Below, in pieces: positions 1 through 64,000 of a stretch of 64,000 bases of DNA. The position numbers were made by a program, and so were the translations under genes. The notes under the pieces are model-generated. The model made no database searches, had not been told where the DNA came from, and worked only from the letters and a program-made list of their open reading frames with translations. The DNA comes from Antitrichia curtipendula (lineage: Eukaryota; Streptophyta; Bryopsida; Hypnales; Leucodontaceae), in contig OX579633.1 of the NCBI GenBank assembly GCA_951230915.1, positions 49,056,029 to 49,120,028 of the forward strand. Reading direction: 5' to 3'. The first letter of the stretch is position 1. The number at the start of each line of letters is the position of its first letter.

Positions 1-142
1 AGAAAGACATGGGAATTTGAGTGGGATAGTCCAAACCCTTGTGTGTGCTGGACCAAACATGCAAATCTGTTGATTTGATGTTTTGGAGTCATTAGGGTGA
101 TTATTTAGAGTTCTAGACACTAGAAATTGTTGACTATCCAAA
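1..142. other. Non-coding edge sequence
   Basis: AT-rich sequence with no recognisable gene or repeat; it precedes the inverted-repeat element that follows. Confidence 0.5.
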
Positions 143-601
143 AATTGCAAAATTGCCAAAAATTGCCAAAACATTAGAGAAAATTTGGACTCTCGAGAAG
201 GCCGCTAAGAAGTGCCGGAAGGGACCCTTGTATTACATTTATTTTGGCTTGACAAATTTTTTTCCCCTATTATTGCTCATTGTGAGTTTCACAATTGTCA
301 GAACATTGATTACAAAAGAAATATTACTCAAATGGAGGAAGGGGCGACAATTATTATTTTTAAATACATAACTATACATAACACATAACTATACATAAAC
401 TATACATAAAAGAAGGAGTATAAGTGATAGTTCTTTACGAAGTTCACACAAGCTAACATTGTATCTCTGACAAAAATGCTGTCCTTTTCCTAGCTCCATA
501 GGACTCCCCAAATAGAGTGGCTTGTCAAAGCTTGACGGCCTTCTTAAGAGTCCAAATTTTCTCTAATGTTTTGGCAATTTTTGACAATTTTTGACAATTT
601 G
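143..601. mobile_element. Small fold-back / MITE-like element
   Basis: Two inverted arms of about 60 bp (143-203 and 538-600) match with few mismatches. Both contain the block AACATTAGAGAAAATTTGG or its complement, and both end inward at GAAGGCC. The ~335 bp between them have no convincing coding sequence; the short open frames are what AT-rich DNA gives by chance. The arrangement fits a non-autonomous fold-back element. I could not identify a target duplication, so the superfamily is open. Confidence 0.55.
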
Positions 602-2912
602 AAGTTTGGCAATGGGATTTGTTTTTTTGAGGTGTTTTTGATGGTGGTTGTTGATATTTTTCAAGAGTTGATAGCTTGGCAAAACGAGAGAGACAAAGAC
701 CGGTTGACTTTTAGAAATTATCGGACCATTTACTACATTAATTATAAATTTTATTAGTTCATTTATTGAAATAACTTTTAGAAATTACAAAGATAATTAG
801 TGGGATAATTTTAGAAATTACTAAGGTAGTTATTGGGGTAATTTTGAAAGTTACCAAAATAATTACTAGAGTAACTTTGAAGTTGTTTTTAAAAATTACT
901 ACAATTTAAAAAAGACTTTTTCTAGAACATCTCTTATCAATCAAGAAAAAATGACTAACATAGTAACAAAGGTGTAGAAAAACAAATTTGTTCACGTGTT
1001 CTAAGTGATTTTAAGAGGACAAGGGCTTCACGTGCACTTATACACAAAAACAAACAATTAGTATGTTTTTGTGCGCATGCGAGGTGTCTTCAACCTTTAA
1101 TTACTTGTTATCATTATCACCCAAAATAATTCAGAAAAGAATGGAATGGCAAAACTGTAAAGTCTCTACTATATAATGATAGGATCAAGATAATAAACCC
1201 AAAAACCTGGTTGGAAGATGCAAATTGTGTGGAAGTCATTCTTGAGAGGAAACAATCTTTAGCCAAAAAGTAAAAAACCCCAGATGTACTTGCACTTCAA
1301 AAGTATAACTTAAAATGTAGAAATCATGATAATTTAACAAATCAATGGAATTTCAACAATTATAGTACCACAAACAAAGTTGAGTTAACTAGCAATAGGA
1401 AGGAAATTAGTTTCAGTCAAAAACTTGAGAGTTTTGAGTGAGAAAGAACAAGTGAGTAACCACCCAACACACAAAGAAGCTTGAGTATATAGGTTTATTC
1501 CTGTTATTATGTCCCATGTGGTAAACTGTTGATGTGAGTGTGGACTAATTACATGCAAATCCAAGTAATTAGAGTCCCCAACTACCAAATCTAGTGGGAA
1601 CTAAAGTCATCATTAGTTGTATGTTCATATGTGATGAAGATCATATATTAAAAAATCAGCTGCTGCAGAATTGGTAGTTAATTAAATCACTAATTATGGT
1701 AGTTAAACATCACTTTGCTGAGTTGTGAGTAATAACACTTGTATTCAATCTTAATTGCCAAAATGTAGGGGATCAAATTATGAGGATCCATGAGAGGTAA
1801 TTTAAGTATGATCCATTGATGAGATTTAAGCACCATAAAATGTGCATCAAAATCTTCATTCCCTCTAAGATTAAACTTGGAGCCAAAATGACAAGTATCT
1901 GTTAGAAAGCATAAAAAATGAAAATCACATATTCATATGACCATTCTTAAAATGCATTCAAATATATACCAAAATAAATAGAGAGAAGCCTCTATGTGTG
2001 TATATAAATGGCATTATATGTGTTTTAAAGAGATATATAGAAATATAGCTGTAAAAATATATCTTTAAATATATAATCATATATATAAATACATACATGT
2101 ATCCATACATACATAAGTAGGAATTTATGCTTAGGTCTTCTCAAGTCATGTTTTAGATTTTTAAGTATTTTTGTGTCTAATATGTATAAGACCATATTGG
2201 CAGACTATATAATATTCTCAAGAGTGTCTCTAGGAACCTCTCTTGAGTTGTAAATCTAAAATAAATAAATAAATTGTTGTGGTTATTTTCTATTATAATA
2301 GGAGCTGATTTTAGTTTGAGAAGTATAAAAAGAGGCCATTTAAAAGGGTTTAGAAGAATTTCAGTTGATTTCAGGCTTGTTGCTTGTAATTGTGAAGCCT
2401 TAGCCTATTTTGAAGGCTTTTTTTTATAGCTTTGTAACCATTGTTGTTGTCGGCGGAGTGGATCACACCATTACTCAGCTTCATTTCTTGTTGTAGTGAT
2501 GAAGTGGGAATTATGACCCACATGGTTGAGACTTGCTTGTTTTTACAGTCAAATTGGAGTAATGACCAATAGGTTGTAAGTTTGAAATTTAGGAGCCATT
2601 TTCACTAATGGTATCTTGTAGTATGCCGTTGGTTCTACCTGTCCTATATCCCGTGGTTTTCTTATCCCTACCTGGGCACTGAACCAACCTAGAGCCGCAA
2701 TATAATAGGTCAACGGGGAGCAGTTTGACGGTGGCGTATAAGATTTGACATTCAAGCTTCGTTTATGGTATAGATACGGACCCGTGGCTACAACACGTCA
2801 GAAGAGGTTGATACTCGAAGTGAGGAGGGTGGAGAGAAGCCATTTTTGCCATTTTTAATTATTGATCCATCAAATACCTAGGGGATCAACGCCTTTGGCA
2901 ATATAAAAGACC
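602..2912. other. AT-rich intergenic stretch
   Basis: No gene is supported. Around 770-900 a degenerate ~50-bp unit built on TTTAGAAATTAC/GTTAC words repeats two to three times. 1,980-2,110 is rich in TATATA words. A TATAAAA-like box near 2,328 followed by T-rich sequence, then GC-richer DNA from 2,600, could be the remains of a long terminal repeat and leader of the element whose gag-like frames start at 2,913, but I found no matching second copy. Confidence 0.4.
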
Positions 2913-3395
2913 ATGGCAGTGAATCAGTGGTTCGCAACTACTACTCCGGGAGAGCCAAAGGCGTGGCCTTTAATGATTGAAAGACCATATTTTGATCTTA
3001 GCAACGAATACAACGACAACGCAACGCTATGTTCAATGCTTGGTAAGCCTTTGAGTAGCTGCCCAGCTATCTTGAGTTTGAAGTGTTGTAGGCTTATGAC
3101 TCTTGATTTGAGGATCATAGATTTGAGATCAAAGAAATAGAGGACTATTAGGCTCAAAGAATAAAACTAGTCACTATGTTAAAAGAAGGAGCTACATTTC
3201 CTGCAGCTCAAGCTTCAAAAACTGATGACGAAGATGAAGAAAAGGGCGAGGAAGCTACCTTGGGCCTTGATGTGGCACAAGTTGCAAGGCTAAAATCCAA
3301 ATCCACTACTAGTAGTGTCAAGGGAACTACATCTACCTTCATCTTTCGATTGTCTTGAGCATCAACTAAAGCAATACACTAAAATTGGTAAATAG
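2913..3395 (+). pseudogene. Possible N-terminal gag remnant of the DNMT-carrying retroelement
   Basis: An ATG at 2,913 opens a short frame (MAVNQWF..., 75 codons). A second frame (3,176-3,358) carries an acidic run (DDEDEEKGEE) followed by a serine/threonine-rich stretch, and in a shifted frame by residues like CLEHQLKQYTKIG. The composition resembles the N-terminus of a retroelement gag. It lies upstream of the undoubted gag fragment at 9,101-9,132 and 13,981 onward once the intervening insertions are removed. I have no motif proof, so this assignment rests on position and composition. Confidence 0.3.
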
Positions 3396-3576
3396 TGTTG
3401 GATGATAATTAGTGTTGTTCTTTGTTTTTTACCCCTAACACTATTTTCCAACTTATGTGTAAATAGTGTTGGGGCATTTAGAGCATCACTACAGATGGCT
3501 CGCCAAATGGGCACACCAACTTCTTTTGTGGCAGCAAACGCGCCAAACAGGCTTGCCAAGTGGGGTACACGCCCTG
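3396..3576. repeat. Short inserted repeat, flank of the first large repeat
   Basis: Contains several AGTGTTG/AACACT words in both orientations (TAGTGTTGG, AACACTATTTTCC, AATAGTGTTGGGG). Similar words recur at 8,910-9,050, the other side of the nested 4.6-kb repeat. The two stretches may therefore be halves of one small insertion that was itself split. Confidence 0.3.
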
Positions 3577-5649
3577 TGTGAACTCCCAATTTGTCACTTG
3601 GGACTCGTAGAATTATTTTTTTGGAAATTTGCAATTTAAAGTTGATAAAAGTATACAAAAAGCCATAAAAAGAGTGTAGAATCAAAATAGGATTGTGTCA
3701 TACCCATTATAGTATTTGGTCTAGATTTGTATTTAGACTTAGAATCCTCCCAAATCTGGCCTAAAAATAAAGTAGAAATAACAAAATTGATAGATTTGGA
3801 GGATTTGAGTCACATAGCCCTCAAAGGGCTAAATCCCACTATGAATGTGGCAATTCATGGCTAAGTCAATCCGAGGGATCCACAATGAGGCCACTAGGTC
3901 GGGTCCTAGAGTTAGGTTTAGAATTCCCCATCAGATCAATGAATTCTCCAAACCCCGATTGTTAGCATGGAGGAGCCACTGACGCAAGACCGTGCCTGTG
4001 GAGAAATCTACAGCCCAAGGATGGTGTTTGAAAATAAATCCCATGTCAGGAATCCAAGGACGAAATCGATTCACCAAGATTCTTCTATTTGCAAAAGATT
4101 CCCGCACCATCGCTAGTTCAAGGAGATGGCCAGTTTCATCTCCACTGACCAATCATGCCAGGTACGGAAACGCACTTGCATGTCTTTCATGCAACTCCCT
4201 GAGTGGTCACATGAAAATTCCCGTCATTTTCTGACTTGTAGAAGAACCTTTTCCGGGTGGTCAACTCTTCTAACCTCCAACGGGAATTTCATGAAAATTA
4301 TCCAGGTTACAATAAAATCTCACTAAAAATTAGAATAACTTGTTTTATATTAATAATGTGCTCCGTGAAGTTTCACGACATTCCGATAGCGGCAAGTACT
4401 CAGACCAGCGAGATTCCTCGGGAATTAACCACGTGGCGGGGTCCCCGCCACGTTGACCGACATTCCGGGACCATACAATGGCAATACAAAGTCAACCAAG
4501 AGTCCTTTCCGACTCTCTTGCACCTACCGGAGACCCTAGGCTATTCATATTTCTCACAATAGGAGACCCCCAAGATTTAGGATTTTTCCACGATTTGTTT
4601 TTTAAACTAAATTAGCCTACGATGGGTTTTTGGCCTCGGTACGGGGGTTGAGAGGTCTTGGACTAAATACAACAATCTGGAGCCAACGGCGCAATCCATT
4701 CGACAATTGGAGTTAATCTCCAAAAGTTAGGATATTGGTCCAACATAGATGGTAGAAGTAGATTTTTAGGATTAGGATGAAAATCTTTGAGTATGAGGAT
4801 GAAAATCCAAGTTGATAAGGTTACCTTAGAACTCTAGAGGGAGGGGTGGGCCCTTGGAAACCTATTTAAGGTCCTCATTTTTTTCTCTAAAACACCTCCA
4901 ATTCTTGTTTTGGGTCTGTGGGTCCAAGTTATTTTGGCATTTGAAGCCAAAAACCTCTGTTTTCGGAGCACTTTTGGCTCCATTGTTGTTGTTGTTCAAG
5001 CTTTGAAGGTCCTTGGGGGTCCTTCTACCGTGCCTTGTGTACTCGTTGTGTGCTCTTTGTGCTCTTGTTGTGAGTTGAGCGTCTTCTTATATGTTGTATG
5101 TCTTTTTTTGTGACCTCGTGAGCTAACCTTTGTGGGGCTGGGAGTCTTTTTGGTGGATCTTGTACTAACCCTAGAGCAACCCCCCACCGTACCTTAGCGA
5201 TGCCGCTTTGGGGGGCCTTTAGCGTATGAGCTTTGTGTTGCCATGTGGCCTTAACTTGTGTGTTTCTCTATGTAATTTTTTGACGTCCCTCTTCTAATAT
5301 TCTCCCTGTTGAGTGGACCCTCCTCCGGGCCAGCGAAGCCTTGACCCTATGTCTAGTTATCTTTAAAAAGTTCTTGCCTTCTCCCTCTCCTAAAATCTTC
5401 CTCATCGTGTAGACACCCCTTGGGAACAGCAAAACTTTGAACTTGTAAACAAAGGTTGAAGTCCTCAAGTGTGTGTTAAAAGTTTAGGCGACGGAGCTTT
5501 GAACCCCTGGAGTGCCACAAAGTCCTAAAGTTGGTGTTAAATCCAACTTAGCGGCAAAGCTTTGACCCTTCACAGTGTTCCATTCCAAAGTCTAGTTTCC
5601 AAGACCTTTGTGGAAACCTCCAGAGTTTAGCTTCCAAGATATGTAGGTT

Positions 5650-5812
5650 GTTAGAAATCAGCTCATTAGAACCAGCCCATTAGAAATCAGCCTATTAGAT
5701 TCAGCCATTAGAAATCAACCCATTAGAACAAGCCCATTAGAAATCAGTCATTAGGAATCACCCCATTAGAACCAACCCACTAGGAATTAGCAGTTAGGAA
5801 CTAGCCATTAAA
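5650..5812. repeat. Short tandem array, CATTAGAAATCAGCC type
   Basis: About ten degenerate copies of a 14-16-bp unit (CCATTAGAAATCAG / CCATTAGAACCAG). It lies inside large repeat copy A where copy B carries different arrays, so the array arose or expanded after the two copies separated. Confidence 0.75.
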
Positions 5813-6539
5813 AAAATAAAAATAAATAAAAAAACCAGACCCCCCCAACTCAATCCAGAGAATTGGGTTCAGCCCATCGAGGGGTTCAGTCTAGTCATTG
5901 GGGAGTTGGACCAGTCATTCGGGGTAGTCGGGTTCAGTCCGGGGAGTTGGGCCAGTCATTCGGTGTCGCATCGTGTATACATACATTATGTAAAAATAAC
6001 TAAATGTTGTCAAATTAGAGGGATTTTTGGAGAGTCTAAAGATCCACATGAAAAAGATTCTACCTTTTTTACGTCTATTAGACAACCATTAGGCATCAGT
6101 TCTTTTATTTCTTTAGTTGAAAGCATTTTTAACTTTGTTTGTAGATTTTAAAGGTTGTTAACCGGAAATATAAAGATTGTTTTATCTTTCTTTTGAATTT
6201 TAAAAGAGATTTGAAAGCCATGTAGTCGCCACGTAGGAGATAAGGATAGAGTTATGGGGCAAAAGGGGTGGTCAATGGACAAATTGTGGTCCATGTGGCC
6301 TTTAGTGGCATGTGACATTTTGCTTAGGTGGAGGGGATGGGGGTGAGGTGGAAGATAAGGTGGAGGGCCTTCTTCTTCCTCCTCTTAGTTTTGTTTTAGA
6401 AAACCGAAACTTTGGAGAGTGATGACAGATTGTATAGGAGTTTTTGTAATGAAATTTTGTGAGCATATTCATCTTGTTTTGAGGTTTCCAAAAACCTATC
6501 ACTTGCTCAATTTGGAGTTTTTGTGTGGAAGTTATGCTT

Positions 6540-7080
6540 GATGGAGTGAAAGAGGGATAATTGCCATGGAGCGAGAGGACAGAATTTTTGAGGGCTCATA
6601 ACTTTTAGGTGAGAAGTTTTTTTTCTTTGAGATTTTATGAGAATGTGTATCTAAATTTTAGCTTTCTAAAGAGATATCATTATCTTATTTTGGAGGTAGG
6701 ATGCAAAAGTTATAGGGTTAGAGGCGAAGTAGTGAGAGGCTGCCTTTGATTTGAAGAAAGAGAACTTCGAACGGCTGTAAAAATCGGAAAGTATCTTATT
6801 TTGTGTTGAAATTTGGGAAGTGTGTATATTAGCATGTTAACTTTCTATAGAAATATCACACGATCAATTTGGAGTTTTTATGTGAGAGTTATGGGTTTGG
6901 AAGAAGAGTAGTGATGAGCTGCCTTTGAAATGGAGAGAGTGAACTTTGACAGACTATAAAAGTGGGACAGTATGATAGTTTAAGTTGAATTTTGGAGGGT
7001 TTGTAGATATTGTTGTTAGCTTTCCAGAGAGATGTTTCATTCTCAATTTTGAGTTTTGTAGCGGCTGTGGCATTCATGAA
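6540..7080. repeat. Three diverged tandem units of ~180 bp
   Basis: Three successive segments (about 6,540-6,735, 6,740-6,920, 6,925-7,080) share the order GAGAGxGAACTTxGA, a TATAAAAxxxGG(A) block, TTAGCTTTC(T/C)A, GAGATATCA and GAGTTATGG. They diverge clearly. They are internal to copy A and have no obvious counterpart in copy B. Confidence 0.65.
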
Positions 7081-8145
7081 GATGTGCACGCGGACGTGGA
7101 CAAATTTATCTATGACATCGGCAGTGAAGAGGTGAGTTTCTGAATTAATCCTTCGGATTTTCCTCTAAAGTAGCATTAATTTCCTTAATTAGCCCTTTAC
7201 ACGTAATTAGTAAGCCGTGATTAGTGCAAGTAAGAGTTAGATCCGGAAGTTGCTAGATTAGGAATAGAGGTTTCCGAAACCACATTACACTTAGGATTTG
7301 GCTTCGAGTTGACCGTGTAGGATAAATTAAGTCGTAGGGGGTAAACGGAAGAATTGAGTAAAATTTCATCCAAAAGAAACCATGGACGGAAATTAGGACT
7401 TAAAATTAATGGAGAGTCTAGGATTTAAACTAGGAATTAATTAGCAATTAAAAACCTAGAGTTAACTTTAGAAAGTAAAACGGTTAGAATTGATTTGGAA
7501 GTTTAATTTGGGGGGTTTAAATCTCAAGTCAAATCTTGAGGTAGGTTAAGAGTAAAAGTTAGAGTAAAATCAACATCCAAAATAAAAGTAAAAATTAGAA
7601 ATAGAAGTTAAATTGTAGATTTAATTTTAGGAGTAAAAATCTAGGGTTAATTTAGGAGTAAAAGTTTAGAGTTAATTTAAGAGTAAAAATCTAGAGTTAC
7701 ATTTAGAGGTTGAGGATTAGAGTAAAAATTGAGATTTAGGATTAGTCTTTGGAAGTAGAACTTCCAAGTGGAGTGTCAAAACACAAAGATAGTCTTAGGG
7801 ATTCATGGAAAGAACATAAGGGTTCCCTTTTCACGTAGTTAGGGACGTCAGAAATGACGCCAACTACCCAGTCAAACCTAGACATAGGATAAATAGTTAG
7901 GGAGTTGGAATTTACTATCACCCCTAATCATTGCAGTTAGCCTGTTAGTTATCCATGCACTTCTAGTTAATTTCGCTGCCATCCACGATACTCAAAAGAC
8001 GTTAGCAAAAAAGATCCATTGTTTGGAAGGCACAGTGGACCGCGCTCACAATATCCCCATATATTAAAAAAGTGGATAAAGGCATAGAACCTGGTCGGTG
8101 TTCGCTTGATTACCAAGGGTGGATAATCCAACGCCCACACCCCTG

Positions 8146-9132
8146 TGAAAATTTCGTTGATAAAAAATCAATTATAAGAATTATATGTTAAGATTGTAAA
8201 TTATGAAAATCAACTTTCAATTGATGATAATAAGCCTATTGAGATTTCAAAAGAATTTACAACTTAAGTCAATTTTTCTAATGATAATAGTATACCTTTA
8301 TATGCATGTGAAGTGGTAGGATGTTGAACAAGCAATATGGTATATGCAAATTAGAATTACTAGGAGCTCAACACAATTCTTGAGTTTTGACAATGAGTGA
8401 TCAAGTTTTCATCTTCAATTTATCCCATACTCTTTGAGAATCCATAATGGACAATGAGTTTCTTTATAAAACCACCTCTTCACCCTCTTAGAACATAAGG
8501 TATGCCAATGCCGTAAATTACATACATTGTCAATAGATTTTTGTAAGGTGCTGTGTAGAATAACATTGGCCTCTCTCATTTTTTTACAACTTGTAATACT
8601 TGGGTTCTAGGATTAGCAAGCTAGGAGTGACTAAGTGGAGGTTAGCTACGGGTCTTTACCTTGGGAACGGGATAAAAAGCACAATTTGACCATATGGTGA
8701 GCCGCAATAAAGCTTCACCATTTGGCCATGTATTCATTGAAATGTGGTGAGTCCAGTCTATTTTTGCCTGCAGTGGGGCCCTTCCTCAGGCTCCGCCCGA
8801 CCATTCGCCGTTTTGAGCTTGTTTCAAGAGCTGCAGTGGAGAAACTCTTAACTCCTGCCGTCAAACTCTGGCCCTTCCCTGGAAATGATCAAATTTTACT
8901 ATAGAGCTAAAATAGTGTTAGAATGGGTAAATAATGATCTAACACTAACCTTGCAAATCACAATTAGAGTTAGATGGGACAATTAGTATTAAATGGGACA
9001 ATTAGTGTAGCCAACAATATTTATTAATTTTAGTGTAGCTACGATAGGCCCTCTTCCTTAGATGGATCCTCTTTGATTATTTTTTGAACATTTGGAGACA
9101 AAGTTTGGTAGTATTCGACGAGATCGCATGTA
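8146..9132 (+). other. Spacer of the palindrome, ending in a gag fragment
   Basis: The first ~900 bp are AT-rich and non-coding, with AGTGTTAG/ACAATTAG words near 8,910-9,040. The last ~30-80 bp read as gag (residues FEHLETKFGSIRRDRM in frame up to the insertion point). The frame resumes at 13,981 after one copy of the duplicated ATGTA is removed. This ties the spacer to the DNMT-carrying element. Confidence 0.6.
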
Positions 9133-9639
9133 TGTGGACGCTAGATTACCCACCCTTGGTAATCGGGCGAACACCGACCAGGTTCTATGCCTTTATCCAC
9201 CTTTTGAATATATGGGGATGTTGTGAGCACGGTCCACTATGCCTTCCAAGCAATTGATCTTTTTGTGCTAACATTTTCTAAGTGTTGTGGATGGCAGCGA
9301 ATACTATTAGAAATGCATGGATAACTAACAAGCTGAATGTGATGATAAAAAGTGATGGTAATTCTTACCCCCCTAACTACCTATCCTATGTCTAGGGTTG
9401 GCTGGGTAGTTGGCGTCATTTCTAACGTCCCTAACTACGTGAGCGGGGAACCCTTACGTTCCTTCCATGAGTATCGAAGACTATATCTGGGGGTTTGACA
9501 CTTCTCTCGGGAGCTTTAACCCTACGGCTAATCCTAAGCTTAGTCACTATTCTAGTCTCTAACTTCTAATTGTAACTCTAGATTTTTGACTCTATGGTTG
9601 GATTTGTTTACCTTTGGATTTTTTCATTTCTGAGTAAAT

Positions 9640-10165
9640 TAGCTCTAAATTCTACCTCTAAATTAACTCTAGGCTTTTACTCCTAATTTTAATCCTAAAG
9701 TTTTTACTCCTAAATTTAACCCCAAAGTTTTACTCCTAATTTTAATCCTAAAGTTTTTACTCCTAAATTTAACCCCAAAGTTTTACTCCTAAATTTAACT
9801 CCTAAATTTAACTCCTAAATTTAATTCCTAAATTTAACTCCTAAATTTACTCCTAATATTTAACTCCTAAATTTAACTCCTAAATTTACCCCTAAATTTA
9901 ACTCCAAAAATTACCCCTAAATTTAACTCTAAGTTTTAATTCCCACAGTAACTCTAAATTTTAACTTCTATCTAAAATTTACTCCTAAATTTAACTCTAA
10001 AATTACTCCTAAATTTAACTCTAAAATTTACTCCTAACTTTAACTCTAAAATTACTCCTAAATTTAACTCTAAAATTTACTCCTAGATTTAACTCTAAAA
10101 TTTACTCCTAAATTTAGCTCTAAAATTACTCCGAAATTTAATTCCAAATTTTACTTCCCACACTA
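9640..10165. repeat. AT-rich tandem array, ACTCCTAAATTTA type
   Basis: Dozens of copies of an 11-13-bp word (CTCCTAAATTTAA / CTCTAAAATTTA) in imperfect higher-order order, interrupted near 9,940 and 10,150. The inverted counterpart in copy A (7,400-7,750) is shorter and more diverged. Confidence 0.85.
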
Positions 10166-11084
10166 ACTCTAAATTTTAACTTCTATTTCTAATTTTTATC
10201 TTTTCTTATCACGGTGTACTTTTCACGTGGAAAGGGCTAATTAAGGAGATCAATGCTAAAGAGGAAAAAACACAACACCAAGTATGGATTCAAAAACTCA
10301 CCTCGTCACTTCCGGTGTCGGAAATACGCTCGTCCGCATTCGTGCGTACATTCCCATACTCCATGGTGGCCCTTGGGTGGTGGGACCTTTCCCAATTTCA
10401 CCACTTATGTTTCGAAAATTAGAACCCGTGCTATCTAACTTCTTTCTTTCCCTCTTCTTTCCTTCTCTCTCCTTTTCTTTCCCTTTCTCTCTTTCTACAC
10501 TAACACTATTCTACCTAAGCTTTGATGGGTGTCTTACAACTATAGATTCAAACCCCAAGAAGGTTTAATGTCCCTCCTACTCTCTTACACGACCTTGTTT
10601 TCGTGTCATCCTAATCCTACCTCCTAATGGTCACTATGAATTCTTAAGATTTCCCTTCTAACACCTATTTAGCTAAGCCTAGGGCACTATTTATTGTCTC
10701 TCTCCCCTTTCTCCTATTTAATTCTATGACTCACTAACCTCCCTCCATTGTGTGTAGGTGTGATTTTAGTGAGAGTCGAGAGTTGTTTGATGCAGGTATG
10801 GAGGTGCTACTTATCCTTTCCTCCCCCCTCCCTTTTTGATTTTAGACCCTATTCTCTACCCCAATCCCTACTTAGCAATAGGTCAATCTCCCATTCTCTT
10901 TTGTTTTGTTTATCTTATCTTTGTTTTGTCCTAGTGTGAGAGAAAACCAAAAAATTAAAAAAAAAGAGTCCAGAAATGGGGACCGAGCTGGGGCCCCAAC
11001 TGCCTGCCGAACCAAGCCTGGCCTCCCGGTTGGCTGGCTAGCTGCTGGGGGGTCGGTCTGTGATGTCTGATGACGTAACCTAGT

Positions 11085-11230
11085 CTGTTTGGTTTTCGAC
11101 TTGATCTGGTCTGTTTGGTTCTCGACTTGATCTGGTTTGTTCTGGCTCTCGACTTGATCTGGTCTGTTTTGGTTCTTGACTGATCTGGTCTGTTTGGTTC
11201 TCGACTGATCTGGTCTGTTCTGGCTCTGGA
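11085..11230. repeat. Tandem array, GATCTGGTCTGTTTGG type
   Basis: Five to six copies of a ~30-bp unit containing TCTGGTCTGTT and TCTCGACTTGA, with small indels. It is part of large repeat copy B. Confidence 0.85.
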
Positions 11231-11299
11231 CCTTGACTACTTAAGGGAAGAAACTGGATTTTTTGGCAAACTGGATTTTTGGTGAACTAAAGGAAAATA

Positions 11300-11470
11300 C
11301 TTTGGGAAAATAGGACTTGAGGGAAATAACACTTGGGGAAAATAGGACTTGAGGGAAATAGGACTTGGAGAACATAAGACTTGGGGAAAATAGGACTTGA
11401 GGGAAATAGGACTTGGAGAACATAAGACTTGGGGAAAATAGGACTTGAGGGAAATAGGACTTGGGGAACA
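11300..11470. repeat. Tandem array, AATAGGACTTG type
   Basis: About eight short units (GGGAAATAGGACTTG, GGAGAACATAAGACTTG) in a ~50-bp higher-order pattern. The repeats create long spurious open frames on both strands. Confidence 0.85.
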
Positions 11471-11481
11471 CTAGACTCACT

Positions 11482-11605
11482 AGAAACTTGGAGGACAACT
11501 AGACACACTAAAACTTGGAGGACAACTAGACACACTAAAACTTGGAGGACAACTAGACACACTAAAACTTGGAGGACAACTAGACACACTAAAACTTGGG
11601 GAACT
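11482..11605. repeat. 26-bp tandem array
   Basis: Four to five near-identical copies of a 26-bp unit containing ACTTGGAGGACAACTAG. It abuts the preceding array and shares its ACTTGG core, so both probably expanded from one seed word. Confidence 0.9.
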
Positions 11606-11770
11606 CGGAGACTCACTTAACACTTGGGGAACAACTAAACTAAGAGAACTTTGGGATTAGCTAAACTTCACTAAATGCAAGGGAACCTACCTATCTTGGA
11701 AGCTAAACTCTGGAGGTTTCTACAAAGGTCTTGAAAACTAGACTTTGGAACTAAACATGGGGGAAGTGCA

Positions 11771-12018
11771 AAGCTTCGCCGTTAAGTTGGTTTTAACACC
11801 AACTTTAGGACTCCTTGACACCTCGGGGGTTCAAAGCTCCGCCGTCTATACTTTTAACACATGCTTTAGGACTTCAACTTTGTCACTAGTTCAAAGCTTT
11901 GCCGTTAAGTTGGTTTTAACACCAACTTTAGGACTCCTTGACACCTCGGGGGTTCAAAGCTCCGCCGTCTATACTTTTAACACATGCTTTAGGACTTCAA
12001 CTTTGTCACTAGTTCAAA
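11771..12018. repeat. 123-bp direct repeat, two near-identical copies
   Basis: The segment starting near AAGCTTCGCCGTTAAG recurs 123 bp later with almost no change. The unit is divisible by three, so a frame on the plus strand runs through both copies with a 41-residue repeated peptide, but nothing marks it as a protein. The motif TTCAAAGCTTCGCCGT recurs further downstream (12,113, 12,200). Confidence 0.9.
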
Positions 12019-13980
12019 GCTTCGCCGTTTCCAAAGGGGGTCCACACACTGGAAGAGACTTTAGAAGAGGGAAAAAAACTAAACTTTTAAAGACGAAAAT
12101 ATACACAAGGTCAAAGCTTCACCGTTCCGGAGGGGGGTCCACTCAACAAGGAGAAGATTAGAAGAGGGTTGGGATAACTTTTAGAAAACATGCACAAAGG
12201 AGGTTCAAAGCTTCACCGTCCCTGAGGGGGGTCCGCTCAACAAAGAGAAGGTTAGAAGAGGGTGTAAGAAAAAACACAAAGAGAAAACACACAAGTTAGG
12301 CCACGTGGCAACACAAAGCTCATACGCTAAAGGCCCTCCAAAGCGGCATCGCCAAGGTACGGTGGGGGGTGACTTTAGGATTAGTACAAGATACAAAGAA
12401 GACTCTTAAAACTTCACAAGTTAGACCACAACATATACAAGAGAGAGAGGGAAGCTCTCCACTTACAACAAGGTACCAAAAACTTCACAAAAGAGTATAC
12501 AAAACAAGGTAAAAGGACCTCCAAGGACCTTCAAAGCTTGAAAATAAGCAACTATGGAGCCAAAAGTGCTCCAAAAACACCGTAGAGGTTTCTTAGCTAA
12601 AACACCAAAAATCCCAACATAAGTTGGACCCACGAACCCAAAACAAGATTTGGAGGTACTACAAGTATTGGAGGTGTTCAAGAGAGAAAAATGGGGACCT
12701 TAAATAGGTTTCCAAGGCCCCACCTTCCCCTCAAGAGCTCTAAAGTAACCTTATCAACTTGGATTTTCATCCTCATCTTCAAAGATTTTCATCCTAATCC
12801 CTAAAAAACTACTTTTACTTATTTACGCTGGACCAACCTCCTAACTTTTGGAGATTTACTCCAATTGTCAAACGGATTGCGCCATTGGCTCCAGATCGCC
12901 GTGTTTCTTTCATGACCCCCCTCTCCCCTGTATCGAGGACAAAAAACCATCTTAGGCTAATTTAGTTTTAAAAACTAAACCGTGGTAAAATCCTAGATAT
13001 TGGGGGTCTCCTATTTTGAGAAATGTAAATAGCTTAGGGTCTCCGGTAGGTGTGAGGGAGTCGGAAAAGACTCTTGGTTGACTTCGTTCCGCCGTCGTAT
13101 GGTCCCGGAATGCCGGTCAACGTGGCGGGGACCCCGCCACGTGATTAATTCTCGAGGAATCTCGCCGGTTCGGGTACTTGCTGCTATGGGAATGTCGCGA
13201 AACTTCACGGAGCGCATTATTAACATAAAACAAGCTAGTCTAATTTTTAGTGAGATTTTCTGGCAACTTGGGTAATTTCCATGAAATTCCCGTTGGAGGT
13301 TATCAGGGTTGACCACCCGCAAAAGGTTCTTCTGCAAGTCGGAAGATGACGGGTTTTTTCACAGGACCTCTCATGGGGTCACATGAAAGATGTGCAGGTG
13401 CGTTTCCGTATCTGGCACAATTGGTCAGTGGAGATGAATTGGTCATCTCCTTGAGTTATCGACGATACGGGAATCTTTTGCAGATAGAGGAATCTTGGCG
13501 AATCAATTTCGTCGTTGGACTCCTGACATGGGATTTACCCTAGTACACCATCCTTGGGCGGTAGATTCTTCCACGGACCCGGTCTTGCGTTAGTGGCTCT
13601 TGCATGCTAACAATCGGGGTTTGGAGAATTTCTAAACCTAACTCTGGGACCCGACCTAATGGCCTCGTTGTGGATCCCTTGAACCGACTTAGCCATAAAT
13701 TGCCACATTCATGGTGGAATTTAGCCCTTTTGGGCCTATGTGACTTGAATCCTACAAATCTAACCGTTTCGCTCTTTCTACCTATTTTTGGGCCCGGTTT
13801 GGTGGGATTCTAAGTCTAAATACAAATCTAGACCAAATACTATAATGGGTATGTTACAACCCTATTTTGGTTCTACACTCTTTTTATGGCTTTTTGGATA
13901 TTTTTCTTAACTTTAAATTGCAAATTTCCAAAAAAATAATTTTACGAGTCCCAAGTGACAAATTGGGAGCTCACTATGTA

Positions 13981-15370
13981 CCATATTCAAGACTTCAAGA
14001 AAGAGTCTGGAGACATTTCTTGTATCATATATGAAAAGACTTTCTAAATTTGCCTGCAAGAGTAGAGATTCATTCACAGAGCGCCAATTTGTGGAGCTTT
14101 ACATGGAAAAACAAGATAAAAAGATCCGCGACATGGCACACCCTCACATGTTGCTAGCTTATGAAAGTTGAGCTACCTTGGCTCAAATCTTTGCCATTGT
14201 AGAGCAATTGGATCGAGGGTTATGTGTGGAAGAAATCAGTAGATTGTCATCCATTATGACTTCAACAACAAGCCAATCCAAGGATGTTGTTAGTGGCACT
14301 ACTAGCAAGTCCCTAGCAAGAGCTAAGGGACTTCTAAGGCCTCAAAAAAAGTTGTTATGGCAGCTGAAGTGGAGGTGACGACCAACTTTTGCATGCAGTG
14401 TTGGAATTGTAGATTGTTAGGCCACGGAAAAGGGATTGTCCTACAAATACATCATCTGAAGGCAAGAAAGGTGGGCAACCAACTATCAACAAGGACAATG
14501 CACCTACAAACAAGGGACAACGGAAAAAGGCACAAGATGGAGATACACCTCTAAAGTGCACATATACACTTTGTAGTCGAGTTGGTTACACAGAGGACAA
14601 GTGTTAGGTAAAATTAAGGCCTTAATCATTCAGCCCACAAGCTGCTCAAGAAGGTGGAGCAAATTATGGAGGCAATAGTCTTAAGGTATGCATGGAAGAG
14701 TTGCAAAACACTCTAGCATTGCTTGTTTCAACAACAACAAAGACTACACCAACATCTTCTAGTGGCTTAAAGCCTGGACTAGACAAGTTTGAGTACGGTG
14801 CACTTGGTGAAGTAGTTGCAGCAGTGGCTACTAGATTACAAGCCAACTCTTTGCTAATTGCATCTATGGTGGAAGAAAATTTAGCCACTCAAGGTGGACT
14901 TCATGTTCGTCACCAAGGGCCTCCTAATAGCATTGGGCAATCAAGATTGCTATTGATATTTGGCCTAGCGAATGTGGCAACTACTCCATTACTGGTAGAA
15001 GAAATTCATCTAAAGAAGGAGACATGGTGAAGAGTTTGACTTTCAAACTGTTGGAGGTTCCATTGTTTTTGGGATTCAGTTGCAAAGTGACAACTTTGAT
15101 GTAGCTGTTGTACATCATATGGCAAGAAAGATGATGCAAGGTACAGTCCAAATGCGTGCTAATGTGGCCATGAGGGAGACAAAAGAATCTTCTTTAGTTG
15201 ATAGTAAAAAAGGCATACGGAAAGATATTGCAAAGGTAGTAATAGATGCCTTGTGATGTTGGAAATGATGGCTAAAGGAGCCTCCTTCACAAGCAGAGTT
15301 TAATAAGAGCTTGAATTCAAATGGAGAAGTTATTGAAAGTGATGTTGAGGTTGCCACAAGCTATTTGGCA
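13981..15370 (+). pseudogene. gag of the DNMT-carrying Ty3/Gypsy-type element (decayed)
   Basis: The frame entering from 9,132 continues here. After a frameshift near 14,030 it gives capsid-like residues (FTERQFVELYMEKQDK, then EQLDRGLCVEEISRL). A zinc-knuckle-like CxxCxxxxGH block lies near 14,390-14,450 and a second Cys-rich block near 14,555-14,605. A long alanine/serine/threonine-rich frame (14,692-15,030) and a frame to 15,357 follow. Stops and frameshifts throughout mean no functional product. gag packages the element RNA; the knuckles are the RNA-binding part. The assignment is supported by order: the protease and DNMT follow. Confidence 0.6.
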
Positions 15371-15439
15371 ATATTATTAGCCCGAGCAACTCGTGAGCGT
15401 TTACAAGTCAAACCTGGAGTAGTGCGTTTGGCCAATTCT

Positions 15440-15900
15440 GATTATGTATTTTCTGTGACTCAAGGTGATACATCTCTAGTATTTTCATAGAAGGTGCTAC
15501 TTGATTTTGGTGCTTAACTATTTATGTTAGGAAAAATTTTAGCTTAAAATTTGGGATTTTTTTCTAATGACTTAGATCCATGTTTTTTTACTATAGTAAT
15601 ATCACTTAATGACACATAACAATCTACGAGATTGATGAAAGAGCCTCTACAATTTTAGTTTAAGGTAGGCACTTATGCATATACTTACATCTCTGAGAGG
15701 TGTGTTGTAATAAGTGCTACTAGTTATCACATTCTTTTGGAGTAGAAAGCTTTGTATCCCATTGATTTTGATCATGATTTTTAGACTGAAAAGGCATGGT
15801 TTCGACCAGGTTGGTCATAAGGAGATGAACAAAAAAAAGTGATTTCCATCATTTTTGGTGTTTTTGCTGAGGTAGATGAAGATTTGGTGGCAGTATATGG
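15440..15900 (+). pseudogene. Aspartic protease region of the DNMT-carrying element
   Basis: A VLLDFGA motif near 15,497 (normally D-S/T-G-A in retropepsins; here Phe replaces Ser/Thr) is followed, through stops, by ATSYHILL and ALYPIDF-type blocks (15,715-15,770) and by EKAWFRPGWS (15,790-15,820). These match, from memory, the protease and downstream segment of plant retroelements of this type. The active-site substitution and stops make it inactive. It lies between gag and the methyltransferase. Confidence 0.55.
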
Positions 15901-16164
15901 ATGTGTTGCAGAATGGATGTGTTGCAGAATGGATGGCTACTAGAGATTTGTTGTTTGAGGGAACATATCTGCTATAGACTCTCTCTAGAGTTGGATATGC
16001 AAACAAATAATAAAATTAGTCTATTTGAAAGACATTCCAACTGAAGGATCCCATTGCACTATAAAATTCACCAAAAGACTTGGTTTAAAAATGCAAGGAG
16101 TTAATGAAAGAAGTAGATCAACATCTTTGATAGCCACAATCCACATTGCCACTTCTACAACAGC

Positions 16165-17038
16165 TTGTGGATCTTCCTGATGATCATGATAGGCATAGTT
16201 CTTATAGAACTATTTGTTGGACTTGGTACTAGTTTGGCAATAGTTTTAGAGGCAAGATTGTCCATACAGAGTTATACATATGTAGATAATAATATTGTGG
16301 TGAGTAGAGCTACTCAACATCATTTCAAACAACTAAAGATACGATATTAAAACAAATATCAGCAAACGCTACTCAAGGATGTATGTCTCGAGTTCTTTCA
16401 AACATTACTTTGATTAGAAAGGAAGATCTTCTGAGGTTAGGCAAAGTGGACCTTGTGATGGCTAAATGGCCTTACCAAGGGCATTTCCGAGTTGGTTTTT
16501 GCCAAGGATTCCAATATCCATGCTCAAATTTATTTTGGGAGCTCTTGCAGTTGCTGCATTGGTTGCAACCTAGACAAGCTACAAATGTGACTTATATTCT
16601 TGAAACCGTGCTTCTATTGAGAAATGTTGGAGCTCAAGTTTACAAAGATGTAAGGATAGTATGTTAGCTCCTTAGAGAACCAGTTGTAGTGGATGCTGCA
16701 GCTCTTGGTTCTTATGCCCATCGTTTATAGTGGAAGTGGACCATTTTGGCTCATATGCTAGGGATTTCAATGGCATTACATTACATTAGCCGTCCAGAGG
16801 GAAGACACCTTGATGACCTTCTCGATAAAGGATGATCAGCTCAAGTAGTGGTATAAGAAAATCAACCACCATTGCTTATAGTCAATCGTATAGGGATGCC
16901 ACGATTGGCATTTTTGAGATTGATGAGCTATCCTCGATCTTTTGTTTTTTGTAATGGTGGACCCGGCTTGGTGTTTAATAACACTTCTATGAGACTAGAA
17001 AAACATTGTGCTACTAAAAAGTATCAAATGTCGTGTTG
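16165..17038 (+). pseudogene. C5-cytosine DNA methyltransferase domain within a retroelement (decayed)
   Basis: A Rossmann-type methyltransferase start (LIELFVGLGTSLAIVLEA, motif I, AdoMet binding) at 16,198-16,252 is followed by an acidic/aromatic motif II-like YTYVDNN. After a one-base frameshift near 16,348 come KVDLVMAKWPYQGH (motif IV region), YILETVLLLRN (motif VI, normally E-N-V) and VVVDAAALGSYAHRL (motif VIII region). A C-terminal block with LMSYPRSFVF and GGPGLVFNN follows. The catalytic Cys of the P-C-Q motif is Tyr (codon TAC at 16,472-16,474), and there are stops at 16,665 and elsewhere, so it is dead. C5 methyltransferases captured by retrotransposons are known from charophyte algae and dinoflagellates. 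Gene order and protein resemblance place this in that class; an independent host-gene fragment is unlikely because protease and RT remnants flank it. Confidence 0.75.
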
Positions 17039-17776
17039 AAAGCGGTTTGCTTTGAAAAATCACGGGAATTCTGGCTGCAATTAGAAATGGTTTAGGAATT
17101 AAAGAAATTGTAGTTGTATAGATTCTTTAAACTCAATCGTCGAATCTCCAAACTGCTCTATATTGACTTATCATGTAGTGGTTCTAATTGGGTTCAAAGG
17201 TTAGGGTAGGTGATAAAAAACCACGATCATCGGTCGGGTAAAACGGGACGGCCAGACCACAAGTTGAATTGTCCGAGGGATTGGATCCTAAATTTCAAAC
17301 CCATGATGACTAACAATCATGCCTCTCCAATAGGAACAACAAAAAAATACAACCATGTAGGTGATGAACTTTACTTTGTTGTATCCACAACACAAAAAGA
17401 GGCTAAGCAATGGTTTCTCCCACACCACCCGCAATAACAAAGTTTTACAAGGAAAGACAAACTACAAGCCACAACACACAAGTCTTTGTCTCCAACTCCT
17501 CCTTCAACTTCAACTCCTTCACTGAATTTCAATTGAGTACCATCAATGTTTCACAACTCCAAATGAGATGAATAAAAGCTTTTTGAAAAGCTTACACAAT
17601 TTTCTACTTATCTTCCAAATCTCAAGTCATTCTAACACTCTATCCGATTTCTATGGCCATCCGAAGTTTTGGCCTCTAAAATTGAAGACAATAGACTCTT
17701 CTTCACTTCAACACACACAACTCTCTCATAAATACTCCAAATAGAATGAATGATAAGAGGCCTGAATGATACTTGA
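17039..17776. other. Unassigned segment where the RT core should be
   Basis: No reverse-transcriptase palm motif is visible between the methyltransferase and the RT connection remnant. 17,200-17,770 reads as unrelated low-complexity sequence with a GAATGATAAGAGG word duplicated at 17,747 and 17,774. A deletion or replacement of the RT core is the likely cause. Confidence 0.45.
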
Positions 17777-17794
17777 ATGATAAGAGGCTTCGGA

Positions 17795-18060
17795 GTACAA
17801 GAAACAAAGGTGGCGATTTTGAAAAGGATTCTAATTTCTAAAAATGTGTCAAGGTTAAGAACTTTTATGGAATTAACAAACTATTATCAATGGTTTGTTT
17901 GTGGATTTAGTCTCATGACTAAATCTTGGACTCAATTGACTCAAATTGATCAAGAATGGATATGAGATTCTAATCAAGAGAAATCATTTGAAGCTTTGAA
18001 AGGAGCACTCAAGTGGTTCAGCACTAGTGTTGAGAAGGCCTGATGCTTGACGGACTGATG
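17795..18060 (+). pseudogene. Ty3/Gypsy reverse-transcriptase connection / RNase H start remnant
   Basis: Residues RLRTFMELTNYYQWFV, then KSWTQLTQIDQEW, then (after one stop) NQEKSFEALKGAL match the thumb/connection of Gypsy pol, canonically LRSFLGLANYYRRF ... PL..L.....W.....E.AF..LK. After the next frameshift (VLRRPDA) the RNase H domain is cut short. This proves the host element is Ty3/Gypsy-like. Confidence 0.8.
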
Positions 18061-18074
18061 CTCAACGGCCTTAG

Positions 18075-18335
18075 AAAAAAAAGATGGACATGAGTGCAGA
18101 GACAATACAAAGAATTGTGCTCCTTGTCATTTGCCAATTGAAGGGACTGTAGATCCAAAGTTGGCAGTGGTTCCACCTGGATACAAATGTTTTGTTTGAA
18201 GAGAAAGAAAAAGTGCTACAATGATGTTGTTGTGTGATTTATGTCAATGAAGTTGGCACATGGCATGTCTTTGATTGTCATTGAGTGGTCTTCCTACTAG
18301 ACATTGGATTTGTCCCCGTTGTAAAAAGTAATCAG
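18075..18335 (+). pseudogene. PHD-finger remnant in the DNMT-carrying element
   Basis: One frame reads NCAPCHLP, a linker with VDPKLAVVPPGYKC, then zinc ligands in PHD order: CFV[stop] (second Cys mutated to TGA at 18,197), CDLC, WHMAC, and HWICPRC with the diagnostic Trp two residues before the final CxxC. This is the Cys4-His-Cys3 layout of a PHD finger (18,188-18,329). PHD fingers usually read histone H3 tails; in a retroelement pol this could direct integration or recognise chromatin, which is inference. Three in-frame stops kill it. It begins where RNase H ends, so RNase H/integrase may have been deleted, bringing the two together. Confidence 0.7.
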
Positions 18336-18882
18336 TTCTTGCTACTTTTTTAAGTGGTTACTAATGATTTTTCTTATTGACGGAGGATGCAGTTACTTGG
18401 TAACATTTCATGTTGAAGTATAAGCTATGGCTCTTACTATTAACTTTTGGATGAAGATTTAGTGGAGTCCAACTACAAAGTTCGAAGCAACTAAAAATGG
18501 GGCTCAAATGCACCCAGCTTATTTCTTTACTTATGATTTATTAAATTCTAACAATAGATGGGACTTATTGTCTATCTTTTTCAACATGTTGATTGTATAA
18601 AAAATATAGTAGAAGTTATTTGACTTCTGTTTCTAGCTAAGTTACAAGGGCACTTTGTTCAGCTAAGGAAACAATTAGATGGTTGTTCATTCATGTTTCA
18701 TGATTGTGTGGATTTGCTTTTGACTATGCGTATATGTTTTAGTATTTGTAGCTGACAACATCTACTATTAACAATACAGAGTGGTATAACAGTTGTCTTG
18801 TTATTTGATGACGAGAAGTTGTTAGGCTCTATTGGGCTTATAGGAGTTGGTTGTAGGTTTTGTATAGCCAAATTGGCCATGT
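18336..18882 (+). other. 3' portion of the DNMT-carrying element
   Basis: Stop-rich remnant of coding sequence. Peptide scraps such as KFEATKNGAQMHP and LLNSNNRWDLLSIFF (18,480-18,590) suggest the polyprotein continued past the PHD finger. Function not recognised. Confidence 0.4.
18668..18795 (+). repeat. Direct repeat flanking the chromovirus, copy 1
   Basis: Matches 25,312-25,430 at roughly 85% by eye (shared words GGTTGTTCATTCATG, TATATGTTTTAGTA, ACAACATCTACTATTAAC). It is separated from copy 2 by the chromovirus plus ~400 bp of host element, so it is older than that insertion. Confidence 0.75.
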
Positions 18883-19353
18883 TGTCATGACTACATCATT
18901 CCAACTAGACGAGATCCCACCAAAGGAAACGAAGAATCAGGAAAGGAACATCCCAGGAAGCAGTTACTCTAAGTTAGTTATGAATGCCAGGAATAAAGCC
19001 CAGTGAGGGGGGCGTTGTCCCTCACTTGACATATTCTCAATACAGTGCAGGTTCTGATTTAGAGATTCTTTGTTCTGATGATTAAGCTCTGATTCAGATG
19101 TTTGTTCTGATGGTCACTCGTTTGCTCAGTATGTTATGATGTACTCAATATGCTTGATTGATTGAAGATGTTGTAATATGGATCATTGATCAAAACTCAT
19201 CTCAGAGAGGATGTTGGGTCGTCCGTCCTATTACATGGATGATTCTCAAGCATTGGAGTGAGTGCACGATTGCACATGGGTCCGGGAGAGTGGAGACTGC
19301 GATTCACTTGGAAGCATCGGTTGGATTCTTGCTTTGGATTCCAAATCCTGACA
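18883..19353 (+). repeat. Chromovirus 5' LTR
   Basis: 471 bp, TGTCATGA...CTGACA, 466 of 471 positions identical to the 3' LTR by eye. The sequence directly after it (TTATGTCGAGTCATAG) is the primer-binding position but does not look like the usual initiator-Met tRNA complement. Confidence 0.95.
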
Positions 19354-19487
19354 TTATGTCGAGTCATAGACTGCCCATGCTTCCAAGGTGAGGGTCGGAG
19401 GAATATCAAACTGAATGTGGCCAGTGACTGGGGTTTTAATAGCACTCGGGTGTATTTGATTTTTGTCGTAAGCATTTTCAAGACCGA

Positions 19488-20575
19488 GTGATGGATCTGG
19501 AGAGGTCACACGAGGAAGCTAGACCACCACTGCCGGAGGGGATTGGATCTGAGTGGGTGAACTTCATCCAACAGCAAGTTCAAGCAATATTTCAAACAGC
19601 CATTCCCCATATCGTACAACAGATTGCAGAGCGTGCTGTAGCACAACCAGATCCAACATCTCCCTCAGCGTCCAAGAGAGTGAAAGATCCTACACAATCA
19701 AGGTCTGAAGAGCGCAAAAGGTGGAGATTTTGAAGGCCGGGAGTCAAAGGTGGCGGCACCTGAAAAGTTTACTGGAAAGAAAGGCGGGGAAGTATACAAA
19801 TGGTTTGCCCAACTTTGCTTGGTGTTCCGAGGTAAGCCACGATCCTATCGTTATGACGAAGATTAAATTGCTTATGCACTCTCCTATATGAGTGGTGCAG
19901 CACAAAATTGGGCGATGCCGATCCTTCAAGCCTTGGATGAAGGACGGCATCATGAATTATTGATTGATTATAATGCTTTTCGAGAAGCTATTATTGTTGT
20001 TTATGGAGATATTGATCGCAAGAGTACGGCGGAGGATCGCTTTGGAAAAATCCGACAAACAGGGTCAGTACGTAGCAACTTATATTTCCATGTTTAATGA
20101 ATATGCCGCCTAAGTTGATTGGAACGAACCAAGTTTGATGGCACGATTTCGTGGAGGATTAAAAGAGGAAATTCTTGATTCAATTGCCACCGCGGAAAGC
20201 CAACCTCGTCGACTTCATGACTGGATGACAATGGCCTCACGGATTGATGAACGGTTGTGGTCTCGGTGCCAAAGTCGACATCCATCCATTCCATCTTCGC
20301 ACCCACGGGGTCATGTTAAGCACTCCCAAACTACACCACGGAGTTTAGGACTAGTACCAATGGAGATTGATGTCGTCTCTGCAACAACAGCTATGGCAAA
20401 GATGGCAACGGACCGCCTAGAGTATCAAAAGCAAGGAAAGTGTTGGAGTTGTGGACTACATGGGCATGTGCGATCAAGATGTCCCACTAATCCTTCTAAA
20501 CCATTTTCCCTCGCAGTTATAGGAGAAAAAGAGGTTGGGGTCAATGAATCGGGAAAAGGTCGAGCCCGGGACTGA
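19488..20575 (+). pseudogene. Chromovirus gag
   Basis: The start ATG at 19,488 lies 134 bp after the 5' LTR. The order is an acidic/proline N-terminus, a capsid core (FTGKKGGEVYKWFAQL, ALSYMSGAAQNWA, RFRGGLKEEILDSI) and a CxxCxxxxHxxxxC zinc knuckle (CWSCGLHGHVRSRC, near 20,440-20,485). Frameshifts near 19,720 and 20,060 and a stop at 19,864 break it. Gag forms the virus-like particle and binds element RNA. Confidence 0.85.
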
Positions 20576-20619
20576 AGCCATTCATTCGGTACCCGGGTGC
20601 GCCTCAAACGGCAGCTAGT

Positions 20620-21257
20620 ATGATCTCGAAATGGGACCTCATTGATGGGGCTGCTACATTTGGGCAATTTCGACAATCAGACGAAACAATGATGCCACAC
20701 TATTTACGTGCTACCACAGAGCCAGGAGCACATCTCACAGTGGACGCACAAATCAACTCGCTCACAGCAACCACCCTAATTGACTCGGGTGCTACCGGAG
20801 TGTTTATGCATCATGATTTTGTTCAACAGTGTGGAGCAGAGGTACAGCCTAAGTTGACTCCTCGAGAAGTTCGGGTCATAGACGGAAGAGTAATTAATTA
20901 TGGGCTTATCACCATGAAGCAACGTTCAAGTTGACGGTGGGGAGTCACCACGAGATCATTGTAGCCGATCTCACAAACACTGGCCGTTATCCTTGTATTT
21001 TGGGGACACCATGGCTTGTTCGTCATGACCCCACAATCCGATGGTCTCGAAATGAGGTGATTTTCAAATCAAAGTACTACCATCAGCACTGCCAAAGCCC
21101 ATCAATGCTAGTGTCCAAACCAACGGCGACCAAGCCAAAGGAATCTTTAGCAATACCAGTCTCAAGGCCCAATACGGGCAAACCGAGGGAATCTCAACGT
21201 GATCCCTTGATTCACAACAAGGAAAGAAGGCCGCTTGGCACAACTTCAAGGATGTAA
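20620..21257 (+). pseudogene. Chromovirus aspartic protease
   Basis: Retropepsin active site TTLIDSGATG near 20,779-20,808, flanked by ILGTPWLVRHDP, the conserved C-terminal block. A frameshift near 20,925 separates the halves, and a stop at 21,255 separates protease from RT. It would cut the Gag-Pol polyprotein. Confidence 0.85.
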
Positions 21258-22856
21258 CCTGGGGGGAAACTATCCACTGCAGGTTATCAAGAAGTGAAGC
21301 CCTTGTCTGGTGGGCCGCAGAGGTCAGACCAAAAAATTTCCTCTGAGGTTGACCGGCTAATTCCAAGGAAACAGATTGTTCAATCCCGACTCACTACACC
21401 AAAACATGCCTTGGTGTCAGTAGCAGCATTTCGCCTATCAGCAAAACAAGCTAAACTTTATGTACTAGAAGTGTCAGAATTGGCTAATGGAAACAATGTC
21501 GAGGAACAACTTCCTCAACATATTCCACAGGAATATCATGATTTACGGAAGGTTTTCAATGAAAAATCCTCCAATGAATTACCCAATCATAGTGGGTCGG
21601 TTATGAAGATAGAATTCAAAGAGGGACAAGAACCTCATAATATGGGATTGCGGCCTATGTCCCCAATAGAGTTGGAGGAACTTCGACGATATCTTGAAGA
21701 AAATTTAGGCAAAGGTTGGATTCGACGCTCCAAATCCCCGGTCTCGGCCCCCATTGTGTTTGCCCGAAAGAAAGATGGATCCATCCGAGTGTGTATAGAT
21801 TACAGGAACTTGAATAAGGTCACAATAAAGAATCGATACCCCCTTCCTCTAATTCCTGACCTAACTAACTGGCTAGCAGGTGCAAAAATATTTTCAAAAT
21901 TGGACGTAAGGCAAGCTTATCATCGAGTGCGAATGGCAAGAGGCCATGAATTTAAAACAGCATTTAAAACTCGCTATGGATTATTTGAATATTTAGTAAT
22001 GCCATTTGGCTTAACCAACGCCCTTGTCTAGTTTCAAGCCTACATGCAAAACATTTTTTATGATCTATTGGATATCTCGGTGGTAATTTATTTGGACGAT
22101 ATTTTCATTTTTTCAAAAGATTTAAAAGAACATCAATCAATTGTTCGAGAAGTTCTCCAACGGTTGCATCGGTATGGTCTTTATGCCAAAGCCTCTAAAT
22201 GCCAATTTCACCAAAGTTCCGTGGAATTTTTGGGAATGCTGGTTTCAGAAAAAGGGTTGGAGATGTGTGAAGACAAGGTCGAGGCTATTCAAGAATGGCC
22301 CACCCCAAAGACAGTAAAGGAAGTCCAAACTTTCCTAGGATTTGCCAATTTTTACCGCCGCTTTATCTCCGATTATTCAAGAATCAAGATTCCTCTTACA
22401 TCGCTGATACGAAAGGATCAACGGTTTGAATGGACCCCTTTAGCAAATGAAGCATTTAAAGAACTCCGTTCTTGCTTCACTAAGGCTCCGGTGCTAATTC
22501 ACCCTAATTTTGAACTTCCTTTTGTAGTAGAAACTGATGCCTCTGATAAGGCTACAGGAGCTATTTTATCACAACGCGGGGAAGATGGACATCTACACCC
22601 ATGTGCTTATCGGAGCTCTAAGATGCAATCGGCCGAGTAAAATTATGACATATACGACAAAGAATTGTTGAGCATTGTACTTGCATTTCAAGAATGGCGG
22701 GTTTACCTTGAAGGGTCACCACATGTGGTCCAAGTAATTTCTGACCACAAAAACCTTGAACATTTCTTAACAACCAAATAGCTCAATCGGTGACAAGCTT
22801 GATGGTCCGAGCAACTTTCGGCATTCAATTTTGAAATTCACCATTGGCTAGGGACA
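21258..22856 (+). pseudogene. Chromovirus reverse transcriptase and RNase H
   Basis: RT motifs in order: [15 protein letters not shown], a [13 protein letters not shown] catalytic block, [13 protein letters not shown], and YLDDIFIFSK (YxDD metal-binding site). Then the connection (FLGFANFYRRFISDYS) and RNase H (VVETDASDKATGAILSQ). Stops: TAG 22,029; TAA 22,638; TAG 22,779; TGA 22,791; TGA 22,800. The last four fit single C-to-T changes of Gln or Arg codons judged by family pattern. The frame is otherwise continuous from 20,931 to the integrase. Confidence 0.9.
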
Positions 22857-24653
22857 TTGAATGGACGTGCGGATATGCTTTCAAGGCGTCCTGATGTCCT
22901 AGAAGGTTCTCCACAAGACTCCAAACCATTGTTACAATTAGGAGCTATGGAAGCATGTCAGCCGGTATGGACTAATGCTCAAATTATTGAACGCATTAAG
23001 GTAGCCATGGATGAAGATACCACGCTCAAGCCAATATTGGCCTTCTTCATGAATGGTCCTGACCAGGCCTCGGCGACCATTCGTCGACGATTTCAAGATT
23101 ACAAAATTAGCGATGGGGTTCTCCATTTTCGAAATGCAATTTTTGTACCAGATGATTTAGAGATACAACGACAAATACTACGCTCTAGACATGACGCTCC
23201 AGCTGCAGGGCATCAAGGTCGAGCAAGGACTGTGGATCTAGTTGCAAGAACTTTCTATTGGCCCATACTTCGCAAGTATGTTCACTGGTACGTGGACGGG
23301 TGTGACTTATGCCAACGTTCGAAACCAACACATCATGCCCGATATGGGTTATTACAACCTATTCCAGCGGCAGAGGCACCATGGAAAAGGATCACGGTTG
23401 ATTTTATTGTTAAACTACCAGGTAGCAATGGATTTGATTCCATTATGGTGGTCATTGACAAAAACATCAAGTTAGCACATTTTATCCCAACAAATGAAGC
23501 AATTGATTCTGCTGCGACAACTACATTATACCTCCATCATGTCTGGAAACATCATGGAACCCCTGACGAAATTATATCTGACCGTGGGCCGGTGTTCATT
23601 TCCAAATTTATGACAAGGCTATCTGAACTTCTCCGCATTCAACCTTCTCTAACGACAGCTTTTCATCCGCAATCAGACGGCCAAACTGAAAGGGTGAATC
23701 AGATGCTGGAACAATTTTTACGCATGTTCACGACAAGGCGACAAGATGACTGGTCTGATCTTCTTCCAGTAGCAGAATTTTCCTACAACAATTCCCTCCA
23801 CTCACCTACGGGTTTTTCACCGTTTTATGCTACCTATGGGTATCACCCAGCACTATCATTTACCATGCCTTCAACTTCAAGTGTTCCAACAGCAGAAGAT
23901 AGGGTCCGCCTCTTGAAAGAGATACATGAAGAAGTCAAGACTATAATCAAAATTGCGGGAGATCAAGCCAAGCGCAATTATGATCGAGGTGTGCAATTGC
24001 AACCTTCTTTTCAAATAGGTGACAAAGTGTTACTTCGTCATGATAATATTTCTACAACGGTACCAACTAAGAAGCTAGCCTCCAAGTTTTGGGGACCATT
24101 TCCCATTATGTCTAAAATATCTGACTTAGTCTATCGACTTAAATTATCCAAGGATCTTCGTATCCATAATGTGTTTCATGTATCTCTACTGGAGAAATAT
24201 CGACCTGACACCATCTCTGGTCGCAAGCAAAGACCGCCTCCACCCATTGTAACTCCAGAAGGGGATATTGAGTGGGAGGTGAATAAAGTTTTGGATTCTC
24301 GATTTACCGGCCGATGGAAGAAACTTCAATACCTGGTTGCTTGGGAGGGATATGGCCCAGAAGAAAATTCATGGGAACCAGCCAGGAATTTGCTTAATGC
24401 GCCAAATGTGGTTGATGAATTCCACAGGCTTCATCCCACGGCACCGGGACGGAACAATGACTGCTTATCTCAAACACCAAAACTAGATTACAAAATACAA
24501 GAAATCCACACCACGAAAGGGGGGGGTAATGTCATGACTACGTCATTCCAACTAGACGAGATCCCACCAAGGGAAACGAAGAATCAGGAAAGGAACATCC
24601 CAGGAAGCAGTTACTCTAAGTTAGTTATGAATGCCAGGAATAAAGCCCAGTGA
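22857..24653 (+). CDS. Chromovirus integrase with chromodomain (open 598-codon remnant of pol)
   Basis: Longest open frame in the window. It starts in RNase H (NGRADMLSRRPD). Next comes an HHCC zinc domain (residues ~108-152: RHDAPAAGH ... CDLCQ), then a D,D(35)E catalytic core (VDFIVKLPG near 181, SDRGPVF near 241, DGQTERVN near 275), the SH3-like GDKVLLRHDN block, and a chromodomain at ~468-530 (WEVNKVLDSR, YLVAWEGYGPEENSWEP, NLLNAPNVVDEFH). Chromodomains direct integration to heterochromatin by binding methylated histone H3. The annotated start is only where the preceding stop ends; the natural protein is a processed product of gag-pol. The frame overruns the polypurine tract into the 3' LTR. 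Confidence 0.9.
   Translation: MNGRADMLSRRPDVLEGSPQDSKPLLQLGAMEACQPVWTNAQIIERIKVAMDEDTTLKPILAFFMNGPDQASATIRRRFQDYKISDGVLHFRNAIFVPDDLEIQRQILRSRHDAPAAGHQGRARTVDLVARTFYWPILRKYVHWYVDGCDLCQRSKPTHHARYGLLQPIPAAEAPWKRITVDFIVKLPGSNGFDSIMVVIDKNIKLAHFIPTNEAIDSAATTTLYLHHVWKHHGTPDEIISDRGPVFISKFMTRLSELLRIQPSLTTAFHPQSDGQTERVNQMLEQFLRMFTTRRQDDWSDLLPVAEFSYNNSLHSPTGFSPFYATYGYHPALSFTMPSTSSVPTAEDRVRLLKEIHEEVKTIIKIAGDQAKRNYDRGVQLQPSFQIGDKVLLRHDNISTTVPTKKLASKFWGPFPIMSKISDLVYRLKLSKDLRIHNVFHVSLLEKYRPDTISGRKQRPPPPIVTPEGDIEWEVNKVLDSRFTGRWKKLQYLVAWEGYGPEENSWEPARNLLNAPNVVDEFHRLHPTAPGRNNDCLSQTPKLDYKIQEIHTTKGGGNVMTTSFQLDEIPPRETKNQERNIPGSSYSKLVMNARNKAQ
24515..24526 (+). other. Polypurine tract
   Basis: GAAAGGGGGGGG three bases before the 3' LTR; primes plus-strand synthesis in LTR retroelements. 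Confidence 0.85.
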
Positions 24654-25000
24654 GGGGGGCGTTGTCCCTCACTTGACATATTCTCAATACAGTGCAGGTC
24701 CTGATTTAGAGATTCTTTGTTCTGATGATTAAGCTCTGATTCAGATGTTTGTTCTGATGGTCACTCGTTTGCTCAGTATGTTATGATGTACTCAATATGC
24801 TTGATTGATTGAAGATGTTGTAATATGGATCATTGATCAAAACTCATCTCAGAGAGGATGTTGGGTCGTCCGTCCTATTACATGGATGATTCTCAAGCAT
24901 TGGAGTGAGTGCACGATTGCACATGGGTCCGGGAGAGTGGAGACTGCGATTCACTTGGAAGCATCGGTTGGATTCTTGCTTTGGATTCCGAATTCTGACA
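24530..25000 (+). repeat. Chromovirus 3' LTR
   Basis: 471 bp, directly preceded by a purine run (GAAAGGGGGGGG, ending 24,526). The pol frame runs into its first ~120 bp before meeting a stop at 24,651. Confidence 0.95.
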
Positions 25001-25311
25001 CATGTATTGGTCAATGGGAAGCTAGACTAATGTTTTGAGACTATAAAAAATGTCAATAGAGCTATTTTGAGGCTCCTTTGGGGTGGTTGTAATCCTAGGC
25101 CGTCCCTTTGCTTGTCCATTCTCTTCAAGTCTTGTGTGAAAGTTTCATAGAGTGTTAGGAGATGGTATACCTTGAATGTTGTTTGTAAATGATGGCGGTG
25201 TTGCCAATTTACTTAATCTAAGGTTTCTCCTTGTGTACCTCAAGTTGTGTGCAAAACTAGTCTAATAGAGATAGAGTAGAAGCATTTGGGTGTGTTTGAG
25301 ATGCTTATTAT

Positions 25312-25430
25312 TGGATGGTTGTTCATTCATGTCTCACCATATTGTGGATTTACTTTTGGATATGTGTATATGTTTTAGTACTTATAGTTGACAACATCTA
25401 CTATTAACGATGCAGAAGGATACGACAGAA
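25312..25430 (+). repeat. Direct repeat flanking the chromovirus, copy 2
   Basis: Partner of 18,668-18,795. The pair could be a fragment of an older LTR pair or a local duplication. Confidence 0.75.
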
Positions 25431-28150
25431 TGGCCATAGAAGTCAGAAAAAATAAAAAATCGGAAGTCAGATGAATAGAAAATTATATTAATTGTCATTG
25501 TTTGTATTTTTAATTAATTAATTATAGTGAAATAAAAAATATCTAAAAATAGACCATTGGTAAGGACATTATGGTGATGAGATTTCATCAAAAGAATGAA
25601 CTTCAAACCATCTTCTATATTCAAAAGCGTGTGCGCAATGGAACCCCTTTTGGGGCCTATTTGGACAAACGTGGAGGACATAAAATAATATATTTTTTGA
25701 TGCCCCTCACATGGGACATGTCCAACTAGTGTAGAAATAGACCACCAAAATTTCTTTCCTGATTCATTAAATTTGGATACTCTTTAGTACAAAAAACACA
25801 AAACGTTGAAAGTGTGACAAATTAGAGAAATTTACTTTTAAATATAAAATTATTTTTGAATTTTTTTGAAAATAAGTGATACAATTTCAATCAAAACATC
25901 TAGAAATATATTTTTTGCTTTTGGCATTGGTCTTAAAACTCAAAAGTTATAGCTTGGACAAAAATTGGTTTTGCAAAATGCTACCAAAAATGGCCGGTGT
26001 TTCTTGCAATGACCCATTGTCGGTTTTGTTTGTCTTATCTCTTGTGGGTTGTTTTTTATCCCTACCTTGATTTGTAAGACAACCTAAAGCCCAAAAAGTC
26101 CTACGGCAATATAAAAAATTCAACAATCAAACCTCAAGATTTATATACAAATGCTTCTTCTTTTGTTTCTAAGTTATTCTTGGTTGCAACTAGAATTCTA
26201 GTGATTTCATGAAACAAACCTTTCTCTATCTAATATTTGGTGTTTCTACTATAAAAAAATTGAAACTGTGTGCTTTTGACTAAAGACAATTGGAGACACT
26301 AGAGGGACTTCTACTAGAGCCAAGTCAACATGGAGGCCATATTTTGTGTTTTGAAAAATGATTTTTTTCAATTGTTTTATCTCATTGAACAATCTACTTC
26401 TCACCATGTGCACATTTGCATTCAGTTCTTCCATCATTAATCTCTTATCATTACTTTATACATCTACTATAGAAACAAGCACCATGTCACTCACTGGGTT
26501 TACTTCTTCCGTTTATTTGTTTTTCTTCTTTAAATGTTTTTTTCTATTATTATTTTTACGCAATTGATTAAGTTTCTCTATTAAATGTGTCACAATGTCA
26601 TCTACCTTTCTTATCATAATAACCCCATGGAAAATTAAAGATTTCATCCTATCATTTTTTACAATCTCTTTAAGAAACAAATTCTCTTCAAGCAATCTCG
26701 TTTAGTTTCACCAAATCCTCAAGAGGAATTGTTTCATAGAATGTTGGAGCCATTGTTTTTTTCATGATCATGTTGTATTAAATCATTCTGATGTATAATG
26801 ATTGTGCAAATTTTTTTGTCCATACTTCTTTTCCTTAAGCTTATGAATAAAAAAAGACAACTTGAATATTTGATCGTATTCATATATAATTCTTTGCAAG
26901 CTCTAGATCATGAGGCATTGTTTGTTGAATCAACACAATATTCCTAACTTGTAACATTTTTTGAGGTAAAATGATAAAAGAAGAATATAGAATTTTTTTT
27001 ACAAATTAAGTGAAAGAACAAAATAAGAATTGACTAATCCGTCACCTTCATCAATTCATAAGAAGCATACTTATAAAATATGTAATGTACCTTAGGTCAA
27101 TACATTGTCCAAATGTTGTACCACAAAATATGCCTTTGCCACTTTCTACTTTTAGAGCCATCAATTGTAGCCACTTAAATATTCAAACATTCTAGCTTTG
27201 AAACTTTGAAACTCTTTGCCATTGAAACTCTTTGCAACTCAAACGTAAAAATATTTACCAATCAAACTCAAATCCACTTCTATAATTACTTTCATTAAAA
27301 AAATTCCATAATTCCATTCACAAATCCTCAAAGAGGCAAGCAAATTTTCAACCGCCAAACTTTATAGAGCCATACACAAAAAAAATGGAATCTTTTGCAA
27401 TGCTGGAAGTGCCGCCTCTACTTTCAATAAAGAAGAATAAGTGGCAATGTATGCATTGGATTGAAGCTTCTTGCAGCACTTCCAACTTTAAGTATCAGCA
27501 GTTTTGTTTATTGATTCAAGCCCCCCATGCCCATCACTATCTTTGTTGCTTCTACTCAACCACATATGAATTTAAAATAATACAAGAATGACACCAACAA
27601 GGAGCTATTAGAGTGGGGTTCTTTTAAGGTAGCAACCAATGGTTGGCTTTCCAATCTTTAATAGACTACAATAATCAATATCATTAATAACATAATTAAC
27701 CATCAATTATAATCTAATTAGTGGTAGACAAAATCTAAGGAATATACAAATAATGCAAGAATATAGGAACAAAAGAGCTAGTGAATTATACTACATAATT
27801 TAAGTCAATGATTACTCATAAATAGTGATTCCAAAAACTGAATTTATACATCAAACAAACAAATTTAAATGACGATTTTGCAAACACGAATGTTCAAAAC
27901 CAAAAGCTATAAAAACAAAAATTATAGAGTATAAAGTACTACACAACATTGGAAGTCCATAATAAGAAAAAGATTATTTTAATTACAATAAAGTAGACAA
28001 AGATGTTGAAACAAAGTATATACATAAACTTGATTTTTGTACTACACTTTAGAAGCCACTTAAAAATTAGTCCAGTGTCTTTTTGTAGCCCAAACAATTA
28101 TGCATGCTAGGATATAATTTCTTACACTTTTTTAAACTAATGGAAAAAGA
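25431..28150. other. AT-rich intergenic stretch
   Basis: No recognised gene. The short frames here (for example 25,876-26,070 + and 26,249-26,437 -) have no motif I recognise and look like chance frames in AT-rich DNA. Confidence 0.5.
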
Positions 28151-29060
28151 AACCCCTTTCATTTGCTCCTATATTTGAAGAATAACACTAGGAAGAGTAG
28201 AATAGGAGTTTAATTGTTGTTTGAGTGAAGTCCATACATGTTCAATAGGATTTAGGTTAGGTGATTGTGCAAGTCACTCTAGAACACAAAATGATAGATT
28301 CCCAAACCAATTGTGAATCATCTTTGTTGTATACATGCTAGCATTGTCTTGTTGGAAAATGACTTCTTGAAGATTGAATCCCAATGTATGCAATGTAGTG
28401 TACAAATCTTGTTTAAAAATTGCAATGTAGTTTTTAGCATTCAAATGCCCTTGTATATTAAATGCAATGCCTCCAATCTTTTACAAGTCAAACAATTTCA
28501 AACATTATGTCACCTCTACGATGTTTAATAATCTGGTTTATAGCACGCACATGAATATTTTTTTTATTCTCTATCAAACACCACATTCTCCCATTTAAAT
28601 TGGAATGGCTTATTTTTGTTTCATAACTAAATATTACTCACTCCCAGTCACTTATTGTTCAATCTTTGTAGGTTTGAACAAAACGAAATTTATTTTTCAT
28701 ATTCTTCTGACTCAAAAAAGTTTTTTCAACTCTCATAGAAGTAAACAATCTTTGTTCTTTCATGCATTTCTCAAGGTATTATCACACATTTCCACACCTA
28801 TCTTTCTCCTAAATACTTTTGTTGCCTTTATTGCAGTTTCTAAACCGTCAATGTAACTAGATGTAAAGCATATCGCTTCTCCCACTTTGTAACGACCTCA
28901 AAATGACCTCCTTTAAACAATTATAAATTAAGAGAAAGGTTCTTTTTTACTATAGATTGTGACAAATCTACATTCTATGCAATCTCTCTACTGTTCCTTC
29001 CCTTCTCTATTAAGGCTACAATGTTTTGTTCTTTATGTAGAATAATTGGCTTCATTCCCC
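28150..29060 (-). pseudogene. Tc1/mariner-type transposase (decayed)
   Basis: On the minus strand an N-terminal helix-turn-helix-like stretch (KEQNIVALIEKGRNSREIA, 28,960-29,045) comes first. A middle block follows with scraps of the catalytic core (IIKHRRGDIMFE). Then comes the diagnostic AQSPNLNPIEHVW (28,232-28,275), the family's S-P-D/N-L-N-P-I-E block holding the third catalytic acidic residue. Many stops and frameshifts show it is old. Terminal inverted repeats and TA duplications were not located. Tc1/mariner enzymes cut and paste at TA. Confidence 0.75.
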
Positions 29061-29526
29061 TATACAACTTCTACAAATCACAAGAAATATTCAAGACAAT
29101 CTTACATAAACCTTCAAGAAAATAATTTGACAAAGAAACAAGAGTATACAAGTCATCCAAGAAGGTAACAAAGAACATTGCAAAAACTGAGTTTGTGTTT
29201 TCTTCTCTCTCACAAAAATCCTAATGAAATTGATGATTGCATCATGACATCATCTTAAAGTCAACTTGTAGTTTTTTTAAATTCACATTTTACATCTATT
29301 GAATACGTCATTATCTTTTATGTATGGATTTTTATCTCTTAGGTATGGATTTTTTTTCTAGAGATGACATCATATGTCCACTACATCTCTACAAATTAGA
29401 AGATTTTCAAATTTAGTTGGAATTTTTTAAATTATTGTGAATTTATTTAGAAAAAAATAAAAAAATCAAATCAAATATAAAATCTAATCCAAAAATCTTA
29501 AATTGTATACAGTATATATCTTAAAT

Positions 29527-29562
29527 TAGGTTGTTTGTTGTTTTGTTTGTTTGTTTGTTTGA
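29527..29562. repeat. (GTTT)n microsatellite
   Basis: GTTTGTTGTTTTGTTTGTTTGT-type run, about eight units, slightly interrupted. Confidence 0.85.
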
Positions 29563-30898
29563 CACACTGAGATTTAAAAAATCATGAGTTGTCTAGCAAC
29601 ATTCTGGGTATCGTTGAAAAGATTTTTACAAAAAAAGGGGTACACGGATTTTGGTTCGTGGTATTTGGACCCATGGTGTGAAAGTTATAGAATTTCAAAG
29701 TTTTTATAAATTCAAAAATTAAATTAAATTATCTTTTATTTTTTAAATCATAACTTTCATATGGCAAGTCTTTACAAATATGAGTTCTATTGTATTCTAT
29801 TTCTTAGAATGTATTTGTAAATTGTAGTCCAATAATGTAACTACTTGCAAAACATATCGTTAGAGGTTTCTTGCCTACATTTACACATCAAAGCCTAGCG
29901 TGTATTATTGAGATATCTATAAAAATAATTTTAAAATTTATTAATTTAATGGCATTGAACCAAAAAAGAGGGTTTACTATGACTTTTGAGTTTGTATGTA
30001 AAACAACTAGATCTATTGTAGACCCTTTTAGAAATTGTCTCCTTTTGGTTATTAAGATTCATAATTGATTACTTTGAGTTTATTAGCCTTTTAGAAAAAA
30101 AACTAGTAGAAAATAAATTATGCAAAATTTGTCCTTAAGGCTTGTGCATAATTGTTTCTAGTAAGCATGAATTGTTGGGATAAGAGTCCATCAATATCTC
30201 AAAAGGTGAGTGAACTCCACCTGTAACTTCAAAAATATGTCTCATTTCACGTACTAAAAACTCTTAGAAAAAATTTATTTGTGTGAAAAGTTGTCTGTCA
30301 CCAATGAATTTTTTATACTATTAAAAGTGCAAAAAAATATTTTAAAATTTTGAATTTTTTTAATATTTGTGACAAACTAAGTTTATTTTTTATACCACAA
30401 ATTTTGTTCACAATCTCTAGTCTCACAATTTGTTGTGGCAATTGTTTGAAATGAAAGGTACATTTCGAGAGTCACTACTGATGCAAGGACCTTTTGTGAT
30501 AGAATAAGAAGTTGGAGAGTTGCTTCTTGAATGCATAGAATTTGAAGGCACTCACTTGAAATTATCATTTTGTGCTACTCCGAGGTCCCCTGGTTATTTC
30601 AACAATAGCATTTGGAATTACCCCCTTCTTTCCACATAAAGGTAGTGTGAAAAAACAAAATTCCGGCGAGATAGAAGAATACCGATCTTTTTGTGTTGGG
30701 TGTGAACCAAGTGATGATCTGAATTTGAATTTGGGCTTGAATACAAGTGGTGATCTAAATTTTAGAGCTTTATGCCTCTATCAAGCTTTCCTAAATATAA
30801 TTACATCATTGAAATTATTCATTCTTAAAGCTTTTATACTTATTGACTACTTCCATACAAGCAATTGCATACTTTCAACATAGCTTTAGATTTTATGA

Positions 30899-30956
30899 CA
30901 CTTGAAATATATTCCACTTGAAATATATTCCACTTGAAATATATTCTACTTGAAAA
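30899..30956. repeat. 17-bp tandem repeat
   Basis: Three to four copies of CACTTGAAATATATTCC, the last one diverged. Confidence 0.9.
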
Positions 30957-32798
30957 TAGCATCCATTGGTATGACCTTCCAAAAATGGTCACCACAGATT
31001 GCACTTAAAGTGGCCCGAGGAGAGCACATTAAATATGTTTTAGGGGGTCTGGAGGGCCATTTCAGGCTTGTTCTTGGCGCTGTTCTTCCAAGCAGTTAAA
31101 GAACAACCGTTGTCAGAATTTTGAAAAAAATCCAAAAGAACATTCTTTTTTTAAATTTCAAAATGCAAAAAAAAATTGAAAAAAATAAAAAATAAAAAAT
31201 GATGTGGTAGTCTCTCTACCACATTAGACAGCTATTGCGACATAATTTTTAAAATCTGGGAACCCAGGAGAATTTGTAGCCCTCCACAAGGGTTGAAAAA
31301 CATGTAATGCTTAGTGTATCTATAACAAATCATATGTGTTCAAGTGATTTTTTGGCCCCCTATTTACTTTTAATAATCTATAATTTTACTCTATAATTTT
31401 GAGCTTTGTTTAATAATGACTATAGGTTTCTATTGCCGAAAATTCCCAATTCAAACAACATATGAAATGATTTCAAGAATAGATTAAAAAATGAATAGAA
31501 ATGGCATGTTTTTCAACTCAAATATTTAAAGAGAATGCATATAGATGACCATTGCATCATTATTCAAGAAAATTGAACTTCCAAAAAAGAGTTATTTTTA
31601 GCAATTTTTTGTTCATTTTTTAGACAATTTTTTCTTATATAAAATAGGGGTGTGAAAGTTATTTTTAGCTCTATAATATATTTCTTAACTTCAAAAATTT
31701 ATAACTAATTATAATTAACAAAGATGCATATCAATAATTCAAGACATAAACTTTCAAAGTAGGAAAATCTACTCATATTTTTTTTTTAAATTTATTTAAG
31801 TTTTAGGAAATAATATAGGGGGTCTAAAATCTGAACACACGTAGTTTTTAATGGACACTCTAATTGATATCCTCGGGTAAAGTAGTTACAACAATTCCAA
31901 TATTGACCCTAGAAGGAGCACGGAAACATGTCCAACTTGGATTTGTTGCTAGAGCAAAGAATAAGCTGGGCCTCTTTCTAGGGTGCGATTTGTGCCTCCA
32001 CCCAAAATGCAGTAACAAATTCAAGAACAACAAACTTGTTTTTTCAAGAATCTCTAACTAAAGCGCATTTTTAGGACCACCACCACCTACTAGTAAATCT
32101 AAGCTTCTTGAATGCTCTCAATACTCAACAAATCATCCAAAAATGTTGAGCAAGGGCTCTCATGTGAAGAACCTTGAAAAATGCTGTTGGTTACAACAAT
32201 TGTATTAGGCAGCAGATTTTAAAAAAATCATGTTAGAAATCTTGTTGCCACTGTTTTTGTGTTTGTTTAAGTATTGCAATGGAGTTGTTCTTACTCTCAT
32301 TAGCCTATCTACAATGACAAAGAATGATTAAATCAAGCTACATATAAGAATTGATGAATTGATTTGCAAAAATTCAAGGGCAAAATCGATTTTAGAGTTG
32401 TTGCCTCCTTGTAAAGACAGTGTTGGTGCTCTGATCTCACATTGTCACATTTGTACTAAAGTAGTATGCTCTAAAAGCACCCAAACTCTTGAAATAGAAA
32501 GCTATTGAATGGATACGATTTGGTCTTTAAATGGACTTCTTTAGCTATTGATTGAATTGAGAAAAAGAATATTCTTTATTGCAAGAGCCAATCATTGACC
32601 TTCATTTCCTCAAATCCCTTTAGAAGTTGCAAGTGGACACATTTTGGGAGACCTAGGGTCACAAATAGGTACCTACAACAAATATCTTTGAAAATTCCCA
32701 ACTAATTCAAAATATATTAAACCACTTGTGTTACATTTGACATCTATTTTTCTTTCTCTGAAAAATGAGTTAAAAATAATTCTGTTCATGCAAACCTA

Positions 32799-32844
32799 TG
32801 AAAAAGGCGGACCAGCCCTAGGGCTTACTGGTCCGCCTTTTTCA
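32799..32844. repeat. Perfect 17-bp hairpin
   Basis: TGAAAAAGGCGGACCAG (32,799-32,815) is the exact reverse complement of 32,828-32,844, with a 12-base spacer that itself holds the palindrome CCCTAGGG. It sits where AT-rich intergenic DNA gives way to GC-richer sequence, ~880 bp upstream of the gene start. No coding role is evident; it may be the relic of a small inverted-repeat transposon. Confidence 0.85.
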
Positions 32845-33029
32845 GAGCATACTGCCTTACGGACTGTGGCAAGCTATGTTTTCCCGGATCAATCTTTTTT
32901 CCGCCCCTCCTCAGCTTGTAATTCACCGTGGCGGGCAGCTGGAGATGTTCTAACCAGACTGAGATACCCAGAATCCGCACGGGCAGACATCCGTAAACTC
33001 TCCCATACCCATGACGCGGATATCAATGT

Positions 33030-33135
33030 AGTACCCTGGGAGCAAGAAAACCCTCCAGTAACCCGGAATCTAGATAACCATACAGTAATCGAGAAGCAAG
33101 ATATCCATCCAGTACCCGGAAAGTAAGATACCTCT
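33030..33135. repeat. Promoter-proximal minisatellite, ~27-bp unit
   Basis: Three to four degenerate copies of a unit like CCAGTAACCCGGAATCTAGA (CAGTAATCGAGAAGCAAGAT, CAGTACCCGGAAAGTAAGAT), about 600-700 bp before the predicted start codon of the next gene. Confidence 0.65.
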
Positions 33136-33720
33136 CCACTCCCCAGGCCGTGAAAGATCCACTCGAGTGAATTCCAGAGCCGTGCCCTGAGCGGTCGACG
33201 ATCGCAATGATCTCATCGACCCGCCCAGGTTTTCATTGGCCGCTGCCATGCATGCCCTGATGCTGCTCCTCCAGTCCTCCTCCTCCTCCCGCTGCTGCAA
33301 TCTCCGAAAGCATCAATCCTTCGTGCAGAGGATCATTCCCCGGGACACAATCGCGATGCTCCCCACTCACACCTCCCATTCCCGCATTCCACCCCTACAC
33401 GGGGAATCCCCGAAGTCCATGTAACTGACTGGTGGCCACTCTCGTACTTCATCCCGTCGGTCCTTTCCGTGTACAATTTCCGCTTGCGACTGCACGAGCA
33501 CGACCTCGTCCATGGCGATGGTGGTGCGCTCCCCCTCTGCCGCTGGTAATCACTCCTCCCTTGCTTCCCTGAGTGCGGAAGGAGTGGGGGCTTGATTGGG
33601 GTTTGGGATGCGCGGGGATAGGGGATGGAAGTTAGGTTGAGTGGCGATGGCTTTGGCTCAGTCGTTCCCGTGGGATTGTGTTAATGGAGACAGCGATTGT
33701 TTGAGTGAGTGAGTGCAGTT
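33136..33720 (+). promoter_or_regulatory. Promoter / 5' leader region of the At3g49140-like gene
   Basis: GC-rich relative to all sequence to its left and without transposon motifs. It contains an upstream ATG at 33,512 with a 27-residue open frame ending at 33,595 (MAMVVRSPSAAG...), out of frame with the main start. No clear TATA box seen. The exact transcription start cannot be read from the sequence. Confidence 0.4.
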
Positions 33721-36700
33721 ATGGGGAGCTTGGCGATGCACTGCGCGATGGACGGAGGGGCGGGAGGGTTGTTGGCTATGGCGGTGCCGTCGACCTCGGC
33801 GTTGCGGAAGCGAGGGGAAGGAAGCGCCGGCGGATTTGCTTCGTCGTCGAGTGGAGGCATGCGAAGCTGGTATTGATTTATTATTCCTTTTCTGGCCTGG
33901 CAATGGATTTGTAGTTTAGGAGCCAATTCCTTTCGCGGCGTTATGTGCGAATTCGATTTTAGAGTTTTGTTCACGAATTTTGCACCGCCAATTGTGTTTC
34001 AGAGCGTGTGATTGTTAAGGTTGTGTTCTTTTAGGTGTCAGGGTTAGTTGTCCATTGAGTTTCGGCTTTGTTTGGAGAGAGAAAGATGGATATATGTAGT
34101 TTTACGTAGTCAGTTGTTAGTTGTTTTTTTCTTACTTGTAATCCGTTCGAAAAGAATTCGATGGTCGAGTTGTATGCTCATTGCACCGCCATTGTGCTGT
34201 TGATTGTGCGCTTTGCCGAAATTATGTTTTGGTCGTCATTAGGGCTATCGTCGAGTTTCAGTCTTGTCGCCTATGGATGGATATATTTGACTTAGTCAAG
34301 GGTTAGTTTGTTTCGTACTTGTAATCCGTTCGAAACGGATTCGATGTTGGAGAGTAGGCTCATTTCACCGCCATTTATGCTGTTGATTACACGATTGCCG
34401 AAATTAGTTGTGGCCGTCTTTAGGACTATCATCGAGTTTCAGTCTTGTCTGTACATGCTTTACTTAATCGTTAGTTTTTTTCGTACTTGTAAGCATTAAG
34501 GAACGAATTCTATGTAAGAATTGTATTCACATTGCACCGCCGATTTGTGCGATTGCCGAAATTATGTGTTATCGGAGTTACCGTGGTTTGGCACGAATTT
34601 TCTGGAGATTCGAGCACTCAACGGTGTTCTTATGCTTGAAGCATCTTTGCTCTATTACTCTTCATAACTGTAGGAGGTTTCTAGATGATCGGTTGTATCT
34701 TGCATTTCCCTCAGAGTATCGTATGATGGCTCTTCTGGAGCAGGATGCATTTAGCCGCTTGAGAAGTCGTGGTAATCTTTGGCTGTAGAATCGTGGTAAT
34801 CGATTGTCTGCTGGCACCTACTTTGTAATTGGCACATCTAGTTTGGAAAGCTGTCGAGTTTTTGAACGGAATTAAGCATGGCTTTGAAGAGTCTGATGTC
34901 TCATTCATCAGGAAATTCCAAGGTCCTTTCTTCAATATTGTGTTTGGGGGTGGGGGTCGGGATATTACTACTTCAATAGAAATTGCAACACATTTGCATT
35001 ATTAAATCATGTACATCTGATGCAATATTATAAACAAACAGGATCTTTTTGTACTGATAAGATTTAAGGCCTTTCTATTGTATCTACATTATGTGTATTC
35101 AGTCTGCATTAGTAAAGTTACAATTTCAAGTAATTATGAAAAGCATACATACATATATATAATTTGTACTGAACGCTGCGATTGCTTCGTACGTATTAAT
35201 CAATATTGAATCCTGCAGGGGAAACTTTCTTGATATAGTCTTTGACTTGTTTGAAAAGGTTTGCGGGTCAACCTGTGGAGCCATCCGGGACAGTTCGAAG
35301 GAATCAGGTTTGGCAAGTGAATGTGGCGGCTGATCATTCAGGGTCGAAACCTGAAGCCCACAAGCGGCGAGGAAAGTGGGGGTACCATCCTCTGGAAGAA
35401 CTAACCAAGCATGAGAGGGAGGCAATGCAAGCTGGCAATGGGCGGCCTTCCGATGCTGATATTGCGAGAACCTTAACCGAGGTGACTTTCGTCGTCGTTT
35501 TATCTCCTGAGTTGATTAACTTGGTTTTTGATGTGTTATTATTATAGAGACAAATTGCAGAAGTCGCTGTGCATTGAGCAGGTTGGGGGTTTTCTATGCC
35601 CCTTCACTTGCGCTCTGACACGGTAACACAGTGTTTCTGACAGTCCATGCTGAGCAACTGAAATTAATACCGTGCTTTATCGAATCACTCCTACATGGGC
35701 AATGTGAACTGGTCACGACAACAGCATCAGGGTATCTATTCACTAGCCAACGATAAAATCGTCGATTCTTACACTTCGATGGTTCTGTTCAGGTCAACTG
35801 GAAGGCTGTCATTTACGCCTCTGTTGTTACGATTGAAGACATAGTTTTTGGAACGGAAGTTCAGTTCTTGGTCGACGAGCACGGAGGTAAGTTCGCAAGT
35901 CATTTCCTGTTTCATTTTTTCCTCGGTGCTCGCACTTGGCGCGTGGTTTGTATGATAGGGTTGTTCAAAACGTATCTACGTGCTTACGACTGATGTAAGT
36001 TGGTTGCATTGTCATCCTCTTAGATTTAGAAATGCGATTTGCAACCTGTTCCTTTGAGTATGGGTATGCAAGTTTGGATTTTTCGGTCTATGCACTTTTA
36101 CATAGGTTCTTCGCTGATTGATGTGAGAAGCGCAACCTAATTGCTTACTGGTGGTACTCGCAGATTTTTTTTTCGAGATGAACGACGACAATGAGTTCCT
36201 TTCAAAACTATGTGATTCTCAAACTTTCACGGTATGTAAATTTTTCACAACTGCTAGTTAGTTCATTATTTATTCAAATTTTTTTAATTCGAAGAGTTAG
36301 GGTCGTAGTCTATACGACAGGAGTGTCTTACAGTTTTTAAAGCAATAGGTTTAAGCTCTTTCTCATTTTTAGGTTATCATCGAAAGGACGGTTATTCAAA
36401 GTGAGGAGATGCAAATTCAGAAAGTTGAATCGACCCTTAAACGCAATTATTTTATTGAATGAATTTTTGAGACCAGACATTAACAGGAAATTTTCTTTTG
36501 CTCTCTGAAGGGCAGGTTATGATAGGCTTCGGTGCGATGGATGAGGTTCAAGTCTCTGAAATGGTTGACGGTGGCGAAGAAATGGACGATGACGAGGACG
36601 ACGATGACATACTCATGGAATTTAGTGACGACAGTGATGATGAGTTTAACCCCGATGATGTTGTTCCACCTGTCAGTCCCTCAATACCAACTATTTTGCA

Positions 36701-39700
36701 TTTAGTTTTTTTTTGTGATCGAAACAATTCGTATCTCCTACCATTAGGGTAGCATGTCGTAGTTGAAACTGCTTCGTGTGAATTGTTCACTGCGTACAAG
36801 AGAGGCTTCATTGAGAGCTTTTGATTCTCTTTAGTGCGAGTCTTCGAGTTGCAAATATCTATTGTAATCATCTAGAGTCTAATTCCTGGCTAGTAGGGTT
36901 GCTGATACTGGTTGTGTGTCTTAAACATCCTTTTTTTTCTCTCCAGCAATTTTGGGAGGAATTGGCAAGCGGTGGAGGTAGCCTCGATGATCGGTTATCA
37001 CCGGAGTCCATGGGCTCCCTCGGTGGATGGGGAGGCCCCGAAACCTTGGCCTGGGTGCACCCCTTAGAATTCGCCACTAAGATCTCTCAGGTTGGTCATT
37101 GAAGAATTGTTCCATATTTCTTTTTGGACCTTTTATCTATATTCTCCTTTTATGGAACTTTCACGCTTGCTCATGATTGGAGATCTAAGGAACGGTATTA
37201 CGCCTTCCTGTCATAGCCGGTCTTTCGGCAGGCATGATTTTTTGCTAGGCATGCTGTCTATGTTAGTGTGATCTCAGTGTGGGCAGAATATTCTAGGTTT
37301 CATGGATGTCGATGTAGTCATTAAGGCTCTCGTTAAATATACAAGAGAAGTGAGAGATTCTTAGATTCTTAGACGGTTGCAGATAGGACTTTATTGCTTC
37401 ACGGAAAGTATCTTATTAATGGTCACAAAGCTGAATTTCTTGAAGTTTTTGAAGTGCAGGCCGTAACAACTGATCACACCGAGGAAATGAACAAGCCAAC
37501 GAAGCGTCTCACAATAACAGGAATTGTGAGGAGGGTCACTGAAGAGGAGGAGCCCTATGTACAGAGTCTCTGGTATGATCGTTTCTGGTGGGATGAAGAG
37601 AATGACGGTGAGGAAGAAGAAGACTCTTTGACAGGTGAGGACGAGACTTCAAAAGAAACGGATAAGGGTTCGCGAACTCGATGGAAAGTTGTGAATGGAG
37701 CACCCTCCTCATTCAAGGCAGGGGACGGGAAGCCAAACCCAAGTACTGGCATGCGGAGAACCTCTAGCAAGGGGGTCGTTGAGGTGGATGAACAAAGGTC
37801 AAGAAATGGAAGTACTCGACCTTCTTCAACCAGTGACTCTATAAGTTCTGATACAGAGATTGATAACAGTCCGGATAGCACCAGGAGAGAGGGGCGTGCC
37901 AGTACTGTGAGAGACTCAACGGGGACTTCTACTACTGACGAGACTACACTGGTTGGGTCCATCATAGAAGGTGACGTAGTAGGTGAGGTAGGTGATCTAT
38001 CAGAAGGTGCATCTGTGGAAGGAGGCGACGCTGCTGAGGGTGAATGGAGAGAAGAGAGTAGTAGTTGGGATGTGGGTAGTTCCTTTTATAAGCTGGAAAT
38101 GCTCAGCATGCAGCTTGATTTGAACTCAGGGTTGCAGGTAAGAACTTCTCCGCTTGCTACTCTTGTTGCTTTTCTACGGATACCGTTGCACTGGACCACT
38201 GTAGGAGGAAGTTTATCTCATTTTGGAGTATCTAAGCTGATAACGAAGTTAAGAAATTGCTACTTACTGTCTAGGATATACTGATTATGTTTCTGGAACT
38301 GTTTTTCTGTGGTTAACCTTTAAAGGTCGCAGGATCTTAGACAAGACAAAGATTTTCTATATAATATGTGTTGCACAAGTTTTTGAAGTTGCATAATAAA
38401 AAGAGAAAGAGATGTTAAGAATCATGATTAGAAATTTTCCGTACCATCAAATTTTTGAGTTTTTTGGAAACGAGTTTGAAGCATTTGCGTTTGGAATTTC
38501 TGCAAACATATAGCTTTAATATGTATCAAGTGAATTCTTGAATTATCGCCTAAAATCTTATCTTACATTGATTAGTACAAAGAAACGAAAAAGTTTCATA
38601 ATGAAACATCATGTCTTTCCCATGGTGAATTTTTTTTTTTTAACACTAGGTGAATATTGAGTACTGTGTCCTTTTCCTCAGTAATTTGAAATAGCGCTTT
38701 TAATTTGGAATATAGCCATTAAATTTTTGAGAAAATGATTTGAAGGCCTTTTGGTGGTTAAATGTGTTAATATTGGCCAATGTTGAGATCTGGTTCAGAA
38801 TTATTGCTGACACTCAGAATCCATCTCTCAACCTCTTGCGTTGTTTCCAGAAATCCATAGAAATACAGGACTTCAGTAATGGTCAAGCAGACATACTGGC
38901 CCATTCTGCGGCAACAATTATGGAACGGGTTAATCAAGGAGGAAGCAAGACTGATCGAGCCCTCAAATCATTGTGCCGACGAGAAAAGGGTCTAGAAATT
39001 GAGGTATGTTTTCGATGTCATCAGACACATCAGTTTGTCTCGTCAATGCTGTCATCAATCCGAGTTCCTTCGTGGAATTGGTTTTTGTCTGCCGTGAGAG
39101 TATTATGTCTTGCAAGTAACATCTAGCTGTGAATCTTCTCTTCTCACACTAGTTTTATATTGTAGCATTGAAATGCCTGGTTCTTAATGGCCATATTATG
39201 AGAGCTTGATTATTGAAGTTCAGTTCTGTTTGTGTAATAACCTGATCATGCAATCTTACACAGGAAGCTGCAGTTGTTGGAGTTGACTGCTTAGGTATGG
39301 ACTTGCGAGTTAGCGCAGGCATCGAGGTCCAGACACTTCGTTTCCAGTTCAATAGGAAGGTATGTATGATTTATTAAACTATGATCTTCTAGAAACCAAC
39401 TTTTGAAACACTGAATGTGTGTTATTGTGGATTGCTGCTGAACCCTTAAGTCCGCGAACTAAAATTACAAAATGCACTTTAGACGGTATTCGTCAATTAT
39501 AGTCACGTGCAAAAACATATTTCTATTGTTGAAAAATGGAGGACATGATTTCTTCTTTCTGTGATGCATTCTTGTACCTTTAGGCTTTCTAAACGATTCG
39601 TGCAACTTCGCCTCTTATGTCATCCTGGCAAGGAATCTGTTTAGTGGAATCTTACTGGTGTTCATTACCCCTACGTGAATGTGCAGGCTACATGTGAAAA

Positions 39701-39803
39701 AGTTGCAGATCAGCTGATAGATCAGTTGCTCTACCCACGCCCCGGGGTTAAGCGACCGAGGAAGAGCCAACAACCCCGCACTCCAAGGAGGTGGCAATCT
39801 TGA
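33721..39803 (+). CDS. At3g49140-like plastid protein (DUF2470/FMN-binding split-barrel type), ten exons
   Basis: Exons: 33,721-33,869; 35,259-35,481; 35,793-35,886; 36,164-36,231; 36,516-36,671; 36,947-37,090; 37,460-38,137; 38,851-39,003; 39,264-39,359; 39,687-39,803. All junctions are GT-AG and the phases agree, giving 625 codons. The first 50 residues are Ser/Ala/Arg-rich with few acids, like a chloroplast transit peptide. Family blocks follow: KWGYHPLEEL, the acidic DDDEDDDD run after VMIGFGAMDEV, GWGGPETLAWVHPLEFA, SSFYKLEMLSMQLD, ADILAHSAATIMERV, LKSLCRREKGLEIE, VGVDCLGMDLRVSAG. This order matches Arabidopsis At3g49140, often mislabelled a PPR protein; the C-terminal half resembles the haem-utilisation/glutamyl-tRNA-reductase-binding fold. 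Exon 7 carries a ~150-residue acidic and Ser/Thr-rich spacer longer than in Arabidopsis. Exact function is not established. Exon 1 is the least certain. Confidence 0.85.
33940..34575. repeat. Tandem ~175-bp units in intron 1
   Basis: Four diverged units start near 33,940, 34,133, 34,312 and 34,480. Shared words are ACTTGTAATCCGTTCGAAA, TTGCACCGCCATT, GATTGCCGAAATTA and TCGAGTTTCAGTCTTGTC. They fill almost half of the first and longest intron (1,389 bp) of the At3g49140-like gene and do not resemble the transposons around. Confidence 0.8.
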
Positions 39804-40430
39804 GACAGGCTCATTGGCCATGTGTTGGAACATTATTCTTCCGATCTGCTCAAATAGCATCTCAAATATGAGGTGCGGCTAGCTGAACATTTGTTCAGAT
39901 CTTTGAGGTATTAATTAGGGGCTCTTAAGTGTTAGCATTGATATTGGAGAGCCGATCAATCCGATTGGCTGCGAACAGAACATGCAAGCAGTCTCATCTC
40001 TTTTTCTCTTGGGGTCAGGCTGGTTGCCCAAGTCCTTACAGCAACGGTTGATGCTGAGCATTTGCTGACAAACTCGGGGGGTGCATGACGCAGCATCCAC
40101 TCCGCATATTTTGTAATTACAAGCCGAGCACATTCACATAATGTTCAGTGTACTGTTTCACCTTGTATCTGTTGTCCAAGTTGGATTTTCAGACATTTAG
40201 CTTATCGCCAAATCGCCAAATCATAACACTAAATAACCCCATATAACTCCAAACCTTCTCCCTCTCCGTCTTGGAATGTGTAGGGTATGTCTAAAGTATT
40301 TACACCTATTGGTCACTACACATATTTAGATCGATTGGTTTCACAATTCTTTTACTGCATTACAATAACAAATTTGAGAGTTTTCCACTTGTATTTTGGT
40401 CAACTCATTTTTCAGTCAAAGCATATATTA
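39804..40430 (+). other. 3' UTR and downstream flank of the At3g49140-like gene
   Basis: No further coding sequence. The 3' UTR probably occupies the first few hundred bases; no unambiguous polyadenylation signal can be named. Confidence 0.5.
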
Positions 40431-40432
40431 TA

Positions 40433-40790
40433 CTCCCTCTGTCCCAAAATGATCTTCCTATTACACAAGATGTTATAGATTAAGCTCAAAAAGAACTATT
40501 TTTTCAAAAAAAATTGACTTATGAATAGAGTTTGATTTCCTCCTATTGTTCTGAAATTTTGAGTTTTAAATTAGTTTTCAAAGTGTGGTTTCAAAGTGCT
40601 TGAAAATTGAATTTTTGAGGCATTTTTGAAGAGCACCGGTGGCCACTCACTTGATGCATGGGATTGGTTAGCATGCCCATGCTTTTGGACTATGTACAAG
40701 TGTCACTAGCTCCCTTTCTCCTCCAACAAGAAGATCATTTTGGGACACTAAATAAAGGTCAACAGGAAGGTCATTTTGGGACGGAGGGAG
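40433..40790. mobile_element. Stowaway-type MITE (Tc1/mariner class)
   Basis: The 26-base terminal inverted repeats (40,433-40,458 and 40,765-40,790), CTCCCTCYGTCCCAAAAT at the tip, differ at two positions, and TA stands on each side (40,431-40,432; 40,791-40,792). Length is 358 bp with no coding capacity. The CTCCCTCCGT terminus and TA duplication are the Stowaway signature. An extra internal copy of the GATCATTTTGGGAC word lies at ~40,733-40,746. Confidence 0.9.
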
Positions 40791-40836
40791 TAGTTGATTA
40801 GAGTAAAAACATATAGCTTCCCATTTTTGTCTTTGG

Positions 40837-41045
40837 TGTTAAGATTATATTATTATCTTAATATACTCTTAATTCTAATTGGATAGTCAACTAGTGATTA
40901 GATAGGAATCCATTCCACGAATGGGAGAAGAGTACTATTCATCTTCTTTCTCGTTTATATTTCATACCTTCTTCCAAATGACACTCTTGTGTACTTTGGT
41001 TGTTTGTTACCTTTTTGTGGTTTGTTAACTTTCTATTGTGCAACA
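40837..41045 (+). repeat. Copia 5' LTR
   Basis: TGTTAAGATTATATTA at the start and TGCAACA at the end; paired with 49,712-49,926. Shared core TAGTCAACTAGTGATTAGAT and CATACCTTCTTCCAAATGAC. Confidence 0.85.
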
Positions 41046-41752
41046 CACTATCAACATGCTCTTGTACATTTGTCTTTACATTTCTTAAGGCTTTGTACTT
41101 TTGATTTAGTTTTTATTAGATTTTATAAGAAGCTTTTTTACACCCTCTGTCCATTTTTCTTTTCTGTCCAATCCACTCTACTTTCCTTCCTTTACTATTT
41201 TATAGCTCTTCTATTTTAAAGATCCCTCCAAGCACCTACTCCACCCCCACCCTTCTTTGTATCATTGGTCTGGCCCCTCCCTTTTGTGCCTAGGCTCTAT
41301 CTATACGACTATACCTACCACTCAAATCCTACTTCCCTCTGATCTTCTCCTATTCCTCCATGTTTTTGTGTACCTCTTGCCAATTTGTACACCTCTTTCT
41401 AATCATATGATGCTTCAACATCCATCCTCAAGCTTCCTCTTCACCTTCCACTTTCCTCTTTGTCATTCATCCACCTCTATGTTTTTCATCTTTAAATTTA
41501 TTTTATATTTTATCATCTTTATTTTTTAATTTATCTATGTTTTATATTTTATTTATATTTTATTTTATACTTTTTTATTTATTTTTACTTTATCATATTT
41601 TTTTCTCCAAAGAAAACTTTACTTTTACCTTTATCTTTTTTTCTTTTTTTTCCTTTTTTCTTTTTTATCTTCTTCATCCTTATCTTTTTTTATATTTTCA
41701 AACCCTAATTTTTAATTTCTTCTAATTATAAGTCATCTTTTCTTTCTCTATC
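41046..41752. other. Copia leader, pyrimidine-rich low-complexity tract
   Basis: 41,220-41,740 is dominated by TTTTA/TTTAT and CTTC words. The small open frames in it are composition artefacts. Confidence 0.6.
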
Positions 41753-42576
41753 ATGAGTACTTCAATATCTTCCGTTGCTACTTCTACAACGATTCCAGTG
41801 GCTATTACTATTACTATTGAACCACCAAGACTCTAGCCTCTTCTTTTTCACAACTCACAGTCGATGGTAGAAATTATTTATTATAGGCGAAAATTGTGAA
41901 AGCACATATATATGCAAAACAATTATTAAACTACATTACTTTTGATAAACTTTCTTATGTAAGTGCCTCTGTTTCTATTTCAAGTACTTGGAAAACATTA
42001 CTTTTACTCCGTTGCCATCTTGTCCCACTTTGCAACATCAATATTTGAAACTTGAAAGTCCAAATGAGCTTTGGCACAAGCTCAAATCTCACTTTGAACG
42101 TCAAAAAATCATCTTTCTTCCTAGAGCCCTCCATGATTGGTCTCACTTAGGAGTGTTGGACTTTCCAACACTCATTGCTTTCAATAATGAGCTATATCAC
42201 ATTATATCACAACTGAACTTGTATAGTCCGACCATTACTGAAAAAGAGATGATTGAGAAAATTCTCTTAACATTTCCACTTGCCTCTATTGTTTTTGCAC
42301 AACAGTACAAAAACATGAAATTTGAGAATCACTTATTTCTTGCTGAAAAACAAAACGAAATCCTCTTTCGTAATGTATAGGCCCATCCAACTGGAACTAT
42401 GGTTCTTGAATCCCATGTTGCCAAGGTTTCCAATGTTAAACCTAAAGCACATAAATATGAAAAAAATTGCTATAAACAACTGGTAGCCATAGCAATAATT
42501 ATGATAACCAACAATTACAAAAGAAAGAAAAACACTTCTTTTACTAACAATCATGGTAAATGTCTATTAGAGACAC
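41753..42576 (+). pseudogene. Copia gag (UBN2 type), N-terminal part
   Basis: An ATG at 41,753 opens MSTSISSVATST. After stops and frameshifts the frame from 41,988 gives the UBN2 core: SPNELWHKLKSHFERQKI, LPRALHDWSHLGVLDF, FNNELYHIISQLNL and EKEMIEKILLTFP. That W-H-L/K...F/Y-x-L-x-x-I-x-x-L pattern is typical of Copia gag. A TAG at 42,378 breaks it, and the zinc knuckle is cut by the hAT-like insertion at 42,584. Confidence 0.8.
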
Positions 42577-42959
42577 GTTCTTGCCAGGGTTGTTCTGCGC
42601 GACCTGGCGACATCGCGACAGACAGACGTCACGCGACATCTAGTAGACCCTCCGCGACGTCACATAAAGTCAAATTTACCTTTGACTTTTTAATAAATTA
42701 CCCCCCTTTTACCTAAGCCACGTGGATGCCATGTGGCATCCACGTGGCACATTTTAGGGGCGCATGCAGGTGTGACGTGGACGGGCGACTTCGGGTACAC
42801 AGCGACCGCGGGTAGGGGCAACTTCGTGTAAGGGCGACCTCGGGTTGGGGCGACCTCAGGTGGGGGCGAGCGCGGGTAGGAGAACACGAGTGTAGGCGAC
42901 CGCGGGTAGAAGAACATGGGTATGGGAGAATGCGGATAAGGGAGACCGTGGCTGAGGCG

Positions 42960-43740
42960 ACTTCGGGTAGACTCTTGGACCCGTGGTCGCCCAAGCTAGA
43001 CCCGAGGTCGCCCAAGACAAGAGGTCGCCTACCCGAGGTCGCCTAGACCCGAAATCGCTCCTTAAACACAAAATTTGACCAATCTTGAGACAAAGACAAA
43101 AGAAGGGCTCCCACCACCACCCAAGGTCGCCCAAGACATGAGGTCGCCCTAAGAGGTCGCCCAAGACAAGAGTTCTCCTACCCGAAGTTGCCTAGATCCG
43201 AAATCGCTCCTTAAACACAAAATTTGACCAATTTTGAGACAAAGACAAAAGAAGGGCTCCCACCACCACCCGAGGTCGCCCAAGACAAGAGGTCGCCTAC
43301 CCGCAGTCGCCTAGACCCAAAATCGCTCCATAAACACAAAATTTGACCAATTTTGAGACAAAGACAAAAGAAGGGCTCCCACCACCACCCGAGGTTGCCC
43401 AAGACAAGAGGTCGCTCAAGACAAGAGGTCGCCTTAAGAGGTCGCCCAAGACACGAGGTCGCCTACCCGTAGTCGCCTAGACCCGAAATCGCTCCTTAAA
43501 CACAAAATTTGACCAATTTTGAGACAAAGACAAAAGAAGGGCTCCCACCACCACCCGAGGTTGCCCAAGACACGAGGTCGCCTACCCATAGTCGCCTAGA
43601 CCCGAAATCGCTCCTTAAACACAAAATTTGACCAATTTTGAGACAAAGACAAAAGAAGGGCTCCCACCACCACCCGAGGTCGCCCAAGACAAGAGGTCGC
43701 CTACCCGCAGTCGCCTAGACCCAAAATCGCTCCTTAAACA
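42960..43740. repeat. Left subterminal array of the hAT-like element
   Basis: Five copies of a unit containing GAGGTCGCCCAAGACAAG, GAAATCGCTCCTTAAACAC, AATTTGACCAATTTTGAGAC and GGGCTCCCACCACCACC. Spacing varies between ~115 and ~170 bp because the short GGTCGCC words between the units vary in number. Translating it backwards gives repeated WWWEPFFCLCLK peptides, an artefact. Confidence 0.9.
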
Positions 43741-44374
43741 CAAAATTCAAGTTTCAAGTTCCCAAAATCGGCAGTAGGGGCGACCGCAGGTGAGGCGACC
43801 TCGGATCCAGGAAGGAGGGAAATTCAAGTTTGAAATTCATGGAATCCAAGGCAGGGGGCGACTGCAGGTGGGGGCGACCTTGGGTCCAGGAAGGAGGGAA
43901 ATTCAAGTTTGAAATTCATGGGATCCAAGACATGGTGACCACGAGTAGAGAGATCAAAATCTTTCACTTCCTAAATTTGATTTTGGATGCTCATGGTACA
44001 CTTTGAAATGAATTTTGAGAAAAACATGTCAACTACCACAATTAAGAATTTAGTAAGGTTCTACAAGACTTTTAAGCTTTTTCTTCATCAAAATGTGAAA
44101 GATAGGCCATGTGGGGTCTAATGAATGGAAGTTTAGTGAATCCATTCCTCATTTTATTACTTTCTCCTCCACCATTCATTTTAGTCATGCACCATTTACT
44201 TCATTTTATTCAAAATTACATATTAGGGGAAAGGCCATTGAATTCAAAAAAATTCACAATGAAAAATAAAATATGGATGTCACTTCTATATATTTAGGTG
44301 ACTTCTTCATAAAGAAGCAAAAAAAGTGGGATTACATAACTCTAGGCATGGCATACAAAATTAATAAACTTGAT

Positions 44375-44407
44375 ATTAGGGTTTAGGGTTTAGGGTTTAG
44401 GGTTTGG
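44375..44407 (+). repeat. Interstitial plant-telomere-type repeat
   Basis: Four TTTAGGG units plus a degenerate fifth inside the central part of the hAT-like element. Too short to be a telomere. Confidence 0.9.
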
Positions 44408-44939
44408 GAAGACCTTTTACATTGCACCAAATTATAATTCACTATTGGCATTGTATTACTTTGCTATTCACTTGTACATGCCTTAAGCCTTTCAGTTGGA
44501 TGTTCAATGGACAATTGTCCTTTAGGGATTTATGCTATCATTTTGAAATGCAATTTCAACAAATTGACTTGTCGAAGGATTTAATTTTGTTGTTATAATT
44601 ATTTTACAATTGAATTATTGTATTTTGATTTCATCTTTGAGCTATTATCCATTTTGATTAAATTTAATCTTGAGCCAACTTATATTGAACATTTTTTCTA
44701 GAAATAAATGTGAAGTGGTTTTTACTTCAAGTAGTTGGTATTCATGTAGAAGAAAGTAAATGACCAATCTTCCATAGAAGAATTCATGGACACGGAAATT
44801 AGATTTAAACAATGAATACAAACATAGTACAAAAGGTCAAGCCAAGAGATGGAGAGACTTTCTCTTTCTGCCCAAACGGAGAGATACTGGAGACTTCGGG
44901 TGTTGGGCGACCGCGGGTAGGGATAGACCCTCTCTTCCT

Positions 44940-45480
44940 ACCCGCAGTCTCAAAATTGGTCAAATTTTGTGTTTAAGGAGCGATTTCAGGTCTAGGCGAC
45001 TTCGGGTAGAAGAATTATTGTCTTGGGCGACCTCTTGTCTTGGGCGACCTCGGGTGGTGGTGGGAGCCCTTCTTTTGTCTTTGTCTCAAAATTGGTCAAA
45101 TTTTGTGTTTAAGGAGCAATTTCGGGTCTAGGCGACTGCGGGTAGGCGACCTCTTATCTTGGGCGACTTCTTATCTTAGGCGATCTCAGGTGGTGGTGGG
45201 AGCCCTTCTTTTGTCTTTGTCTCAAAATTGGTCAAATTTTGTGTTTAAGGAGCGATTTCGGGTCTAGGCGACTGTGGGTAGGCGACCTCTTATCTTGGGC
45301 AACCTCTTAGGGCGACCTCTTGTCTTGGGCGATCTCGGGTGGTGGTGGGAGCCCTTCTTTTGTCTTTGTCTCAAAATTGGTCAAATTTTGTGTTTAAGGA
45401 GCGATTTCGGGTCTAGGCGACTGCGGGTAGGCGACCTCTTGTCTTGGGCAACCTCTTGTCTTGGGCGACCTAGGGTGGTG
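44940..45480. repeat. Right subterminal array of the hAT-like element (inverted)
   Basis: Four copies of the left unit in opposite orientation (GGTGGTGGTGGGAGCCC, CAAAATTGGTCAAATTTTG, AGGAGCGATTTCGGGTC, GGGCGACCTCTTGTCTTGG). Confidence 0.9.
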
Positions 45481-46022
45481 GTGGGACTACCTGAGGTCGC
45501 CCAAGACCCGAAGTCTCTTCCATTCCTTCATTTGGGCAGAAAGGGACTCTCCCTACCTGTGGTCGCCCAAGGCGAGGTCGCCCTTGGACCTACAGTTGCC
45601 CCTGACACGTAGTCGCAATGGCCCACACACTCGGTACCCGAAGTCACCCAATCCAGCCCCCACCCGTGGTCGCCTATAGACTATGGACCCGAAGTCGCCC
45701 ATGCAGACCCGAAGTCGCCCCACTTCTAAAAGCTGCAGTCGCCCTGGTTCTTGGACCCGCGGTCGCCCTGCCCCGACCCGCACGCGCCCTAACCCGCAGT
45801 CGCCCAAGCTGACGTGGTTATGTCTTTCCACGTCACTGCGGACAACCAGACACGTAGGACAAATCCATTTACCATGGGGTAAAAAACTTCAAAACCCTAA
45901 ATTTTTTTGCGACGCATTTGTCGCCTATATTCAACACATGTCATATACAACACGCGATGCAACACGTCTAATACGTCACCGAAACCCGAAAACCCGTCCG
46001 ACAAGACAACCCTGGTTCTTGC

Positions 46023-46310
46023 TACAAATGTGGCAAAGTGGACAATTTGAAAAATGTTTGTCAAACATCCGACTATTTTGTCAAGATGTTCAAAAAAAAA
46101 ATTCAAACTCAAAATCAAAAAGCTCACACCATGGATTTGTCTATGGATCTATTTGCAGATGAAGACCGCAAAACATATGTTGTTGAGGATACCCCCACTG
46201 ATGAATCTTATGATGCACTCCTTGACTTTGCAACTATACATACAATCCTACAAAATAAGAATTTTTTTGATGAAAATAATCTCTCAACTTGACAAACCAA
46301 AAATTTGATA
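46023..46310 (+). pseudogene. Copia zinc knuckle and protease start, right of the insertion
   Basis: The frame resumes as YKCGKVDNLKNVC: a CxxC...C zinc knuckle whose His is lost. It continues with an acidic linker and DFATIHTILQNKNFF, which corresponds to the Copia protease segment (canonically D-S/C-A-T-T-H-T-I-L). The active-site residues are degraded. Confidence 0.75.
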
Positions 46311-47470
46311 ACTGTGGCTAGATCAAATGTGTTTCGTTTCCAAGAGGGACTAGTAAAGGTGATCTTGCATGGGTCACCACCATGACATGCATGCGTGCTA
46401 TGTTTTCTTCCTGTGTGCCTCAGAGTTTGATCGGCTTTTGGGATGTGCGCAACAATGATTTTCACCTCTTGACCAAAATTCTAGATAGTTGAGAAGCTTT
46501 GGTTTTTGTACTAAATAATAAAGTGGTGAAAACAGCCTTTGTTGGAACAAGTGGCTTGTATCGGATTTTGATCCGACCATTTGTTATATCTAATTTTGTT
46601 TTATCTTGTAAAGATAATAAAACTTCTCTTTGGCATGGAAGATTGGGTCATCTTGACTCTATTTTTTTCTGAAAAATTATTCCATGCAATGCTAGTCATA
46701 ATTTGCAACTAGCATATGTCAATTCAATGGCATTATATCAAACATGTGTTCAAGGCAAGTTAATTGTCAAACCATCGTTATGGCAACTTCCCCATGAATT
46801 ACCACCAATGCTTTCAAGGCTACATGGTGATATTTGTGGCCTAATAAATCTTATGTTTGGACTATTTCAAAATATTTTGGTTTTAGTTAATGCATTAGGC
46901 AAAGAATCTCATATCTTGTTGTTATCAACAAGAAATTTGACTTTTGCCAATTTACTTTCAATACTAATCTATTTTAAGGCTCATTTCCTTGATTATCCAA
47001 TCAAAACACAATGTATAGATAATGCTCAAGAGTTTTGATTAAGATCTTTAAAAATTATTGCACTTCAACGAGAATTGACTTGACCTACTCAATTCCATAT
47101 GAGCATACTCAAAATGGACTAGAAGAGTCTTTTATCAAATGGATCCTCAATGCTTTATGATTGGAGCTCATCGACAAGAAGACATTTTTGTTGGGGGTTT
47201 GATTCTCCAAGTATTGTTCATTACATCAACCCAGCAACTGGTACACTGCTTCATGCTTATTTCACTAACTGTCAATTTGAAAAAGACTTATTTTCATCTT
47301 TGAAAGGAGGAGCATCTACTCAAAAACATTCTAAGGGTCTTTTGTTTAAGGCACTTGAAACATTTACAATGAAACCTAATCCTAGAACATCTTTGGTTGA
47401 AATTGAGGTTGCCAAAATTTTGCACTTGCAAAAGATTGCAGAGTAGACATCTAATGGCTTCAATGATGCA
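46311..47470 (+). pseudogene. Copia protease end and integrase
   Basis: WHGRLGH-type pre-integrase residues appear near 46,630 (LWHGRLGHLDS). The integrase core shows LHGDICGLIN (first Asp), AHFLDYPIKTQCIDNAQEF (second Asp, 46,977-47,036) and an EHTQNGL/EE block near 47,101-47,130 for the Glu. The GFDSPSIVHYINPATG block (47,193-47,240) and FTNCQFEKDLF follow. Multiple stops. Confidence 0.75.
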
Positions 47471-47849
47471 CCAAGGATTACCAGAAATCCATTGAATGAA
47501 GCTCATAACGTCCTTGCTCGAGTTTCATTGCCAGAAACCAAATAACTCCAATTTTGCAACCACGGAAGCGCAAGACAATGGTTGATAATACTATTTTTCC
47601 TATGTCTACAACAACCAATATCAATTTTACGAGATCACTCACATCAGATTCTCCATCTATGTCCAATATCACTACAATTTCTAAAGGAGAAACTATTGCT
47701 TGCAAGCAAAACAAGTCCAAGTTGCATACATAAATATTTGTGATGAATTGCAGTACAGGTGATATTTAGAATAGAACAATAAATGAAATAGATGAATCAT
47801 TCATTTGTATAATTACAAAAAATCTTTTTTTGTGAGAAAGATGATCACA

Positions 47850-49420
47850 AACCAGACACTATTGAGGAAGCAATGCATCACTCTGATTGACTGAAGTGGA
47901 AAACTGCTATCGAGAAAGAGTATGCTTCTTTGCATAAGAGACAAGTCTTTGAACCTAATCTAAATAATCTCACTTCTTGACCTCTTGGATACAAATTGGT
48001 ATTTGTGTGCAAACGTAGTGACAAAGATCATATTATTTGTTATAAAGTCCGTTTAATTACTCAAGGTTTCACACAAAAGTTTGGCATTGATTATGATTTT
48101 ATGTATTCACATGTTATGAATTCTATTACTTTTCAATATTTTCTTGGAATGGTAATGCAAACCATCCTCGAAATGTATTTTATGGATGTAGTTACTACTT
48201 ATCTATATGGATCTCTTAATGCTCATATTTATATGAAAATTCCATCTAGTCTCAAAACTATTACTTTAGTTGCATCTATTCTGGATAAATATTGAGGCAT
48301 TAAATTACAATCAACATTATATGATCTTAAACAATTTGAAATCATGTGGTATCAACAATTGCAAAACTATCTTATTCAACATAATTTTATAAATGATTTG
48401 TTACTTCCATATATCTTTATCAAACGAAACAAAGATGGATTTGTGATCGCGGTATATGTTGATGATTTGAACCTTGTAGGCACCAAATTTGCATGTATTA
48501 TAGCCACTCAACTTCTTATTCGTGAGTTTGAGATGAAATTGCTTGACAAAACTATTTTTTACATCAACCTAGAAGTTCTTCACATAAAAAATGGCAGCAT
48601 TTTTCTTTTACAAATGGCTTATATCAACTGAATCTTAAAAAGATTCAATATGATACATGCCTATCTACTTTTCACACATGTGGTTCGTCGCAGTAACAAA
48701 GATATTGATCATTATTGCCTTTGTGAGGAGGAGGAAGAACCATTAAATGAACAATATCCATACCTCGTTGTTGTTTGAGCACTTTTATATTTGGCTACAT
48801 CTACAAGGCTTTATATATGCATTTGCAATTAGTGTTTTTGCAAGGCATAGTGTCCGTCCTACGCTACAACATTGGAATGACATTACATATTTTTCATTAT
48901 TTAAAAGGAACTGAAGATTTGGGATTACATTATACTAGATTAGTAGATCACAAATTGGTTTGATATGTTGATATTGGCTATAGATCTGACCCTGCAACAT
49001 CCAAGTCTCTAACGGGCTATATTTTTTTACGACATGGCGCTACAATATCTTGGAAATTGGTAAAGCAAACAATAACTGCAACATCATCCGATCATACAAA
49101 AATTATTGCTCGTACATACATCTGTTTGAGATCTATTGATAAATTTATTCGAGCAAACTGTGGATTACCACATGATGATTCTTCAACCAGCTTATATAAA
49201 GAAAATAGTGCTTGTGTTTCACAAATGCAAGTGGATTTTGTAAGGGTGATCGAACTAAACATATTGATCCAAAATATTTTAGTTATATCCATGACTTGAT
49301 TACAAACCGAGTACTTGAAATCAAGAAGATTATATCAGCAAATAATCTTGCCGATCTCTTTACCAAAGTCCATCCATCATGTACCCATTGTCGACTTATT
49401 CATGGTATTGGAATTTGACA
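47850..49420 (+). pseudogene. Copia reverse transcriptase and RNase H
   Basis: RT shows KLVFVCKRSDKD, KVRLITQGFTQKFGIDY, the FMDVVTTYLYG block (normally Q-x-D-V-x-x-A-F-L-x-G), LKQF...WYQQL and YVDDLNLVGT (YVDD active site, 48,450-48,480). RNase H follows: YLKGTEDLGLHY, SKSLTGYIFLRHGATISW, KQTITATSSDHTKIIA, and the C-terminal LADLFTKVHP. Stops throughout. Confidence 0.85.
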
Positions 49421-49711
49421 ATTCAATATTTTAGAGCAAAAGATTCACTAAACTATCATTATGAAAATTATAGAAACCTTTGATATCCTTCCATGAATTT
49501 TTTTCCATTGGGTCTTACCATGAGAATGGATTGATAAAGGTATTGTACTATTTTTCCTTCATTTGTGGTTTTTTCTTTGATTTTAGTTAAGGTTTTCTCA
49601 AATAAGATTTTAATGAGGTAGCTACCATAGATCTGACAAGATTACAAAAATTATCATATATGATACGATTTGATATTGATATATAATTTTTTTATGTCAA
49701 GCGATGAGGAG

Positions 49712-49926
49712 TGTTAAGATTATATTGTTATCTTAATTGCTCTCCATTCTAGTTGGATAGTCAACTAGTGATTAGATAGGAATCCATTCCACAAATAGGA
49801 AAAAAGTATTGTTCATCTTTCTCCTTGTTTATATTTCATACCTTCTTCCAAATGACACTTTTTTATTCTTGCGTACTTTGGATGTTTGCTACCTTTTGTG
49901 ATTTGTTAATTTTCTATTGCACAACA
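49712..49926 (+). repeat. Copia 3' LTR
   Basis: Starts TGTTAAGATTATATTG, ends GCACAACA, preceded by a short purine stretch (GATGAGGAG). Confidence 0.85.
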
Positions 49927-51533
49927 CTTGACCCTTGGGAGACTATTTTTATCCATTTAGATTCTATTGTAGTCCTTTGGACTCCCTACCTAGTTGCAAT
50001 GGTAATCCAAAAGCGTCCCCTCAAGTAGTGGAATAATGAGGAAGCTTTGTCCATGTGTATATACCTCATGGAATGTTTTGGGAAGTCATAAAATGGCGAC
50101 TCCAATTTGACTCCTTGTACAGTTTAACTATTTTAGCATGCATAGAAATGCATTTGCGCCTCAATAATAGAGGTTGAATTAGGAAGGGGAGAATTCTAGA
50201 TAAAGATACCCTTGTTATGTATATTCTCTCCTGGCTATTTGGAAGGAGATATACTTAAAGCCCACTATGGCCTCATTTATTATTGTGCATAGTAAGACTT
50301 ATTGAATTCACAACAAAAATGTGGATATAGAACATAAAACATAGCAAAATTGTATTGCATAGCTTTTCCTTGTAAGTCCTACATAGGGATACTATTATTG
50401 TCCTTTTGAAAACTAATATGCCTATTCTTTTCCTAATACAATTTGACTACAATCCAAAATGTTCCTTCAAAATGTGGAATACAAAATGAACTCTTTTTGC
50501 AATGTGGAGAAGTCACATGGAGGTATTCATTGAATTTATAAAATGGTGACTTTTCAGTCAAGCTCCAAACCTTTGAACCTTTATTCTACAATGGATATAA
50601 TTTTTACTTCATTAGAATGTAAGAAAGAGAAATTAGGTGTTCAACTAGGGGTTCATAATTGGTCTACCTACCTTCTAGAATTTAGTATAGAATGTTACCA
50701 ATGAATCTTTTTCCATAGCTATATGACTAGAATTAAATCACCAAAAAAAACTTTAAAGAAGGTAGCAAAGTGTATCTTCAAGAAAAAAAACCAAGCCCTA
50801 TATTTTTTTATGTAAAATTTATGTTTCAAATATAACTACAATTATTATTACATCTAAGGATTTTATGTTAAATGGTAGTCCCCATTAACCCGTACAGGAT
50901 CAAATAGCAATTTTAGTCATTCATTTATAAACAAAATATTCATTTTTATCTTTGAAACTTCCACACAACATGTGGTCAAGGAATAACTTTATGGTAGAAC
51001 AATTTTCAAGGGCAACTACATGGTTTAAAAGTTATTGTATGATCTACAATTTTTTGAAGGATCATGGACAAAAATTTCATGGGCAGCTAAAAACAATCAC
51101 TTCTTAAGAAATAAAAACTTGAAATTGATTGTTTAGATTTATATATACATGTAAAGCTTTTAATCATTCCATTTGGATTAATGAAATGAAAGTTATGAGG
51201 AGTTTTAGTTTGCAAGCATTTATGGAGTCTCTACACTAAAATAAATTTTGTAGTCCTTTATTTAACTCAATTTTCACTGTTTTTAGAAAAAATAAAATAA
51301 TATGTTTTGGAATTGGCATTTTTTAATTCTATAACTAAATTCATAACAATTTAGTAATTTTTAATCATTTTTCAATTTTTTAATTCATATTAAAAAGAAC
51401 TTATTGAAGTTCTTTATATGTATTCTCCACTTATTTCTTCAATTTATTATGGAGTTGCAAGTTGTAGGATCTATACATTTTGGGGTGAAAGTTTGAAAGA
51501 TGAAAATATTTCTTTTTAAAATAGTTCTTGGAC
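49927..51533. other. AT-rich intergenic stretch
   Basis: No gene recognised. Related words (GGAATGTTTTGGGAAGTCATAAAATGG near 50,080 and AGAAGTCACATGG...TAAAATGGTGAC near 50,500) suggest an old local duplication. Confidence 0.45.
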
Positions 51534-51590
51534 CCTATCTACCTATCTACCTATCTACCTATCCACCTATCTATCTATCTATCTATCTAA
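51534..51590. repeat. (CTAC/CTAT)n microsatellite
   Basis: About fourteen tetranucleotide units changing from CTAT-CTAC alternation to pure CTAT. Confidence 0.95.
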
Positions 51591-51870
51591 GTGAGGTTGT
51601 ATATTTAAGGGTTTTTTTTGTGTATGTGCAAGTGAATTGAAGATCAATAAATAGAATCCAATATACAAAGGAGTTGATATTGGAAAATAGTAACATCATT
51701 GGTGAAGGTGAAAATATGTTTGTAAGATATGTATTTAGTAGTTATTAGAGATGTCATAAGATGACATTTGTATCAAAAACATTGCAATTTCAAGTCAACA
51801 ATTTCTTTAAGCAACCTATAAAGCATTGGGGATTGGCAAAATATGATTCAATCACATGTCTTCAAACTCT

Positions 51871-52250
51871 AGAAGTATCAAATGTGTTTTTCAAGTTTAT
51901 ATCCATAAAGGTCAAACTTTAGCAATGTGGACAGTACACAACATTCCAAGGTAATGGCTAATGCTATGCTATTTAAGAAGCAAGATTGAATTCTTTTCAA
52001 TACTCAGTTTTGAATTTTGAAAAGAGGTTAACACTCTATCCAACACTGAAGGAAGAAGTATCAAATGTGTTTTTCAAGTTTATATCCATAAAGGTCAAAC
52101 TTTAGCAATGTGGACACTACACAATACCTGCAGACATTCCAAGGTAATGGCTAATGCTATGCTATTTAAGAAGCAATATTGTATTCTTTTCAATACTCAG
52201 TTTTGAATTTTGAAAAGAGGTTAACACTCTATCCAACACTGAAGGAAGCT
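51871..52250. repeat. Tandem duplication, units of 183 and ~192 bp
   Basis: The block starting AGAAGTATCAAATGTGTTTT recurs at 52,054 with few changes and a 9-base insertion (ACCTGCAGA) in the second copy. High similarity means a recent duplication. No coding content. Confidence 0.95.
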
Positions 52251-53384
52251 CCCTTGTGACCACGGTATTCACTTGACAAATGATCAGATTTTTGAACCAA
52301 TTAGTGCAATTTTCATTCCTATAGTGTTCTAGAAAGTCATCCACCACACTTTTTGGCCTACGGCTAAAGGGTTGCAAACTTTGATATTCAATAACTTTTG
52401 AACCGGGATATCAATTGCTTCAAATTTTAGAGCATTCATAATCAATTAACTTTTGAGCTATGATTCCATTCTCCTTCATATTTTTGTAGAAGTTTGCAAG
52501 AACTCACTACAACTTGTTTCCGTTTATACAATTACTTCTCGTGAAATACTGACGCAGTTATTTTAGTCACTACATGCAGCGAAGGTCATAATACAGACAA
52601 GAGACCAAAATTAGTCCTTGTGTGAGATTGAGCATTATAATCAGCCATGATAATATGGTTGCAACCAGTGTCAAGCTAGTGCCACATCCAGACGCTTTTA
52701 TAGTGTACAAGAAGTTCCGACTGGAGACTTCAAACCAGTAGTACAAGTTGTACTTCAGTTCTGCACTTCCGCTTCCAAGACTAGCGGCGGCAGCAGACTT
52801 CAGCTTGCTGGAAGCTACGACCTGCAATAGCAAAAATTACAAATGCCAAGTAAACATATATTCCTAGAATAAATGAAACTCGTTAGACTACAGATCCAAA
52901 AGTAATGCATCTCTAGAAGTAATACTGTACTAAAATATGGACAAGGAGGTATCTGGACAGACCTAATCAACAATACTGGCACGCTACCTGCAAATTGAAA
53001 AGGACCCTGGGTGCCAAAACGTAACGAGAAAATGTAGACAAGAGTTCTGGAGTATACAAATATACCTTCAGCCTCAACCATATATGCACGCCAGGAGGCG
53101 CTGCAGGCACCAGCGTGTCGAAGATATCGCACTAAATATCACGAGTAGGGTCCAAGAATATCTGTACAATTATAATGAACAAGATCAGAAACGAAGACTG
53201 TTATAGATCGGTCAAGCAGTAGTCATCAGTTACGAAAACGACCTCAGCTTTTTACGAACAAACGTTGACTCCAAATATGACGTGAACATGGTGAAGATAC
53301 CTGCTTTTACAAGTTGGAGTAATGACATAAGCAACAGACGCCCGAAAGCTGAGCCCGTACCGCATCCAACCTTCACATTACCAT
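52251..53384 (-). other. DEK1 3' flank and probable 3' UTR
   Basis: No further calpain-family sequence after the stop at 53,385-53,387. Several YAG/GT pairs here could be 3'-UTR introns, but I cannot prove them. Confidence 0.45.
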
Positions 53385-56300
53385 CTAAAGTGGTTCCAAG
53401 ATGATTGAAGCCTTCGTGAAGACTGAGAGCAAGAACTGGGCTTCTTGCATTGGCGCATGCGTAGTTGGAACTATTGTATAACCTTTAGGATCAGGGTCAA
53501 GTACCATTTCACAAGATATTTCCCGCGCATTCACATAATCTGTTCCATTTACTGCTTCATGCATAAATATGTTCCGCCCTGATCGTCTACCATTAGTTTT
53601 TATGATGCGCATGCCGATATAAAACCGAGATGATTCTCCAATAGATTGGTAATTCCCAAAGCTGGCAGTGGGTCGAGAAGTGGAATGCACACCCTGTTAC
53701 CCAAATAGCACCACTATAAGAGATCCTTCAGCATACAAGAGCTGGTTAATCAATAAATCAATAATGCTCAATCAAAGAGGGAAACAAATGTTTGAGAAAA
53801 GTAAACTACAAACCTGCGTAAGTGTTACAAAGACATGAATAGGTTCACGAGCATCTGGACCCACAGCTTTCAAATGAAATTGAGGATTTAGATGCCATGT
53901 ATCAAAATCTTGGCATCCACCAGCAGTTGATCCACGCCACTGGCCACGAACTGAGTACTTCATCTCAGGTGGATAAATCCGACACACGTATAGTGAACGA
54001 AAATGAAGCTGGAAATCTTGCCAAGACATCCAAAAAACTCCATCGGCAGCCTGGATTCAAGTTATGATGAGCCTCAGTCGCACAAATAAACAGTAGTACA
54101 TCTGGCGAGTCTACAAGAAAACAAGAGTACATCTGGCAAGCACTTGAAAAGCTAAGTAGGAGTGAGCAATGTGGATCAGTCACTAATGTACATAAATATC
54201 ATGCCCTAATAATGCTAATCCGCATGTACCTCAAAGAAAATTCCCAATGACAACACGGGTACCTGAGGTGAGTATTTCAGCTTGTGTTTCATTCGATCAG
54301 TCCACTCTGGTGATAAATCAGACCACGGTCCATTCCATTCAACTTCATTAGCCCATGGGTTGCGGATCTGCACGAGCTGGTGACCATCCACCTCTCGCAC
54401 CTGTTGCATTAACAGTTCGTTAAAATTAAGCTCGAAAGGTCGATGCTCTGCTCCAAGGTCGCAAAAAAAGTTGGAGCAAAGGCTTTTCCAGCTATGCAAA
54501 ATAGCGCATTGTAAAATGATAGAGAATCAAGGAATCTTTTTTTCCCCCGGGGGGGGGCTTAAAAAAATAGGTCTAGCTCACCTGCAACAGAGAATATGCA
54601 TGATTCTGCACAATCCCACTTGAAGAAACATGAACATCAGAACCTGATGGACTGCCTGCTCCAAGCAGAAACCCTTCTTGCTTGAAGCGTTGCAGCTGGA
54701 ACCATAGACGTCCATTGGCAAGATCCAGCTGTGAAACTTCATTTGTTAGGTCAATCTCTTCTCCGGCACCACCAGTCAAATCAACGAGCGCATCTTGAAC
54801 CTGGCCACCTTCCAAGGCCTCATAAGAGCCGTGTAACTTTGCATATGCTTTCTCCAAAATTGAAACCCAAAGTTCACTCCCTTTCCTGCTCGTTGCAAAG
54901 GCCGGTTTGCCCCTAGCCTCGCAAGGGATCCAATCATCGACTACTACAGGCACCCACTCGCCCTGCATTTCATCATGCACTGGTAAAAATGATGAACATA
55001 TGAGTTCTGAAGAGCACACAAAAGTGACCTGATCAATCATGAAGAGTACGGAAATAGCATTCCTGATTTTTTCTTCATACCTGAATACAAAATCTGACTG
55101 TGTAGATTCCCTCTTCATTGAATTCAGGAGTAATCATAACATCAGAAATTCGTGATGCCTCAGTCAAAACAGCAACTGCACTTAAAAACCAACAATCTCC
55201 CAAATGGCCCTGCACTCACAATAAACCATTCATGAAGAATCACGGATACGGATCAACGGGAGATTACTTAGCGAAGTCAAGGACGTTCTGACTAACATAA
55301 AACTTAAAACAGAGTAAAGATAAACACACAAATGAGTCATCGAACAGTGCAAGTAGACTACAATGACAGTTATCAGAGACAAATTCAAACCTGGCAAACA
55401 TCTGAAGGGTTGGCAGTGCCAGCAAACAGGCAAGGTCTAGAATCTTGGCCTTGTTCACGCAAAACCTCTTCTGGACGTAACCACTCGTTAACAACCTGGC
55501 ATCCAAAAATTTCAAATTAATCAGCAGTTACAATATCCAACTATTCGACCTCAATCGCATTCAAGTATCTCCAAGATCACTAAGGTACTTGCCTTACCTT
55601 AGGGAAGGACAGGACATTGGCGCACCTGAAGCTTTGCAGAAGGGTGGTCTGTATCGACAAACAGGGACTGATCAGATGGTGGAAACTCCTGATCAGTAAA
55701 CCGTTTCTCGCCTCGTGCTAGCAAGGCTTCCTTAACAGCCAACTCAACAGCCTGCATCCGCTGTTGAACTTCGTCTTGGGTTTCAGTTTTGGGCCGTCGA
55801 ATTTTCCTGGATACGTAGTCAATATCTATCGCCACATTCTCTATGTCAGGTGCTTTTCTCTTTCCTCCAGGTGCAGGTTGCTCATCCCAGTAAATTTCAT
55901 CTCGCTCATAGCTGAGATCCGGATCGTATCTCCAGTCCTCAAACTATAAAAAAAGATGATCGCCCAAGACAATCACTCTCATCAGAAAATGCATAAGAGA
56001 ATCAGAATCAAATAAAAGATCAATAAAGCGAGGCCACTTTAAATAGTAACATCAAATCAGCATACCACAACCAAAGGTATGTAAACATACAAGAATATCA
56101 GTAATAAAAAAACTATTGATCAAGCCCAAAAGTCTTTAATAAGACTTTGATCTAAGCAAGAGCGAAACTCATTAAAATATTGAACTTACTCTCATTGGCG
56201 TTTCCATCGGAGATCCTTGCCAATATTCATCCATGATATCCATGTCATTATACTCCTCCGGGTTCGTACAGTTGTGCACCATTAGTATTTCATCTTCAGT

Positions 56301-59300
56301 TAAACAGCGGCCCCACATCAGAATATCCATGGCATGCATCCTGGATTCTGCTCCTTCACTATCAGAGCGACCAAAGGCATCAAGATCCATTGGCGGTCTA
56401 ATACCAACCCACACTTCCATCCCGTCCTGCCAAACCCCACCCTCAGCCGGTAGGGACAGGTCACATCTCACTTCTCCGTCAAACACGCCGTCAATGAAGG
56501 CAAAAGCCTCGCCAGTTGAAGCATCAACTGTTACTGCAACCGAGTGCCATCTGCATACAGCAAGAAAAAACAATGAGACCAGTACTACGAATTTAGTTTA
56601 CAGAGACGTGGCATCATCGCAACGAACCATTCTAGTTATATTGTCAGTTTGCAGTAACCTCACCTCCCATCAGCAATACAAGTGTGCCCAATGAACCATT
56701 CTCGATTATATGTAGTCTGACCAGCTCCTTTCTGTACAAGCCGCAGTCCAACCTGCCCTGCTTCTAAACCCTGCTCAGCACCCGCAACTAGAAACTCCCA
56801 GCACTTTTGATTATGAGCTTCAACACCCAAAATGCAAACTGGTCCGGAATCTGGCTGGATCATCACTGCCGCAGAAAAACTCACTTTCCAGCTCCCACAC
56901 ACAGCTGGGTCAATCGATCCACACGACCGGCCACCAGTGCGAGGCTCATTGTCCATCACACAAACAGTTCCATGGACTCCAGTCTGGAACATGACAGTCA
57001 AAATATCTAAACGTCATGCTTTTCAAACAATCACGTGAAGCAAACAATGCAGAAGATTAAACTATTGTCAACAATTTTGAAGGTGTGGTCACGCGCTCTT
57101 CAAAAACAGGGTCGTAGTTCTTTAACCTGCTGTGCACGTTGAGCTCGTTGAGCAAACAATATTCGTCGAGCCAAACTGGACACCTGATCACCAGCAGAGC
57201 TGTCATCGAGTAAAATATCCCGTCCAACTGCACGGACAGCAGCAGCCATTGCAGCTGCTTCTTTAGTACCGGCGTCGGGAACAGTTGAGATAACTGACGC
57301 TTCAATTTCATGGCGTCGTCTTTCCTCCTTCTCGAGCAATGCCCGACGTCTTTCTCTGCCTTTTCCTTCCTCCTCACGCCTTTGCTGCAAAAGTTCCTCT
57401 TCCGTTTCCTTTTCCCGCATGTAACTGAAACAGAAAAAAATTCTTACATTCCACATCCTGTAATAACCTTGACTTCATGTGGAAAGCCACCAACAAAAAA
57501 CTCAAAGAAGACCAGTAGTCACTAAAATCTATCTAGTTTCACGTGCAGCCCAAACTCAGTAAGATGTGGTTTAAGCGAGAAGAAAGTCATTTTTTATTGT
57601 ATAAGATATGGTCCCAGGAACGTCAAATAGGACTAGTGAGATTCAAATACCCTCAAAAATGTTACATCATGTTCTTCAATATCTGTATTATGATTCATTC
57701 AAATGCCAGTCAATAAATATACGATGGAAATTCCCAGTTCCGAATGTCACAATTCACATATGCTTTAACCTGAGAATCAGAAAGGCAAAACAGATTCTTA
57801 CTTTTCTTGGACTGTCTCAAATTGTTTTCGATCCTCAGCTGTCCACGTCTTGATTTTCTTTGCACTGAGATTTGAAAACCCAATGCTATCCAAAAAGAGT
57901 CGGAGCCTGACTTCATCCTGCAGGCACGGAAGTGATTATAGAACTAAAATAGAAAACCCACATGAGAAAAGAAAACGCGATATTTTTTTCTGTTATACCG
58001 AACAATAAAATGCCGGTTCTATGTTAACCTTTGTGTAAATAAGACTAACGAAATGACTGACTACAGCAGAAATCAAAAGCATGAACCTCCTTGATCAATC
58101 TTCTCTGTACGATAGAATTTATGGGAGTTGAAGATTTGAGAGAAAACATTGTTTCCAAACTCGATCCTACCTGCACTCTTTCGGCTCTTGTAGCATGACC
58201 AAGAACCAGAAGTAGATAGCCACCAAACTTATCCCACATGTAGACCCACTCAGTATCAATAGCCTCTTCAAGAGCCAATATCCGCGCATGAGCACACAAC
58301 TTCCTTCTGTAGCCTGTGTCTGTAGTCGAGTCAAATGGAGACCCAAAAGTTGAAAGCAGAGGCCACCATCTAAGACCTGCAGCTTGCTCCTCATTCCGAA
58401 GCCGCTCCCTTAGCTTCAATACATCAGCGCGAGGAAGCACAAAATTTCCTGCTTTGTCACGGGTGATAGAAGCATCACCTACAAGCAGAGCTGCTGAGCT
58501 TGCAGATCGTTGAGGAGCTGAATATGTTCCTGACATAGCATTTCTAGTCTGCAAAAAAACACTAATATCAGTAAAACGATAACATTGGGCGCTTGCTAAA
58601 CATCCACCAAATATCACCATTCCAGTAAAGCTGCAACCAGCATAACTTGCCTTCGTTGAGGAGCGAGCAATGGCTTGTGCTATAGTCTCCTTTCGCAAAA
58701 ATTGGAGGGCGTCCTCCATCATCTACAAGAAAAAAAAATAAGGAGAATAATATAATAAAATAAGGAGAAACTACAGGATAATAAGATTGAGACTAGTCAC
58801 ACTGAACTGGACAACGAAACACAGGAAGAGGTTCATCACTTAGAAACCGCTAGACCGTCGTACTAAAATACCTTCAATGTAAGTTGAGGGCGCGAGATAG
58901 CAAAAGCATATGCTACAACCAAAGTGATGGCCGAAACTGCTGATCCTGCAAATGGAGGATAGATCTCCAAACTTGCAACTACTCCCCATCCCGCGGTGGC
59001 CAAGGCTATGCCATAAAGAACCAGGAAAGCACCGCTGGTGACACACACATTCTCGTGTATGAGTCAAAAGTAAGCCTCTCTTACAATCTTATATCAAAAT
59101 TTTCTTATAAACGCTGAAAGCATTCTAAACTTACAGCTAGAACAATGCACTCTTCAGAAACTCAACACTGAAATTTACGTCAAGGACATAAACAAAGCAA
59201 AGAGCAACGAAACTTGCCTGACATTCTTTGCAGAGTCTGCATGGGCATCATAAACATAGACAGGAAGGACCCTAGGAGAGTATACAACCACCGCTGGAGA

Positions 59301-62300
59301 CAAGAGGACCTATTCACAACACAGCACGAAAGTGAGGTCAAAATTAGCATGAGACAAACCCACGATTCTGAAATTCCTATACAATCTGCCAAGTCTGTCG
59401 TTAAGGCTAAACATACTCATCTCAACCAGGCAATTTTTATCAGAATGGAAACTATACAAAAGTACAGACCACCAAAAAAATTACCGTGAAAGACCTTCCT
59501 GCCAGAACCCCTAAGAAAGCAAAATATCCAACTGAAGCTCCCACAAATGGTTCATCTGCATAAGTGAAACGTAAAAAAAAACAATTATTAATCCAAAACC
59601 ACTCGATGACCTGGGAGTATACGTCAATACTGAAGTCCAGGCTGCAATCTTGCAGAATAAAACAGTAAATAAGCATTTCACTCACAATCGTTGAACAGGA
59701 GCCAAGTCATGTTAACCAATGCCATCAGGAAGATACTCACCAGCTAAGAGTCCAATGAGGAAAGCAGCCAAGGCTAAAACAAATGCCGCAAGGCAGACGA
59801 AAAAAACTTCCATACGAGTCAAGTAAAAGTTGTGCGAGGCCCAGTGATGTATCACCGCTATTGTCAACACAACTAGCAGCAAGAACAGCAGAAAAGCTGC
59901 CCCAACCTGATAACCACAACAGTTTGATAAGCACCAATCTAAAGAAAGAATAATAATGCAGGAAGCAGGAAGCATTATCATGACTAGGGAAGATAAATCT
60001 CCTTACCATCCATGGATTGATAGTAGCAATTACTGCTGAGATAGCACCCAGCAAAAGTGTGAGACCGAGACCAACAAATACGTACGCACCCTTGGAGAAC
60101 CGCCAGCCCTCATCTCTCCTGACGATTACATAACAAGACGTCAATAAAACACAGCACTACACCCTAACCACAACAACGACGATGAAAAAGACACATGATG
60201 ATAGACAAAGAAGAGTTCAAAACTGAACGAACTGATATTCTCCGCTCCAGATGAATAAAGAAATTGCTCACCACTTGTAGAGGCCACAACCGAGAGAGAA
60301 CATAGCCGGTATACAGACTAAAGGCAACAAGGCAGCTAAGAAATCAGCTTCTGTCGGAGTTTTGCCAACACGACTCCGAACAATTCCCACATAAGATCCT
60401 CCACAAAAAGTCATCAATACCACTGCCAATATCACCACAAGAATTATAAAAATCAGTAAGATACAAAGTCCAATATAAAGTCCTAAATCAAAAACAATCA
60501 GTTGCCAGCTGAGACCTAAGAAGCCACGAAGTAACAAAAGATTGGGATTGAATTATGATGAATACCTGTGAAGATAGCGACACACACAGCTGAGGAAAGA
60601 GAGAAACGATAGGTTGCAAACCAAGAAATGGCCGGTAAAACTCCAGTTATCACGAGGGCAAATACTGCAGCTATCGCCCAGCCCAGGTATAAAGGTGACG
60701 TGTACGGAGAGGTGGAATAATTTGTAAAGCTACTCCAGCCATGGTATCTTATATCGTCAAGGGGGCTGAGGGAGATTATGACCCCCAAGGCAATTATGCA
60801 GATGACACTAACTAAAATGCAAGTTGTCATTACATTGTCCTGCAAAAAAAAAGCAGTACATTCATGCGATGACACTGGATCTACAACAACAGGGAGTACT
60901 TGAGCACCAAGCACAAATTCAATATAATTTGAGTACAAGGAGACATAGTCGCATTTATAAAATGGTGTATAATGCACTAGAAGCAGGCAAACAGACACAC
61001 GCGCAAAATGAGAGGGACAGAAAAGTGAATTTCAGTGGACATCAATTCCAGCATTAGAAAAAGCTACGGAACTGTAGGTAGGGGGGGAGGAGACGGGGGC
61101 ATCTACTTTTCATATAATATTGTACCACGTGAGAAGGTATCCTCAGGCACTAAGGGTTGCTAAACCGCGTACAATACAGTCAAAGCATCACTAGGCTTTT
61201 CAATTCAACGTTACGACTCCAGAAACTCAATTTGAGCGAACATTTTCAGTGAAATGCTTCATTTGATTCCAAAAAACTTTGGTCGAGAGAGTCAAACCTC
61301 TTTGGTTCTACCACGCCTTGCTTGTTGTTCCCAAGCGCGAGTAGCATGATACTCCAGGTTAGGTGTTTGGTAGAAGCTATATCCGTTGAGCACCCATATA
61401 GGCAGGGCGACAGAGACGGCAGCCACCAGCATTGGAACAGTCACAGCAAGCCCTAAGATGATCGATGACTTACTGTTTCACAACAGAACCAGATACAGGA
61501 AGATAATACTGCTCAGTGCCAGAAAGAAACCAACGGATTCACGAAACACACTACATTTGCCAACTTTTGATAGATATACACCTATGGAAAATAGTAGAAC
61601 AGCACCAGCAAGCACAGCCAATATCAAGAATAACCACAAAACTACGTGAAAAGAACTTCTTGCTCAAAAAGGTTTCTTACACACCAAATTAGAAGACATC
61701 AACTATAAGATATTTTGTGAGAGGCTTAGACCATGGATCGAACCTGAGAAACGCCAGGAGGAGACCCACCCCAGTACTCAAAAGCCACGCAATCAGGCCA
61801 AACTGGAAAGGACAATGATTTGTGTTAGGAAACATGTAAATAAACTCCCAATATATTCGCATCCAGCAGTCGTGACATGACGATACAACCATTAACAATG
61901 ACCTGCCGCAAAAGTAAGGGAGACCAAAAGAATATAATTGAGGACAACAGTGTTCTCAATATGCTAATTTAGGATTGAAAAAGTACCTTTCGAACCTTCT
62001 TAGTGATCACCATATTCTCCGCTTGCAATGATCGCAAGAAAGCTAGTATAGAACATGAAACGGGTGATAGCAGTAGTGCCGAAAATCCAAATTCAAACTG
62101 CAACAACACAGAGTAGGGTTCAAAACACACCCACAAACCAAGGCGTGCAAGAACCAAAGCGGTTGGCTAAAGAGCCCAAACAACCTCTACGCAAAAAAAA
62201 CGCATATTGAAAAATGAAGTATGTACCATGTAGTTGATTTTGTGTAGTCTGTCCAGTTACTTGCTATATATGAAGCACCGCTTAGGCAAAACTAGTAAAT

Positions 62301-63813
62301 TTTAAGTAGCATAGGAGTTTTTAAATATTACTGACCACATTACTGAAAACAATGAGGGCAGTTATCCAAAAAAACAGGGCCTAAAGCTTTTCTTAGTTCA
62401 GCATTACTCAGGCAATAAGCCAGTTCTGTGCAACTTAGCCTGCACCAGAGATTCTATCACTCTCATACCCAATATAGTTGGTTGATAAATTACTAACCTG
62501 CTCGTGTCTGCCATTGATGACAGTCACTGTAGTCGGACGGAATACAGCGACAATGACACATTCCACGACAAAGAAAACACTGAAGAAGACCCATGCTCGT
62601 TCTGGGGTCCCCACAAACAATTGTGCAACAACGCCAATACTCTTGAACCACTTTCCACAAGCATATTTCTGGGATTCCCCTGCCCAACCAGCACTTTCAT
62701 CTGGAACAAGTAATTGCGACTGTTTCAAACCCGCACTTGAGCTTTCATTGTTCACTCCTGGATCTCTCCCAGCATCGAGACTGCTTCTTTGCAACAAAGC
62801 CAAGATTGTCGGATCCAAGCCTTTTTCCTTTAACATCGTTGCAAAATTTGGATCAAGACCCTTATCCTGAAGCAACGTCATAAGCTCATGCTCTCCACCC
62901 CGGGCAACAAATTCAGGATTTTGACGAAGAATAGAATTAAATCGGGGGTCGTGCAGTCTCTCCTGAAACATCAAAGCCAGATTCAAATCAAGAGTTTGCT
63001 GGTCTGTCAATGATGCAAAAGTGCTACTCCGTTCCACGGTGTTCAAAGTCTCAATTGCAGCCACAGACCCTGCGCAAGATATACGATTCGAGTCGGTAGT
63101 ATCTTGATCTGGTGATGAGGGCTGCTGACAGCTACCAGCAGAGTCATCATTAAGTGCATGATGTCCAACAAATCCAGCAGCATTTGCTTCACCCTGAGGT
63201 CTAATATTTGCCCTACTAATGAGTTCTATGGCCGCTCCAATTTGCTCTGCTCCAACACTACTGTGTACAACGCTTGAAGTTCGACCCTCTGACACACTGG
63301 ACGAGCTGCCTGGCCCTCGCCTGCCAAAACCCTCCCGCAGGCGAACTACAGTATGCGCTAAGGCGGCACGTCGAGCTGCTCCAGGGTTAACAACAGATAC
63401 GTGTCGAACTACCACGGCTCCCAATAACACTGACGCTACGACAGAGTATCCTATACAGTGGCCCAAGTACCTGCAAGCACCCCCAACTTATTTAGACAAG
63501 CACGCAGAAGATTTTAATCTGTGGTACTATGCAAAGTTGAGAAAACCGGTTTTGTCAATATGACGTTGTTTACAATATCAAAGAGTATTCTGAGGATAAT
63601 TACAGAGAGGTCCATCTATAACCATGTAGTTCGAACTAAAGCATCACCAAAAGCTCGCATACAACACAATTACGCAAAAATAAAGTCAAAAGACCTACCA
63701 AAAATGTACACCAAAGCAGATCAATATCATTCTGTAGGCCCCAGCAATCAAGAGAGCTGCAATACGGCTCTTGAGCAGTTTGAACCCAAACAAGCAAGCC
63801 CCTATGTTCATAT
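53385..63813 (-). CDS. DEK1: DEFECTIVE KERNEL1 (DEK1) plant calpain, 25 exons, N-terminus outside the window
   Basis: Exons (5' to 3' on minus): 63,813-63,699; 63,470-62,498; 62,097-61,987; 61,802-61,744; 61,472-61,298; 60,839-60,566; 60,422-60,272; 60,118-60,007; 59,906-59,741; 59,555-59,485; 59,309-59,218; 59,034-58,872; 58,722-58,651; 58,548-58,171; 57,917-57,802; 57,424-57,127; 56,983-56,664; 56,550-56,190; 55,943-55,626; 55,495-55,391; 55,209-55,081; 54,962-54,582; 54,400-54,263; 54,050-53,814; 53,693-53,385. Phases agree throughout, giving 1,873 codons; family proteins have ~2,150-2,170 residues, so ~300 are missing. Exons 1-12 encode the multi-pass membrane region with its large loop in exon 2, exons 13-16 the charged arm, 16-18 the LG3 domain, 19-23 the calpain protease, 24-25 the C2-like domain. 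Catalytic residues are intact: GDCWFLSA, NHAYS, IRNPWANEVEW. DEK1 is a plasma-membrane protease controlling cell fate and division plane. Confidence 0.97.
54263..55943 (-). other. DEK1: DEK1 calpain catalytic core (exons 19-23)
   Basis: FTDQEFPPSDQSLF marks the start of the protease. The nucleophile Cys is in exon 21 (55,209-55,081, GDCWFLSAVAVLTEA), the His near the end of exon 22 (GIVQNHAYSLLQ) and the Asn in exon 23 (IRNPWANEVEW). GEWVPVVVDDWIPCE and SRKGSELWVSILEKAYAKLHG lie between. These are nearly unchanged relative to flowering-plant DEK1 as I recall it, so the enzyme should be active. Confidence 0.95.
58549..58650 (-). other. DEK1: DEK1 intron 13: 102-bp GC-AG intron, in frame and stop-free
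   Basis: Donor AAG|GCAAGT, acceptor TTTTTGCAG. Length is 34 codons with no stop in the reading frame. The flanking exons read ...IARSSTK / TRNAMSGTYSAPQRS..., matching the family without this insert, so removal is expected. Retention would add 34 residues between the membrane region and the cytosolic arm. Confidence 0.8.
59035..59217 (-). other. DEK1: DEK1 intron 11: GC-AG intron
   Basis: Donor TCAG|GCAAGT after ...DAHADSAKNV; acceptor CACCAG before GAFLVLYGIALAT. No GT donor nearby keeps the conserved residues and phase. Confidence 0.75.
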
Positions 63814-64000
63814 CTGTTTACAACGAGAATCCAATCAATTGTAAGTACATGGACTGCTTCAGTAACAATCGAAACTATAAATCTAGACGCAACTTGAGAC
63901 AGAAGAATGAATGGTGAAGAGCTTTAAATCTTATTAACTGCATCTGAAATATCAACTCAAATAGTACTTAAGAGCAAACTACTCTGTTAATTTTGACGTT
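63814..64000 (-). other. DEK1: DEK1 intron sequence at the window edge
   Basis: The exon starting at 63,813 (MNIGACLFGFKLLKS) has a good acceptor. The remaining 187 bp show no conserved DEK1 residues and are read as intron. The start codon and first membrane segments lie beyond 64,000. Confidence 0.7.

What the first reader, a model, noticed from the sequence alone, without database searches (positions are those of the whole stretch)
13981..18335. Ty3/Gypsy-type element that carried its own DNA methyltransferase and a PHD finger
Read in order on one strand: gag, aspartic protease, C5-cytosine methyltransferase (LFVGLGTSLA, KVDLVMAKWP, VVVDAAALGSYAHRL), Gypsy RT connection, PHD finger (CDLC, WHMAC, WICPRC). 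Retroelements with captured methyltransferases are established for charophyte algae and dinoflagellates. A copy next to DEK1, in what looks like a land plant, with a chromatin-reading finger added, would extend that biology: an element able to write a mark on its own DNA and perhaps read histones. This copy is dead, but intact relatives may exist in the same genome.
Basis: partly seen in the sequence, partly recalled or inferred. Interest (0 to 1): 0.88.

Follow-up and report, generated by a model that had tools for sequence, protein, structure and literature searches.

The report
Jumping gene with own DNA methylase
The window holds a dead copy of a jumping gene, in what is likely a liverwort genome, whose better-preserved relatives in the same genome carry their own DNA methyltransferase and a PHD finger predicted to read histones, so the element would likely mark the DNA it makes and could choose where it lands.

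Summary
Confirmed and extended. The window copy is a decayed Ty3/Gypsy-type element with gag, protease, DNMT, an RT remnant and PHD on one strand. Better-preserved relatives lie in the same 400-Mb genome. In L031/L032, ORF1 (gag-protease-DNMT) and ORF2 (RT-RNase H-integrase-PHD) share a frame split by one UAG. That UAG is present in 19 of 19 loci where the joint could be read, with the tobamovirus-type leaky context CAR-YYA in 16. DNMT thus sits on the Gag side of a predicted readthrough stop, PHD on the Pol side. The DNMT is Dnmt3-type and under purifying selection (median dN/dS 0.12). 39 of 62 DNMT loci have a same-strand PHD 3'. The ends are not LTRs: TGTC...GACA, 4-bp target duplications (7 of 7 copies read), and A-coding-B-A-B in two copies including the window's. 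That matches the published charophyte KnitGypsy-Dnmt3. New here: likely land-plant host, integrase-tail PHD, conserved leaky UAG, and relatives with DNMT at another Pol position. Methylation, histone reading and readthrough are untested; no fully intact copy was found among ten.

The parts
1..3376 (+). Scattered pieces of the element's 5' body (1-171, 589-912, 2730-3376)
   Evidence: 73.7-82.5% nt identity, collinear, to the 5' part of the C3 sister copy L048
9036..9130 (+). 5' body piece between nested insertions
   Evidence: 77.9% nt identity to L048, collinear
12203..13974 (.). Another dispersed repeat adjoining the element body (not part of it)
   Evidence: 82.6% and 84.9% identity to repeats in L040 and L032
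13982..15352 (+). gag region, frame-broken
   Evidence: 77.8% nt identity to the C3 copy over 13982-15869; no Pfam gag hit in these pieces
15353..15913 (+). Aspartic protease region, stops inside
   Evidence: tblastn E 2e-15 to ORF1 of L031; 63.6% aa identity to L022
16192..16979 (+). Dnmt3-type DNA methyltransferase remnant; motif IV reads WPYQ, not WPCQ, at codon 16473-16475
   Evidence: tblastn E 2e-37; 62-71% aa identity to L015/L018/L021/L022 over piece 16356-16664
17015..17783 (.). Stretch without match to the sister copy; the UAG joint and most of RT are not recognisable
   Evidence: gap between matches 16543-17014 and 17784-18056 to L047
17784..18056 (+). End of RT / start of RNase H
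   Evidence: 79.3% nt to L047; tblastn E 1e-12
18071..18322 (+). Integrase tail (NCAPCHLP) and PHD finger, stops inside; about 2 kb of RNase H-integrase absent just 5', measured against the sister copy
   Evidence: tblastn E 4e-18; 71.7% aa to L047 PHD; sister-copy offset 2183 to 4141
18323..18791 (+). 3' terminal segment B1, ending TAACA; 18674-18780 repeats in B2
   Evidence: 80.2% nt to L047 over 18072-18783; 86% to B2
18792..18793 (+). 2-base spacer GT between B1 and A2
   Evidence: sequence; GC at the same place in L032
18794..18882 (+). A2, first part, starts TGTC; broken by nested Gypsy
   Evidence: 76.7% to A1 of the C3 copy; with 25001-25310, 94.2% to A1 in L051
18883..25000 (+). Nested Gypsy element (LTRs 18883-19182 and 24530-24829) plus adjoining sequence, inside A2
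   Evidence: LTR pair 99%; RT-IN match 21786-23957
25001..25310 (+). A2, remainder
   Evidence: 84% to A1 of the C3 copy
25310..25427 (+). B2, ends ACGACA: 3' end of the element
25428..25431 (+). Target-site duplication GAAT, matching GAAT before A1 upstream of the window (L051:2318-2321)
   Evidence: 3' flank read, 5' copy found

Best explanation
This is a dead copy of a Ty3/Gypsy-type retroelement family that carries a Dnmt3-type methyltransferase in its Gag-side reading frame and a PHD finger on the tail of its integrase, and its working relatives would likely methylate their own DNA copy and then use the finger, predicted to bind histone H3 unmethylated at lysine 4, to choose where to insert. 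Shown: domains, order, one frame split by UAG, purifying selection, termini and target duplications. Inferred: most ribosomes stop at the UAG, giving Gag-protease-DNMT in excess, and a few read through to add RT-RNase H-integrase-PHD, so the particle is stocked with methyltransferase at near-Gag level. Inferred: the enzyme marks the cDNA inside the particle. Inferred: integrase cuts the B|A junction (GACA-GY-TGTC) of a circular or end-joined DNA and inserts it with a 4-bp stagger, leaving A-coding-B-A-B when one junction is used and A-coding-B when both are used or B1 and B2 recombine.
For: Same-copy domains: ORF1 CCHC, weak protease hit (E 0.05), PF00145; ORF2 RT, RNase H, H2C2, rve, PF00628. 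UAG at the ORF1/ORF2 joint in 17 of 17 loci whose joint aligned, plus L015 and L022 of the window's own subfamily; CAR-YYA after it in 14 of 17 and 2 of 2. CAR-YYA follows 22 of 3880 TAGs in the 56 loci on one strand; 16 of those 22 are the joint itself, overlapping loci counted twice. Fold: model pLDDT 86.7, all 50 listed PDB matches DNMT3 chains; by sequence DNMT3A 50.5 bits, 4onj (a plant DRM, recalled) 36, HhaI 32, DRM2 25, DNMT2 17. dN/dS medians DNMT 0.12, RT 0.11, IN 0.09, PHD 0.21. PHD nearest by sequence to PHF12, CHD4, KDM5B, KDM5A, BHC80 and ATXR5 fingers and in tight fold matches to BAZ2A/B, UHRF1, ATXR5, BHC80. 4-bp duplications in 7 of 7 copies with both ends read. PR-DNMT-RT-RH-IN-PHD in one metagenome protein, P0066.
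Against: No activity was measured. None of the 10 copies fetched in long stretches has both ORFs fully open: L031/L032 has a gag frame break near its start, others have stops. PHD evolves faster than RT or IN, and some relatives lack a recognisable finger (P0074, P0081; P0083 and P0037 divergent). The finger's top Foldseek rows by E-value are PHF1/MTF2 chains aligned loosely (rmsd about 12). Other relatives have all domains in one ORF, so readthrough is not universal. L003, L004 and L016 depart from CAR-YYA. The circle-junction model rests on sequence alone; L055, an A-B unit, showed no target duplication.
Confidence: 0.6

Rival explanations
1. It is simply a land-plant member of the published KnitGypsy-Dnmt3 family, and the PHD was always there but not mentioned.
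For: Same Gypsy domains, Dnmt3-type enzyme, purifying selection (Ka/Ks < 0.2 in K. nitens) and the 'repeats as in DIRS' oddity, all met here.
Against: The paper's main text holds no 'PHD' or 'readthrough'.
Confidence: 0.5
2. The UAG is a true end; ORF2 is expressed separately by re-initiation or a spliced or internal RNA.
For: Many metagenome proteins end where ORF1 ends, several without Gln before the stop.
Against: Same frame across the stop, UAG in every joint read and a tobamovirus-type 3' context in subfamilies whose DNMTs are 46% identical (L015, L022 against L005).
Confidence: 0.2
3. The DNMT serves restraint: the element methylates and silences its own insertions, limiting harm to the host.
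For: The dead window copy is CpG-depleted (observed/expected 0.31, against 0.51 in the C3 copy, 0.73-0.74 in two better-preserved copies and 0.62 in the 42-64 kb part of the window), as expected after methylation.
Against: Host enzymes methylate plant transposons anyway (recalled); depletion does not say which enzyme acted.
Confidence: 0.25
4. DNMT and PHD belong to host genes that happen to lie near retroelement debris.
For: In the window alone the domains are weak and broken.
Against: 39 of 62 DNMT loci have a same-strand 3' PHD within 15 kb, 16 of them at 2.79-2.85 kb, and only 3 pairs lie any other way; shared termini and target duplications.
Confidence: 0.01

Closest known systems
KnitGypsy-Dnmt3 of Klebsormidium nitens (de Mendoza et al. 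2018, PMC5890265; abstract, section 9 and passages read)
   Same: Gypsy Pol domains, Dnmt3-type DNMT inside the polyprotein, purifying selection, repeats arranged as in DIRS
   Different: No PHD or readthrough in its main text; charophyte alga, not a likely land plant; sequences not compared here
SymbioDIRS-Dnmt3 of Symbiodinium (same paper)
   Same: Dnmt3 in Pol and A-coding-B-A-B repeats; two different domain orders coexist
   Different: Tyrosine recombinase instead of rve integrase; no relation to the Gypsy element according to that paper
Chromoviruses (Gypsy elements with an integrase chromodomain)
   Same: Histone-reader module on the integrase tail (recalled for chromoviruses)
   Different: PHD finger, not chromodomain; DNMT added; no LTRs found
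PHD domains in CR1-like LINEs (Kapitonov and Jurka 2003; title seen in a reference list only)
   Same: A PHD finger encoded by a retrotransposon
   Different: Non-LTR element, no DNMT or integrase (recalled)
Gag-Pol readthrough retroelements and tobamoviruses
   Same: In-frame UAG with CAR-YYA 3' context (CAA UYA as type I in PMC2754532, passages read)
   Different: The stop separates Gag-PR-DNMT from RT-RH-IN-PHD, so the enzyme lies upstream

Membership tests
KnitGypsy-Dnmt3-like elements | Un-rearranged Dnmt3-type DNMT within a Gypsy polyprotein | tested here: met
KnitGypsy-Dnmt3-like elements | Repeats A-coding-B-A-B | tested here: met
   L031/L032 and window copy; 5 other copies show A-coding-B only
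KnitGypsy-Dnmt3-like elements | Purifying selection on the DNMT, Ka/Ks < 0.2 | tested here: met
   median 0.12 over the 34 of 55 pairs with dS > 0.3; close pairs are higher, 0.32-0.81 against L005
KnitGypsy-Dnmt3-like elements | Groups with K. nitens copies in a tree | not tested
   no sequence known to be from K. nitens was obtained
Ty3/Gypsy | RT-RNase H-integrase (rve) order | tested here: met
Ty3/Gypsy | Long terminal repeats at both ends | tested here: not met
   ends A and B differ. In 9 head/tail comparisons only L031/L032 shares a long direct repeat of its own; L041/L042 shows a neighbouring copy (81.9%) and L035/L036 a short inverted match
Ty3/Gypsy | 4-5 bp target duplication, TG...CA ends | tested here: met
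   7 of 7 copies with both ends read; one 3' end decayed to ATA
DIRS/PAT/Ngaro | Tyrosine recombinase | tested here: not met
   rve integrase instead; no recombinase in the Pfam scan of L031/L032
DIRS/PAT/Ngaro | Split direct repeats | tested here: met
Chromovirus | Chromodomain after integrase | tested here: not met
   PF00628 at that place, no chromodomain reported
Type I (TMV-like) readthrough | UAG followed by CAR-YYA | tested here: met
   16 of 19 loci
Type I (TMV-like) readthrough | Measured readthrough | not testable with these tools
   needs a reporter assay
PHD fingers reading H3K4me0 | Cys4-His-Cys3 zinc ligands | tested here: met
   all 8 invariant in the 18 sequences aligned, which were chosen for having the finger
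PHD fingers reading H3K4me0 | Binding to unmodified H3 tail | not testable with these tools
   only nearness to such fingers

The most novel reading that the evidence does not exclude
An old green-lineage retroelement clade both writes and reads chromatin marks: it packs a Dnmt3 enzyme at Gag-like dose by stop-codon readthrough, methylates its cDNA before insertion, steers a PHD-tipped integrase to H3K4-unmethylated chromatin, and inserts from a circle-like B|A junction rather than from LTRs; the methyltransferase has moved within Pol while the finger stayed.
Probability: 0.35. Interest if true: 0.88.

Novelty: new variant of a known kind. Interest (0 to 1): 0.76.

Why it matters
[quoted passage not shown] proteins named from liverworts and a moss show an exception, at least outside tracheophytes. 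If the mechanism holds, the element sets its own methylation and its landing site, and retroelement-borne Dnmt3 becomes testable in Marchantia, a tractable plant (recalled) that has relatives of it. The A-coding-B-A-B ends with an rve integrase and 4-bp duplications also pose a clear question about how such DNA is made and inserted.

Tried and rejected
Pfam on window pieces alone could not establish the domains. I first took the 331-base repeat of L031/L032 for an LTR. Its strong matches (95% or more) are its own two copies and seven other sites; four of the seven are the 5' end of a fetched copy and one leads into body (L052); two were not checked. No fetched copy but L031/L032 has it at the 3' end. 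Reading the ends then gave A-coding-B-A-B. Of 31 weaker matches, four were looked at. A host-gene origin was rejected on linkage. Independent capture for the second domain order (RT-RH-DNMT-IN-PHD) was considered: that group is one clade in the DNMT tree (15 of 46 rows, 100/99; 44 of the 89 proteins used) and in the RT tree (9 of 26 rows, 100/99), which favours one move of the enzyme; the integrase tree did not resolve it (one clade in 10% of bootstraps), four of the 15 rows carry only DNMT-IN adjacency without RT, and no host DNMT3 was in the tree, so this stays open. P0081 (DNMT before the protease, no finger) is a long branch and was left aside. Own-genome counts are lower bounds, and one decayed element may count as two DNMT loci. 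RT relatives without DNMT could not be listed because that search did not complete.
Full report
Observation. The window copy is real. In the window alone the domains are weak (PF00145 E 0.22; finger frame broken). Against a better copy they are clear: protease 15353-15913, DNMT 16192-16979, RT/RNase H joint 17783-18010, integrase tail and PHD 18071-18322. The copy is dead: several frames, stops, catalytic Cys codon reading Tyr (16473-16475), and about 2 kb of RNase H-integrase missing next to the finger by comparison with the sister copy. Its subfamily includes L015, L018, L021, L022 and L047/L048, about 75-84% identical in DNA in the matched pieces.

Genome. G000 has 400 Mb in 303 contigs. 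A search with PF00145 gave 43 match pieces; the preserved DNMT gave 95 and the finger 119, lower bounds, and the weaker finger matches probably include host genes. Merged, 62 DNMT loci remain; 39 have a same-strand finger within 15 kb 3', 16 of them at 2.79-2.85 kb; 3 pairs lie otherwise. A liverwort is likely; the organism was not identified.

Coding plan. In L031/L032, ORF1 has the CCHC knuckle, a weak protease hit and PF00145; ORF2 (1050 aa) has RT, RNase H, H2C2, rve and PF00628, 41.5 bits against a cut-off of 24. The two share a frame with one UAG between. I fetched 10 copies in long stretches. L031/L032 alone has the DNMT part of ORF1 and all of ORF2 open, and its gag start lies in another frame; L033, L035 and L041 have stops or a frame change within ORF1. 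Gag was recognised by similarity to ORF1 of Marchantia protein P0006.

The leaky stop. The joint aligned above my score cut-off in 17 distinct loci; the rest were dropped from the count. UAG stands in 17 of 17, CAA before it in 16, CAR-YYA after it in 14; exceptions L003, L004, L016. L015 and L022, of the window's subfamily, have AAC UAG CAA CCA at the matching place. CAR-YYA follows 22 of 3880 TAGs in all 56 loci on one strand, and 16 of the 22 are the joint, overlapping loci counted twice, so elsewhere it is rare. PMC2754532 gives CAA UYA after a leaky UAG as type I and mentions readthrough candidates among rice Gypsy elements (passages read). In the metagenome relatives nearest the window, ORF1 ends in SSN in P0021, P0027, P0031 and P0034, STN in P0026. 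In Marchantia and other relatives the residues before the end vary.

The enzyme. By sequence it is nearest to DNMT3A (50.5 bits), then 4onj (a plant DRM, recalled, 36), HhaI (32), DRM2 (25) and DNMT2 (17); no chain named DNMT1 or CMT was among the 54 listed. Motif order is not rearranged as in DRM. The model (pLDDT 86.7, 31 sequences) matches DNMT3 chains in all 50 rows listed. Trp and Cys of motif IV, Glu of motif VI and an Arg of motif VIII are invariant in 31 aligned sequences. dN/dS, Nei-Gojobori, pairs with dS > 0.3: DNMT 0.12 (34 of 55 pairs), RT 0.11 (22 of 45), IN 0.09 (30 of 45), PHD 0.21 (21 of 36). Pairs are not independent, and close pairs show higher ratios (0.32-0.81 against L005), as expected of decay after insertion.

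The finger. It closes the integrase tail. All eight zinc ligands are invariant in 18 sequences chosen for having it. Sequence neighbours are PHF12, CHD4, KDM5B, KDM5A, BHC80 and ATXR5. By fold the first rows are PHF1/MTF2 chains aligned loosely (rmsd about 12); the tight matches (rmsd about 0.6-2.3) are BAZ2A/B, UHRF1, ATXR5, BHC80, KDM5B and DPF3 (model pLDDT 76, pTM 0.48). That many of these bind H3 unmethylated at K4 is recalled, supported by some PDB titles. Host DNMT3 uses an ADD domain for the same mark (recalled); I saw none in this element, so the finger may stand in for it (inference).

The ends. Copies begin TGTC and end GACA or a decayed form of it. Four-base duplications: L031/L032 TGCT, L033/L034 GTTA (3' end decayed to GATA), L035/L036 AGTC, L041/L042 AGTC, L044/L043 ATGG, L048/L047 GCAA, window copy GAAT. 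For the window copy the 3' flank was read first and GAAT was then found at the 5' end upstream of the window. Ends of the other four long copies were not determined. Two copies of distant subfamilies, L031/L032 and the window copy, continue after B1 with a 2-base spacer (GC, GT), A2 and B2; A1/A2 identity 97.9% and 94.2%, B1/B2 98% and 86%. Five show A-coding-B only. Of five further A sites fetched, two are A-B units without body (L053, L055) and three run on into body; L053 has AATG on both sides if a TGTCA doubling is allowed, L055 shows no duplication. De Mendoza et al. give A-coding-B-A-B as the DIRS arrangement and report the same repeat structure for KnitGypsy-Dnmt3. Here the integrase is rve-type and leaves target duplications. 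GACA-GC-TGTC is palindromic (GT in the decayed window copy is not) and looks like an unprocessed end-to-end junction; that is the basis of the insertion model.

Relatives. P0066 holds protease-DNMT-RT-RH-IN-PHD in one 2358-aa protein; P0068, P0072, P0073, P0075 and P0076 hold RT-RH-DNMT-IN-PHD; P0081 has DNMT before the protease. P0002 (DNMT) and P0084 (RT to PHD) are each listed on a 6232-base contig, probably the same one. The second order is one clade in the DNMT tree and in the RT tree; the integrase tree does not resolve it. In the RT tree the nested window Gypsy, used as the root, and P0081 fall outside the group (100/98).

Print. Ten paper searches showed, in the titles and abstracts listed (lists capped), no report of DNMT retroelements in land plants or of a PHD finger on a plant Gypsy integrase. 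Three listed papers that hold 'PHD' were checked: it is a host gene in two and a reference to CR1 LINEs in one. PMC6317226 (passages) holds neither 'PHD' nor 'methyltransferase'; PMC9985172 on liverwort genomes likewise (passages). PMC12344493 (passages) restates DNMT3 in streptophyte and dinoflagellate retrotransposons. Preprints, most subscription journals, figures and supplements were not searched.

Noticed in passing
window 18883-24829: A Gypsy element with 99%-identical 300-base LTR ends and 5 stops in the RT-IN frame read, inserted inside the A2 repeat of the DNMT element.
   Followed up: partly
window 12203-13974; L040:6562-8324; L032:7496-9000: A dispersed repeat of about 1.8 kb, 83-85% identical to the window's, adjoining DNMT-element bodies in the window and in L040.
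   Followed up: partly
window 5000-12540: Large inverted repeat (for example 5154-5251 / 12298-12395, 92%) enclosing short tandem arrays of about 13, 16 and 27 bases; looks like a palindromic transposon.
   Followed up: no
P0081: Metagenome Gypsy polyprotein with a DNMT-like domain before the protease and a weak Dam-like hit (E 0.009): a third DNMT position.
   Followed up: partly
G000:C9:7685171-7685691 and C6:18414315-18415149: DNMT and PHD matches almost abutting (0 and 47 bases): deletion derivatives, or a fused DNMT-PHD worth a look.
   Followed up: no
G000:C199:29510-29878 (L001): Best PF00145 hit lies on a 48.5-kb contig with long overlapping frames on both strands, bacterial-looking: likely contaminant.
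   Followed up: no
window 54576-55133: Calpain domain (PF00648, E 4e-32) of the DEK1-like gene.
   Followed up: yes
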